Positions 1-64,000 of a stretch of 64,000 bases of DNA are shown piece by piece. Location: the NCBI GenBank assembly GCA_037447655.1, contig JBBHKE010003361.1, positions 140,806 through 204,805 of the forward strand, read 5' to 3'. A program made the translations under genes and the position numbers. The notes beneath the pieces are model-generated. The model was not told where the DNA came from. It searched no databases and worked only from the letters and a program-made list of their open reading frames with translations. The stretch's first letter is position 1; the number at the start of each line of letters is the position of its first letter. Source of the stretch: Zygnema cylindricum (Eukaryota > Streptophyta > Zygnematophyceae > Zygnematales > Zygnemataceae).

Positions 1-644
1 TGCCTAAACTGTTTTGCGAGAAGTCGTCTTTCCTCGTCGCCTTTCGGTTGTTTCAAAATTTTAATCGCAACTTCTCTCCCTTCGTACATTCCAGAAAATA
101 AATTTCCCGACATTCCCGCCGCAAATTGCGCCCCAACTAAAACGCTTTTCAAATTTAACTGCCAAGAAGTTCCGTCAGGATTCTTCGTTTCCGAATCCGC
201 CTGATCTTTCATTTGCGATTCTTTTTTCTGTAACGCTAATTGTTGTTGCAAGACACTGCCACGTGGCGGACTCAGGTTAATCAAAGCTCTTAAAGAACGT
301 AAGATACTTCTTCTGTCTCCATGAGTTGCTGTAGGTAAAGAAAATGACTTCTTTGGATTGGTCGACAAAACAGAAGCAGAAAGTTTCGGAGAAACTGCTC
401 CAACAGTTATTCTGGCAGAAAGAAGAGGACGAGCAAGAATAACTTCTTCCAAAGATATCATATTTTGGTTTAGCTCAGAAAACTTTTCTTCTGTTTGCCT
501 CGCAGCCAATCGGAGGGCGATATCATCTTCCATCGGCTGATGATGATGTTGTCGGTTTCTAACAATACCTACGTCTTCACAATGTGCCATGTCATCATCC
601 ATGGCTGTCACTCTCGAGCTACTATATCTGTGAAGGGGACCCAT
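1..644 (-). CDS. TKL/Raf-like serine/threonine protein kinase, N-terminal part (runs off the window)
   Basis: Seen: the minus strand is open from an in-frame TAG at 719-717 to the window edge. The first ATG after that stop is at 644-642, a second at 602-600. The translation has a charged, His-rich stretch near residue 30 and a Ser/Arg-rich linker. It ends in the start of a kinase domain: a glycine-rich loop (core GMSGNLFSGMYEGREVAIK, about positions 60-130) with the VAIK lysine that anchors ATP phosphates. Family knowledge: this loop followed directly by VAIKIL resembles plant Raf-like/STY MAPKKK-type kinases, which act as cytosolic signalling Ser/Thr (or dual-specificity) kinases. The catalytic loop, activation segment and C-lobe lie beyond base 1. 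The start is uncertain: an intron acceptor could fall between 644 and 719, making this an internal exon. Kinase identity is fairly sure; substrate and pathway are unknown. Confidence 0.82.
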   Translation of the reverse strand, partial: MGPLHRYSSSRVTAMDDDMAHCEDVGIVRNRQHHHQPMEDDIALRLAARQTEEKFSELNQNMISLEEVILARPLLSARITVGAVSPKLSASVLSTNPKKSFSLPTATHGDRRSILRSLRALINLSPPRGSVLQQQLALQKKESQMKDQADSETKNPDGTSWQLNLKSVLVGAQFAAGMSGNLFSGMYEGREVAIKILKQPKGDEERRLLAKQFR

Positions 645-1976
645 GGGAGTCAGTTCTTGTAGACGCTTGAAGAAGAATTTGACTCTGCTGCTTATACTTG
701 CAGGTGAAACAAAACCCTAAAATTTTGAGCCGGAGGAAGAATTTTTAGAATACGGAATACTGCGGGAAGCTGGTGGGGTTCGAGCGGTTAAAAGTAACAA
801 CCGCGTTCTGCGCACGTTATAGTATCGTGCGAAAGGGTTAACTGTAGTACAAAGGTACAAGCGTCAACGAGGAGAAAGTACAGAAGTCCCTCCCGGAATA
901 TTCGAAAATAATACAGTTAACCGTACAGTAAAATATAGAACAACTATAGGTTAAGCTGACGGGGAGGAAATATCTGGCAAATATTGAAAACCGTCGCGCT
1001 TTGACGGCAATGGCGAACGGTCGACACACGTGTCAGGAATCCCTCGTGGTCGCCGCCCGGAGGTCGCAGGAAAGCGTGCTATGCAAGACCGCGTCATAAT
1101 TGACGATCGTGGCGCGCAGGGACCCTAGATCGTCAAAATATGCGCAAGATATATGGGACACGTTTAGAGGACAAGGACAGGTGGCAGAGGCCGCGGGCGA
1201 GCCTCAAAAGATGAAAGCAATATATACGCCACGTCAAAGAAACAAGCTGACGTAAGTTTCCGCTTGCAAGAAGAAGGATTTTTGTCGCATTAAACGCTGA
1301 CTAGATTTGAAAATGAAGCGGTTTCCTGGGTTTAAAGGACGTAAAAGGCGAGGTGGAATCTTTATTCTGATGGGATAACGTCTCAAAAGGTTCGGCACGT
1401 ACGGAATTCTGAATGGCTGATCTTTTTGTTTGGAAGCATCAAGCATCTTTTGGTCCACGTCAAGCGCACGAAACTCGCGTCATTTTGATTCTCTTCGAGA
1501 TGCAATGCACACTGCCAAGTTGTGCAACCCTTTGTGTGTCGGCTTGTCTTGACCTGCTACGAGTACACGGAACTTTACCTGATGCTGGCACGAAGGCACC
1601 GCTAACGACGCCTTAACGAGATCTTGAGCACTTGACTCGACAAAATTAAGCCATCAATGATTGAGATGACGCTAGCACCATCGAGGTCGTGACATTTTCT
1701 TTTGCAACTTCATCAGAAACCTTTCAATTTTCAAGCAGAATTTGTAAACGAGTCATATTATTGGGTCGTACGGGACCGTTCATAATCTCACGCCAGACCA
1801 GTTAATTGGGCAGATTTTTAAATTTTCGAAGAATATCGTCACTTTTGTTGCCATAGTTGACGTGGCGTCATATGCGCAGCGGATGACACAATGCCTAGGG
1901 CCTAGCATGGAGCGTAGGCTGCGTAGCGTCGGCGGCGTACGGAATTTGGCGCAAAGCCTTTTGCGAAGTTGCAAAC
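645..1976. other. Gene-free stretch upstream of the kinase exon
   Basis: I find no recognisable protein, RNA gene or repeat here apart from the flank of the MITE at 1977. It should hold the promoter, 5' UTR or upstream intron of the kinase gene, but I cannot point to a defined element. Confidence 0.4.
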
Positions 1977-2252
1977 CATAGTTTAAAAGTAGGCGTTTTT
2001 ATGGTAGGCCTTTGGTCGGCGCCTTTATCGTAACTTGTGTTATGGGCTTTTCATGTGATCTTCTTATATCACTAATTTGATCAGCGACTGTCCGATCGTC
2101 CGAATCTGACGGTGTAAATAAAAGTTTTTGGTCCGAATGTTTTAATTGGTCCAAATAGGTCCGAATACAATATGGGTCTTAAGGTCATATTGTATGTTTT
2201 GCGTACAATAGGCATATTGTATGGGCCTACTTTCACCTACTTTTGAACTATG
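1977..2252. mobile_element. MITE-1 copy a (8-bp TSD, hAT-like)
   Basis: The ends are inverted: CATAGTTTAAAAGTAGG on the left and the complement of CATAGTTCAAAAGTAGG on the right. A perfect 8-bp direct duplication, TTGCAAAC, flanks it at 1969-1976 and 2253-2260. The 276-bp interior has no ORF. It shares the block around GTATGGGCCTACTTTCACC with copies at 4956, 18336 and 26700. An 8-bp duplication fits hAT-type mobilisation; the transposase source is not in the window. Confidence 0.88.
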
Positions 2253-2260
2253 TTGCAAAC

Positions 2261-3540
2261 CAAGGATAGGCTTCCTGTTAAAGACCTAAAAATCACCAAC
2301 CAAGTCTCATGGGCTCCCCGTGAAGACCTAAATCACCTAGCCGGTCCTTCATTCTTTGTCGTTTTCTGGAAAAAGTGAACCTAAACGTAGGACTCCGCTC
2401 TACCAGTTCAAAAGTGGTCATTTGAAGGTCGTTCTGCAAATGCAAAAATAGACCTACGGAAGCTCAAAGGTTGCGAGCTTGCACTGGCCGCGGAAAATTA
2501 GGTGAACCCTACGCAGCTACGCTACTGTACCCTATTATTTCACTCCGTGTGTCATTTATGTAAGAAAATAAAAATATGGATAAACCAAAACTGCCCGTGA
2601 AACCTTTGAGAATCGTATTGAGTCGTTAAAGAAAGGAAATTGATTCGCCCAATTGAGAAGTCTTTATCTCAAAAAAAAAACTGAGACCCGTGAAAGAAGC
2701 CGGAAAAATACATTTTTTTCGTATTATTTTTGTTCTTCCCGTACCTTTTCTCATTTTACTTGTACTATCGCGCGCCGAATAATGGGTTGGCAAAAGTATG
2801 ACAAAGGTACAGTGCTGTAGTCATCGCGAAAAAGACCCTGAAACGACCATTTTTGGCCCCGGGTGGAGCGGAGGCCCTAGATGCGGTGGTAGTACAATTG
2901 AAAGCGACAAAACATTCCCGCTTGGCCTGTTTTTGTGTCGCACGAAGCCGTACAGTTGCCGTTTCAATCTGACGGCTGTGTCGTTGCGGTAGGCGATTCG
3001 ATTGTCGTGTATTTTTAGAGCGTACGGAGACTCCACCTACTCGAATATTGTACGGCATGAAGGATATTTCTGTTAAGGCCGGGAATGCTCCCTGTGCCGT
3101 CGATTTGCGGTGGCAGGGGGCAGAAATAATCTGGATGTTCTGTTGTTTTCAGTTTGATCGTTCAGAATGCCACGTCACACCACGCTGACGTCAAAATCAA
3201 CAAACTGCTGCGCATAATTATGAATACTAGTGCGGATATGTCCGTACATATAGATAGATTTTGTCTCGTGCTGCCGAGATTTCGGCATGATGTTCTGCAC
3301 GTGGACAAAATGAGAATATTTTGATCCTATGACGTGGCATCCCACTTGGAGCGTTGATGCTTTTCACAACAAAGGCGGGCAAAGCCGGAAGCACGGAATG
3401 CTTTGTCGTGTTTCATAGCCTTCAATATTACGATGTATTGCTGTTTTGTGGATCAAAATATAGGGTATCGTATACCGTACAGTGAACAGCCGAGGTGGAT
3501 CATATGGTAAAGTATAATAGTACTAAAGTCAATATCCATA
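2261..3540. other. Unassigned intergenic DNA
   Basis: Short opposing reading frames overlap near 2765-3058 but show no family motif and no codon bias. I see no RNA gene or repeat that recurs elsewhere in the window. Confidence 0.35.
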
Positions 3541-5527
3541 TTAAGGGTATGTCCCCATGTGCCAAAGTAAGGGTTTTTTTTCTGTCGTTTTCCTGTAAAA
3601 CTTAGCGTCGTACCCGTAAAGTAGCAGTCGTACAAAGAAATCGAAAAAAGTAGAAGTACATTTTGCGTCATCGTCGAACTTAGAATGTACAACATGTTGT
3701 CGTCTTGTGTTTATCGACCCACGGCCACGTGAAGAAACATCATCTTCAAACTTTTCTTTAAAACAAATCGGAGATGTGTTTTAAAACAAGGTATTTTCGC
3801 TATAGAAATAGTAACACATGTTCGCAAGTGTCGAATTTTTTCAAAATTTCTAAAAATATTTCAAGCGACGAGGAAATGTACACGATTCGCTATGTTTTGT
3901 CTGATTGCGTTCAATACGACGAGGAAAATTACACAATTTGTTTTGTTTTGTCCGTTTCTGTCCGGTACGTATTATTTTTGCAGGGGTCTCAAGGTTCCGA
4001 TGCCATTTCACGTCACCGGACAGGAGGGTCAAAGGCAAAACGCATCTCCTACAACCGTGAAACGGCACAGGCTGGAAGTCGGTACGTCTACAATGTCACG
4101 GTAAAACATGCGATGTCACACGCGGTTACAACAAATAACGTGCGTCATCACATATTGTAGACAATCGTCACACCATTAAGTAACAATTTCGGTGTTGGGG
4201 TACTGCCCCATGTGGCTAAGTTCGGGTTTTTTTTGTCGTTTTCCTTTCAAACTTAGCGTCTTACTGCCTAAGTTGAAACCGCATGAATAAATCGCAATTG
4301 TGTACATTACAATTTGTGTCATTCTCGAACTTAAGATGTAACCAAAATTTGTCATCTTCTGTTTTTTCGACCCACTCTCACGTCATCTTCAAACTTATCG
4401 TAACCACATCGGCAATGTAATTTAAGCAAAGTATAACCGTTTACACAAATAGGAAAACATATTCCCACGTGTGAAAAGTTTTCAAAAGTTTATTACGACT
4501 GAAAAAATTACAGGGCTGCTCGTTTTTGTCTCATGCACCTTGTACGACTTTTCTTTTGCGGGGGTCTCGAGGTTGCAGTGTCATTTCACGCAAAGTTGAA
4601 AATTTTGCGAAGGTGAAAAATTGGCGAAGCCATGGCGGCTAGACGGGAGAGGTTTACGCAAAGGCATGTTGCACAACCACGGTTGCACGAATATACGTCT
4701 ACGATGTCACGCAACAACATGCGACATACCGAATTGTTTCAAAATTTACGATGTGTCCTGCAACACTTCAAAAAGTTTCAAAAAATAAGGTGCGGCAAAG
4801 ACAAATTGTACACGGTGACAGCCGTCCTGGGTATTGTCGACGTATACAATCGTCACAAACTTAAGTAACAATTTCGAGTAAACACATAGAGACACTTGAA
4901 ATCCAGGTCCGCCGGATCCGCACTAAAATACAAAGTAAGTTCGCTAAGTTACAAGCATAGTTCAAAAGTAGGTGAAAGTACGCCCATACAATATGCCTAT
5001 TGTACGCAAAACCTACAATATGACCTTAAGACCCATATTGTATTGGTCGCAAAATGAAAAAAAAAATAGTAGCAGGGTTGAGTTGAACATCTATCAATAG
5101 AGAATTAAACGTTATGTCTAAATTTTGAAAAACATTCGGACAAAAAATCGTTTTTTTGTGAGTTTTGAGGTATTTTTTATTTGAACCGTCAGATTTGGAC
5201 GATCAAACGGTCGCTGATAAAAGTAGCGATCTAAGAATATCACATGAAAAGCCCATAATACAACTTACGATAGGACTATCGTCAGATTTGAACGATCGGA
5301 CGGTCGCTGATCAAAGTAGCGATTTAAGAAGATCACATGAAAAGCCCATAACGCAACTTACGATAAAGGCGCCTACAAAAGGCCTACAATAGAAACGCCT
5401 ACTTTTGAACTATGGTTACAAGTACATGGGGCCGTACCATAGGGACATCTGAAATCCGGGTCCGCCGGATCTGTGCTAAATAACAAAGTAAGTTCGCTAA
5501 ATTGCAATTACATGGGGACATACCCTA
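3541..5527. mobile_element. MITE-4 composite copy (long non-autonomous element)
   Basis: The left end reads AGGGTATGTCCCCATGT and the right end (5510-5527) is its inverted complement. The interior shares long blocks, in opposite orientation, with the 783-bp element at 43020-43802. These include the stretch with GTTCCGATGCCATTTCACG near 3994 and the GTCCGCCGGATC block near 4909 and 5460. A second left-end-like block at 4191-4218 and the doubled right-end block suggest an internal duplication or two merged copies. MITE-1 copy b is nested near the right end. No transposase ORF is present; the ORF across 3774-4160 lies wholly inside this repeat. I see no clear target duplication. Confidence 0.7.
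4956..5414. mobile_element. MITE-1 copy b, nested in MITE-4
   Basis: Its termini are CATAGTTCAAAAGTAGG and the inverted complement. The perfect 8-bp target duplication GTTACAAG lies at 4948-4955 and 5415-5422. Compared with copy a it carries an extra internal segment and a tandem duplication of about 90 bp (5189-5278 and 5280-5366, each containing GATCACATGAAAAGCCC or a close variant). Confidence 0.9.
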
Positions 5528-5531
5528 ACTT

Positions 5532-6440
5532 TCAGCCCTTCGTAGCGGAAATAGTTAACGGATCAGCGAGCACTTTTGCTCTCAAACAAAAAGCTCGACC
5601 AATAGAATTCTGTTGTTCGAACCATTATTGCGCTACATACGACAAAATTAACGCCGGGCACTCCGTTACAACGGGACATTTGCCCCTAACGCAGAGCAAT
5701 AAATGAACGGGCAAGCTTTTCAAAAAGCGGAGGGACAAAAACCACAACATCCTACACCGGATCGGTTCGTTCCACATTTCGAAGGGACGTGAAAATATAT
5801 ACGAGCAGCGATTCGTATCACTGCCGATTATAGGTCAACGCTTCAGAAAACAAGAGATAAAAAATTCAAAATTCACGGCGAACATGAGCCATTCGAGATT
5901 ACGAAGGGACGGGATATTAAATTCGAAGAGCGTTTCGATGTTCCAAAATAATTAAATTCGAATTGTCGGAAACCCGGAAACAACGGAATCATGAGGAGCG
6001 AGTGGCAAACGGCCTGTCTGTCAGGTGTCAAGAAATCAACGTATTTAATGATGCTGACGTCATAGATTAATTTTGGCCTAGGAAAATCACCGACTAGCCT
6101 ATTGGATTCTTTTGGACGCATGTGGGATCCTGTCGTATCGACGACGACGTGGAAAATCTCACAATGGACCAAAAATTAAAAAAATAAGGAAAAGTGAAAA
6201 CAAAAATGTTTTTTTGTTTTTCTGGTTGTCCGGGACTAGCCATTGGACAATTGCATTTTAATTCCAATGGAAGTACGGAATGTTCTGATTTTTGTTTTTG
6301 CATACTTTTTAAACTTTTTATTTGCAGCATTACTTTGTTTTTTGGGCACGGTCCACCAAGCAATTGCATTTCATTGGCTCAGCGCGATTCTACGCAGGTG
6401 ATACGATATTTTCTGACGAGGCGGATCTTTATTGGGGTCT
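5532..6440. other. Unassigned intergenic DNA
   Basis: No gene-like frame with a recognisable motif. Several short frames at 5873-6448 overlap on both strands and lack conservation signals. Confidence 0.3.
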
Positions 6441-6472
6441 TACCTTGATGGTTTTTTCCATCGCACTTTTTG

Positions 6473-6474
<2 letters not shown>

Positions 6475-6544
<70 letters not shown>
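6475..6544. repeat. (TA)n microsatellite followed by poly-T
   Basis: About 22 TA units run directly into roughly 24 T residues, immediately inside the left 37-bp inverted-repeat arm. Confidence 0.97.
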
Positions 6545-6551
<7 letters not shown>

Positions 6552-7670
6552 AAACCAATCTGGTCTCCTTTAGTCCGTCGGGTCTGGGTCCTTAAGAATA
6601 GAGAGGACAATTTTAAATGCCGTATGCGAACTTTTATAACTACTACAAATCAACCTGGAAGATTGGATTTAGGGTTTTCTTAACGCCGTACAGAAGAAAG
6701 TACAGTAGAGAGGACGAGTTCTAAAACTCGAAAACACTTTTTATGTACAAAAAAGAATTTATATTTCAACTTCAAATCTTTAAAGATATTGTCGTTTTGA
6801 GAATTTAGTTTACATTAACCAACGATAAATTGACACGTGGTAGATTCCATCTTGCTGACAGATTTTAACACGCTATTTAAAGAATTTTGAGAATTTAGTT
6901 TTTACGGAATTCGCGGCTGCCTCGTTTCTGAAAAGGTACATTGTTTTGACTTGCTAACCAAGCTGGCCGTTTTCAAATGATTTCTATCAAAATTTCAGAC
7001 GATTAAATTTTTTAAGCGAACAAAAAGATCTTGAACGTAGGTGGCATCCACGTCACCAAGATTGCGCACTATCGTTGGCCCATCGCGCTCATCCTCAAGT
7101 GAGAACGAACTCTTTTAAAAAAAAATGTTCTTTTTAAAGGCCTACCGTAATCCACGCGTCAAATTGCTAATCTGATTTTGATTCGCATGTCGTAAGCCCA
7201 CAGCGTTTGAAAAACCGTACAGTACTGCAATCTGCAAGCTTTTAAATTTCAAACCACGACGAGTCCGGCAAAACAACAAGTGTGCTCCTCACGAATTTCG
7301 AGCCCTTGACGTCATTTTTGTCGCTTTATTGGTGACGAAATCAGATTTTCAATAAAGTTCACCGACAAATTATTAGCACCTATCATAATGTGGCAGCTGC
7401 GGCTGACACGTTCTATCCACTTACCTGGCAAATTCCGAATCTATCTTTGGATGACCTGTTGCTGTGCAGATTGGTGTAGAAATTTAGAATAATAAACGAC
7501 AAATAAGATTCGCTGCCATCCACGTGTTGACTAAACGGAATCTTCCTTAGGTTTGTCGCAAAAGGCTGTCGTACGTGAGAAGCCCCGGGTACTCACGGTC
7601 CACATCAGGTCGTCCTTTGCGTTCTCTACTTGTACTGAAATTATAACAGAATTCAAATGAAGGCTCGCTA

Positions 7671-8210
7671 CACCGCCAATCGCTATTAGCGTGTAGGTTT
7701 CATTAGCGTATACAAATAATTACCGTGGTGTACGCTATTTAAGAATTTGAAAATTTTGGAAAAAATCATACATTCTAATTGTTTGGTTATGGTAATTTGG
7801 ATCTTTGAAAAAAAAAATGTCGGTCGCAAACATGCTTACACTAGTATAGGTCTCCGTACAAAATCTGACAAATCGTACACAAATCGTACATTCACACGGT
7901 CGAAACGCGGCTGTCGGACGAATATGTGCGAGCGGGATTTTTTACGACCTGTTTTTTTTTCCTTTTTAGAACGCACATTCTCATGCGTCCGCGGTTAGTA
8001 AAACTAATTTATTGTAATTTTTAACTTAAAAAGGTACATTTATGTACGGTATGACACTGACCGTACACCACTCTATTTAAGAGACAACGTACTGAATATA
8101 ACCCTAAATAGAATAAAGAAAAAAATAGAATAAACTACGCTATTTGAGAATAAAACAAAAAAAAAGCGGGACGGGATTAGCGTACACAACGCTAATAGCG
8201 ATTGGCGGTG
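7671..8210. mobile_element. MITE-2 copy a (TA target, Tc1/mariner-like)
   Basis: Perfect 22-bp terminal inverted repeats start with CACCGCCAATCGCTATTAG, and a TA dinucleotide lies outside each end (7669-7670, 8211-8212). The interior is AT-rich with a second inverted motif pair (GTGGTGTACG next to CTATTTAAG and its complement). No transposase is encoded. TA duplication and CACC-type ends fit Tc1/mariner-type mobilisation in trans. Confidence 0.85.
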
Positions 8211-8212
8211 TA

Positions 8213-9698
8213 CTTCAAGAAATACCTACTGATCGAAGTCGGCAAAAGCCGGAATGTTTTGTCGTTTTCTGCCGTAAATAGCTTGATGATTTTGCGTATC
8301 GATTCCGAAATAGCGTACGATATGGGGAAGCGTCATGGCAAATCGCACATCAATACATCTGTGGAAAGACGTTGTCTTGCAACTTGGAAGGCATAGAAAC
8401 ACCAGATCGATAATGCGTGGGCACAATATTAACCGCTTCTTTGGATACCATAGGGCGATATTACACAGTTCGATGTGTGTATCGCCTATAATAGATCACT
8501 GCCGTGCTATGCAGATGGAAGTTACATCCGTGATTTTTACGGAAACATACTCATTTTTCAAATTCACACTACCAATCCGACGGTTGCGATGAAAGGCAAG
8601 AATTCTCAGGTTCTGTTTGACGGTCTCCAAATGAAACGTAGATGTGTGAACTTCAAAGCAAAGCTGAATCGAATGGCGGAAAATAAAATATTTATTTCAA
8701 AAAGTGCGATGGAAAAAACCATCAAGGTACAAAGGGGGTCAAAAAAAAAAAAAACGCTTAAAAAACGCTCAAAAGCCAAAGGAGACAAGCAAAGAAAATA
8801 GGTGAAGGAGCCAATAGTAAGTAAAAGCCAGAAGTAAGTAGAATAGCTGTCAAAACTAAGCAAATCTACCAATGATGACTATACACAAAAGGGAAAACCT
8901 AAAATACATGACGCCCCAAAGCTCTAACAAACTAAATTCCACACCCCCGAAGATCATGGATGTGGACTGGATCCCTTGGTGGAAAATATGGGAGGCTTCG
9001 CCTGTCATCCACCAAAGCGTCACGCTAAGTCGCTAATATAGAGAGAAACCCTAGAAAAGCCTTAAAAAACGCTAATAACAACCATCTGAACGTTAAATGC
9101 CATGCCGACCGATTATTATTATTTCAGTTTTGCAAGGCATAAAGACGAGGATGAAAACCGTAGCAAAATGGAAAGATAACAATAGGCATAACTAAGTTAC
9201 AACAAAACAAAAACGGTGTTCACAAAAACAAAATAAATGAAAGGTAAAAGCACTTTCGCCACAAACTATTTCTTGTATCGTCTCTCAAAACCAAAGTCCT
9301 TCAACACCTAAACCTATGATATGTCAAAATACGACACAATATAATCGAAAATAAACAATTAATCGAAAAGTCAATACTCTCTGTAACAATAAAATGCTAA
9401 AAACCTAAAAACCTACGATCAAGAGAGTATCTCGTCTCAAATTTATGCCTCGCATATGGAAATCGTCACAATTATTTTATGTATGGAAACCACATTTTTG
9501 TATTCTTGTTTACTTCCAAACTCCAAACCTAATCCCTTTTTTCACATAAGTGTCCTCATTTTTGAAACCGTTTGACATTATTGGGCGGTAAATTCTAAAA
9601 ATAATTGCAATTCGCCCAAAAAATATTGGAATTGGACCGAAAAATAACGCGATAAGCCCGAAAAATGTTGTGGGTCGACAGATAAAATAAAAAGATCG
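8213..9698. other. 3' flank of the HAD gene; nothing firmly coding
   Basis: One open frame at 8475-8801 (plus) encodes 108 residues ending in a Lys-rich tail, but it crosses the right 37-bp repeat arm and matches no family I know. The rest is AT-rich sequence likely to include the 3' UTR and polyadenylation region of the minus-strand gene that stops at 9699. Confidence 0.35.
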
Positions 9699-12600
9699 TT
9701 AATCCCAACACCAATAGCCGGGATCTAAAGCAAATTGTTCGACCGCTTGGGCCAGTCCGTTACTATTGTTGTTTTTGGTGATAAAATGAGCGACGTTTTT
9801 TAATTTGACAACAGAATTTCCCATCGCCACACTCAAACCCGCCATGCGAAGCATCTCGATGTCGTTTTCTCCTACAGACATAAGAAAGAAAAAAGGAAGA
9901 GAATAAAAGGAGAAGAAAAAGAGAACAGAGAGAGAATAAAGAGAATAAAAAGAGAACAAAAAGAGATTAAAAAGAGAATAGAGAGAGAAAAGGAAGGGAA
10001 CAGTAGAGAAGAGAATAAAAAGAGAATAGAGAGAGAATAAAGAGAGAATAAAAAGAGAATAAAGAGAATAAAAAGAGAATAGAAAGAGAAAATAGAGAGA
10101 GTAAAGAGAGAATAAAGAGAAAAAAAAGAGAATAAAGAGAATAAAGAGAATAAAAAGAGAATAGAAAGAGAATAGAAAGTGAACAGAGATAATAAAAAGA
10201 GAAGAATAGAGATTAAAAAGAGAATAGAAAAAGAATAGAAAGAGAACAAATAGAGAAGAGAATAAAAAGAGAAGAGAAGAAAAAGAAAATAAAAAGAGAA
10301 TAGAAAGAGAATAAAAGAAGAATAGAAAGAGAATAAAACGAAAAAAAAAAGACAGAAACTTTAGTGACTGGCTGAACCGTAATTGGAGTGGAAGAACTTT
10401 CATATTATGGATGGAAAATTATACAATTCACAGCCACTGGAAATGAGGGGAGGGGAGGGTGGGGAGGGAGAGGGAGAGGGAGATAGACAACACGCCCCCC
10501 AAAAAAAAAGATATATAAAAGAAAAGGGACAACATGGACCCTTATCGTGTACTTTACTGTGTTTTTTTTGTAAACAATGTGATCTACACTAATTCATTTG
10601 CCAAAAATCAAACATTGCTTCCTAAAAACTTTATGAACCGAATAACCCAAAACTAGATTATCTTTAGAGATTTAAGACTTTTTTTTTTTTTGCCACTTCA
10701 ATTTATGGATTTTGTTGGCAGTTTTTTTTTTTTTTTTTTTTTTGGTACAGTTTAGTTATTTTTTAGTTTTATTTAGTACGAAACTTGTTGGAAAATTTAA
10801 TTCTATGGAAATCTATACCAATTGGTTTTTTCCAATTAGGTCTACGCACACTAAATCATGTTTAAAAAAAACAAACTATTCTAAATGTTAAAACTCTCAA
10901 AACCAATAAAAAACAAAAAGAAGAAACAATTGTTGTTCTCCCAACAATTTTGTATATAAGGTAACCAACAAATGAAAAACCAATTTTTTTCAAAAACGAA
11001 AAACGTCTATATTCCCCTCGAAACAACGTATAAAAAAATAAAATGTTTTTTTAAATTTGAATACGACAAAAAAAAACCCTATAGACTCCTCAAACGAACC
11101 GAGAAATAAACAAGAAGCCGAGGAAAAAAAAAATCAAGAGATTTGAGAAAAAATAAAAACAAGAAATCGAGCGTAAATACGAAAAGATTGAGAAAAAAAA
11201 TCAAGAAATCGAGAAATAAAAACAAGAAACTGCATTTAGTTAAGTTTCTCATTTCACATTATTTGAAAATTATGTTCAAATCATATTCAAATCGTATTCA
11301 AATACTATTTGAAAAATACCCAAATTACATTCAAATCATATTCAAATTCACATTCAAATCAAATTCAAATTCACATTCAAATCATACTCAAATCATATCC
11401 AAATTCTTTCAAATTATACCCAAATCACATTCAAAAATCACATTCAAAAACCACATTCAAAATTCCCATTCAAAAACCACATTCACAAATCCCATTCACA
11501 AATCATAAATTCAAATTCCTCCCTCACCGTCTCCCACCGCCATTACTTGTCGAGGGTCCACTCCCATGTAGTCCAAAACCCACTTCAATCCTCCCCCTTT
11601 GGATGTGCCAGCTGGCAAGATCTCAAGCATCCCTTCCACGGCCGTGACAAGTGTTGCGCGATTTCCGAGTATTGCCGCGACTCGAGGCTTTAAAGCCTCG
11701 AGAGTCGAATCGTCTCCCATATAAAGTATCTAAAAAGAAAAAAAAGAATGAAAAAAAAGTTTTCAGAAACTTAAAAGCTCAAAAAAAAAAAACTTGGAAG
11801 TTTAAAAAAAGAAATGGTTTTCCTATATGCTTAAGAAAGGGTTTCTGCGGTTAGTAATTTAACAAATGGGTTTCAAAGCCTCGAGGGTCGAATCACCTCT
11901 TCTGTATTAAGTATCTCAATTTGTCAAATTAAACACAAAAAAAAATCATTAAAGGTAAGAAAAAGGAAAAGAAAACATAAGAAAAAGCTAAAAAAAAAGA
12001 ACAACAATACTTCACATTAACTGTACATTCAAGATCCGATTTTTCCAGTTATTAATTTAACAAATAGGTTTCTTCATTTTTTAAGTCCTCGAGGATTTCC
12101 CATCGTCTTTTCTTACATAAGTTCTCTCTGTTGACGAAAAAAAAAAACAACGTAAAAAGAAAATGTAAAAAGAAAAAGAAAAAAGAAAGTGTAAAAAGAA
12201 AACGAGAAAAGAAAGGTAAAAAAAAAAAGGGAATATTTCAAATTAATTACACATTGAAATGATTCTCCTAAAAAACTACTTTTCCAATTGGTAATTTAAC
12301 AATTAACTTTTATAGCCTCGACGTGACGAAAAACAACAATAATAAAAATAGCAACAATAACAATAACCTTAACAATAACAATATCATTAATAATAACAAT
12401 AACAATAAAAACAACAACAACAACGAACTTATCATTTTTTGTTTGTTGTTTTTTTTTTTTACCTTATGAATTGTTGTTTTCCCGACGATTTTGATCAAAG
12501 GTCCAACGGCCTCCGGAATCGGTTCTCCATATCCAATCATTCGGTCCGTATGATGGTCAGTTTTCTCGCAAAGTCTTTAAAAAAACAACAAAAAAAATTA

Positions 12601-13327
12601 AAAAAAATAAAAACACAAAGAGTTAAAAAGTAAACGAACCAAAAAGTTAAAAGCAAAACCTCAAAAAATCAAAAAATGGCCCAGTAAAGATTGAAAAAGG
12701 TAGAAAGGAATGAATAAAGTCGGTATCCAATCATTCGGTCCGTATGGGGGTCAGTTTTTTCGCAGAGTCTTTAAGAAAATATATTAAATAAAAAAAAAGA
12801 GAAAACGAAAACATAAAGAGTTAAAAAAGTAAACGAATAAAAAGTTAAGAAGTTAAAAAAATTGATCCAGTAAAGATTGAAAAAGGTAGGAATACTTGAA
12901 TAAAGAAACAACAAAAAAAGAAGCAAAGAAAGGAAATAATAGAAAGATAACAAACGAAAAGAAAATAAAAGAAAGCAATTGGTAGGAATGAAAAAATAAA
13001 GTCCGTATTTGATTTTTCCGGTCCTCAAGATGGTCAGATTTCTTGCTGTCTTAAAAAAAAAAAAAAAAAACAAAAAGGTTGAAAAACAAAATCATAAAGT
13101 TAAAAAGCAAAAGCATAAAAAGTTAAAAATAAAACAGCAAAGAAAGAAATAAGGCAGGTAGGAATAAATAAATAAATTCCATTCCGATCAGTTCTCTAAT
13201 AAATTCTAAATAATTAAAAAAAAGGTCGAAAGGGTAAAAAAATAAGAAGTACAAAAAAAATTAAAAGGAAGGAAAAAAAAGGTAGGAAAAAAAGGGAGGA
13301 AAAACAGGCAGAAAGAGAAGGATGGGA

Positions 13328-13408
<81 letters not shown>

Positions 13409-16400
13409 CAGCAATTATTATTTCGAGCACTATTACGAAAAGAGAGGCATACTTTTTTTAAAAACACCCGAATTGGTATTACTATTATGATTGATATAGT
13501 TATTATTATCATTGTCGTTGTAATTCTTATTGTTATTATTATTTTCGTTATAATTCTAACTGTTATTATTGTAAATGTATATTAAAATAAAAAATGAAAA
13601 TTGGAAAAACCGACGAAACAAATTAAAGAACCTTATATAGCATGGCTTACAATTTAAAACAGGTGAAAATAAAAAGAAAAACCATTTAGGAACTCAACAA
13701 GAGCCCTTAAAAAATGTAAAAAAGTCATCTAAAACCGTTTTATAAAAATTAATTAGACAAACCCCTCAAGAAAACCTTCAACAGCCACAAAAAAATCCCA
13801 AAAAACCCAAATCAAAACCCTAACAAAGCCCAAAACCCAATAAACTGCCAATAAAACCCCAGTAACCGCCCCATAAAACCCCAATAAAACCCCCAATAAC
13901 CCCACATTCTCTGGCCGCAGTAGGCGAGATGCGTCACACCCTCCATGTTGGCCACCTTGATGGCATCCATGCTGACGTCAGCATCCATCACCCTCTCATA
14001 GAGGAGACCGCCTTCGGGGCTGTAGATTTGCAAACCCTAAAAAGGCAAAGAAGAGAGAGAGAGGGAGGGGGAGAGGGATCCAACACCGACAACTTCCAAA
14101 AGAACTCCCCAAACAGATTANNNNNNNNNNAGGGAGAGGGAGGAAGGGAGGGAGGGATGGAGGGAGAGAGGGGAGGTAGGGAGGGAGGGAAGGAGGGAGA
14201 GGGAGAGGGAGAGGCAGAGGAATATCACGGGCAACGGTGGATAGGAAAGGGGTGAGGGAGAGGGAAGAGGGAGTGGGAGTGAGAGTGTAAGTAAGAAACG
14301 GAGAGAGAGAAGAGGAAGAAGAGGAAAACAAAAGGACGACAGAACGAAGGAAGAGACTTAAAGAAACACGAGGCGAGGGAGAGAGGGGGAGAGGGGTGGA
14401 AAGATGAGGATTTGGGCCGGCTAAAATTAAAATTACTATAAGTAACTCTTTAATTTTTTTACTTCTCACTTAACTTTTTTCTTCCCAAACAAACTGCCAC
14501 CCTCTAACCTGCAAAAAAACAAATTGACCTCCTGGAAAGACAATATTACCTTCAAAAGGACAAATTTACCTCCTGGAAAAACAAAATTACCTGCAAAAAG
14601 ACAGCTGGAGTGGAGAGACCGAGGCGGGGGAAAATTTCGTCGACCCAAGGACCTCGAGATTTTCCTGTGGCAATAACCACCTGCAAAAGAGAAAGAGAGG
14701 CGGAGAGAGGAGGGAGTACCTTCACATTCATCAGACATTGAAGTTCGAGATTCCCAACATTGGGCACTGAATTTCGAGAAAAAGGTAAAAAATCTCAACA
14801 TTGGACATTGGAGTTTGAGAAACAGAAAGAAAATCTCCAAATTGGGCATAAAATTAAAATTCCGACATTGTTTATGTAATTTACAGGAATGATAAGAAAC
14901 TGAATTTCAAAAAATAGAAAGAGACCCTCAAGCTTGGAAAAGGATTTTCATCATTCAGGATTTCAACAATTATGTTGGACTCCACTACATCTTTGTAACA
15001 ATTATTCCTTGAAATTAACAACCATATGGTCGCAACTTGAACCTGCGCATTTAATGACTAAATATTGGACATTGAAAGTCAATTAGCACCGAACTTGTTG
15101 TTAATAAATAAACATAAACAGCTGTTACATGATAGACATTTGGTATTAATCCAAATTAGACATTGATAGGACATTAGACATTGGAAATGCAATACTGGAG
15201 CGAAGATTGGAGATTGGACATTCATTGGACATTGGACAGTCATTGGACATTGGACAGTGGAGAGTGGACATTGGGAATTAGAAAATGAAACTAAACATTG
15301 ACCATTGGACGTTGAATATTGAAAATTGAACATTGAACAATGGACATTGGACTTTGGACATTGAACATTGGACATTGAACTTGGATGTTGAAAATTAAAC
15401 ACTGAACATTGGACATTGGACATTGAACATTGGACATTGAAACTTAAATCTTGGACATTGGGAATTGAACGTTGAACATTGGATATTGGACGGATAATGG
15501 CATTGGGCGTTGGACATCGAACATTTATAATTGGATATTGGATATTGGACATTTGACATTGGACATTGGAAATTGAACATTGGGCATTGGACATTGAAAA
15601 TTGAACATTGAATATTGACCGTTGGACATTGGACAATGGACGTTGAACATTGGAGATTGAGCATTGGAAATTGGACATTGGATATTAAGAGTTAGCCAAA
15701 TGAAACGAGACATCAAATAACAGAGTAGGAAAAGTTTCAAAGAACACAACATCAAAATCAAGTGGTTCGCCTTTTAAGCGCTCATCCAATACAAAGATCT
15801 TTCGTTTAAAAACCTAATGGAGAAAAAATGACACATTTTTATTTTAACAAAATTTGATAAACATACACCACAGGAATCTAGTCAAACATACCTGTATCCC
15901 TTGGCTCATAGCCATTTTTAAAGCATGTTCTGTCCTTTCACTTAGTCTTTGTTTGCTGTCGAGAAGAGTTCCATCAACATCCGTCGCAATCAATGCTATT
16001 TTCCTTTGCGACATATCAAAATCTTCGACTCTTTGACGGGTTCCAGTCGATTGTCCATAACTTCTTTCTGCCCATGATGTCGATAAATTACTATTAGAAA
16101 TCAAAGCCGTGGGAGAAATATGGCGCAAGTGAATTTTTCGATGACATGACAAATGTGACTGCCAAAAATGAAATAAAATTCAGAAATGGAAGTGTTAGAT
16201 ATAAATTATTTCACGCAAAGTATTGATCTTGAAATTGGATGATTTTAAAATTGATTAACTGGAATCGAAAACTATAATTTTTTGTTATCTTTGTGCATTC
16301 TCAAGCTATCAGGTGATAACTATTGCGTCAAAGTTTAAAGAACTCTAGAACTCAAACTAAAATATTGGGGAAAAAAAGTAGATCATGTTAAACTATCTCA

Positions 16401-17558
16401 CAAATGGGTTGTTGTAAAGACTTTATGCAAACTCTCTCCTCCCCCCTCCCCCATCTCCCCCCTTCTCTCTCTGTCTCTCTCTTTCCCTCTTTTTCTCGTT
16501 TCTTGCGGCAAGCATTCTCTTCATGCAGTGCATCATATCCGAAAACACAGTCTCAACAGTAAATAGTGTGGATTATCAACAATATCAGCAATATAACCTA
16601 GCCAAACATGCAAAAATAAGCAATGTAGCTCAGCAATCATCGGATGGAATTGGTACATCGCAATCAGCGAAAAATTTCAGAACGGTACAGGGCGTTCTTT
16701 CTTATTCACTCACAAATTCTGTGTGAATTGTTTTTTTTAACTCAGATCTCGCCGCATCGACAAATTGAATGCATTTCTCAGTCTATTACTGAAAGTCAGT
16801 ACACACTCAAAAGTAAAAACCAGTCCATTGCTCAAATAGTCAAAATCAACACATTAATCAAAATCAGTACCTTAGTCACAATCATTGTTTTGCTCCAGAT
16901 TAATAAAGAACTCAAAATCAGTACAATACCAAAACGCAGTACATTACTCAAAATCAGTACATTAGTCACAATCGGTATATTACTCAAAATCAATACATTA
17001 CTCAAAATCAGGGCATTATTTAGGTCAATGCACTGTTCAAAATTAGTACATTACGAGGACAACCTTTTGTACGAAGTCCTGAAAAAATAAACCAAGCAGT
17101 ACAAAAAATGTATAGAAAAATGCACCCGGGAAAAGTGAAAAAAAACAAAAAAAACCTTGCGCAAAAATTGAAATGGGTCTGGAAAAAGGAAATAGTTTGC
17201 CAAAATTCAAAAACGGAAAAAAAAAAAAAAAAAAAAACAAAAAAAAAAAAAAAAAAAAACACACGCAACACTCTTATTTCAACCGATCAAGTTAAATCTG
17301 TTCAGAGAAATCCCAAAAATTTCCAAGAATTCAATTATTTTACATAATATTCGACCATATTCGTAAAATTTAAACAGCTTTACATAGTTCCTCAACTTCC
17401 TATGTTACAGAATAAAGCCTTACCTGTGACAATTGTCGCATTCTACCGTCACATGTCCCTGTTTTCCATTCCGTTGCGAGACTCGAAGAAACAAGAGGGC
17501 TTCCGTCGATGGAAGCTTCGAAGAAGTTGCCTGTAGGAGACAGAGAAAACGACGCCAT
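9699..17558 (-). CDS. HAD-superfamily Cof-type hydrolase, probably plastid-targeted, seven exons
   Basis: Exons (minus): 17558-17424, 16158-15892, 14680-14591, 14036-13906, 12574-12463, 11729-11528, 9871-9699. They join in frame to 1110 bases including the stop (369 residues), all with GT-AG introns. Motif I is DVDGTLLD in exon 2 (nucleophile and acid Asp); motif II is the Thr of VVIATGK in exon 3. The motif III Lys is in TSKGGGL in exon 6, and motif IV, GDGENDIEML, is built across the last junction. The C2 cap (exons 3-6) and length are typical of Cof-type phosphatases, which remove phosphate from small phosphorylated metabolites using Mg2+. The first 95 residues are Ser-rich, basic and nearly free of acids, like a plastid transit peptide (inferred). 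The ATG at 17558 opens this leader. An internal Met begins the catalytic region (MSQRKIALIATDVDG). The substrate cannot be told from sequence. Confidence 0.9.
9886..10345. repeat. GAGAATAAAAA-type minisatellite in HAD intron 6
   Basis: Variants of GAGAATAAAAAGAGAATAG repeat for about 450 bases just inside the last intron. The long Leu/Phe/Ser frame read on the minus strand here is an artefact of the repeat. Confidence 0.95.
11272..11512. repeat. ATTCAAATC-type minisatellite in HAD intron 6
   Basis: Imperfect 9-12-bp units around ATTCAAATCAT repeat up to the donor site of exon 6. Confidence 0.93.
11684..12327. repeat. Reiterated copies of the exon 6 head and acceptor in intron 5
   Basis: The plus-strand block with GCCTCGAGAGTCGAATCG, which is the complement of the start of exon 6, recurs at 11867-11922 (about 80 percent alike). 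More decayed copies lie at about 12077-12130 and 12305-12327. Copy spacing is 180-225 bases. The AG acceptor dinucleotide is kept in the second copy. A linked block GTAATTTAACAAATGGG also repeats. Confidence 0.8.
12528..13060. repeat. Reiterated copies of the exon 5 head and acceptor in intron 4
   Basis: The exon 5 start (plus-strand block ATCCAATCATTCGGTCCG, 12531-12580) recurs almost unchanged at 12724-12775, including the AAAG acceptor, and in weaker form at 13001-13056. Spacing is 195-280 bases. Confidence 0.82.
13333..13407. repeat. (TA)n microsatellite in HAD intron 4
   Basis: An uninterrupted run of about 37 TA units. Confidence 0.98.
14121..14130. other. Assembly gap (10 N) in HAD intron 3
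   Basis: Ten N residues sit beside a purine-rich GGGAGAGGGAGG tract (14131-14400). The gap lies inside intron 3 and does not disturb the coding frame. Confidence 0.97.
14510..14603 (-). repeat. Tandem donor-like repeats after HAD exon 3
   Basis: Immediately after the exon 3 donor the minus strand repeats a unit of about 21 bases containing AGGTAATTTTG variants (AGGTAAATTTG, AGGTAATATTG, AGGTCAATTTG, AGGTTAGAGG). This gives five consecutive donor-like AG-GT sites. Confidence 0.78.
15060..15690. repeat. GGACATTGGACATTGAAC minisatellite in HAD intron 2
   Basis: Roughly 600 bases of 9-10-bp units of the form ACATTGGAC/ACATTGAAC. The long Ser/Asn/Val/Gln frames through it are repeat artefacts. 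Confidence 0.95.
16800..17050. repeat. ATTACTCAAAATCAGTAC minisatellite in HAD intron 1
   Basis: Imperfect units of about 12 and 24 bases with ACTCAAAATCAGTACATT. A CT-rich tract (16435-16500) and an A-rich run (17217-17260) lie in the same intron. Confidence 0.9.
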
Positions 17559-18327
17559 TGCCGTACAGGAAACTCAAGAGCATAAGGGATGGCCACCAAA
17601 TTTTAATCAAAATGCCGAAATGGTAATAGACGAATATTCGTTCTGGAAGTGAACAAATTCGACAAAAGGACGACTGAAAATGCGCGGGTTATGTCACAAA
17701 GACTCAAATCAAGTACAGCCACGCTGTGTACGAAAGTACTGTACTTGTTTCAAAACTTTCAATTGCAGTTTGGAATTTTCCCACATTTAGGGGGTGTCCC
17801 CATGTAATCGATAATTTGAAGAATTATTTTGGACTTTAATAAAGATTCTCCGTACTACTTTGAAGAGCGTCCCAATGTGCGAAAATGAAATCGGAACTTT
17901 GAAATGTGACGGTTGTAGACGTAGGTACAACTTGTGACGATTGAAGACGACTACGAAACTTCCGACGATTGGTGACGCTTACAAAAATAGCAACGATTGT
18001 AGACGTCTACAGTACACCGCCAATCGTTACTAGCATTGTAAACGCTATATCGGCACCCCCAAATTTTGACCCCAAAACCTGAAATAGTATTAATAACATT
18101 AATTATTTTTTACGTTAATTAAGGTTCTGGTGAATTCTGGTTCTAATTATTAGCGTTAATAATAATAGTTTATGATCTTCTTGAATAGCGTGGTGTACGG
18201 ACGTGTAAATCCGTACAGGATGGTACTTTGATAAGTAAAAAATTACGAAACATGGATTAAAATGATTGCGATCGCACGTAAAACTGCGCTAATAATAAAA
18301 GGTTTGAATGACATCACACCTTTTTAA
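17559..18327. other. 5' flank of the HAD gene with MITE fragments
   Basis: No gene seen. It should contain the HAD promoter. A MITE-4 end (GGGGTGTCCCCATGT near 17791) and a MITE-2 end (TACACCGCCAATCG near 18010, with a partner-like TAGCGTGGTGTACGG near 18187) show that small elements have inserted here. Confidence 0.5.
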
Positions 18328-18606
18328 GTGTAAAGCATAGTTCAAAAGTAGGTGAAAGTACACCCATACAATATGCCTATTGTACGAAAAAAATAAAATA
18401 TACCCTTAAGACCCATATTGTATTGGCCGCAAAATGAAATAAAATAGTAACAGAGTTGAGTTGTGCATGGATCAATAGAGAATTAAACGTCATATCTAAA
18501 TTTGAAAAAAAAAAACGGACAAAAAAAACTTTTTCTGTGAGTTTTGAGCGACTTTTTATTTAAACCGTCAGATTCGGACGATCGGACGATCGCTGATCAA
18601 AGTAGC

Positions 18607-19572
18607 TTTAACAGGATCTCCTACCTCTCAGAAAATCCCATTACTACAAACAATCCCAACCACACATTCCACACATTGGAAAATACACATCCACATTGGA
18701 CCACACTCACATAAGGATAAACTTTAAAATAGAAGAAGCTTCTGTCCACATAACATTAGCTGGTCTCTTGCCCTCGTGGCTCAACCCTTCAAATTAAAGT
18801 GTTTCCTCTACTCTCCACTCTTAATAATTCTATCTCTTAACTACTAAAACACTATTTAGTTAGTAAAAGATTTCAATGCAAAAATGCCTTTTCTCCAATT
18901 TGGTATTAATCATTCAAGACCTAGATCAGCCAAAATTTCCACAAACTTTTCCAAAGGAAAATATGTCTACTCTCCTCTTACACTTCACTATTTATCCATC
19001 ATCGCCCTGGACTCACCAGGCCAGAGTTAACGCTCCGTTTTAACAGGCTTTTACCCAGGCCAATCATTGATCAGCAAAGACTCAGACTGACCAATGCAAA
19101 AACGTGCAAAATCTTTTACTAACTACTTAACACTTTACTAACCAATCAAACGTTACGTTTCACTACGTAACATTTACGTGCAAAAGTGCGCGCCAAACGA
19201 AACGCGACTTCGCACGATCGTGCGTAACAAATTCCGCACGCGAAACTTCCTACGAAATTCCCTTAAGTAAAAGTGATGTTTCGTACTAAAATTTGTACGA
19301 ACGAATCAACGTGCATACAAGACGTTTCGTTAGAACTCTATGAAACGTACACGCGTAATTTCGATACTAATTTTACCCTTAACCCGTTTCAATGATACCC
19401 ACTTGTTATTAAGACCCCGCGCTGTCACGTAAATACACCCATCGCTATAACTTTTAAAATATAACACCAAATTGGGTGATTCTTTCGCGGACGTCTACCA
19501 AATTTAGTACTCTATAATCATAATACCTAAATACCCCTTTATAAACAAGTTCGATCCGCTATTGCTGTTACA
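18607..19572 (-). repeat. Chromovirus 3' LTR
   Basis: It matches 25607-26571 along its length with scattered substitutions. Its outer end reads TTTAACAGG where the other LTR has TGTAACAGG. It ends CTGTTACA. The polypurine tract lies just inside (plus-strand complement at 19573-19587). Confidence 0.93.
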
Positions 19573-19631
19573 TCATCCCCTCCTTATTTTTAACTGACCT
19601 CAGTTAAACACCTTTAATTCTCAAGACGGGA

Positions 19632-21039
19632 CTTCTATATTATTATCCCTCCAATACCTCTGTAAAAACTCAGAATTTTTATCCTCTAAAGTCAACTCAT
19701 CCTCAGGCCTTCCTAGATAATGCACTTGCCAGAATATAGTATCGCCGACCTTGAACCGTTGACCAACCCAATCTATTACCCATCTGTGGACTTCAGGTTA
19801 TATAATTATTGAGGGATCCAATTCCAATTCTCCTTCAGTTGGTCGAAGATTCGCTGGTTTTAATTGGCTGATGTGTATCACTGGATGAATTTTTGTTGAA
19901 GGTAGGAAGTCCAATTTGGCAGCAACTGACGATATCATCTCGATTACAGTAAATGGTCCAGTGTACTTAGGAGCAAATTTCCCCGTAGGATCCGATTGTC
20001 CCTCAATCTTGCACTTGTAATGAGTTGTAGAAAGCCAAACCTTGTCACCTGTGCGTAACACCCAATCACCCCGTTTGCGGTTAGCATTTAATTCTTGCCT
20101 CGTTTGTGCCTCCACTAATGCATCTCGGACAGTTTTCCAAACTGTTTGAACGTATTCCCAAAACTCTGTTCGAGAACCTCTATTCTTTTGAATGACCCCT
20201 GTTATTAAGTCCAATGCCTCTCCAGGTTGGTATCCTTATGCAACTTTAAATGGTGAGAATCCTGTACTAGCATATTTACATGAATTGTATGCAAATTCAA
20301 TTAATGGCAGTTTAGATTCCCATGTGTTTTGAGCTCCACTGCAAACAGTCCTAAGCATTTCTTCTAGTATACGGTTCATCCTTTGTGTCTGTCCATCTGT
20401 CTAAGGATGATAAGCGGTACTCATTTTCAAATCACAGCCTAATTTTTTTTGTAATTCTTTCCAAAAAACAGACATAAATTTAGAATCTCTATCACTGACT
20501 ATAAATAGAGGGACTCCATGATGTATGACCACGTTATCAAAATACAACTTTGCAATATCTACAACTGAATGAGTGGTTTTGCAAAGGATAAAGATTGCCA
20601 TTTTACTCAACCTATCGACTACGACCTTGATATTGTCATTCCTTTTAGATGTATCAGACAACCTGACGATAAAATCCATACTGACAAATTCCCACGGTCT
20701 TTCGGGGATATCCAAAGGTTTTAAGAGACTTTTAGATTTTTGGGTACTGGGTTTACACTGTTGGCAAGGGACACAACTTTCCACGTGTTTTGACACCTCC
20801 TTTGCCATCCGAGGCCAAAACAATCTACTTTGCAATCGACTAAGAGTTTTATCTCGACCTAGATGTCCTAAATGCTCACGAGCTTCCCGTAAAATTAGTT
20901 TTCTTAAGTCTCCCACTTTAGGAATGCATAATCTATCCCCAATTTGCAAATACAGGAAACCATCTTCTAGTCTTAAGTTTTTGACATGCCTCTCATTCAA
21001 TGGGTCAGAATTCCCTCCTGAAATATTCTTGCAAATCAC
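19632..21039 (-). pseudogene. Chromovirus integrase with chromodomain-like tail
   Basis: The frame at 21039-20401 has the HHCC zinc domain (HLGHLGRDKTLSRL and CVPCQQC) and the catalytic core (SMDFIVRLSD, IVSDRDSKF). A stop at AYHP, where Gln is usual, splits the DDE core from the last Glu region. The frame at 20214-19798 gives the C-terminal barrel (GDKVWLSTTHYKCK, PKYTGPF, HPVIHISQLKP). After one more stop, a 57-residue stretch (19797-19632) resembles a degenerate chromodomain (ending FLQRYWRDNN). Chromodomains target integration to marked chromatin, and their presence assigns the chromovirus group. Confidence 0.85.
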
Positions 21040-21081
21040 AACAAAATAAGGATCTTTATCATAACCATTTCTAACTGTATC

Positions 21082-23310
21082 TTAAAACAATTCATCTTGA
21101 ACCATAACACTTATTTCAAAACATCTACTTAAAGGATCTGCGACTACATTTGTCTTCCCAAGAATATGTTTGACATTAAATTTGAAATATGCTAATTTTT
21201 GCATCCACGTAACCTGTCTGCCAGTCATAATCTGCGCATCACTCAATCTCTTTAAATAAGAGAGTGCTTTATTATCACAGTGAACAGTAAATTCTTTATT
21301 ATGAAAATAACAACGCCATTTCACCAATGCATGCACAATTGCAAGTAATTCTTTTTCTTGTGCTGTATAGTTCTATTCATCATCGTTGAATTTACTGGAC
21401 TCAAAAGCAATAGGATGAAAGTGTTTGCCGACTTTTTGACTTATGACTGCACCTAGACCTTTATCAGATGCATCTGTAGTGATCAGAATTTCAAATTTCC
21501 CGGCAGGGTCAAGATACACCAGTGTAGGGGTAGAGGTCAACTTCCCTTTTAATTCGTCGAATGCTCCCTCGTGATCAGCTCCCCACACATTCGTCTCCTT
21601 CTCACGAAGTAAATCCGTCAAAGGTGCGGCGATCATACTGAAATCCCTGATAAATTTCCTATAATAAGTGGCCAATCCCAAAAACGATCTAACTTTTGTG
21701 ACATTAGTAGGTTGTTTCCAATTTTGGATTGCTAAAATTTTGGATGGATCTGTTTTAACACCTTCCCCACTAACTGTATGTCTTAAAAATAATTGTTCAC
21801 TTTAAAAAAAACTAGATTTTGACAATTTTCCATATAATTTTCATTCTCTTAGCCTTTCCAACACTCTTTTTAAATGAATTACATGTTGTTATTTAGATTC
21901 ACTGTAAACTAAAATATCATCTATAAACACTTGGACAAACTCATCTATGTAATTTGAAAAGGTTTGGTTTATTAATCTTTGGTAAGTAGGAGGTGCATTC
22001 GTTTAGCCGAATAACATCACTATCCATTCGAAATGACCCACCCTAGTCTTGAAAGCAGTTTTATCAACATCTTCAAATCTAATTGGCACGTGATTAAAGC
22101 CACTACGCAGGTCAATCAACGAAAATACTTTAGCACCTTTTAAACGATTTATTAAATCAGAAATTAAAGGTAACGGATACTTATCCTTCACCATAATCTT
22201 GTTCAGACTACGATAATCGACACACATTTCAACGTTCCGTCATTTTTTTTGACGAAGAGTACTAGTCCTCCGTACGGTGATTTGCTGGGCTGAATATGTC
22301 TTTTCTCTATGAGTTATTTGATCTGTTTCTTTAACTCCTCATACTCAAAGAAACTATGTTTATAAATTCATGTGACAAGAGGATTACATCCAGGTTTAAG
22401 GTTAATTACATGTTCTACATCTCGGGAAGGTGGCCTTCCAGAGGGTAAATCACTTGGGAAATCATATTGAAATTAAAAAATCAAATCTTTAACACCGACA
22501 TCGGATGTATTAATGTCAGTTACAAAATCAGATTTTAGTTTTTCGAAAGTTTTAGTGGTGTCTGATTTAGTGTTGACATCAATGTTAATGTTTTCTCCCC
22601 CCTTTTCATCACTAATTGCCTCAGTTACTAATAACAAGAAAGCATGATTTGTTTTATCTTTCAAGTGTTTTTTAAATTATTAGCAGATATCAAACCTTCT
22701 ACTCCCAATCAGGTTATGTTATTTATATGATTCCTGTGCAATTTTTTAGGAGATAATGCTTGCAAAACCTTCCAACCGTTTTCAGACTTCACTTTCAAGG
22801 TGTTAATTTCCCAATTAATTTGAGGATTGTGTTCCGTTAACTAAGGCTTTCCCAAAATTAGTTCTTTACTTCCCAAATTCATTATTTCACACACAACTTT
22901 CATTTTATGACCCTGGATATCAAATTCTATCGTGTGAGTTTGTAAGTCTAATGTGAACTTATTACCATTTGCCACTTGAACATGTAAAGGCTTTTCCCTT
23001 ATGACAGTAGGAATTTTATTTTCCTCTACAAACTTATGTGAAATAAAATTATGTGTGGCACCAAATCAACCATTACTCTCAACAGTTTTCCTTCCACTAA
23101 TGACTCGAATCTAATCAAACTGTGTGTGGTGTCATCATGATTTAACGGTCCTAACATACGTCTGTTGTTGAGAATTTCATCAGAATGATTCTTTAAACTA
23201 TGCAGTGTAGTGAGAATTATAATAAATTCAGTTATCCTAACTTTTCCATTCATTAATTTGCCCTCCAAATTTAACTCTTTAACTTCTGGATCCGGTTGAC
23301 TCAACTAAGG
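21082..23310 (-). pseudogene. Chromovirus protease, reverse transcriptase and RNase H region
   Basis: Protease: the aspartyl protease motif is present but a frameshift splits it near 23065, and the downstream flap region continues in another frame to about 22700. RT: the frame at 22227-22003 has VDYRSLNK and YPLPLISDLINRL, then a TAA where Leu is expected after MLFG. The RT continues with FIDD (about 21920), the polymerase metal-binding site in its gypsy form. RNase H: 21681-21373 contains LITTDASDKGLGAV, then a TAG. The frame resumes with HALVKWRCYFHNKEF and DNKALSYL and ends near 21082. These enzymes would copy element RNA to DNA, but no single open frame survives. Confidence 0.9.
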
Positions 23311-23550
23311 ACTTTCAATTAGTCCTTTCCGTTTCCCACCTCTTCGGCTTGCTGCTCAGCTAAGTATAATGCAATATCCTCTTGGAGACCTTCATTTACT
23401 TCGACTGTTTTGAGATAACATTTATTTGTACAGTCTTTAGCGTAATGATCTGGACCTCCGCATTTGAAACAAGTGACTTTCTTTTTGAGTTTTATGCACT
23501 CTTTGTTGGATTGGCACGTGAATGCCGGTTCAATACGAGGTAGAATGTGA

Positions 23551-23689
23551 TACGTCACACTTGAACCCGCCTAAAAGAAATAGGTACGGACCCGCCAGGC
23601 TCTACATCGAGCTGGTGGCATAGTGGTTAGTGCGCTGACAGCTCAAGTCAGAGGTCCCAGGTTCGAGCCCTGGCCGGCTTACTTTTCCC
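23551..23689 (+). mobile_element. tRNA-containing insertion in gag with 10-bp target duplication
   Basis: The direct repeats TAGAATGTGA (23541-23550) and TAGAATGAGA (23690-23699) differ at one base and flank a 139-bp segment. It holds 58 bases of unknown origin, a tRNA-like sequence and a TTTT run. The short duplication and Pol III parts suggest a retroposed tRNA gene or SINE-like element. Confidence 0.72.
23609..23681 (+). tRNA. tRNA-like gene or pseudogene (anticodon position reads CTC)
   Basis: It folds as a cloverleaf. The acceptor stem is GAGCTGG with CCGGCTT (two G-T pairs), the D-arm GCA/TGC, the anticodon stem CTGAC/GTCAG, the variable loop 5 bases, and the T-arm CCAGG/CCTGG with loop TTCGAGC. 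A-box (TGGCATAGTGG) and B-box (GGTTCGAGCCC) are intact and a TTTT terminator follows at 23683-23686. The anticodon loop AGCTCAA puts CTC (Glu) at 34-36 but has G instead of the near-universal T at position 33. It is more likely a tRNA-derived repeat than a working tRNA. Confidence 0.68.
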
Positions 23690-25592
23690 TAGAATGAGAC
23701 ATACCGAATCCCAGATTTCTAGGAAATCAACACTCTCTACTAAAATGTCCCTCCTCTCCACAGTTATGAAAGTTAATCTTTTTGAGTTGTGCACACTGAA
23801 ATGCTCTATGACCCTTTTTCTGACAAATAGTGCATGTGGGGATGGTAAGGTTAGGCTTCTGGGCATTAATGCTTGGTTTAGGACTTTTAATGTACCCCCC
23901 TCTATTGTTAAATTTATTTCCTGCATTAACACTATGTCCACCCCTTTGATTTCCCTTAAAGATATTTTGCCTATTCACCAGACCAGCATTCAGACCCTGT
24001 TCAACAAATTCCTCCTCATCCCACTCTGATACTTCATTCAAAATACCCTTGAGTGATCGAGTTTCCCGATTATACCCCAACTGATCCTCTAATTCCAGTG
24101 ACTTATCTTGTAATTCCTTCATATTATTAAATTTTTGATGTTTTAGTTCTGATTTCAATATAGGATTCAAATAGTTCAAGAAATACAATTTAGCCCTTTC
24201 ATCGGTCAAACCTATGACATGAATGCTAGATGAGTCAAATTCCACAATATAATCCTTCATAGATCCAGTCTGTTTACAATTGAACCACTTTTCTTCCATT
24301 CTGGATTTAAAAGTGACAGACAAGAAACGCGATTTGATCGCGGTTTTAAAAGTTTCCCAATCAACATTATCAGGAATCAATTTAGACCTTCTCTGAGTAT
24401 AATACCAAATATGAGCATCGCCTTTCAGACAGTTAACAGCAAAAGAAGTGTAATCACCACGATCGCAATTTCTAGACTCCAAATAATATTCCATATGAAA
24501 AATCCAAGCATCCAACTCATCGATCCTCTTACCATCAAACGATGGTGCCCCACTAATAGATAATTTCAGATCCATTATCTTCTGAGGTCTATCATGATCA
24601 TCATCCCTAAAACAAGCATTCCTTTTACTACTCTCACCCTTTTGGTCGTTCATATCATTCTTGGTCTGAATTAAGTTAATAAGTTCATCTAATTTCTCAT
24701 TTGAAACATTTCCATTTTCTTTGACAACTTTCAATTCACTTTTCAATTCGGAAATGGTTTCATCCACAGCGGCAGCATGATTATTAAATCTTTTGACCAA
24801 TTTCACAGTCCGCTTCTTCAACACATTCAACGCATTCTCCATTTCACGTTTCCATGCAGAATTTGCCATTATCACACAATGAAATCAAGCAAAAGAAAGA
24901 TAGAGTATAATTTCCCAATGAAATTTGATGCAGATTTGAAGTCCTCAGATTGCTCCAATCCAAGACTTCTTCTCCTTAACAAATCCTTTGAAAAGATCAA
25001 GATCTGAGAAATTAAAAAGACATTGACAATAAGTTAGTACAAATTCAAATTTTCAATTTCCCAACATTGAAACAGAAGGTAAGAATTTCCCCACAAATTT
25101 TGCAATAGCAAAATTGAAAGCTCTCAAAGGTAAGATTTAACCATAAATTTTGCAACAGCAAAATTGAAATCAATCAAAAGTAACAATTTAGGGTTTGAAA
25201 AGTTTTGAGTCATTTCTGGACTCCTTCATTAGCAAATTTTCCACTTCCCACTACATCAAGATCTTTTACTCTCTAATCCTCACATCCTCACCCTTCATGG
25301 CTTTAAGCCCTCCCTCTACACATGAATCATTGCTAAGAGAAGGCAAGTTTGTTTGGCCTCTAGGTAATTGGAGTGAGCTACAGCGGTGGCTACAGTGCCC
25401 ACCCCGCCTTAGTCCTTAGGACCTAAGCACGCCCCACATCTAACCAGCGGCCGCTGGCAGTGTGGTCACTTAGTTTCGCTCCAATCCCCTACCACTTCAC
25501 ATTGTGGTTCCACCGACACAGGTCAAAACACCCTCACCGGTCACGGCAGTCAATTTTTGGGTGAGCAAACTTCTCTCTGGTTTCTAACCAAA

Positions 25593-25604
25593 GCTTTGAT
25601 ACCA
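25593..25604 (-). other. Chromovirus primer binding site (initiator-Met tRNA type)
   Basis: Two bases inside the 5' LTR the element strand reads TGGTATCAAAGC. This differs by one base from the TGGTATCAGAGC site that plant retrotransposons use to pair with the 3' end of initiator methionine tRNA. Confidence 0.85.
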
Positions 25605-25606
25605 TA

Positions 25607-26571
25607 TGTAACAGGATCTCGTACCTCTCAGAAAATCCTATTACTAGAACAATCCCTTCCACACATTCCACACATTGGAAAATACACATCCACATTGGAC
25701 CACACTCACATAAGGATAAACTTTAAATTAGAAGAAGCTTTTGTCCACATAACATTAGCTTGGTCTCTTGCCCTCGTGGCTCAACCCTTCTTATTAAAGT
25801 GTTTTCCACTAATCTCCACTCTTAATAATTATATCTCTTAACTACTAAAACATTATTTAGTTAGTAAGAGATTTCAATGCAAAAATGCCTTTTCTCCAAT
25901 TTGGTAGTAATCGCTCAAGACCAAGATCAGCCGGAATTTCCACAAAATTTTCCAAAGGAAAAGATGTCTACTCTCCTCTTACACTTCACTATTTATCCAT
26001 CATCGCCCTGGACTTGCCAGGCCAAAGTCAAGGCTCCGTTTTAACAGGCTTTTACCTAGGCCAATCATTGATCAGCAAAGACTCAGACTGACCAATGCAA
26101 AAACGTGCAAAATCCCTTACTAACTACTTAGCACTTTACTAACCAATCAAACGTTGCGTTCCACTACGTAACATTTACGTGCAAAAGTGCGCGCCAAACG
26201 AAACGCGAATTCGCATGATCGTGCGTAACAAATTTCGCACGCGAAACTTATTACTAAATTCCCTTAGGTGAAAGTGACGTTTCGTACTAAAATTTGTACG
26301 AAACGAACCACCGTGCATACTAAACCTTTCGTTAGAACTTTATGAAACGTACACGCGTAATTTCGGTACTAATTTGACCTTTAACGCGTTTCAATGATAC
26401 CCACTTGTTATTTAGACCCCACGCAGTCACCCAAATACACCCATCGCTATAACTTTTAAAATATAACTCCAAATAGCGTGATTCTTTCGCGGACGTCTAC
26501 CATATTTAGTACTCTATAATCATAACACCTAACTACCCCTTTATAAAGTTCGATCCGCTATTACTGTTACA
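25607..26571 (-). repeat. Chromovirus 5' LTR
   Basis: It begins TGTAACAGG and ends CTGTTACA on the plus strand, so the ends are short inverted repeats. In element orientation it drives transcription towards lower coordinates. Confidence 0.93.
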
Positions 26572-26699
26572 ATAGCGACTTAAGAGGATCACATGAAAAG
26601 CCCATAACACAACTTACAATGAAGGCGCCGACAAAATACCTACAATAGAAACGCCTACTTTTGAACTATGGTGTAAAGATATTGATTGCGTACTAATTT

Positions 26700-27268
26700 C
26701 ATAGTTCAAAAGTAGGCGTTTTTATGGTAGGCCTTTGGTGGGCGCACAAAACTTGGCACAAAACTTGCGTAGAGTAAGCATATTGTATATGTGTGCGTTG
26801 TGCACACTCTTGTACAAACGTACGAATCTGACGTATCATCATAGTACATCGCACGCCGCTGGACGAATATTTTTAGCGAACTGACACGGCGTAGGATGAC
26901 ATTCAACGGAAAAAAAAACCCGGAAAACAAAAAAAATTGCAGACGTAAGTCCTATCGTAAGTTGTGCTATGGGCTTTTCATGTGATCTTTTTAGATCACT
27001 ACTTTGATCACCAACCGTCCCATCGTCCAAACCTCACGGTTTATATACAAAATACCTCAAAACTCACGGAAAAATAAAAATTTGTCCGAATGTTTTTTTT
27101 AAATTTAGACTTGACGTTTAATTCTCTATCGATCGATGTGCACTTCAACCCTGTTTCTATTACTTTTCATTTTGCAACCAATACAATATAGGTCTTTAAG
27201 GCCATATTGTATGTTTTGTGTACAATAGGCATATTGTATGGGTGTACTTTTACCTACTTTTGAACTAT
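26700..27268. mobile_element. MITE-1 copy d
   Basis: The ends are CATAGTTCAAAAGTAGG and its complement (last base lost). The flanks ACTAATTT and TCTAATTA are a decayed 8-bp duplication. It lies only 30 bases from copy c and carries about 200 extra bases (26735-26945) not seen in the other copies. Confidence 0.82.
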
Positions 27269-27276
27269 TCTAATTA

Positions 27277-28760
27277 TACACGAGAAAACCCAAATTATAG
27301 TTATGAATAAACTAGAGTAAAAAGACGCGACGGTGTACGATTTGTCATATTTTGTACTTCTACCTATTTTATCGTGGAGATCCTAGTGGCAAATCCATTT
27401 TACCCTAATCATCGTTATGGATCAATTAGAGTAACCTTTTTTTTTGTAAATCTTGAAAATCTGAAACTAGCATTCCTAACGCTAAATAATTTGTAACGCT
27501 AACAACCTTTAAACGTTTATAGCGATTGACGGTGTATTAGTTTTTTGTGACATAATAAATGTTTTGTGTTTTGTGACATTATGACGTCATGCTCAGCTGT
27601 GACAACATCGACGTCACAAATTTAAGAACTTTCCGACGTGGTTTTATTGTTTCGATTATTCTCGAATTTTCACTAGACTTTCCATAAAAATAGACCTAAA
27701 AATTGTCAAAATATTGTTTTTCAAATATCTTTTATTTTATACCAATATTGTCGTGTCTTATTTTAAGAAGTGTGACATAAAAGCGATAGTGTGAGAGGGA
27801 GAGGGGAGAGGCGACGACGACATAAAATTCTCCTAAGGACCCTTGAATGAAAGTGGAAGTCGAAGACCCTGCAAATTTGTTTTCCGTTTTCCGTACATGC
27901 GCGTGACAGGCATGGAGAAAAATAGCGAGTGCTCTCCCTCATCATAAAATTTTATCACTAGTGTGGCGCGTTCCAAAATAGGTTCACATGACGATAAACA
28001 TGGAATACATTCAATGTATCAAATTGGCGTTCAATATACTATGGTGAATGTGATTTTTTCGTACGGTTAAAGTTTTTCTCGTTCGTGCCGGAATTTTGGA
28101 GGAAAACGACAGAGAAAAGTCGATACTTTAATACATGAGGACACACCCTTAGCGAATCTGATATCAGATATACACTTGCAAACTTGTGAAGCGTGTACGG
28201 CATATATAAAAAGAGATTTTATTTCCAAAAACGAGATGGTAAGACCAAAGTAACAAAACATGATTGTCACTGAAAAAGAGTTGATGACCAACAAACGGAA
28301 AATGACAAACTCCTAAAGTATAAAAAACACAACAAAGGTTGTTTACAAACCAAAAAAGAAAGCAAGTACAACACAAAGAAAAAAGAAAAAAAACTGTAGA
28401 ACACTACAAACAACCCTATAAAATGAAGCCTTATAGTATGCCACAATAAGGTTATAATTACGAATATCGTCGATATGTGTAGGGTGGCGTGGGGGTAAGT
28501 CTTACAATCCTCGGCCACCAGTCACCACCGTGTTAGGTCACAATCGTGCTCTATCGGATAATGGTTGAAGCTGGGGAACATTAAAGGGTGATATAGATAC
28601 GTTAGTGAACATTAAAGGGTTATAAAGATACGCTGGAGGCAGAAAGTCGGCATGAGAGTGGGAAAAGAGCTGTCAGGTCCTCTAATTTTTAAAACATTGT
28701 CGAGCGCAGTCACGTAAAAAGTTGTCAAATGAAGAGTCTAAGGTCCCAAAGATCTCCAAA
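27277..28760. other. Unassigned DNA with MITE ends
   Basis: It contains a MITE-2-like end (TATAGCGATTGACGGTGTA near 27519) and a MITE-4 right end (ACATGAGGACACACCCTTAG near 28134). Overlapping minus-strand frames at 28067-28518 lack any recognised motif. Confidence 0.4.
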
Positions 28761-28770
28761 GAAAATGGTG

Positions 28771-30976
28771 TCAAACTATTGGTGGGTCTCGTTGCGCGTA
28801 GTCACGTTCTTTGAGGGTCGTTGCATATTGAGCCCCAACATTAGTGTGCAATTTTGCGCGTGAGGAAACATGGGATCTTATAGGTTCTATGAGGATAAAG
28901 TCTTCTCGCCACTCCATGTAAAAACAGAATAACCACACGAGGGTCGCGTGTAACCTTAGATAAAGACGTGGCGAGAGTATATGCGACACCTTGCGCTTGA
29001 TCGTGTATCTTGCTTCACAACCTACATTTGTGATTGCATCGTATACCATGTCGTGTGGTGTTGACCGCTCCTCGTCGTGTAAGCAACGAAACAAATGCAC
29101 ACCTTGATTTTGTATAGGTTGACCACAAATGTAACGGGGTTTATCTAAAAGGGAATGGTGCGGCAAGGCAAGTTGTAACGGAAGCGCACAAAAAAATTGA
29201 GGAGAAGACAAACAAACTGAATCAAAAATTAGTGGACTAATAAACCAAACTTTAGCTCTAAGCCCCAAACAAGACCGGAGTCGACACCGAGCTTCAATCG
29301 TAAGGAGGGCCACTAGTAGGTCCCTCAATTTGACGACAATTTCTTTATCCGCAATATGTTGTTGCACGCGCGAGTGAATTCCGACGACGAGGGAAGTGAA
29401 AGGAAGAGCTTTAGCTTTAGCCTCAAGTGGTAAAAGTGATCGTCAACTTAAGTGACCGCATGAGCTAAAATAAGAGTATTGCCCACCAAAAACTTTGAAG
29501 CAATAATAGATGCCACCAAAGATCAACAAGCTAAGTAAGTGGTTGGTGCCATGGTGGTTGTAGGACCCAAAACCGAGACCACAAAAGAGATTGGTAAAAT
29601 AGCTTATTTACGACCCACGAGTATTTATGGACGATAAAAGATACCATGGCCGACAAGTTGATGTAAAATCCCAAAGATACAATTCGAAAAGGGAGGAAAG
29701 GAATAAATAGTTGGGGGGGGTAAAGTGCGCGCTAAATATAATGGTCGTCGGGCAAAACAACGAATTAAGATAGCAAGCGTCACTTGCAAATCAGGGAGTC
29801 CGGGAAGGTCCTCACAACGAGAATGATCGTCTTAGAAGGTGTATTTAACAAACTGGTCTACAAATTGAGGGGCGCGATAGAGGAACTTAAAACCATAATT
29901 CCCTTTTGTGGAGTGGAAATGCAAAATCTTTAAGGGAGAGAGAATTCTGGTGGTACACTAGTATGGCTCCATTCGACACGTTTAGTAAGTTTGACTGAAA
30001 GGTGTATCTTGGAAAGTTACTCTACAAAATGGTGAAAGGTAGGAACAACCTAGCCCGACATGCGAATGATATGAGCGTCGGTTGTAACAAAAGGGAACAA
30101 ACAACTAGGAAAAGACTTAGCCGATGCTCTTTGAGCCTACAAGTGAGCGAGGGCAAATAAAGGGGCTCTTAAAGGGTCATCTTGACGAGTAGTAGTTATT
30201 GATTCCAAAGTGGTAACATCCCCCAAAGTGCCTGCGATTCGATACAGTAAGGGATTGGATTTATAGTAAAAAGCATGTACAAAAGGGAAAATTTGGTTAA
30301 TGGAAGACGACGCGTGTCACAGCTCACAAAAAATATCGTTGCGATCAACGATGTTAAAGGCTTTGGCAATGTGAGCTTCGAGAACCACCCAAACTTGATG
30401 CAAGTCAAGAATCGCTCGTAAATTGTGGACGACGGCCTCACAACCTCCTCGCGTTGCGACACCAAAATGATGTACGGAAAAATGAGATGGGAAAGCCCCT
30501 TGAAGTTGTAAACATATTGATCTCGCTAAGAGACGATATAAGACTTCCCTCGTAGCAATTGGGCGAACAGTGCCGGCACGCTTCGGCACAGCAGCAAGAC
30601 GTGCCGCTACCAAAAGTGGGACGATACAGTACTCTACAGTATACCGCGAATCGCTATTAGCGTTAACAAATATTTAGTGTTAAAAAACAATTAGTGTGAT
30701 TAACGCTAATTGGGAATTTTGGGATTTTCAAGGAAATCAGTCACTCTGATTTGGTTTTTAGAGTTTTTTTAATCACTCTATTTAAGAATTTGGGTAAAAA
30801 TTTAGGGGCGCCGAATTAGCGTGATTAACGCTAATAGCGATTGGCGGTGTAGTTGGTGACACAAGCCCTCGAGCCAATTGAGAAAACGAGAACCACCCTG
30901 AACAACAAATCAAAACCTTGCGATGGATTTTCTTGAGGGAAAAGGTTGCGGAATAGCTTAAAAACGCATGAAACAC
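28771..30976 (-). pseudogene. Decayed non-LTR (LINE-type) retrotransposon: RT and C-terminal zinc region
   Basis: The minus-strand frame 30613-30317 carries RT motifs of a non-LTR group common in algae and mosses: LAAVPKRAGTVRPIATREVL, then FGVATRGGCEAVVHNLRAIL. Next in another frame comes QDDPLRAPLFALAH (near 30150), and a decayed catalytic stretch TTDAHIIRM stands near 30080 where ADD-type residues are expected. The frame 29367-28771 has the typical C-terminal zinc-binding signature (CGQPIQNQGVHLFRC then HD). Frames are broken throughout. MITE-2 copy b splits its upstream part. Confidence 0.78.
30642..30849. mobile_element. MITE-2 copy b, inserted in the LINE remnant
   Basis: The ends are TACCGCGAATCGCTATTAG and the complement of CACCGCCAATCGCTATTAG, with TA at 30640-30641 and 30850-30851. 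Removing the 208 bp plus one TA leaves the LINE reading frame continuous, so the boundaries are well fixed. Confidence 0.88.
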
Positions 30977-31094
30977 TATATCGATTAGCTCCGTATTATA
31001 CGCATATATTACGTGCGTTTACTGGATTTAGCGTTTCTACGCGCCTTCACAAATTTTGACCTATGGTGTACGGTATTTTTTTAGGGGTTTTTAG

Positions 31095-31972
31095 TAGTGT
31101 TGTGTATTGGTAAGGATTTGCCGATAACCGATATGGGCCTTTTTTCGGGTATCCGATAATCGATATATTGGTACGATATATCGACATCGGTCTTATCGCC
31201 GATAAGTAGGCGATAATATCGGGTACTTATCGGCGATAATGCCGATAACGATAACTATCGGCGATTACTATACGGGTCGTACAGATAAATGTACGGTCTG
31301 TACGCTCAATTGTACGTGTACAAGAATAGAAAGTACAATAACCGCCGTGAGATCTGTACGGTTTGATACGGATCCAGTAAAAAAAATGTACATTTCACAT
31401 CCGACGACATGGCTTTGTCCTTTTATTCCTTGAGATCCATTGAGGACCTGCCATGTGTCAATCTGTCACCTTTTTTGGCATAAGCTGCCAAAAGAGTCAT
31501 TCCGGGATGCCGACGCTCACGTTGGCCCGTCTGCTCGTGTTTTCTCATTCCAAGTCGTCTGTTCGATTCCGCCGGCGCGCAGAATGGTATTTTGCGTCTG
31601 TTGTACTTTATGTCCGCCGTCCTTTTCCCGTTCCATGTTTAGCAGTTTGCCAGTAAAATTCCGTAGGTTTGCCGTAAAATCGTTGTTCAGTTAACCGGCC
31701 AGTGTTTATGTGTTGCGCTTTTCGTAATAAATCGCAGTTAAACGGAGACGTAACAGATTTTTATACGTGGGATGCCACGCTACATAAAGTCAATAATATA
31801 ATACAGTTTGTTATAAAGTACTATTGTATGCATACTAGAATTTATTTTTGTTATCGCCGATATGGAATTTGTTTGTCTCAAACCGATATATCGGAACCTC
31901 TGACCGTTTGATAACCAATAACTATTGATATCGGTGTTATCGCGATAAGTTTTTTACCGATACCCAACACTA
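31095..31972. mobile_element. MITE-3 copy a (ATCGATAT-rich inverted-repeat element)
   Basis: The ends are TAGTGTTGTGTATTGG and, inverted, TAGTGTTGGGTATCGG. The sub-terminal zones are packed with CGATAT, GATAATCG and TATCGGCG palindromes. Between them is a 500-bp core shared with copy b. The flanks GTTTTTAG and ATTTTTTG are a possible decayed 8-bp duplication. No transposase is present; frames in the core are not kept between copies. Confidence 0.75.
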
Positions 31973-31980
31973 ATTTTTTG

Positions 31981-32711
31981 ACTTTTTGTTGGCGTTAAAC
32001 CTTTGTCCCAAAATAGATTTTAGCTTTTATAGCGAATCACGGTGTACGTTCAACCCTTTATTTGAATAAATTCCGTACATTATTATATTACATTTAGTCT
32101 GTACGAAAAGTATATGCATTTTACGAAAGGTTGAAAATCTATACAAAATCAAAATCTGTACGAGTGAGACATCTATGCATTACAACCACGCGAAATACAA
32201 CAAGTAGGATTCTACCACGTGTCTCTTTTCATTACATCAAAATTGGAACATGACAAAGCCAATCAAAACTCAAATCACTCAACGACTCAAGATCTTCACA
32301 AAAAGATCGACGATTAATTATCGTTGTCACCAGAGACAAATGCGACTAGAATTGCTTTACCATTTTAGAAAAAAGGCAAGGCAAAAAGGCGTCGTTGGGT
32401 GGCGATACACACCCGGGATGATTTTGGTCGGGATGGTCTTGAACCTGTAGCAATGAGCGACGCGCCCCAGATTAAAACGAAGTGCAAATGTGTGGTAGGG
32501 TACAAGAAATATATTCTCATGGCAAAACGAGCCTTGGACGGTCAGGATCCTCTCCCAATAATCAAGGGGTAAATATTGGTATACATGAAGGGATTTGCAT
32601 GTTGTAGTGTTACATAGAACCTTGAATATCCAAGTCAACCTGTGATTGTTAAGATCTCGTGGCGACGTCTGTTTTGGATGTGCAACGGACTTTCTCAGGT
32701 TCTCTGGATGG
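31981..32711. other. Unassigned DNA between MITE-3 copies
   Basis: A MITE-2-like end (TAGCGAATCACGGTGTACG near 32028) is present. A 93-residue minus frame at 32638-32357 is not recognised; it could be an eroded part of the neighbouring LINE, but I cannot show it. Confidence 0.3.
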
Positions 32712-33592
32712 TAGTGTAGGGTATCGAGGACCTATTGCCGATATTCGATATATATCGATTTTTAAGTACCCGATAATCGATATATCGCTTCGATATATCG
32801 AAAACCAAATTATCGCGATATATCGGCGATATATCGTATCGACGATATATCAAAAATGAAAATTTTATAATTTTTTTTCAAACCACCCCCCCCCCCCCCC
32901 CCTGAGGCCCCAAGGGGGGGGGGGGGGGGGGGGGGGGGGTACAAACACAGAAAGTACAGTAGCCGCCATGAGATCTGTACGGTTTTGATACGGATCCAGT
33001 AAAAATGATGTACCTTTCACATCCGACGCCATGGCTTTGTCCTTTTATTCTTGAGATCCACTGGGACATGCCATGTGTCAATCTGTCGACTTTTTTGGCA
33101 TAAGCTGCCAAAAGAGCCATTCCGGGATGCCGGCGCTCACGCTGACCCGTCCGCTCGTGTTTTCTCACTCCAAGTCGTCCGTTCGATTCCGGCGGCGCGT
33201 ATAATGTTATTTTGCTTCCGTTGTACTTTTGTGTCCGCCGTCCTTTTCCAGTTCCATGTTCACCAGTTTTTTAGTAAAATTACGTACGTCGCCGTAAAAG
33301 TTTTGTTCAATTAACCGGCCAACGTTTATATGCTGCGCTATCCGTAATAAATTGCAGTTAAGCGGTAACGGAACAGGTTTTTATACGTGGCATACCACGC
33401 TATATAAAATCAATAAAATAATACAGTATGTTATAAAGTACTATTGTATGCATACTATATATTTTTGAAGTTATCGCCGATATGGAATTTGTTTGTCCCA
33501 GACCGATATATCGGAATCTCTTACCTTTCGATAACCGATAACTATCGGTATCGGTGTTATCGCGATAAGTTTTTTACCGATACACAACACTA
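32712..33592. mobile_element. MITE-3 copy b
   Basis: It starts TAGTGTAGGGTATCG and ends ACCGATACACAACACTA, with the same palindromic ends and core as copy a. It carries a private poly-C/poly-G foldback at 32884-32939 around CTGAGGCCCCAAG. I see no target duplication. Confidence 0.72.
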
Positions 33593-33719
33593 TTTTTAGC
33601 CTTTTGTCCGATTCGCCAATCGATTTTTTTCGTTTCTCCGTTTCTTTATCGTCTTTCCATGCTCAAAGATATGTAATCCACATTATTTTTGGAGCTCGAC
33701 CTAAACCTCGCACGTGCGG

Positions 33720-36700
33720 ATGCCACTGCTTACATGGCGGGCGGGTGCTGCGCTCGTGCTGATGATGTCAGCAACAGTCGCTTGCCAGGTACCGGATGTA
33801 GGGTCCAGAAAAGGGGGTGGAGAGAAAGGGAGGGAGAAAGGACGGAGAGATGCAGAGAGGATAGGTGGAGGGAGAGAACTGAGAGGAGGGAGAGAGGACG
33901 GAGGGAAGGAGCGGTTCTAAAATGAAGGTCAGGACGATGTTTATGGTTAGGTTAGGTTAAATTAGAGTCAGGATTAGGGTTAGGCGTTAGGGTTAGGTTT
34001 TAGGTTAATAAAAATTGTAGCTCTCGAATACGACTAGATTAAGAGATAGGGTAGGCCTTGAGGTAGGGAGAGAGCACAGTTAGGGTTTGTTTTAACAGTC
34101 GGGTAAAAAATAGGGTTTTTTAAAGTATATTTTAGGTTTTTTAAATCAGAAAAGTGTTTGGGTTATATCAGGATTTAGAATAAAAGCTAAATGTTTTCGT
34201 CCGAGCGAGCGATAGATACAGAGTTAAGGAAGGTTGGGTTAGGGTTAGGGTTAGGGTTAGGGTTAGGGTAGGGTTAGGGTCGGGTTTAGGAGTAGGATTA
34301 AGAGGAAAGCTAGAGCTAGGTTTAGGTTTAGGGTTAAGTATAGGGACAGGTTGATGGTTAGATTAATGCTTGGATGAAGGTTAGGCCTAGGATCGGGAAT
34401 AGGATTAGGGTTAGGGTGAAGGGGTAGGAGTGGTCTGAGAGTGAGCGGGGGAGAGTGAGGGAGAGGGACAGGGAGAGGGGAGGAAGAGGGAGAGGGGAGG
34501 AAGAGGGAGAGGGAGATGGAGAAGGAAAGGGAGAGGAAGCGAACGAGGGAGAAGAGGCAAAGGAACTTGGTTGTCAAATGGTTTTTTTTTGTTTTAAGAT
34601 GGTTTTTTTTTTGTTTTAAGATGGTTTTGTTTTTTTTCTAAGATGGTTTTTTTTTTTTTTTTCTGGCGGGAATCGGATAATAAGGAAAGGGAGAGGGTGA
34701 GAAAGAGGGAGAAGAGGAAAAGGATTTTTTTTTTAAATTGTTTGTTTTTTTGTTTTTTCTGGCGGGAATCAGATAATAAAGGGCTTACTTTTCGACCAAA
34801 GTAGCTATTATTATTTTCCTGAAAGCAATCATTATTTTAAAAGGCTGAAAGAAAATGCTGTTTCCAAAGATGACACGGCAGTCTTGGATTCCACATTTTT
34901 TTCTGGAGGGAATTTGCACAAATTCTGGAACCAAAAAAAATAATGGATTGGCCAATGGGAAGACGGCAGTTTCTCGAGTTTCAGACGCCAGTGAGGACAC
35001 GAAGGTAAAAAAAAAAAAAAAAACTCAAAATAATCTAAGTTTGAAACACTGGAAAAAGTTATTTTTTCGGATTGTTGTTATGATGAAGTTTTTTTTTTTT
35101 TTTTTATGCGACAATTTTACTCACAGGTGAAAATATGATAATAAACAATTTGTACATACATGATTAGCCACGGAAGGAGTCAGGGTTTTAATAAATGGGA
35201 AGCTTTTCACTTTAAAAAAAGTCAAAACTGTTTTTTACTGTGGTTTTATGAACAACAGAGAAATGATACGTTTTCTTAATACTTGGTCTTCAGTTACTCA
35301 CTTTTATCGGCAACCTTTTTGTTTAATTTTGTTGTTTTTCTTACTACAATAAAATTAATCACTTAAATTATAATCATGGTGTTTATGAACTTCACATAAT
35401 TCTTACTGCTAAGGAAAAATAATAACAATAATAATTGTAATTCTATTATTAATAGTAATTATAATAATAATTATGATGGCAATGTTCATTGACTTTATGT
35501 ATATACTTTTTATTCCAAAGGAATAATAAAGTAAATAATGACAATAATAATTGCAGGCATCAAAGAAGCTTTTGCTTTCGATGGATGTGAATTGTACAAA
35601 ATATGGTACAAATTTGTCCACTAGTGGCGCCAGCTGGAAGATTCGTACTTTCAGGGAACACGTGGCAAGTGGCTTCATTTTGTACAGGTTTTGTCCTTTT
35701 CCAAAAAAAAAAAACTCTTAAAAACATAAACATATATATTTTTTAAATGTGTGACTCTCTGCATTCATGTAAAATTTACCCAAATTAATTTTCAAGGAAT
35801 GACAGTTGGATATAGATTTTTTTTTTTACCCTTACTTCCACTGAGCACTTCTTTTATTGCTGCCCATTGAGAGGTTAAGGATATAAAAAAAAACCAAAAA
35901 GCATTTTCAATTAGCTCTTCTACTTTTTCTGTTTGCAAACTATGTTGCAAAATTTATTTAGGAAACTTGATAACATACTTTCTCTCTCCCTCCCTCTCTT
36001 CCCCATTTTGTACTCTCTTTTTCCACTCGTTCCTCCATCCCCTTTTCCTCTCACTGTCTCCTCTCCTTTCCCTCTTCTCCCCTCTCCCTCTCCTCTCTTC
36101 CGCTCTCCGCTCCTTCCCCTCTCCCCTCTTCCCCTCTCCCCTCTCCCCCTCTCTCCTCTTCTCCTCTCCTCCTCCCCCTCTCCTCTCTTCCCCTCTCCTC
36201 TCTTCCCCTCTCCTCTCCTTCCCCTCTCCCTCTCCCTCCACCCTCCAGCTCCTACCGCCTGAACTCCACCCTCTTTGCGGTGGTGGGCCTCCAGCGGCGA
36301 ATCAGAGACCGCCATGTTGCAGGCATGGCCGGCCAGGACCCCGAGTTTCTGAGGGGGAGGTTTAGGTATCCGGGGGGGGGAGGGAGAGAGGGGAGAGAGG
36401 GGAGAGAGGGGAGAGAGGTGGAGAGAGGGGGAGGAGAGGGAGAGGGAGAGGAAGAGGGAGACGGAGAGGGAGAGAAAGGGGACTCTCGCTGTTATTGGCG
36501 GGATGCGACGGGGAAAAGCGTGGAGGGGAAGATGTTTTTTTTTTATTCGTGGGAGCATCACGACCAGCCGGTACGGAAAATTTTTAGGTCAGGTGGATAA
36601 CTTTTTTGAAAAAACCTGAAAATGGGATGGAGAGAAGGGGAGAGAGAGAGGTGTGGAAGGGGTTGGATGGGGGAGGAGGGGGGGGAGACGGGAGAAGGGG

Positions 36701-38163
36701 GGGAAAGGAGGAAGGAATTGCTCTGTAAAATACACAGACTTTTCTCTCTCTCTACGCCTCTCTCCTCTTCCTCTACATCTCTTACTCCCTATTCCCCTCT
36801 CCCTCTTCCTCCCCATTCCCCTCTTTTTCGCCCTCTTCCCTCCTCTCCCCCCTTCTTCCCTCCGCCTCCCTCATATTTATTTTGTGTTAATATTGTGTAA
36901 AAGTGTCTTAGTTTTTGAGTGCGGATGGATCTTTTGTTTCTTTTTTTGTTATCCATTTTTATTTTTTGCTCTTTTGTTGATTTTTGTGTATAGTTTTTTT
37001 TTTCTCGTTTGTTTTTTTATTTAACTCGACAGATTTCAATTGTAATTTTTAAAACCTAGAACAAATGTAGTACTGTACTAATATTTTTTTGTACTGTGCC
37101 TACAACAAGTTAGCACTTGGCCGGTTCGGTTTGGTTCAGTCCGGTTTGGATTTGTTCGGTTTGAATCGGGTCGGTTCTGTTCAGTTTGGTCCAGATCCGT
37201 TATGTACGGTGTGGTTCGGTTTGGTTCTTTTGGGTTCGGTTTCGTTCTGTTCTGTTCCGTCTGTCCGATTCTGTTTCTTTCGACACGGTCCGGTTTGTTT
37301 CCGTTCAGTCCGGTCCGGTTTGTTTCCGTTCAGTCCGGTCCGGTCCGGTGCCGTTCTTTTCCATTTGGGTCTGTCCGGTTTCCGATCAGATCGGACCAGT
37401 CCGGTTTAGTCTGTTCGGTTCGATTCTGTTTCATTCCGTTCCGTTCTGTTCAGTTTGGTTCCAATCGTTTCTGTTCGGTTTACTTTCCCTGTGACTCAAA
37501 ACGAACTATTTTGGTTTTAAAGCAGCATTGAAATCTGCAAAATGAAGTTGAGGGGTGGAGGGGGCGGAACCGAGCCAAAACTGGTGGGCGTAAGAACAGG
37601 CACACCTCACCCGATTTCCCCGGGCCATCCTCCCACGCTCACCCTTCTTAACTCTCACCCTCTCCACCCCCCCGGCACCGTGGGGTACACTCCCAATTAC
37701 CTGTACCTTTCTATACTTCTTGTACTGACTGAACAACCGTATGACAGCGAAATCCATCTCCCACTGCCTCTCCTCCCTCTCCCTATCAATCTCCCTCTCC
37801 CTGTTATCTTCTACCTCTCCGTCTACCTCTCCCTTCTCTCTCTCCGTCTTCCTCGCCCTCTCCCTCTCCCTCTCCCTCTTTCTCCGCTCTGAATCCATCT
37901 CTCTCTCCCCCTTCGCCGCCTCCTTTTTTAGGTTGAAACTCTGGTGGTACACTGCCTTCTAGAGGAGCCCACAAGTGAGTGTGGGGGGGGGTACCTGGAG
38001 GGAGAGATGGGAGGAGAGAGAGTCTCTCTCTTTCATGAACAAGTACAAGAGGTAAGAGTGTAGAAAATTCTTGGGGACCCCTTTCTCCTATTCCTCCCAT
38101 CTCTTGGTCCCTTTTTTTGCCCTTTCTGATGCAAAACACCCAAATGACAAAGCTCTCTCTTTT

Positions 38164-38235
<72 letters not shown>

Positions 38236-39693
38236 TTNNNNNNNNNNCGCCCTGTCCCCCTCTCCCCCCTCTCTCCCTCTCCTCCTCCCACTCAGACACT
38301 CGCTCTCCAGGATTGCCTTTACCGAAGTCGATATTCCGCAAAATGGATCCTCGTCGCCGATTTTGACGAGTATTTAGAATCAGTACCTCCCAAAAGCCTT
38401 CCTTTCCTTTTGTCCAAATACGAAATGAAATCGTGGCTTTCTTTTGGAGGCATTTGGTGGGTCGTAAATTTATGTGACGAGGACAGAAATGAGGAAATTT
38501 TGTCCGATGAAGAAAAACTAAATATTGAAAAACGAAGTATGGAAAAGTTGAATATGGAAAAATATGTATTCGATGTCGAGAGGATGGTGTACCACAAAGA
38601 CGGTTTCTTTTGTTCTCGAAACGAGAGTTTACGAAAAAGTATTTATAGTAGCGGGAGTAGAGGTAGTAGAGGAGTGTGTGTTTCGGGAAAAGACGATTGG
38701 CCGGGAAAAGTTTGTAAAAGACTTTTCGGAGAGTTATGTGACAAACATTTTGGTCGTCGAAAGTATTTTGCGAATCCTCGAAAGGTGAGACAGACTTCAT
38801 TTGTAAACTCTTTCCCCTTTTTTGTATCCTAGGAAATAAAATTGTTGGTTGCCGTATTTTGTGTATACTACACCAAATAAGGTTTTACCGGTTTTGTAAC
38901 AATTGAATAGAGTCGACAATATTGATGATTAGGCAAAAAATGGACTCTTTTTTTCCATTAAAAAGTGATGTAGTGTAACTTATATAGTGTGGGAGTAGAT
39001 ATTACTCTCGAATTTGAATGAATCTTTTTAAAGAATGATATTGGTAAGAGTTTGTGCTGATATGATTATTAATGATATTTTGTTGCTGTTGATTTTTATT
39101 TATTTTTTTCAAATTCAAAGGCGTTCCGACATATGAGTTTCTAGTCTTTTGATGATTTTGAAGGTCTAAGTTTTGAGATAATTTTCTTAAGGCCGTTTTT
39201 TTTTTTTTTGTCCGTTTGTGTTATTTGTGAAGTGGCAAGTTTTAGTTTTCGTGACGATTTTGAATGTTGAAATTTTGAGAAACCTGTCTGATGGCCGTCT
39301 TTTTTTTTTCATCAGTCTGTTTTTGTGACGTGACAACTTTTAGTGTATGAGAGATTTTGAATGTTACGGTTGTGAGAAAACTGTCTGAAGAATGTCTTTT
39401 TTTGTCGGTTTGTTTTTGTGACGTGACAGGTTGATTTACTCGCAGTTCACGAGGTTCTCGAGCCATCGGCCAATGGGATTGCATTAAATGCTCGAACACA
39501 ATTTCGATTAAATCACTATCGGTTTCTTGCGGCCGAAAAACTCGAGCCTTTTTTTTGTAATGAAACCATAGAAAACAAGGAGGCGGAGGGATGGCGAAGG
39601 GACGTGACGATTGCGAAGAGAGTGGAGATTGCGCGAAAATGTGGAGTATTTGGTATGGAGAGTGGGAGTAGTAGATTAATACAGTGTAGATAA
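33720..39693 (+). CDS. GT92-family (DUF23-like) glycosyltransferase, multi-exon, incomplete because of an assembly gap
   Basis: Likely exons: 33720-33788, 34852-35004, 35557-35687, 36249-about 36355, about 36484-36570, 37932-37974, 38311-38784, 39430-39693 (stop TAA). Exon 1 encodes a short hydrophobic signal anchor (GAALVLMMSATVAC), fitting a type II Golgi membrane enzyme. Exons 3-4 join to FILYSSYRLNSTLFAVVGLQ, typical of the family N-terminal region, and exon 6 gives VETLVVHCLLEEP. Exon 7 has KWILVADFDEYLE, the acidic metal-binding motif, and exon 8 has AVHEVLEPS and HYRF. GT92 enzymes transfer galactose or related sugars to glycans or cell-wall polymers. The segment between exons 6 and 7 that should hold the KNE/EW-type donor site is missing, and exon phases do not match there. 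Exons 2, 4 and 5 have uncertain edges. The last two exons are firm. Confidence 0.75.
33938..34400. repeat. Telomere-like TTAGGG repeats in GT92 intron 1
   Basis: Scattered GGTTAGG/TTAGGG variants from 33938 culminate in five or six consecutive TTAGGG units at about 34236-34285, then degrade again. Confidence 0.9.
34437..34780. repeat. Purine-rich and poly-T tracts with repeated TTTCTGGCGGGAATC
   Basis: GGGAGAGGGAG units are followed by AAGATGG plus poly-T units. TTTTCTGGCGGGAATC occurs twice (34660s, 34755s) and resembles TTTTCTGGAGGGAATT inside proposed exon 2 (34899). Confidence 0.8.
35985..36485. repeat. CT-rich then GA-rich simple repeats flanking GT92 exon 4
   Basis: CCCTCTCC-type pyrimidine repeats (35985-36240) precede exon 4, and GGGAGAGAGGGG purine repeats (36366-36480) follow it. 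The two tracts are complementary enough to fold back around the exon. Confidence 0.88.
37119..37480. repeat. GGTTC/GGTTT pentamer-like minisatellite in a GT92 intron
   Basis: About 360 bases of variants such as CGGTTCGGTTTGGTTC and CAGTCCGGTCCGG. The long Phe/Ser/Val frames in it are repeat artefacts. Confidence 0.92.
38150..38247. repeat. (CT)n microsatellite ending in an assembly gap
   Basis: A (TC)n run of about 35 units ends at ten N residues (38238-38247). The gap lies between GT92 exons 6 and 7. Confidence 0.96.
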
Positions 39694-42600
39694 GAATTTT
39701 TCTTTGCCTTTTTGGGTTTTTGAGAGGAGAGTAAAGAGGTTTTGAAGGTGAGGATTTCAGGGGGAAATCAAAACGGTATAGAAAGAAGAAGGAAGAAAGA
39801 AAGGAAGAGGACGAAAGAAGAAGAAGGACGAAAGAAGAAGAGTGACGAAGAGGATATTGTTCGGTGCTAGTTTTTCTGGCCCTGGAACACAAAATAGTGT
39901 TGATTAACACTAATTATTTTTCCTTTCTTATCGGCGATTTGGTCAACGGGTATAAATCGTTCACTTCATATTTCGTATATTTCATAGTGATGGTACATTG
40001 CCCATCCGCTGTAATTATTGTTCATAACATTAATTCGGCCTGGACCCTTTTTGGCAAAATATTGTAATTCAGTAAGCTTTAGTAATAATGCACACTTATT
40101 AGGATAGTAAATTTTAAACTCGCCATGGCGTCAAAAACTGTATTGGTGTTTTTTATGGCGGTTACTAAAATTCACTCTCCAACTATCTCGGACAATACCC
40201 AGGATATGTTTTTTGGGTAGTGAGACAAAGACATTTTATGGACAAGTTTCTAAAACGTACAAATAGGCACAATTGCGACAGTTGTTGAATTTGCGCGAGA
40301 ATTTCAACAGTAGTGAATTGAGGATGAGGGAGCTTTAACCGTTTGAGATTCAGCCTCTGGTAGTAAATCTCAATAATTAACAGAGTGAGTCGTTATCAGT
40401 ATCAATGACAAACTATATTAGTGTCCCTAAAGTGTACCTCTCAAACCTACAACAACATCAATGCCAAAAAATGTTTTTTCCTTGATGTTGATTTGTTAAA
40501 CGGTTGAGAATGGGCCACACCCTTCGCAACTGAAATAAGATGAAGTGCACTAATAAAAACATACAAGACACCCATACAAGACCAAACCACCCATTCCTAT
40601 TAGAGGTAACCAGTCTTGATTTTCGAGACTGATATTTTAGCCCAGAGTCATAAATTAGTGTTAACAACGCCATAATCAAGAGGCCGATAATGTGCCACCT
40701 CACATAGTGTGGTTAAACCTAATGAAGAACTACTGCCAGTCATCAATAGTGAAGGGCGGTGTACTTGACGGGAGTCGAGAAACCGTTTCCCTGTTCGCTA
40801 TTAATTGAACCTATTCAAAAAAAGAATCAGAACCAGAAAGCAAGTGTCTTTAACGGTCTAAAGTTACATATCGATCAATATTTTATTCGACTTCCACAGT
40901 AATTCGTGCAACCCATACCGTTCATAAACTACAAATAGACAGGCCTTTTCCAACGAATCCACACCCTTTTGCAAAATAATTCAATGGGGAAGCCAAATGA
41001 ACAGAGTAGTTAGACAAACCAAGTTCGAAACTTAATAAAAACCATGAAACAAATATTGATCCCATACCGAACAACATGTCACAACAACAATTTAAAACTT
41101 ACTTTTTGTCGCACGTTATTTTTTGTACCTGCTTGTGGCATCGCTGTCGTTGTTTCACTATTTGTCGAGCAATGATACTTTAATTTAAAACACATCATTG
41201 ATGTGTTTTACGATAAAGTTTGAAGATGACGTTTCTTGACGTGGCCGAGGGTCCAAAAACACAAGACGACAACATGTAGTACATTCTAAGTTTGACGATG
41301 TCGCAAATTGTACATCTACTTTTTCAGTTTCTTCGTACGGTCGTAACTTAAACGGTACGGCGCTAAGTTTTTGAGGAAAACAACAGAAAAAACCATTACT
41401 TTGGCACATTGGGACATGGCCTTAGTGCGAATGGGCGGTATACTGGTATATAGTACTAAGGAACTACCTTTTTTGGGGTACAATGTCTTTTTTTCCGTTG
41501 TTGTTTTGCGACAAAAGCATTCTAACCAACCTAGTGTAAAACGATTTTTTTACTGAAAAGTATACAAACGTGTATATCGGACAAATGTAACTCTTTGAGG
41601 GCTGTAGTTCTATCCATTGTTGCATGTTCCCGTCATTCCGTACCAGTTGCCACATGACCATATCGTCGAATGCTTGTGGATGCCATTTCAGAAAACCGAA
41701 GTTCTCTCTCTCTCTCTCCCTCTCCCATTACCGCGTCGGCAATAATGGTACTTAATGAAAGATCTCTAAAACTGATTACTTTTGACTATTTTTGGGTGTA
41801 CTTTGACTGCAAGTAAATTGAGAAAAGATGAAAAAACAAAATCAGGAAACCACGGCGGAAAGGTTTAGAATTAGTGACGTCGACGCTATCACAAGTGAGC
41901 ATGGCGTCAAAATGTCACAAACCCTAGACATCTACAATGTCACAAGAAACTAGATATCTACAACCGTTGCAATTTTATAAACGTCATCAATTGTCGCGAG
42001 TTTTGTAGTCGTCTACAACCATCACAAATTACACCAACGTCTACATCCGTCACAATTTAAAGTAACGATTTTGTTGCCGAACTCCGAAACACTCTGAAAA
42101 GTACAGTACTACAAAGAATCTTCGCTAAAAAACAAAGTAACAAGACTAAGTTTGGGTTAAAAGTAACAAGACTAAGTTTGGGTTACATGGGAACATGCCC
42201 TAAGACATTCACACTCGAAATAGTGTTTATGCAACTCACTGTACACGCTACCAACTCGAGACATAATTTAGCGTTAAGTGCCAAATTTACTGTCAATGTT
42301 TCCTATCATTTCTACTGTTGTGTATTGAGAAAAAAACTTGTCGCGATAAGACTGATAACGGAAATTATTAGTTATAGAACAGTGAGGAGTCCCGATATAC
42401 CGCTCAGCAACCAACAAATATTATCGCCTAAAGTTATCGGTTGGGAGGGGTGGTCTGTACGAAAAGGTACAAAATTATGGTTTGAAAACGAAATTAGTAC
42501 GTAGATATCGAGATGTGTGGGGGCGCTTTTGGAAAATTTTGCACAATCCATTCCGTACTACATTACGGAGTTATCGTCGATAATTATCGGCCCGATGATT

Positions 42601-43019
42601 ATAGGTAATTCATCGTGATATATCAGAATTTCATCGCGATAACTCCGCTACCGATATAACGGAACAATGTATCGATTATCGGTAGGTCAAAAAAAGGTGC
42701 ATATCGGTTTTTGGCAAATGGATAACAATAGTTGAGCGCTTGTGCCAGGTTTTCTTCAACGCTATGTCACAAAAATATTTGACTTCCCATAGTTGTGACA
42801 AAATCACGTAGTGTCTACGAAAGTGACAACTTTTGTTTTCGGATATTTGGTACACCCAGAAAGAGGATCGTCACTAAAGAACAAAGTTTGATCGCATCAA
42901 TAAGTAACGAATACATAAGCATATGCCCTAACTTTCGACACTAGATTTTTAGTTTACCATGCCTAAAACTTTTCAGCATCTCCCGAGTCGACACTTAGGC
43001 ATACACACGCGGCTGCGTC
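39694..43019. other. Gene-free DNA with decayed MITE-4 and MITE-3 copies
   Basis: A GA-rich tract (39775-39850) follows the GT92 stop. MITE-4 pieces occur at about 41165-41426 (right end ACATTGGGACATGGCC) and 42183-42203 (ACATGGGAACATGCCC). A decayed MITE-3 copy with CGATAT-type palindromes lies at about 42330-42720. I find no gene in 39850-41160. Confidence 0.55.
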
Positions 43020-43802
43020 TAAGGGTGCGTCTCTATGTACTTCAAACTTAGAGATTTTTTTTTGTTTTTTAGCGCAGATCCGGCGGACCCGGATTCTGGG
43101 TGTCCCTATGTGTACCGAACGAAATTGTCACTTAAGGGCGTGACGATTGTATACGTCGACAATGCCAGTGACGGCTGTCAACGTCTACAATCTGTGATGA
43201 CGCACGTTATTTTCGTAACTGCTTGTGACGTCGCGTGACTTTTCGTGACATTGTAGACCTACCGCCCTCTAGCCTATGCCGTTTCACTGTTGAAGAAGAT
43301 GCGTTTGCCTTTGCGTCTATTGTCGGCTCGACGTGAAATGGCATCGGAACCTTGAGACCCCTGCAAAAAAAAAATCGGTACCGGATGGAAACGGACAAAA
43401 CAAAACAAATTGTGTACTTCTCTTTGTCGTATTAAACAAAAACGGACAAAACATAGCGAATCGTGTACACTTCCACGTCGCTTGAAATCGTTTGAAAATT
43501 TTCAAAAAATACGGCACGCGCGAATATATGTTCCTATTTGTTTATATAAAATCCCTAATTTTAAAACACATCGCGCATGTGTTTTAAACATAAGGTTGAA
43601 GATGACGTTTCTTGTCGTCGAAGTGGGTCGAAAAACACAAGACGACAACATGTAGTACATCTTAAATTCGATGATGACGCAAAGCGTACTTCTCTTTCTC
43701 TCTATTTTTTTGTACGGTTGAAACTTACATGGTACGGCTCTAAGTTTTACAGGAAAACGACAGAAAAAAACCCTTACTTAAGCACACAGAGACGCACCCT
43801 AA
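43020..43802. mobile_element. MITE-4 copy with clean terminal inverted repeats
   Basis: The left end AGGGTGCGTCTCTATGT and right end (complement of TTAGGGTGCGTCTCTGTGT) are inverted repeats. The 783-bp interior is the reverse complement of blocks in 3541-4160, including the cores CATCTTCAAACTT and GGTTCCGATGCCATTTC. No ORF is shared between the copies. Confidence 0.82.
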
Positions 43803-44668
43803 TTCGTTGGGAAGTCTATCCTCGCCGTTACCACCAAAACGTAGAGCTTCCGTTTCAAAGGCGAAAGACCCCGACCTTCCTTTACATGGACCTTATGAGG
43901 GATTTCCATGCTTCACGGCCTGTTAGGGTTTGGATGGACCCATCCAACAACTTTACTGGTTGTACTATTTAGGAGGCGGTGCAATCTGTTGGTGTCCGTA
44001 AAACAAGCTTTTCGCATACGTGGCACTTTATGCATTGAGAATCGCCAAAGATTTTACAAGCCGCTCAGTTTAAAAGTAAAATATGTACTTCCATACAATA
44101 TCCATTGTACGAATTATGACGTTCTATGCCATTGTACCATTGAAGCCTTTTCTTATTCGCGGACGCTCTGTTAAGTGTTAACAACTGCTTTTTCAACCTT
44201 ATCCTTTCGAAACGAAAACTTGAAGCGCGTAAATCACAACGATGAAGGGAAGACAAAAGGAACGTGACAGGACATCCTCCGTCAAAGTACAGTACTGTAC
44301 AGTACTTTCTCTTGAAACTTTGGCGGATTGGCGTCCACTTCTTTAGAAAGCACGTGGCGTTTGGGACACGTTAATATTTAGGCGATACTGTACTGTACAC
44401 CGCCAATCGTTATTAGCGTTTAGAAATTATTAGTGTTTAGAAATTATTAGTGTTACAAATTAATTAGCTTTATTTGAGTTTTTCAAGATTTTGAAAAAAA
44501 AAGTTTACTCTAAGGGTGACGTTCCATCAGACGAAAAGTGGGGTAATTTACGAAAATCCGCGACTATCCGTACCAATTCGTACCGCTTATTTTGTTTTTA
44601 TACGAAAAACAACATTACAGAGAATCTTGCCAATGCTTTGCGAAAGGTCTGGGAGGTAATAGTGACCG
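43803..44668. other. Unassigned DNA with a MITE-2 end
   Basis: A single MITE-2 end (TACACCGCCAATCG at 44396) lacks a visible partner. No gene seen. Confidence 0.4.
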
Positions 44669-46111
44669 TGTCGAGCGTGCCTGATGAACCTGAGGGAAGG
44701 GCCCAAAGCACGGCGTCTTCGGCATTGGAGTGCTGCAAATAAACCCCGAATGCGAATGCTTCCCATAATAATAATCATGCCCACTGCTACCCCCATCCCT
44801 CCCATAGACATGCATGCACAAATAGGAAGGGAAGAAGGACCGAGACTGGGAATGAAGGAATGGGAAGGCGAAAAGATCTCCCCTCCCCCTTTCTTTCCCC
44901 ATCGAACTGGGGAAACGGGGTTGGGTTTTTGGTTTATCGGGCCACTGGAAGTCTATAGCATTTGTTCCCTCAAAACCCACTGTTTCGATACAAGGAAGTT
45001 GAAGTTTTACTCCGGGAGGTTCACGCCAAAGCAAAAGAAACTACAAGCGAATACACAAATGCACTACCACGTTGACATATAGAAATAAATAGGAATGGCT
45101 GTTTCAGATTTAACAATATCACCTCGACCACAGAAATAAAATATAAGATGGAAGATATAAAGATGGCCCAGCAAGCTTAACATACCCCGGCAATTTTACG
45201 ATGACAATGAGAAAAGGCGATCTCTCTCCCAATGGTTGTGTAAATAGGTATGATACTCCTTCAACCCTCGGTGTCCGCAGCTCAGAACCGACTAGACTCT
45301 TCTCAGTTTCAAGCAGCGAAAAATCCAAAATTCACCCAAAGGGAAGATAATGCCAATTACCAGCCCGAACTATGATTCCCACAATGGACAGATCCAAAAC
45401 AAAGATGGCAATAGAGTCAAAACAAAACAATGATTATTCCAAAAGAAGGTTTGTTGGATTTTCTGAGGGTTTTCACACGAGACAGTAACGAAAAGCAACC
45501 TGTCTCCTTCGACCCTAAGTGCCTTATGCATCAAAGTTTGTCATCTTGCAAGTCTGAATGTCAAAGCTACGCTATAAACCAATGAGCGGCAAGAAAGTGT
45601 AATTGAACCGACACAAGACAAATTAATTCGTACTACACTCGGGGCAAAAAGTTCTGCTCCGGACTGCGGCTACATCCGCAGCCGGAAGTATTTATTCGGT
45701 CCTCAATTATAAGAAAAATCCTGAAAATGACACTAACTTGCCAGACTTTGACCTAACGTAATAAATGGACGAAAAGTCATCTGAGACTGAACTAAATTTA
45801 TACTGACGGCTACCAGCATAATCTAAATGAAAATCCGAAAAGTTACGTGGCATTCCACAATGTACCCCCGAAAGGGGCTGGTGGCAAATGGTTCCATGTA
45901 ACGGAATTGCAATCTTTGAGACGGTAGAACTTTGTCCTCCGGCATCCGTTTGGTGCCAAATAAAGTGCGTTCCGCTCACTTTAGGAAATACAAGGATCTC
46001 GTCCGGCTTGGTGCACTCACTCCTCCGTACTCTGAAGACCGTACAGAGTAAAAAAGGCCCGGAAATCCTTGGTGATATAAAGGTATGCCTAAAAAGCACT
46101 TGAGCTTGACA
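44669..46111 (-). repeat. LTR blocks A and B of the methyltransferase element (left end)
   Basis: A (44669-44943) recurs as A' at 46114-46389. B (44944-46111) recurs as B' at 56757-57926. At 46104-46121 the B/A' junction reads GCTTGACA-GC-TGTCGAGC, a near-perfect palindrome. The same half sites end the whole element at 44669 and 57926. Confidence 0.85.
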
Positions 46112-46429
46112 GCTGTCGAGCCTGCCTGATGAGTGTGAGGGAAGGGCCCAAAGCACGGCGTCGTCGGCATTGGAGTCCTGCAAATAAACCCCGAATGCGA
46201 ATGCTTCCTATAATAATGATCATGCCCATTGCTGCCCCCATCCCTCCCATAGACATGCATGCAGAAATAGGAGGGGAAGAAGGACCGGGACTAGGAATGA
46301 AGGAATGAGAAGGCGAAAAGATCTCCCCTCCCCCTTCCTTTCCCCATCGAACCGGGGAAAGGGGGTTGGGTTTTTTGTTTTATCGGGTCGGTGCTCCATT
46401 TCCCCCCCTCTTAGTCAACTATGACTAAG

Positions 46430-47780
46430 AAAAACAAATAATTTCCCGCCCAATTCACAGTTCCCGCAGAACCATGGACTAGGGGATGGAGAACGTGGTT
46501 CCCACGAGGTGGGGAAGACAAGCAGGGTGCCAACACTGACCGCACTGATTGCAAACCAAGATGTCGTGCTGCGGGGAGGGTAGGTTGCAGGATGATAAAC
46601 AGGAAAGAGGATCGGCAAAGTAAGTCAAGTGGAAAGTGGGCTCGTCTTCCAATCCTCGGAGGTGGCAAGGGGCCACATTGATATGATTCTCTTTAATTCT
46701 CCGACCATCTTTCCCTTCCAAAGTCAAAACTCCCTTGTTTGAAACTTCCACCACTTTCAAAATCACCCGCCCGGCAGAAATGTCAAGCGTATCCTTTTTC
46801 TGTTGCATTAGATACACAAAGTCTCCCGACATAAATCTTCGTTGTCGAGGCACATAATCTCCGCTCCGGCGCTGGGAATACCACAATTGATCCCGGTGTT
46901 GTGCCGCCTGTAAATTCCCCATGGCGAGAGGTATCTCTCGGTGGAAAATTTTGGCACGGTCGGCGATCAGTTTTTCGACGGTTCCCTTGTCATCCATTTT
47001 CGGGAGGACCACCGATTGGGCCGAGGCAGCCCCGGGCAGAATGGGATGTCGTCCGAATAAAATGAAGTAAGGACTATAGGAGGGGAGAGAAGCCTGTCGG
47101 CTGAATCTGTATCCCATGGCAATCCAAGGCACCTTTTTGTCCCATTCTCCTAAGTCCTCTTCAACTGCATATTTCCCTAGTGACCGCTTCACTGTCTGTA
47201 CGCACCTTTCGGCCAAACTGTCGGCTTGAGGGTGGTCGCGGCTGGTAAGTCGATGGGCGATGAGGCATTTCTCCAAAAGGTTGGTAAATTCTCCGGCGAA
47301 TTCCGATCTCTGGTTTGTCAGAACCTCTAATGGCGCTCCAAATTGTGACAGAACTCTGTGCAAGAAGGCGTCGGCAATGGACTTGGACTCCTTTCGGGGC
47401 AGAACCACAAGCTCTATCCATTTTGAGAAATGTTCAATCATGACCAGAACGAAACGATTCCCACGTCGGCTGGTCGGAAGAGGTCCCAAAAGATCCAAAG
47501 ACCACCGATAAAACATTCCCCGGATAGGAAGAGAATGAAGCTCAGTCCCGCCTTTTTTGTCAAAAGATGCCTTAACTCGATCGCAGGAAGAGCAAGTATA
47601 TACAATTCGGTTGACTTGGGCTCGCAACCCGTGCCACCTGTAACTAGGGAAGTAGTCTGCTTCTGTCCGAAATGTCCTTATTGCTTATGGAGATTGGTAA
47701 TCACAGTTTCTCGATCTGATGGAGGAGGAACCACTTTCTTTGTACCGTCTGACCATTTTCGGAGGAGAACGCCTCTGTCC
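46430..47780 (-). pseudogene. Integrase with a C-terminal PHD-type zinc finger
   Basis: The zinc-binding start is broken: GHFGQKQT near 47675 lies in a frame with a stop. The main frame 47627-46479 (382 residues) has the CC pair (YTCSSCDRVK), the core (SLDLLGPLPTSRRGNRF, SQFGAPLEVLTNQRSEF, DSLAERCVQTVKRSLG) and a C-terminal barrel (FMSGDFVYLMQQKKD to HINVAPCHLRG). It ends with a Cys/His cluster, CLSSC, CNQCGQCWHPACLP. After a frameshift near 46500 the final pair appears as WFCGNC. Together these give the C4-H-C3 spacing of a PHD finger, a reader of histone H3 tails in other proteins. The DDE Asp reads N in LTNQRSEF. Confidence 0.82.
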
Positions 47781-48078
47781 CATTCATACGCCGCCATCTG
47801 GATCTGAACGCGGGACAATTGAACTCGACCCAAATGGGGAAGAGGGGATCCCTACTGGATAGATTGGAGAGCTTCGGAGTCATTCCAGATGTCTTTCCGT
47901 CCAGCACCTATGGTGCCTGCCCCTTAACATCTGCTGCAAAGGTTGACAATGCCCCCCCAAACGGAGGAAGCCAAATTAAGGCGTAGGATGCTCGAATGAG
48001 TCCCAAACTAAGTTCCAGGTCTTCGTCATGCCGAGCTTTAGTGGAATCCAGTGTAGAAGGATCAGGGTTTCGGCTCAG

Positions 48079-49545
48079 TCAGTCGACATTCCCATGGATT
48101 TCCCCTGCCCGGTGGATAATGCTAAAATCATATTCCTGCAGGATAAGCTCCCATCTGGCGAGTTTGCCGGTCAACTTACTATTTTCCATAATCCATTTTA
48201 GGGGTTGGTGGTCGGTAATCAGTGTGAAATGGACCCCGTACAAATAAGGTCTGAAATGGTGGATGGTCCAAACAGCTGCCAAAAGCTCCCCATGATAACT
48301 GCTATAATTCCCCTCAGCTCGGTTGTAGCTCCGGCTGGCGTAAGCCACCACATACTCGGCTCCGGCGTCGTCAACTTGAGCCTAAACCGCTCCCAATCCA
48401 AACCTACTCCAATCAGTGTAAAGAAGGAAAGGTCTCTGGTGATCACGCATCCGGAGCACTGGGTGCTACTTCAGGGCATCTTTCAAAAGCTGGAAAGCAT
48501 TCTGCTGTTCCTCGGCCCACAACAATTCTTGATCTTTCCACAATAGCTTTTTTAGGGGCTGGGCATGACTACTAAACTCAGGAATAAACCTGGGATAGTA
48601 CTTGGCCTGGCCGAGAAAGGTTTGCAAGGCGGAAATGTTCTACGGGGGAGGAAGAGCGTCAAAGGGCTGCAACCTTAACCATATGGGGACCCACTGTCCC
48701 GGGAGTCACCTCATGTCCGAGGTAAATATTTTTTTGCACCCCATAAATACCCTTACTCGGGTGACATTTCAAGCCCGCTGCTTGAAGGGCCCGGAGAACG
48801 ATTTGGATATGCTCCAGGTGTTCTTCAAAGGTCTTAGAGATATTATCACATTGTCGATGTAACACCGGGCACAATCGATTCCTCAGAGCGCTTCGTCCAT
48901 GGCCCGTTGGAACTTGGCAGGTGCATTCTTCAGTCTGATGGGCATATAAATCCACTCATAAAGTCTGGATTCGGTCCAGAATGTCGTTCTCTCCCGTTGT
49001 TTTGGTTCCATGGCAATATGGTGGAATCTATTCTTCATATCCAGTGTGGAGAAGATGGTGGCTCTGGCAAGAGAGTCGAAAATCTCTTCCGGAGTTGGCA
49101 TTGGATAATGGTCATGAATGGTGGCCGTGTTCAGCATGCGGTAATCCCCATACATTTGGAAATCTACAGTTTTCCCAGATGAATCCTTCTTAGGAGGGAG
49201 AACTGTGGGGTAAGCCAACCCATGGAGTCCTGTGCTTTCCTGAACCAACACGGCGTCTACCAAAGTTTAGACCTTTGCGGTGATAAACTCCTTCTCCTTA
49301 AAGCTGAGAGGATATTGTTTTTGCCAAACAGTTGCGGTTTTGTCAATCAAGGCAACACGAAAGGTGATTCCTTTGTATATTCCGACATCTGTTTCTGACC
49401 AGGAGAAAACCTGATTGTTCTTCGCCAAGAGTTCTGTTAGCTGTTCTTTCTGCTGAGGGTACAGCTGCTCCCCTAGAGTCGAGTCCATCTTTCCCGGCTC
49501 AACTACGTTCAGGCTTGCAGTAGTCTCCCCCACAGATGATGTCAA
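48079..49545 (-). pseudogene. Reverse transcriptase and RNase H of the methyltransferase element
   Basis: 49545-49267 is the RT lead-in. 49263-48883 has GDYRMLNTATIHDHYPMPTP, STLDMKNRFHHI and LKNAPAKFQRAMDEAL. A frameshift follows, then the catalytic stretch reads YIDN at about 48850-48861 where YIDD is needed for metal binding, and GHEVTPGTVG ends the RT thumb. RNase H at 48351-48079 shows AYASRSYNRAEGNYSSYHGE, ITDHQPLKWI and a C-terminal IIHRAGEIHGNVD. The order and motifs are Ty3/gypsy. It is inactive from the Asp loss and frameshifts. Confidence 0.88.
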
Positions 49546-49749
49546 ATTTTAGCCTAACCTGTGGATCCGCCTTTACTCCTCCAGATAATACTTTACTGCT
49601 GACAACTTCCGCTAAGCTGTCCCTTTTTGAACTACCGTTCCCCTCCACTGAAAGAACTCTTGGGTGTATTTTTCTCCTTTGTCTCCCCCCCTCAAGCTGC
49701 AAAGTGGCTCGCATGGACAACAATTTTGGAGCTTGAAGGTAACTTCTGC

Positions 49750-51582
49750 GGGAATCTGGAGAATGGAGACTAGAATATGCAAACGCGTGTTTTGTAACCC
49801 ATGTAATGGCATTCAAATCCATGCTTTGCCCGATTAAGCTACACCTTTGCAGGTCTAAAATACCTGGTGCGGCCGTGGTTCCCGGATGGAATTCCATGGC
49901 TTGTTCTCGTTCCGAAATTGATGGTGTCGTCCAAATTCCTGCCTTGCTGTCAAAAATCATCCCAGCTGCTCCTTTTCCGGTAGGTGTGACTGTGGGGAAA
50001 AGAGACCAACGTAGGGAGGGCTCGGCGTGGATATCCGGGTGTATTGGATCAGAAGAAAAGAGTACGATCCGGTTTCGTTACAGGTGTTGCCATTCTCCCC
50101 TCCCCAAGTATCTCCTACACGGAAATCTAAGGGTTGGGGGTCTGCTGTTCCAACAATTGCCGAAGGATTAGAAGCGGGATCATATTGGTCCAATATGCCC
50201 GGAGTGTGTGTGCTCGAGATCCCATCTGAGCAGCGTCAAAAACCAAGGGAGCTCCTAAAATTTGGGTTACCTGTTTCAAGCTCGCTGCAACCTCCTCCTG
50301 TCTATCATCATCGGGTGGACATTCTCCAGGATGTACCCCATTGGTGTGTTCTGGATCTGCTGAATCCAGGATATTAATGTAATCATCCGATAGAATGTGC
50401 CACTCCTGCGGTCCTGATGCCCTTTTCCTTGTCCTGCTAGGGAGTATCCCTGACAAGGCCTATTGAAAAGTAAGCTTTAGTAAGTCTTAGAAATTTGAGT
50501 CTAGGACTTAGAATATTTTTGGAATACCAACTGTTCAATATTTACCAAATTTAGTGTGGATTTTTTGTAGTATCTACACGAATTGATATCTTTAAGTTAA
50601 TTAGTGTGTAGGGCCACCAATGAATGTAGAGGTGATAAGAATCACCCGGATTTTTAGGGTATAGATATTTTTAGTGGACAATTCTGGTCCAAACACTTAG
50701 ATTTTTGTCAGTACAGTGTATGGTGAACCATGTACATACGTTTTAGATGTTTTCTAGATATTTTAGATGTTTTTTAGATCTTTTGAGTATTTAGTTCAAT
50801 TAGGATTGATCATTTCAATACAGAATATACATTCTACAGAAGAATTAAGGAAATGAGAGCACTGAGTGCTGTTTAAGGTATTTTATGCTCTATTGTCTCT
50901 AATTTGCTTGTAGTACATGTTTGTTTGGTTGAAAGACCTCTTTGGTTTGGAGTTACATATCTTACACTATAGATCTAGTCTTTTAAGCATTTCTCTTTGG
51001 GTTTTCTTTCGCTAACATATCTGATAATGGCTCAACTCCTATTGCAAGTGCTCCTATTAGCCCTAGTGCTCCACCTGCTCCAGCTAGTGCAAGTGTGACT
51101 CCTAGTGGGAGTGGATCACAGCCGAGTCTTAATGCCCATGACCTTCAACAAGGCCAACCCGCCACCACCAGATCTACTTTGCCCAGGCTAACTAAATGAG
51201 GTGCCATTATGTTTTCCACATTCTGAGGAAGACTCCGGTGAGCTTGGGAAATGGCAGACATTGGAAGCTGTTGAGGAAATAAACGGTGCAATTGATGGAG
51301 GCGGTGTTCGCTGACTGCTCGTGCCTCCAGTGAAATTTCGACTCCTGTATATGACTCCACCCGATATCCTGATTTCAAAACTGCTTCGAAGTCGGAACTA
51401 ATTCTTGAAAATAAAGATAAAATACGAAGTCCGGTGTCGGGAACTGTCAATGACACCACTTGTCGATTGAAGTGCTCGTTACTAGTCTTGGTTTGGAAAG
51501 CATCTGACCGGGTTGTCGAATCTGTTTTCGCTAATAATAAGGCCGAGAAAGCCTGATCTACTCCTTGCCGGAGGTTTGACAC
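49750..51582 (-). pseudogene. Cytosine-5 DNA methyltransferase domain inside the retrotransposon, split by a solo LTR
   Basis: 51582-51151 holds motif I (LRILSLFSRISSDFEAV; SAM-binding loop, normally with FxGxG), a GVEIS acidic motif and DLVVAGWPC, the catalytic Cys of motif IV. A copia solo LTR (50461-51150) follows. Across it the gene resumes at 50455 with QGYSLAGQGKGHQDRRSG (rest of motif IV), then ENV (motif VI, 50318-50326). After a frameshift near 50311, motif VIII appears (SRAHTLRAYWTN, about 50200-50235). The frame 49960-49750 matches motifs IX/X (PSISEREQAMEF, then RCSLIGQSMDLN). C5 methyltransferases transfer methyl from SAM to cytosine in DNA. The gene is dead: split, frameshifted, and motif I glycines lost. 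No other retrotransposon in the window has it. Confidence 0.87.
50461..51150 (+). mobile_element. Ty1/copia solo LTR inside the methyltransferase gene
   Basis: Its 690 bases align with the copia 5' LTR at 57971-58647, both starting TATTGAAAAGTAAGC and ending CAACA. A perfect 5-bp target duplication AGGCC lies at 50456-50460 and 51151-51155. Removing the LTR and one AGGCC restores continuity between the GWPC and QGYS codons. Solo LTRs arise by recombination between the two LTRs of an inserted element. Confidence 0.93.
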
Positions 51583-51599
51583 CTTTGATAATCTAGTGG

Positions 51600-53232
51600 T
51601 GTATCCTCTTTCCCACCGCTTGGAAATCGGAAATTGCTAGATGTCCTCCGCGATATCTGTTGAACTGTCAAACAGCTCCGCGGGAGAGGATGTAGAATAC
51701 ACTGGGTAACAACCACACACTGGAACATTGGTCTTCTCACGGTTCCGTAAATCCAAAGGGACCAAAACCTTGGTTCCTTCGGGATTTCTGGGGTCCCGAA
51801 CGGTACATTGCTTTTTCCAAACACTTAAACTCATATTCATCCGGGTCTAAGTAGCCATCCCCAACAAGATTTCAAATTGATTCCCTTTTACCACTAAGAA
51901 AGGAAGTTCAATTTTCACCTTCTGTCCAGCATCATCGGAGAATTCGATGTTCATTGCTTTGATGATTCCATGGACTGACTGACTGCCGCTTGTTACCGTG
52001 CTTAAGCAGATGTTACTCGGGCAGATTTGGGGTCTGAGTTCTTCAGGCATTTTTTGCAAAGCGGAAGTGGTAATAAGGTTGGGAAGTGCTTCGATGTCTA
52101 CCACAGCGCCCTGGTACCAGCCGTACCTGTTAAGTTTGAAATTGCTTGTTCGGTTCAGAATGAGAGCCACGAACAAGGTTTTGTAGTCCCAATCCACCAG
52201 AGGGGTCTTACGATCTGAAGACAAATATACCGCCGTGGGTAGAATTACCTTGTCGACTTTGTCTTTTTCGGAATGGATCGCTTCACCCAGGGCCTGAATG
52301 AGGATTCTTCTGGCAGATTATGGGAGGAGGCAAGGGTCTTCACATGGGTCAGGGCATACGGCATAAGGTGCTGGACTAGCATGATAGCCGGCTTGGAGGA
52401 ATGGAGTGGAGCTCTCGAGGATGACATCTGCGGATCTGGTACCTGGTCTTGTTCGTTGCCCCTCCTTGTCATCACTCTCAGTATCGGAATCGGGCACTAG
52501 TGGAGTTCGGGGTGCTTCCTCGTTCGGGCGTTCCGCCAAGAATCGCTCAAACCAATCTTGATCGCTCAGTTTGACCTCTTCCAGTGATTTCTCCTTCTGG
52601 TAATTTTCGAAACCCAGGGGCAGTTTAGATTTAGGAGGAGGAGGAGGAGGATGAGTGGGCTTGATTCCGAGGCCTATGTCACTTTTTACCATCACTGCCC
52701 GGGGCGTGAAAGATAAAGGCCCGGTGGTTTTCAGGTTGTGATCTTTCTGGCTCATTTTCTGCCTGGCTCTCCTGTGATCCGACGTTGAGAAGCGCAGTTG
52801 TCTACGACCATCTCCCACTCCCACATTCCACGCTCCCTGCTGGAAGTTGCCTGCATGGAAGGCATTTGGGGGTTCTAAATCCCAGCCCATTAAATCATCG
52901 TCGTTAGCACCGGCTGTGCTTTGAAGTTCAAGCTCCGCTAGATTTTGTAGTAACTCCTGCTTCTGTCTTTGGAGTCGTTGCGCTGCTGTTAAGGGAGCAG
53001 GCCAGTAAGACGATCCCAAACGGAGTGCAGCCGATTCCGCAGCCATGGCGGCCATCTGCTGACTCTGTTGTTGGATGATGATCTCCGGTGTAAGTCTTGT
53101 TCGAGCAACCGATGCGCGTTCCGGAGTTTTGGGTGTAGGCAGTTCTGGGTGCCCCCAACGGTAAAGAAGTTGTAGGGGAAGAGGGTTAATGGCAGTTTCT
53201 CCTCCCCCCATGAACAGAGCGAATTGCATCAT
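51600..53232 (-). pseudogene. Gag-Pol linker and aspartyl protease remnant
   Basis: The frame 53232-52318 (304 residues) is a Gln/Ala-rich helical and Pro-rich linker with no known domain. After a short break, 52224-51847 reads GAVVDIEALPNLITTSAL followed by beta-rich sequence ending FLVVKGNQFEILLGMAT, the layout of a retropepsin (active-site strand, flap, LLG-type C-terminal motif). The active site has DIEA where the family has D-T/S-G-A, so it would be inactive. The frame after the stop (51840-51600) continues towards the methyltransferase. Confidence 0.72.
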
Positions 53233-56200
53233 TTCTTTTGGAATTCCGTTCCTCCAAAAACATTGCCCCTCCTTGTGCCCTATATAACCACAGGCGTCGC
53301 ACTAGTGGCCCTCCGTGGTATACTTGCTCCGGATCTCGTTGGAGATCTGGGCGTCGTCAAACTTTGGCATTTTAATTTGCCGCAGTTGAAACTGCGACAT
53401 TTCCGAAGTTTCGCTCCGAGGAGTGGGGTGATAATTGTCCTTTGTGACCTGTGTTTTCTCCCCCCCCACTGCTCCTTTGAGCCGTTCTTGCTACTTCCTC
53501 TAGCTTCTTTCTGAACGCTCTACTTCCCATTCCTTCAGCTTGAGGGCCTGCTCCGGTTTGAGTTTCCTGCTGCAGCGTTTCCATCCATGTCCCGGTTGTT
53601 GACAGTTTAGGCAATTGTACAGAATTACCCGATCGTTTGCCCCCATTGCAGGTTCGGGCTCGCTGTGCGCAGCTTGCTTCCCTTTAAGCTTCCGCAAAGC
53701 TTGAAGTTCCGCTTGTTCTTCTCCACTCAAGGAAGTTTCCTCGGCGAGTCCTCCAAAATTCGCTCTGGCCTTGCCGGTTACGGCCTTCTCCCTTGCCTCA
53801 CTGTGAACAAAGTGGTCTTATAACTTCATTGCCACCAGTGAGATGTCCTTCGAAGAAGGATTTATGTCTTGGATTGCTTGTCCGGCAATCCAATTGTCCA
53901 AGGCAGTCTGCCATGTCGGACCGAAGGAGTTACGGACGGCTATAAAATACTTTGTGGCCATTGCAGGAAGGTCAATGGTTGACAGCTTGGTTTTCTAGCA
54001 AAGGTTGGAAAGACGGTTGAAAAGAGTCTGGGGAGTCTCGTTTTTCAAACATCAGAAATTCCGTGATTTCCTTGATTGCAGATTCATTCCTCGCAGTGTA
54101 GAGGAGTCTCCAGATATTAAGAAGGGTAGTGCAAGGGTTGGGGTTGGCCACCATGCCAGTTGCTGCTCGGGCTTCCTAGATAGCCTACAGCTGGTTAACA
54201 TAGGCACTTCCTTGCGCCTGAAGTTTCATGTCCTGTGTAAATGTAGGAGTCACAAGGGTCGCCGCGGCCGCGGCCAAGTCAGCCTCAGCTTGCAAAACAG
54301 CGATATCAAGGGTTGGATCGGAGATTTTGATGCTTGGAGCCATCAAAAGAAGTTGACGCTCCTTGTAATCTGCAAACGCCCCTCCCGACAAGTAGTTGAC
54401 CATCATGGGGAATAGAGTGGTTTCGAAGTCATCGAGAACGGCTCCTCCCCTGAATTTATTGATTTCTGATTGGGTGAACGATTTCCACAACAACTCGAAA
54501 TCCGAGAAAGCGATCCCCAAGCTGTCTCCCGTAAAGATCCGGATATCCCCCATCTCTTTTTCTTCCTCTGCAGAGTTCGTGAAATGGGAAGAGGAAGGCT
54601 CGGTGGGGCTGACAAACTGAGCGGGTGAGATGACCCTAATATCCTCTTCCTCATGATCTGAACCAGATCCCTCTCCGCTAGACGATGCGGTTCCTTGTGG
54701 CGTGGATCCCCCTCCCACTGAGGAAGTTCCAGCGCCGGAAAAGATGGTGGGCTGTAGAATGTCCCCCACTACTCCTCTATGTCCAGCAGAATATTGGGGA
54801 TCTCGGAGAACAGTTGCCACCGATGGGATGTGGAGACGGGGCTTGTTCATACGTTTTTGGTGGATTGTTGGTGGAGGAGACGGCAAAGGAGATGAAGACG
54901 AAGACAGCCATGCCCTTGCGGAAAAAGGTGTCTGTCTCCTGTTTCGCCTCCTAGATGTCTCAGGAGGTGAAATCCGGAGCTTGAGGAAGGGGAGTTTCGG
55001 TGAGGCGGGAAAAAGGCGAGTAAGTCGAATTTGTTGGGTAACACTAGCGGACTAGGCGACCCACGGACAGCTGCAGCAGGAGAAATGGATGGTGAAGGAG
55101 AGGGATCAGGACAGTTCCGGGGTTCTTTCGCGGGTTCTGGGGAGTGAGCGGAATAAGGCGGAAATGCAGAGGAGGAGGGCTCTGAGGATTTTCTGGGAGA
55201 AGTGTGAGGAGGTGTGGGAGTCCTCAAGGGGATGTGAATCCTCTCATCAGGTCGTAACTCCACTAAAGCCTCCACAGCCGTAGACACCTCCACCAAGACA
55301 AAGGCACTCTCACCCCGAATAGCCGAAGCGTTTCCAGAAGGTAGATCTGCACCCAAACCCTCCACATTAGGTCTTGTGTTATCCTCCCCTTTCCGCGGAA
55401 AGAGAGCCTCTTGGCTTTGCTCGAAAGAAGGCATTTCAGGTTGAATGTTGGCGAGAGGGGAAGTCCCCGCTGCTGGGGTAGGAGGAATCTTCCCGCTAAG
55501 AATCCCACTTGTCCGGCGCCGAGCTTCCATAATGAGCGTCAATTCCTGTTCCCATGCCTGTAGCCTCTATTCCTCTAACAATCTACCGTGATGGGTCCGG
55601 CCCCCGCCGTAGCTTTTCCCTAGGATTTTAGAACCTCCACTAGTTCGTTGGCTTTTTCCACTACTTTGGTAAGATCCGCTATCTCAATTCCCGGAATTTC
55701 AGGATCATTAGGTCTGGTACGCCACCATCCTTCGGACAAATCTTGGGGTCCCGTACCGGGAACCTCGGGATCGGTAGGTCTTCATCTCCAGAGCCCTTCG
55801 GCAGGGCAGACACGAGTTGTGTTGGGAGCAGATCTCTCGGTGGAGGGTGGAATAGGAGTCGGGGACATCCTCCTTAGGGAAAGGTGGAAATCTCCCCTTG
55901 CTGTCACGATGATCAAACTTCTTTCCCCTCACTAGATTTCGCGCGCCCCTCTCGATACCCCCTTCTCCTCTACGAGGCCGAGAAGAGGTACCTTCCCGGG
56001 TGGGTCGACTGGCTGCGGTGTCCTGAGAGGAAGATGGGGGAGGGCGAGAATAGAGAGCTCTCTGAGACCTGTCTTGCACGGACTCTGAAGAGCTCCTCTC
56101 CGAAGAACTGCTCAAAATCTCCACCACCCCTCCGACAGGTCTAACCACTCTAACTCGATCTGTCCGCGCCACTCTCTGTACCAACTCCTTCTTCACCTTG

Positions 56201-56625
56201 AGCTCATGGAGGTCGTGAAGGGCAAGGAGTTCCTTACGCCTAGGTCGGCGTGTGTCCGTCAAAACAGCGGGGTCAATCTGGATATCGGCGCGGGGAATCT
56301 TGGATCGGGTATGTAGCCCCTACTCGAGAAGGGGGCCCACATGGGGCTCCTTTTGCGCTTGCCTCTTTGGCCGAGCCTTGGGAAACTCCCTATTCCTCTC
56401 CTCAGCCTGGACCCTGGCGGCTTCTACCAAAGAAGGGTAATGTTCAAGAGTCAGACTGGGAGGTGGAGGAGGGGGAGAACCACCAGACGGTTCCTTGGCT
56501 GGCGATCCAAAAACAGTCTCCATGGGCTCCGACTCCTCGAACCTAAAAGATTCTCCTTCCGGCATGGGCCTCTTCGGTTGACCTTGCTCTCTGGATCCGT
56601 TATCCAGAGTCTCTCCTCCCCCCAT
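53233..56625 (-). pseudogene. Gag region of the methyltransferase element
   Basis: The first frame (56625-56320, then same frame past a stop to 55708) opens MGGGETLDNGSREQ and is Pro/Ser/Arg-rich. Further frames at 55542-54847 and 54886-54185 give a Pro/Ser linker and a Gag-like alpha-helical region (FSDFELLWKSFTQSEIN). Near 53650-53600 a zinc knuckle CLNCQQPGHGWKRC is complete. A second, CDACGYIGHKEGQC, lies at about 53265-53305, in frame with the protein that follows. Two CCHC knuckles identify nucleocapsid. Stops and frameshifts separate the pieces. Confidence 0.78.
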
Positions 56626-56741
56626 GATGACAGAGGTGTAGGGGGAAGGAGTGGTGAATAAAACTAAAGCTTACTTCCAAAAAGAGGGCTCCCAAAGTAA
56701 AAGCTCATATCCCCTCTAATCGAAGGAGACAGGTGGCTTTT

Positions 56742-57926
56742 CAGTACTGTGCTTTATCCACTAGAAGTCTATAGCATTTGTTCCCTCAAAAGCCACTGTT
56801 TCGATACGAAGAAGTTGCAATGTTACTCCGGGAGGTTCACGCCAAAGCAAAAGAAACTACAAGCGAATACACAAATGCACTACCACGTGGACATATAGAA
56901 ATAAATAGGAATGGCTGTTTCACATTTAACAATATCACCTTGACCACAAAAATAAAATATAAGATGGAAGATATAAAGATGGCCGAGCAAGCTTAACATA
57001 CCTCGCCAATTTACGATGACAAGGAGAAAAGGCGATCTCTCTCCCAATGGTTGTGTAAATAGGTATGATACTCCTTCAACCCTCGACGTCCGCAGCTCGG
57101 AACTGAATAGACTCTTCTCAGTTTCAAACAGCGAAAAATCCGAAAATCACCCAAAGGGAAGATGATGCCAATTACCTGCCCTAACTATGATTCCCTCAAT
57201 AAAAAGATCCAAAACAAAGATGGCAATAGAGTCAAAACAAAACAAAGGTTCTTCCAAAAGAAGGTTTGTTGGATTTTCTGAGGGTTTTCACAGGAGACAG
57301 TACTGAAAAGCAACTGTCTCCTTCGACCCCAAGTGCCTTATACATCAAAGTTTGTCTTATTACCAGTGCGAAACTCAAAGCTACGCTATTAACCGATGAG
57401 CGGCAAGCAAGTGTAATTGAACTGACACAAGACAAATTAATCCGTACTACACTCGGGGCAAAAAGTTCTGCTTCGGACTGCGGCTAGATCCGCGGCCGGA
57501 ATTATTTATTCGGTCCACCATTATAAGACAAAATCCTGAAAATGACACTAACTTGCCAGACTTTGACCTATCGTAATAAATGGACGAAAAGTCAGCTGAG
57601 ACTGAACTAAATCTCTACTAACGTCTACCAGCATTATCTAAATGCAAATCCGAAAAGTTATGTGGCAATCCACAATGTACCCCCCAAAGGGGCTGGTGGC
57701 AAATGGTTCCCTATAACAGAATTGCAACCTTTGAGACGGTAGAACTTTGTCATCCGGCCTCCGTTTGGCGCTAAATAAAGTGCGTTCCGCTCAGTTTAGA
57801 AAATACAAGGATCTCATCCGACTTGGTGCACTCACACCTCCGTAGGCTGAAGACCGTACAGAGTAAAAAGGGCCCGGAAATCCTTGGTGACATAAAGGTA
57901 TGCCTGAAAAGCACCTGAGCTTGACA
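56742..57926 (-). repeat. LTR block B' and adjoining primer-site candidate (right end)
   Basis: B' aligns with 44944-46111 with a few percent differences. Directly inside it (56742-56760) the element strand reads TGGATAAAGCACAGTACTG, starting with the TGG expected where a tRNA CCA end pairs; I cannot name the tRNA. Confidence 0.75.
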
Positions 57927-57970
57927 AGATATTTGTAACAAACAACGTTTATTGTTCGTAGTCACAAAAA
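57927..57970. repeat. Satellite fragment between the two retrotransposons
   Basis: 44 bases (TTTGTAACAAACAACGTTT and following) match the A monomer of the array at 62087-64000. The gypsy and copia elements therefore both sit in, or at the edge of, the same satellite array. Confidence 0.93.
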
Positions 57971-58647
57971 TATTGAAAAGTAAGCTTTGGTTAGTCTTAG
58001 AAATTTGAGTCTAAGGCTTATAATATTTTTGGAATACCAACTGTTCAATATTTAGTGTGGAATTTTTGTAGTATCTACACGAATAGTTATCTTTAAGTAA
58101 ATTAGTGTGTAGGGCCGCCAATGAATTTGGACGTGATAAGAATCACCCGGATTTTTAGGGTATAGATATTGTTAATGGACAATTTTGGTCCAAACACTTA
58201 GATTTTTGTTAGTAGGTTGTCAGGTGTACCTTGTAAATACGTTTTAGATATTTTGAGGATCTTTAGAGTATTTAATTCAATTAGGAATGATCAGTTTGAT
58301 ACAGAATGTACATTCTACACAGAGTTTAAGGAAATAAGAGCACTAAGTGCAGTTAAAGGTGTTTTGTGCTCTATTGTCTTTGATTTGCTTGTAGTACATA
58401 TTTGTTTCGTTGAAAGACCTCTTTCTTTTGTAGTTATATATCGTACAGTATTGATCTAGTGTGATTGGTGTTCCTCTTTGGGTTTGCTTCCCTAACATAT
58501 CTGATAATGGCTTAGCTCCTGCTGGAAGTGCTCATATTAGCCCTAGTGAACACCTGCTCCTCCAATGACGAATATCCTAGCTGGTGCAAGTGTGACTCCT
58601 AGTGGGAGTGGATCACAGCCGAGTCTAAATGCCCATGACCTACAACA
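57971..58647 (+). repeat. Copia 5' LTR
   Basis: 677 bases, ends TATTGAAAAG and CAACA. The right boundary is fixed by the primer site that follows and by the solo LTR at 50461-51150. Confidence 0.92.
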
Positions 58648-58662
58648 GGTTATGGGCCCACC
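58648..58662 (+). other. Copia primer binding site: initiator-Met tRNA anticodon-arm type
   Basis: GGTTATGGGCCCACC directly after the LTR is complementary to the anticodon arm of initiator methionine tRNA (GGGCCCATAACC). Drosophila copia is primed in this way from a cleaved half tRNA. The first ATG of gag lies within this site. Confidence 0.85.
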
Positions 58663-59345
58663 GCCCAAATTGCCTATCTTTGATGGATCATACTACTTGT
58701 AGTGGGAAGATATGCTGAGCTCCTATTTTGAAGAGAGGGACTTGTCATCCATTGTGGATGGGAATGTTGATGAGACTGCACCGCATTGGAGAAAGAAGAA
58801 TCTCCATTGCCTGAATGAATTGAAGCAGTCTATGACAAATGAGTTGGTAATGTCTTACCTTGATATGAAAAAGGCTTCTCAAATCTTGTTTAGTGTACAT
58901 GCTATGTATGTTCAGCTTGATGTCACTGTTCATACTAATTTAGCAATAGAAATCTTTGAATTTAGATATTCTGGAGGTAGTATGTCAGATCATTGCTATG
59001 CTATGAAAAGGTTGTTTGTTCAGAGTACAAGTGCTGGTGGGGACTTTTCACCACCACAGCAGGCTATGTTATTGATGAGAACTTTACCCAATGTGTATAA
59101 TGGAGCCATGGATAGGCTTAGGGCTCTTCCACAGCGTCAATGGAACATAACATTAGCAATTAAACTTATTTTCAGTTAAGAAGCTAACTAGATTTCACAA
59201 AAAGGTAGTAGTAAGTCTATTCAGGCATTAGCTTTTCAGATTCTAAGATTGGTAGTGGTAGTGGTAGAGGTAGTGGTCTTAGAAGGTCACTTTTAACTTA
59301 CTTTTTCTGTGATGAAAAAGGGCATGTGTTCAAAATATGTAGTGC
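58652..59345 (+). pseudogene. Copia gag
   Basis: The frame starts MGPPPKLPIFDG at the primer site, with a TAG after SYYL, then WEDMLSSYFEERDLSS onward (open 58712-59179). The helical gag core has LNELKQSMTNELVMSYL and FSPPQQAMLLMRTLPN. A frameshifted Ser/Gly-rich linker and a knuckle (YFFCDEKGHVFKIC, about 59300-59342) with its first Cys missing follow. Gag would form the particle shell. Confidence 0.85.
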
Positions 59346-62086
59346 ATATAAGAGAGCGAAAGCCACAGGAAATTTTCACTTTGGATGGGACGAAAGTCGT
59401 GTTCCTTCTCAATTAGGTGGTCAACCTACTACTCTCTTCAACGAACTTAAAGAGGAGGACGTAAGCAGCTTTCCCACCAACAGCGAAAAGAAATACTTTG
59501 CGATGGCACAAGCAACGGAAGGCGTGGAGGAAAACGAATGGATAATGGACTCCAATGCATCTGCACATGTGCCACAATCGCCATCTGTTAAAGAGTATTC
59601 AATCTATTTCACCCATCAAAATTTATTTTAGTGATGATACCTTTGTTGAGTCAAAAGGAAAAGGGAGGGTATCACTTATGTTGAACATAGACTTCGCTTT
59701 TAAAAGAAACCTTTTCTCTACGTTAGTAGTAGAAAAGAAAGGTTTTAAAACTATTTCTGAGAATGGAAAGAAAACGGTGAGTAAGAATGGGAAAATAGTT
59801 ACAGAGGGGTTTGCTGGAGGAAACAATTTGTATCAGTTGAGTTTTGCAAATGATAATGACAATGATGTTATGTACTCAAGTGTTATCAGTGATTGTGATT
59901 TAAGGCATAAAAGTTTAGGACATGTGAATTATGATAGATTAGAAAAGATGGTAAATCAAAAAATGGTGGAAGGTGTAAAAATTAGTCAAAAACCAGCATC
60001 AAATGTATGTGATGGTTGTGCAATGGGAAAAATTCATAAGTTGCCTTTCCCTTCGCAAACTGATCATAGATGTAGTAGGGTGCTAGAACTAATTTATTCA
60101 GAGGTATAGGGGCCATCTAGGTATCCATTTGTGGGAGGTGCTAAGTTTATGTTTACCTTTACTGATGACTATAGTAGATTTACTACAGTTTATTTTTTGA
60201 AAAGTAAGGATGAAGTCTTTTCAAAATTTAAGGAGTATAAGGCTTGCGTTGAGAATCTACATGAGAGAAAGATAACATGATTCAGATCTGATAATGGAGG
60301 GGAGTACATTTCTAATGAGTTTGTAGAATTCCTAAAATTGCATGGAATCTCACGTGAACTAACGGTTCGTTATTTTCCGAAACAAAACGGTGTTTCAGAA
60401 AGGATGAATAGGACCCTATCAGAGTGTTATAGGAGAATGATGGCTGATACAGACATAGATTTCAAATTTTGGGCGGAGGCTATGCATTGTGCAGCTTATG
60501 TAAGAAACAGGCTAGAAACAAGGGTAGTTAAACATAAAAATCCCTACGAAATGTCGACAGTACACAAACCAGATGTAAGTCACTTCAACGTTTTTGGAAG
60601 TAAGGTATTCTTGCTAGATAATGATCCACAAAAATGGAAATTAGAGCAAAAAGGCATACCAGGGATATTTTTAGGGTATGATGATCATGCCAAGGGTTAT
60701 AAAGTATATAACATTAAAAGAAATAGAGTTGTGGTAGCCAAAAACATCATAGTGAAGGATGAGGGAAAAATAATAGATGTATTTAGTCAGCGTAGCGATA
60801 AAAAGAAAATTCGAAGTGTTGATTATATCTTTTTAGAGGAAAATCCCATGTTTTTCAAGAAAAATATAGAAAATGCATCTACATTAGCTCAAAGTGACTT
60901 GCAATCATCTTATCCACCAGAAACAGGAACTGTTGTGCCCCAAAGAGTTGCAGACTCTCCTCTACCATAAGCCGAAACTGAATCACAAGAAGAATCACAT
61001 GTATCAAGGAGGAGGACCCAACCATCTATATCAGCGACAAAATTTCCAGGTTGAGTTAGGCGAAGTGTACGTCTCAGGGGAGAAAGTGCAGCCTTTGCTC
61101 ACTCAGCACACACAGAAGAGCCTCTAACATTGACAGAAGCTTTTTGGAGTAATGAAAGGGAACACTAGGTCGAAGCGGTTAATGAAGAAATGAAGTCCGT
61201 CATGGAGGCCCAAACATGGGATCTGGTGGAACTTTTCCGAAAGAAAAGTTATTGGAAGCAAATGGGTGTTTAAATTAAAATTGAACTCAGATAATACCAT
61301 AGATAGATATAAGTCTTGCTTAGTTGCTAGGGGATATAATCAAAAGGAGGGGATAGATTATGAAGAAACTTTTTCACCGGTTGTAAGTTATCCATCTGTC
61401 CGCATCTTACTTACATTAGCTGCCATAAAGGATTTTGATATCCACCAAATGGATGTCAAAACTGCATTTTTGCATGGTGATTTAGATGAGGTCATTTGTA
61501 TGAAGCAGCCAAAGGGTTATGAGGAAGCAGGAAAAGAAAATCTTGTGTGCAGACTTTTCAAATCTTTGTATGGCCTAAAACAGGCCCGTAGGCAATGGAA
61601 CCGAAAGTTAGATGAGTTTTTGACTGGATTAGGATTTACTAAATCTAGCTCAGATCATTCAATATATGTGATGTGTGGTGATAATCTTGATGAGGTGATA
61701 TTCATTGCTATGTATGTTGATGATTTGCAGCTAATTAGTAGGAACAAAAAAAAAATTGCTAGACTAAAACACGCTTTTAATTCAAAATTTGAAATGAAGG
61801 ATTTGGGTGAGGCTAAATACATTCTTGGAATACAAGTTGAAAGAGATTGAGAAAAGAAAATCATTAGGCTAACTCAAAATGAAGCGATAGGAAACATGTT
61901 GGAAAAATTTGGCTTGGCTGATGCCAAAGGTTGTGCAAGTCCTATGGAGTATAAGCAAAAACTTGAAGGAATGGAGCATGAGTTTGGAGTCATAATAGAT
62001 GAGGAACTCTGTGCAGAAGAGCAAAAATTTATGTCCCAAGTACCCTACAGACAAATAGTAGGAAGTCTGATTTACTTCATGAATAG
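59346..62086 (+). pseudogene. Copia pol: protease, integrase, reverse transcriptase, partial RNase H
   Basis: Protease near 59540: EWIMDSNASAHV, with Asn where the DSG glycine belongs. Integrase: HKSLGHVNYDRLEKM with CDGCAMGKIHKLPF (zinc domain), a TAG after YSEV and a TGA after ERKIT, then FRSDNGGEYI and the KQNGVSERMNRTL core (60338-60970). RT (61266-61850): QMDVKTAFLHGDL, SLYGLKQARRQW and FIAMYVDDLQLI with the YVDD metal site intact. RNase H starts with PYRQIVGSLIYFMNS and is cut off. Integrase before RT is diagnostic of Ty1/copia. Confidence 0.92.
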
Positions 62087-64000
62087 TTAAAAAAAACATA
62101 TTTGAGTTTGCGCAAACAAAGACATTTGTTACAAACAACGTTTATTGTCCGCGGTCACAAAAAGAGGTAAAATAAACTTCGAATCATGTTTATAACACAA
62201 GTTTGTGTTTGCGCTAACAACAATAGTGGTAACAAACACTTTATATTGTTAACGCTTCCAAAAATAGTTAAAAAAAACCCTAAACCATGTTTCTAACACA
62301 TATTTGAGTTTGCCCTAACAAAGATATTTGTAACAAACAACGTTTATTATTTGCGGTCACAAAAAGAGGTAAAATAAACTCCGAACCATGTTTATAAAAC
62401 AAGTTTGTGTTTGTGCAAACAACAATCGTGGTAAAAATCTATTTATATTGTTCACGCTCAACAAATAGTTAAAAAACACCCTAAACCATGTTTCTAACAC
62501 AAATTTGAGTTTGCCCTAACAAAGATATTTGTAACAAACAACGTTTATTGTTCGCGGTCACAAAAACAAGTAAAATAAACTCTGAACCATGTTTATAACA
62601 CAAGTTTGTGTTTGCGCTAAGAACAATAATGGTAACAAACACTTTATATTGTTAAAGCTCACAGAAATATTTAAAAAAAACCCTAAACCATGTTTCTAAC
62701 ACAGATTAGAGTTTGCACTAACAAAGGAATTTGTAACAAACAACGTTTATTGTTCGAGGTCACAAAAAGAGGTAAAATAAACTCCGAACCATGTTTATAA
62801 CACAAGTAGTGTTTGAGCTAAGAACAATAATGGTAACAAACACTTTATATTGTTAAAGCTCACAAAAACAGTTAAAAAAAATCCAAAAAGATGTTCCTAA
62901 CACAAAATTGAGTTTGCACTTAGAAAGATATTTGTAACAAACAATGTTTATTTTCACGGTCACAAAAAGAGGTAAAATAAACTCCGAACCATGTTTATAA
63001 CACAAGTTTGTGTTTGCACTAACAACAATAGTTGTAACAAACTTTTTATATTACTAACGCTCACAAAAATTGTTTAAAATAACCTAAACCATGTTTCTAA
63101 CACAAATTTGAATTTGCCCTAAAAAAGATATTTGTAACAAACAACGTTTATTGTTTAGAGTCACAAAAAGAGGTAAAATAAACTTTGAATCATGTTTATA
63201 ACACAAGTTTGTGTTTGCGCTAACAACAACAGTAGTAATAAACACTTTATATTGTTGACGCTCACAAAAATAGTTAAAAAAAATCCTTAACCATGTTTTT
63301 TACACAAATTTGAGTTTGCGATAACAAAGATATTTGTAACAAAAAAGGTTTATTGTTCGCAGTCACAAATAGAGGTAAAATATTCCTCGAACCATGTTTA
63401 TAACACAAGTTTGTTTTTGCGCTAACAACAACAGTAGTAATAAACACTTTATATTGTTAACGCTCACAAAAATAGTTAAAAAAAATCCTTAACCATGTTT
63501 TTTACACAAATTTGAGTTTGCGCTAACAAAGATATTTGTAACAAACAACGTTTATTGTTCGCAGTCACAAAAAGAGGTAAAATAAACTCCGAACGATGTT
63601 TATAAAACAAGTTTGTGTTTGCGCTAACAACATTAGTGCTATCAAACACTTTATATTGTTAGCGCTCACAAAAATAAAAAACACTAAACCATGTTTCTAA
63701 CACAAATTTGAGTTTGTGCTAACAAAGATATTTGTACAAACAACGTTTATTGTTCGCGGTCACAAAAAGAGGTAAAATACTCTCCGACCATGTTTATAAC
63801 ACAAGTAATTGTTTGGGCTAAAAACAACAATGATAACAAACACTTTAAATTATTAACGCTAACAAAAATAATTACAAAAAAAAAACCAAAAATCATGTTT
63901 CTAACACAAATTTGAGTTTGTGCTAACAAATATATGTGTAACAAACAATGTTTATTGTTCGGGGTCACATAAAGAAGTAAAATAAATTATGAACCATGTT
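62087..64000. repeat. Satellite array of 200-bp dimers (two 100-bp monomer types)
   Basis: About nine and a half dimers run to the window edge. Monomer A contains TAACAAACAACGTTTATTG and AGAGGTAAAATAAACTCCG. Monomer B contains GGTAACAAACACTTTATAT and TAGTTAAAAAAAACCCTAAA. They share the blocks CCATGTTT-TAACACAA and GTTTGCGCTAACAA. A motifs recur near 62126, 62330, 62524, 62727, 62928, 63127, 63330, 63528, 63726 and 63928, a mean spacing of 200. Copies differ by scattered substitutions. No coding capacity. This is an alternating two-monomer order typical of tandem satellite DNA. Confidence 0.95.

Follow-up and report, generated by a model that had tools for sequence, protein, structure and literature searches.

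Does the window analysed here, a stretch of 64,000 nucleotides of Zygnema cylindricum DNA, hold a retrotransposon with a cytosine-5 DNA methyltransferase as a regular part of its pol region and, if so, which kind of methyltransferase is it, how might it be produced and what might it do for the element?

The element in the window

A Ty3/gypsy element with a Dnmt3-type C5 methyltransferase, now decayed, extends from 57926 to 44669 on the minus strand. Its components follow in the order repeat A, gag, protease, UAG, methyltransferase, reverse transcriptase (RT), RNase H, integrase, half a PHD finger, polypurine tract, and repeats B, A and B:

56757-57926, minus: repeat A, 5' copy (A1); element start TGTCAAGC at 57926
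57336-57342, minus: TATA-like box TATAAGG within A; at A 583-585 in 5/5 copies compared
57298-57326, minus: putative RNA 5' end, complementary to the primer site
56720-56749, minus: putative primer binding site (self-priming), adjoining A1
52318-56300, minus: gag region (limits approximate), frames broken; from the open reading frame list and motifs by eye
51847-52317, minus: retropepsin-like protease, degenerate; active site VDIEA (VDTGA in an open copy)
51637-51639, minus: in-frame UAG, then CAA UUU, between protease and methyltransferase; putative leaky stop
51145-51636, minus: methyltransferase piece 1; lead-in QFPISKRW, motif I LSLFSRIS to motif IV VDLVVAGWPC
50461-51150, plus: Ty1/copia fragment (LTR and inferred gag start), directly after the catalytic Cys codon; 82.7% identity to 57971-58647
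50127-50459, minus: methyltransferase piece 2; motif VIII GSRAHTLRAYWTN, with motif VI ENV in a neighbouring frame
49499-50077, minus: methyltransferase piece 3; target recognition region, motif IX/X LIGQSMDLNAI, and linker; matched in other copies
48883-49266, minus: RT; Pfam RVT_1 1.5e-10; catalytic box just beyond reads YIDN
48079-48381, minus: RNase H; Pfam RT_RNaseH 1.6e-28
46602-47684, minus: integrase (rve); Pfam rve 1.1e-09; second Asp replaced (TNQRSEF)
46479-46601, minus: PHD finger, first half; Pfam PHD E=0.0012, below cut-off
46454-46474, minus: last PHD Cys pair (WFCGNC), in a different frame; continuous in copy L024
46398-46412, minus: polypurine tract AAGAGGGGGGGAAAT; G-run here in 9/9 copies printed
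46114-46387, minus: repeat B1 (U3 side); 92-93% identity to the outer B, K2P 0.074
46105-46120, minus: B1/A2 junction CTCGACA-GC-TGTCAAG, a near-palindrome; proposed integrase site
44941-46111, minus: repeat A, 3' copy (A2); 92% identity to A1 over 1171 columns, K2P 0.079
44669-44940, minus: repeat B2; element end CTCGACA at 44669

Two CCHC zinc knuckles were recognised by eye in the gag region, at 53817-53500 and from 53301, the former segment being matched in 21/26 of the genomic stretches described below. The protease of the open copy matches Asp_protease_2 with E=2e-4, just under the Pfam cut-off. With YIDN at the RT catalytic box, TNQ for TDQ in the integrase and broken reading frames, the window copy is dead.

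Among the fetched loci, the spacing of the copia fragment inside the methyltransferase is common only to the window and L002 (C905). Compared with window positions 49500-52700, L002 shows 98-99% identity in the protease and in pieces 1 and 2, and 68% in piece 3; it is either a duplicated segment or the other allele of the window copy. Elsewhere in the window, a tandem array of an approximately 101-nt repeat is present downstream of a copia RT (61951-64000), and a piece of the same repeat, seen by eye, borders the element at 57927-57970. The window also contains a separate gypsy element with a Tf2-1-like SH3 domain and gag (19798-24884), unrelated to the methyltransferase element, and a fragment of a family 92 glycosyltransferase gene, probably a host gene (38056-38832).

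Identity of the methyltransferase

An earlier note on this DNA had claimed C5 methyltransferase motifs lying in order and on the same strand as pol, a claim that is borne out. The catalytic domain of human DNMT3A, compared with the 64-kb window by tblastn, found its best match at 51429-51148 (E 0.004) and its second at 50249-50181 (E 1.3), on the same strand and collinear. Across 300 dinucleotide shuffles, neither the best match (30.0 bits vs 28.5 for the top shuffle) nor the collinear chain (17.9 vs 13.5) was ever equalled. In a phmmer search of the 1641 window ORFs with DNMT3A, the top three hits all fell within 51636-50130 (E 0.075, 1.9 and 4.8), while the best window match of M.HhaI, at 50458-50318 (E 0.002), covers the region after motif IV. 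The reversed DNMT3A query had no match in the methyltransferase region among the matches listed.

Taken alone, the window copy is weak by profile. Against solved structures, piece 1 placed DNMT3C weakly first (E 0.004), followed by three unrelated chains (0.2-0.6) and DNMT3B chains at E of at least 0.65; pieces 2 and 3, each searched alone, found no methyltransferase there. Searched against proteins, piece 1 had no match with E of 1 or below among the 107 candidates scored, and no relative turned up in the viral contigs searched. A comparison with methyltransferase profiles, suggested earlier as a check, likewise yielded no Pfam DNA_methylase match for the window pieces, searched separately, but a significant one in relatives: the methyltransferase segment of an open copy matches with E=8.2e-13, above the curated cut-off.

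Nine open copies, aligned over the domain, contain motifs I, IV (PCQGYS), VI (ENV), VIII and IX in canonical order. The nearest solved structure to the open-copy profile is DNMT3A (4.9e-12), followed at a distance by HhaI (4.2e-4) and plant DRM (0.003), and when a predicted model, itself poor (mean pLDDT 42.5), was compared by fold, DNMT3 structures made up all of the best 50 PDB matches shown. On these profile and fold comparisons with solved structures the methyltransferase is assigned to the DNMT3 type. Identity as a DRM enzyme was rejected: DRM has motifs VI-X before I-IV, in contrast to the order I, IV, VI, VIII, IX seen here.

Copies elsewhere in the genome

The genome searched comprises 352.8 Mb in 2689 contigs. 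Methyltransferase piece 1 found at least 152 matches (best 150 of 1191 candidates scored) and a second, divergent methyltransferase query at least 150 (best 150 of 1221 scored); joined, the two indicate at least 235 genomic places. Domain order was examined in 26 fetched stretches of 7.6 to 10 kb, 15 taken by fixed rank (10, 20, ... 150; L009-L023) and 11 (L024-L034) picked mostly for long open frames. Eight short loci, among them the window itself and two already covered by longer stretches, bring the set of fetched loci to 34, all carrying the methyltransferase since they were selected for it.

The methyltransferase had been placed between protease and RT from the window alone, with the proposal to see whether other copies always keep it there. 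That placement held: the protease is upstream in 25/26 stretches and RT downstream in 25/26, and the exceptions are stretches lacking the neighbour itself (protease not found in L032; no RT, RNase H or integrase match in L018). For the fixed-rank subset the corresponding figures are 15/15 and 14/15. RT, RNase H and integrase are collinear in 24/26 stretches, the others being L018 and L033, where the best RNase H match is out of order. The arrangement protease-RT-RNase H-integrase, with an rve integrase, is that of Ty3/gypsy elements. In L024, methyltransferase, RT, RNase H, integrase and PHD finger share a single open frame of 1520 amino acids (Pfam DNA_methylase 8.2e-13, RVT_1 1.3e-28, RT_RNaseH 6.5e-36, rve 6.1e-12, PHD 0.0044), with gag and protease in two separate frames upstream of this Pol frame. 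Table rows for a second place show an open frame of 1525 amino acids that holds both methyltransferase and RNase H segments. Motif IV PCQGYS is intact in 20/29 aligned copies and the RT box YIDD in 21/25. The window element thus belongs to a large Ty3/gypsy family with a Dnmt3-type methyltransferase at the start of Pol.

To our knowledge, ordinary gypsy elements lack a methyltransferase domain. That it entered one copy here as a private insertion, from a host gene or a foreign source, might be read from the broken frames around it in the window, but is rejected by the domain order in the fetched stretches, its position being kept in 25/26 on either side, and is made wholly improbable by the 235 or more places listed, the frame continuous with RT in L024 and the purifying selection described below.

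Viewed from the RNase H side, 79 of the 150 matches listed have a listed methyltransferase match no more than 3.2 kb upstream and 15 have one at 3.2-12 kb; the other 56 have none. At the one of these 56 places inspected (C370), unrelated AT-rich DNA takes up the stretch expected to hold the methyltransferase. A clean methyltransferase-less relative was not found among the 150 listed RNase H matches, with one place inspected. One RNase H match (C961:71248-71547) falls within an open frame of 5743 amino acids, perhaps only a run of N.

Selection on the methyltransferase

Among ten open copies, median dN/dS for the methyltransferase is 0.092 (motifs I-IV) and 0.10 (VI-X); values for the remainder of Pol are 0.037 for RT, 0.036 for RNase H, 0.044 for integrase, 0.247 for the PHD finger and 0.368 for the linker. 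With 30 copies the methyltransferase medians are 0.125 (I-IV) and 0.152 (VI-X), pairs saturated at synonymous sites being excluded throughout (e.g. 139/435 for motifs I-IV in the 30-copy set). Distances between copies in the methyltransferase and in RT are correlated (r=0.71, 300 pairs). The dN/dS values and this correlation together indicate that the methyltransferase is kept by purifying selection and moves with the element.

A conserved UAG upstream of the methyltransferase

Directly before QFPISKRW stands a UAG, in 29/34 loci by script and in 31/34 when two offset alignments are included, the 34 taking in two repeated loci and the window. At the remaining loci the position is occupied once by UAA and twice by the sense codon TTG. 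The bases following the UAG are CAA UUC or CAA UUU in 28/29 loci, which may be compared to UAG CAA UUA, well known from tobamoviruses as a leaky stop. Across 16 aligned copies, synonymous change amounts to 17% over the first nine codons (152/874 same-residue pairs) vs 36% over the next 23 (611/1693); the residue make-up at that spot may account for part of the low figure. A small hairpin is predicted after the UAG, with little covariation.

Because the UAG is conserved and the codons after it vary less at synonymous sites, we infer readthrough. Occasional readthrough of UAG CAA UUC would probably give rise to Pol, so that the methyltransferase would be made along with RT and integrase, in small amounts. 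A variant code with TAG as Gln was also considered and rejected, the Pol frame of L024 having no stop in the 1520 codons that follow the single conserved TAG. The UAG might instead simply end the protease frame, with Pol translated from an internal start or from a spliced transcript. The L024 Pol frame has a Met as its residue 19 and two copies have the sense codon TTG, both in favour of such an arrangement, but we consider it unlikely given that QFPISKRW is conserved after the UAG, in codons less variable than later ones, and that UAG, rather than UAA or UGA, is found in 31/34 loci.

Priming of reverse transcription

The 30-nt stretch directly after A1 is complementary to A at approximately 600-630, and the complementary stretch of A begins 16 nt downstream of the first T in TATAAGG. 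Placed solely from this TATA-like box, the RNA start would lie within A1, some 20-30 nt after TATAAGG. The predicted duplex between primer site and RNA 5' end has an energy of -45.5 kcal/mol in the window and of -45.5 to -58.5 kcal/mol in 5/5 copies, a figure that may be compared to -19.8 kcal/mol for the best duplex elsewhere in A of C746.

Tf1/sushi LTR elements are self-primed, the RNA 5' end being complementary to a primer site after the 5' repeat. In the Zygnema element, too, the RNA 5' end probably folds onto the site after A1 and thereby serves as primer for reverse transcription, as in Tf1. The complementarity of this putative self-primer, approximately 30 nt, would exceed the approximately 11 nt of Tf1.

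Terminal repeats and insertion

The element had been thought to lie inside one set of LTR blocks. Repeats do flank it, but their arrangement is A-coding-B-A-B, with no simple LTR pair. Among the eight elements viewed on both sides, all five blocks are present in the window, C746, C1214 and C886; C902 and C1527 also have all five, one of them truncated, and A1 was not found at the expected place in C2415 and C1508. The outer ends read TGTCAAG ... CTCGACA, with the TG...CA termini characteristic, like a short target duplication of fixed length, of Ty3/gypsy LTR retrotransposons. Four of the seven elements tested are bordered by 4-bp target duplications (C746 TCCT, C1214 GAAT, C886 ATCA and the solo A-B unit of L027 TTCC), and none was found at the other three (the window element, C902 and C1527). 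Divergence in the window copy is about equal for the A pair and the B pair (K2P 0.079 vs 0.074).

Two junctions merit description. The inner one, between B and A, reads exactly CTCGACA-GC-TGTCAAG in 6 of 12 printed copies and is altered in 6. At the outer one, between A2 and B2, A, which ends in AAGCAC at the primer-site boundary, is joined to the base after the polypurine G-run (AAATTGG) in 5 of 10 printed copies. The join is exact in C1508 and the L027 solo unit and slightly altered in C1214, which has one extra G, in the second element of L014 and in C886. The remaining five differ, C746 being odd, the window deleted, C902 and C1527 truncated, and C2415 right on the B side only.

Two further structures were seen. 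The solo A-B unit of L027 (75-1537, minus), with its TTCC duplication, looks as if derived by recombination between two A repeats. In L010 (C1527), at 9440-9510, A2 breaks off at the 3' end of the putative self-primer (CAGTACTG), where it is fused to B2, perhaps as the product of a failed strand transfer.

In terms of reverse transcription, the LTR would be B-A, from polypurine tract to primer site. The A2/B2 junctions are such as a two-LTR circle, so defined, would give on being opened at B/A, with some joins imprecise, and insertion from circles is thereby suggested. In such a scheme, for which we judge the chances about even, linear cDNA would close to a circle with an A/B junction, and integrase would open the near-palindromic B-GC-A and insert the element with a 4-bp duplication, giving A-coding-B-A-B without a tyrosine recombinase. 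In established retroviral biology, integration from circles is regarded as a dead end.

DIRS replication with a tyrosine recombinase was rejected, the integrase being of the rve type and target duplications being present in 4/7 elements. A closer competitor is that A-coding-B-A-B is copied from RNA in each cycle, as in DIRS/PAT, so that the A2/B2 junction is inherited and no new LTR-LTR circle junction arises. The repeat layout is indeed that of DIRS and five A2/B2 junctions are closely alike (CAC/AAATTGG type). We nevertheless think such inheritance rather improbable, since the junction sits at the boundaries of primer site and polypurine tract and differs among copies (C746, C1214 and the window), and since rve integrase and 4-bp duplications (4/7) are unlike the features of tyrosine-recombinase elements.

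The PHD-like finger

The earlier note had regarded the methyltransferase placement, together with a PHD finger, as unusual. The finger is present, but it follows the integrase rather than standing beside the methyltransferase, and in the window it is frameshifted. A PHD match was obtained in 18/26 stretches, with scores below the Pfam cut-off. Chromoviruses have a chromodomain after the integrase; the present elements resemble them in having a domain of chromatin-reader type there, and differ in that it is a PHD-like C4HC3 finger, with no chromodomain. Steering of integration to a histone mark would be our first suggestion for its role, although we hold it with rather less than even confidence.

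Relation to known elements

Methyltransferase-bearing retrotransposons are a rare kind, first described in 2018 by de Mendoza et al. (PMC5890265). That the class might already be known was rightly suspected, as it matches KnitGypsy-Dnmt3 of Klebsormidium nitens, described in the main text of that paper as a gypsy element with Dnmt3 in Pol, DIRS-like repeats and purifying selection. Its methyltransferase is reported there as not rearranged, with dN/dS below 0.2, and its copies as fewer than those of the Symbiodinium elements; no activity of the enzyme was detected in yeast, a result that its authors deem inconclusive (PMC5890265). Likened by these described features, KnitGypsy-Dnmt3 and the Zygnema family share a Dnmt3-type methyltransferase in gypsy Pol, the layout A-coding-B-A-B and purifying selection. 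The main text of PMC5890265 makes no mention of PHD, readthrough, circular forms, self-priming or target site duplication.

The same paper describes dinoflagellate retrotransposons with a C5 methyltransferase, SymbioDIRS-Dnmt3 and SymbioLINE-Dnmt. From its main text, the former also resembles the present elements in its A-coding-B-A-B repeats and differs in having a tyrosine recombinase, in place of the rve integrase and 4-bp duplications found here; the latter shares the C5 methyltransferase and differs in its LINE structure (PMC5890265). As far as the available text of each goes, PMC6338049, which cites the 2018 paper, reports that land plants lack such transposons, and PMC12344493 returns to such elements, with LTR Copia and DIRS as the types named.

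In a limited literature search, including the main text of PMC5890265, no publication was found that describes the UAG, the PHD finger, self-priming or the circle junction for such elements. As sequence features, the conserved UAG, the PHD-like finger, the 30-nt match, the 4-bp duplications and the A/B junction suggest readthrough, self-priming and circle insertion.

Possible role of the enzyme

We give a probability of roughly 0.65 to the overall reading of a Dnmt3 gypsy family in which Pol would be made by readthrough, reverse transcription would be self-primed, insertion would proceed from circles, cDNA would be methylated and the PHD finger would direct targeting. As to the enzyme, the most likely substrate would be CG on new cDNA or on the circle before insertion, which might let the element be taken for host DNA or might determine the chromatin state of the new copy; we regard this as an evenly balanced proposition.

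The methyltransferase could instead restrain the element, through self-silencing that spares the host, or could methylate RNA, rather than shielding element DNA. In the main text of their 2018 paper, de Mendoza et al. discuss self-limitation as an option, as well as RNA methylation in the case of the LINE type (PMC5890265). Such roles seem unlikely for the Zygnema enzyme, whose position in Pol puts it with the cDNA and which, among solved structures, comes closest to de novo DNA methyltransferases. Returning to methylation of the element's own DNA, its most specific form would be a self-primed gypsy element that inserts from closed two-LTR circles cut at the internal near-palindrome, a de novo methyltransferase made by readthrough having first marked the circle. 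The odds are against this full combination, which we offer tentatively.

Methyltransferase-bearing retrotransposons make the silencing mark of the host a tool of the transposon. The present family, large, diverse, under selection and with open copies, provides material for asking what the enzyme's role is. Insertion from circles cut at the LTR near-palindrome would account for DIRS-like repeats in an element that has no tyrosine recombinase, and the repeat ends thus offer a testable account, integration from circles, of how such repeats may arise in a gypsy element.
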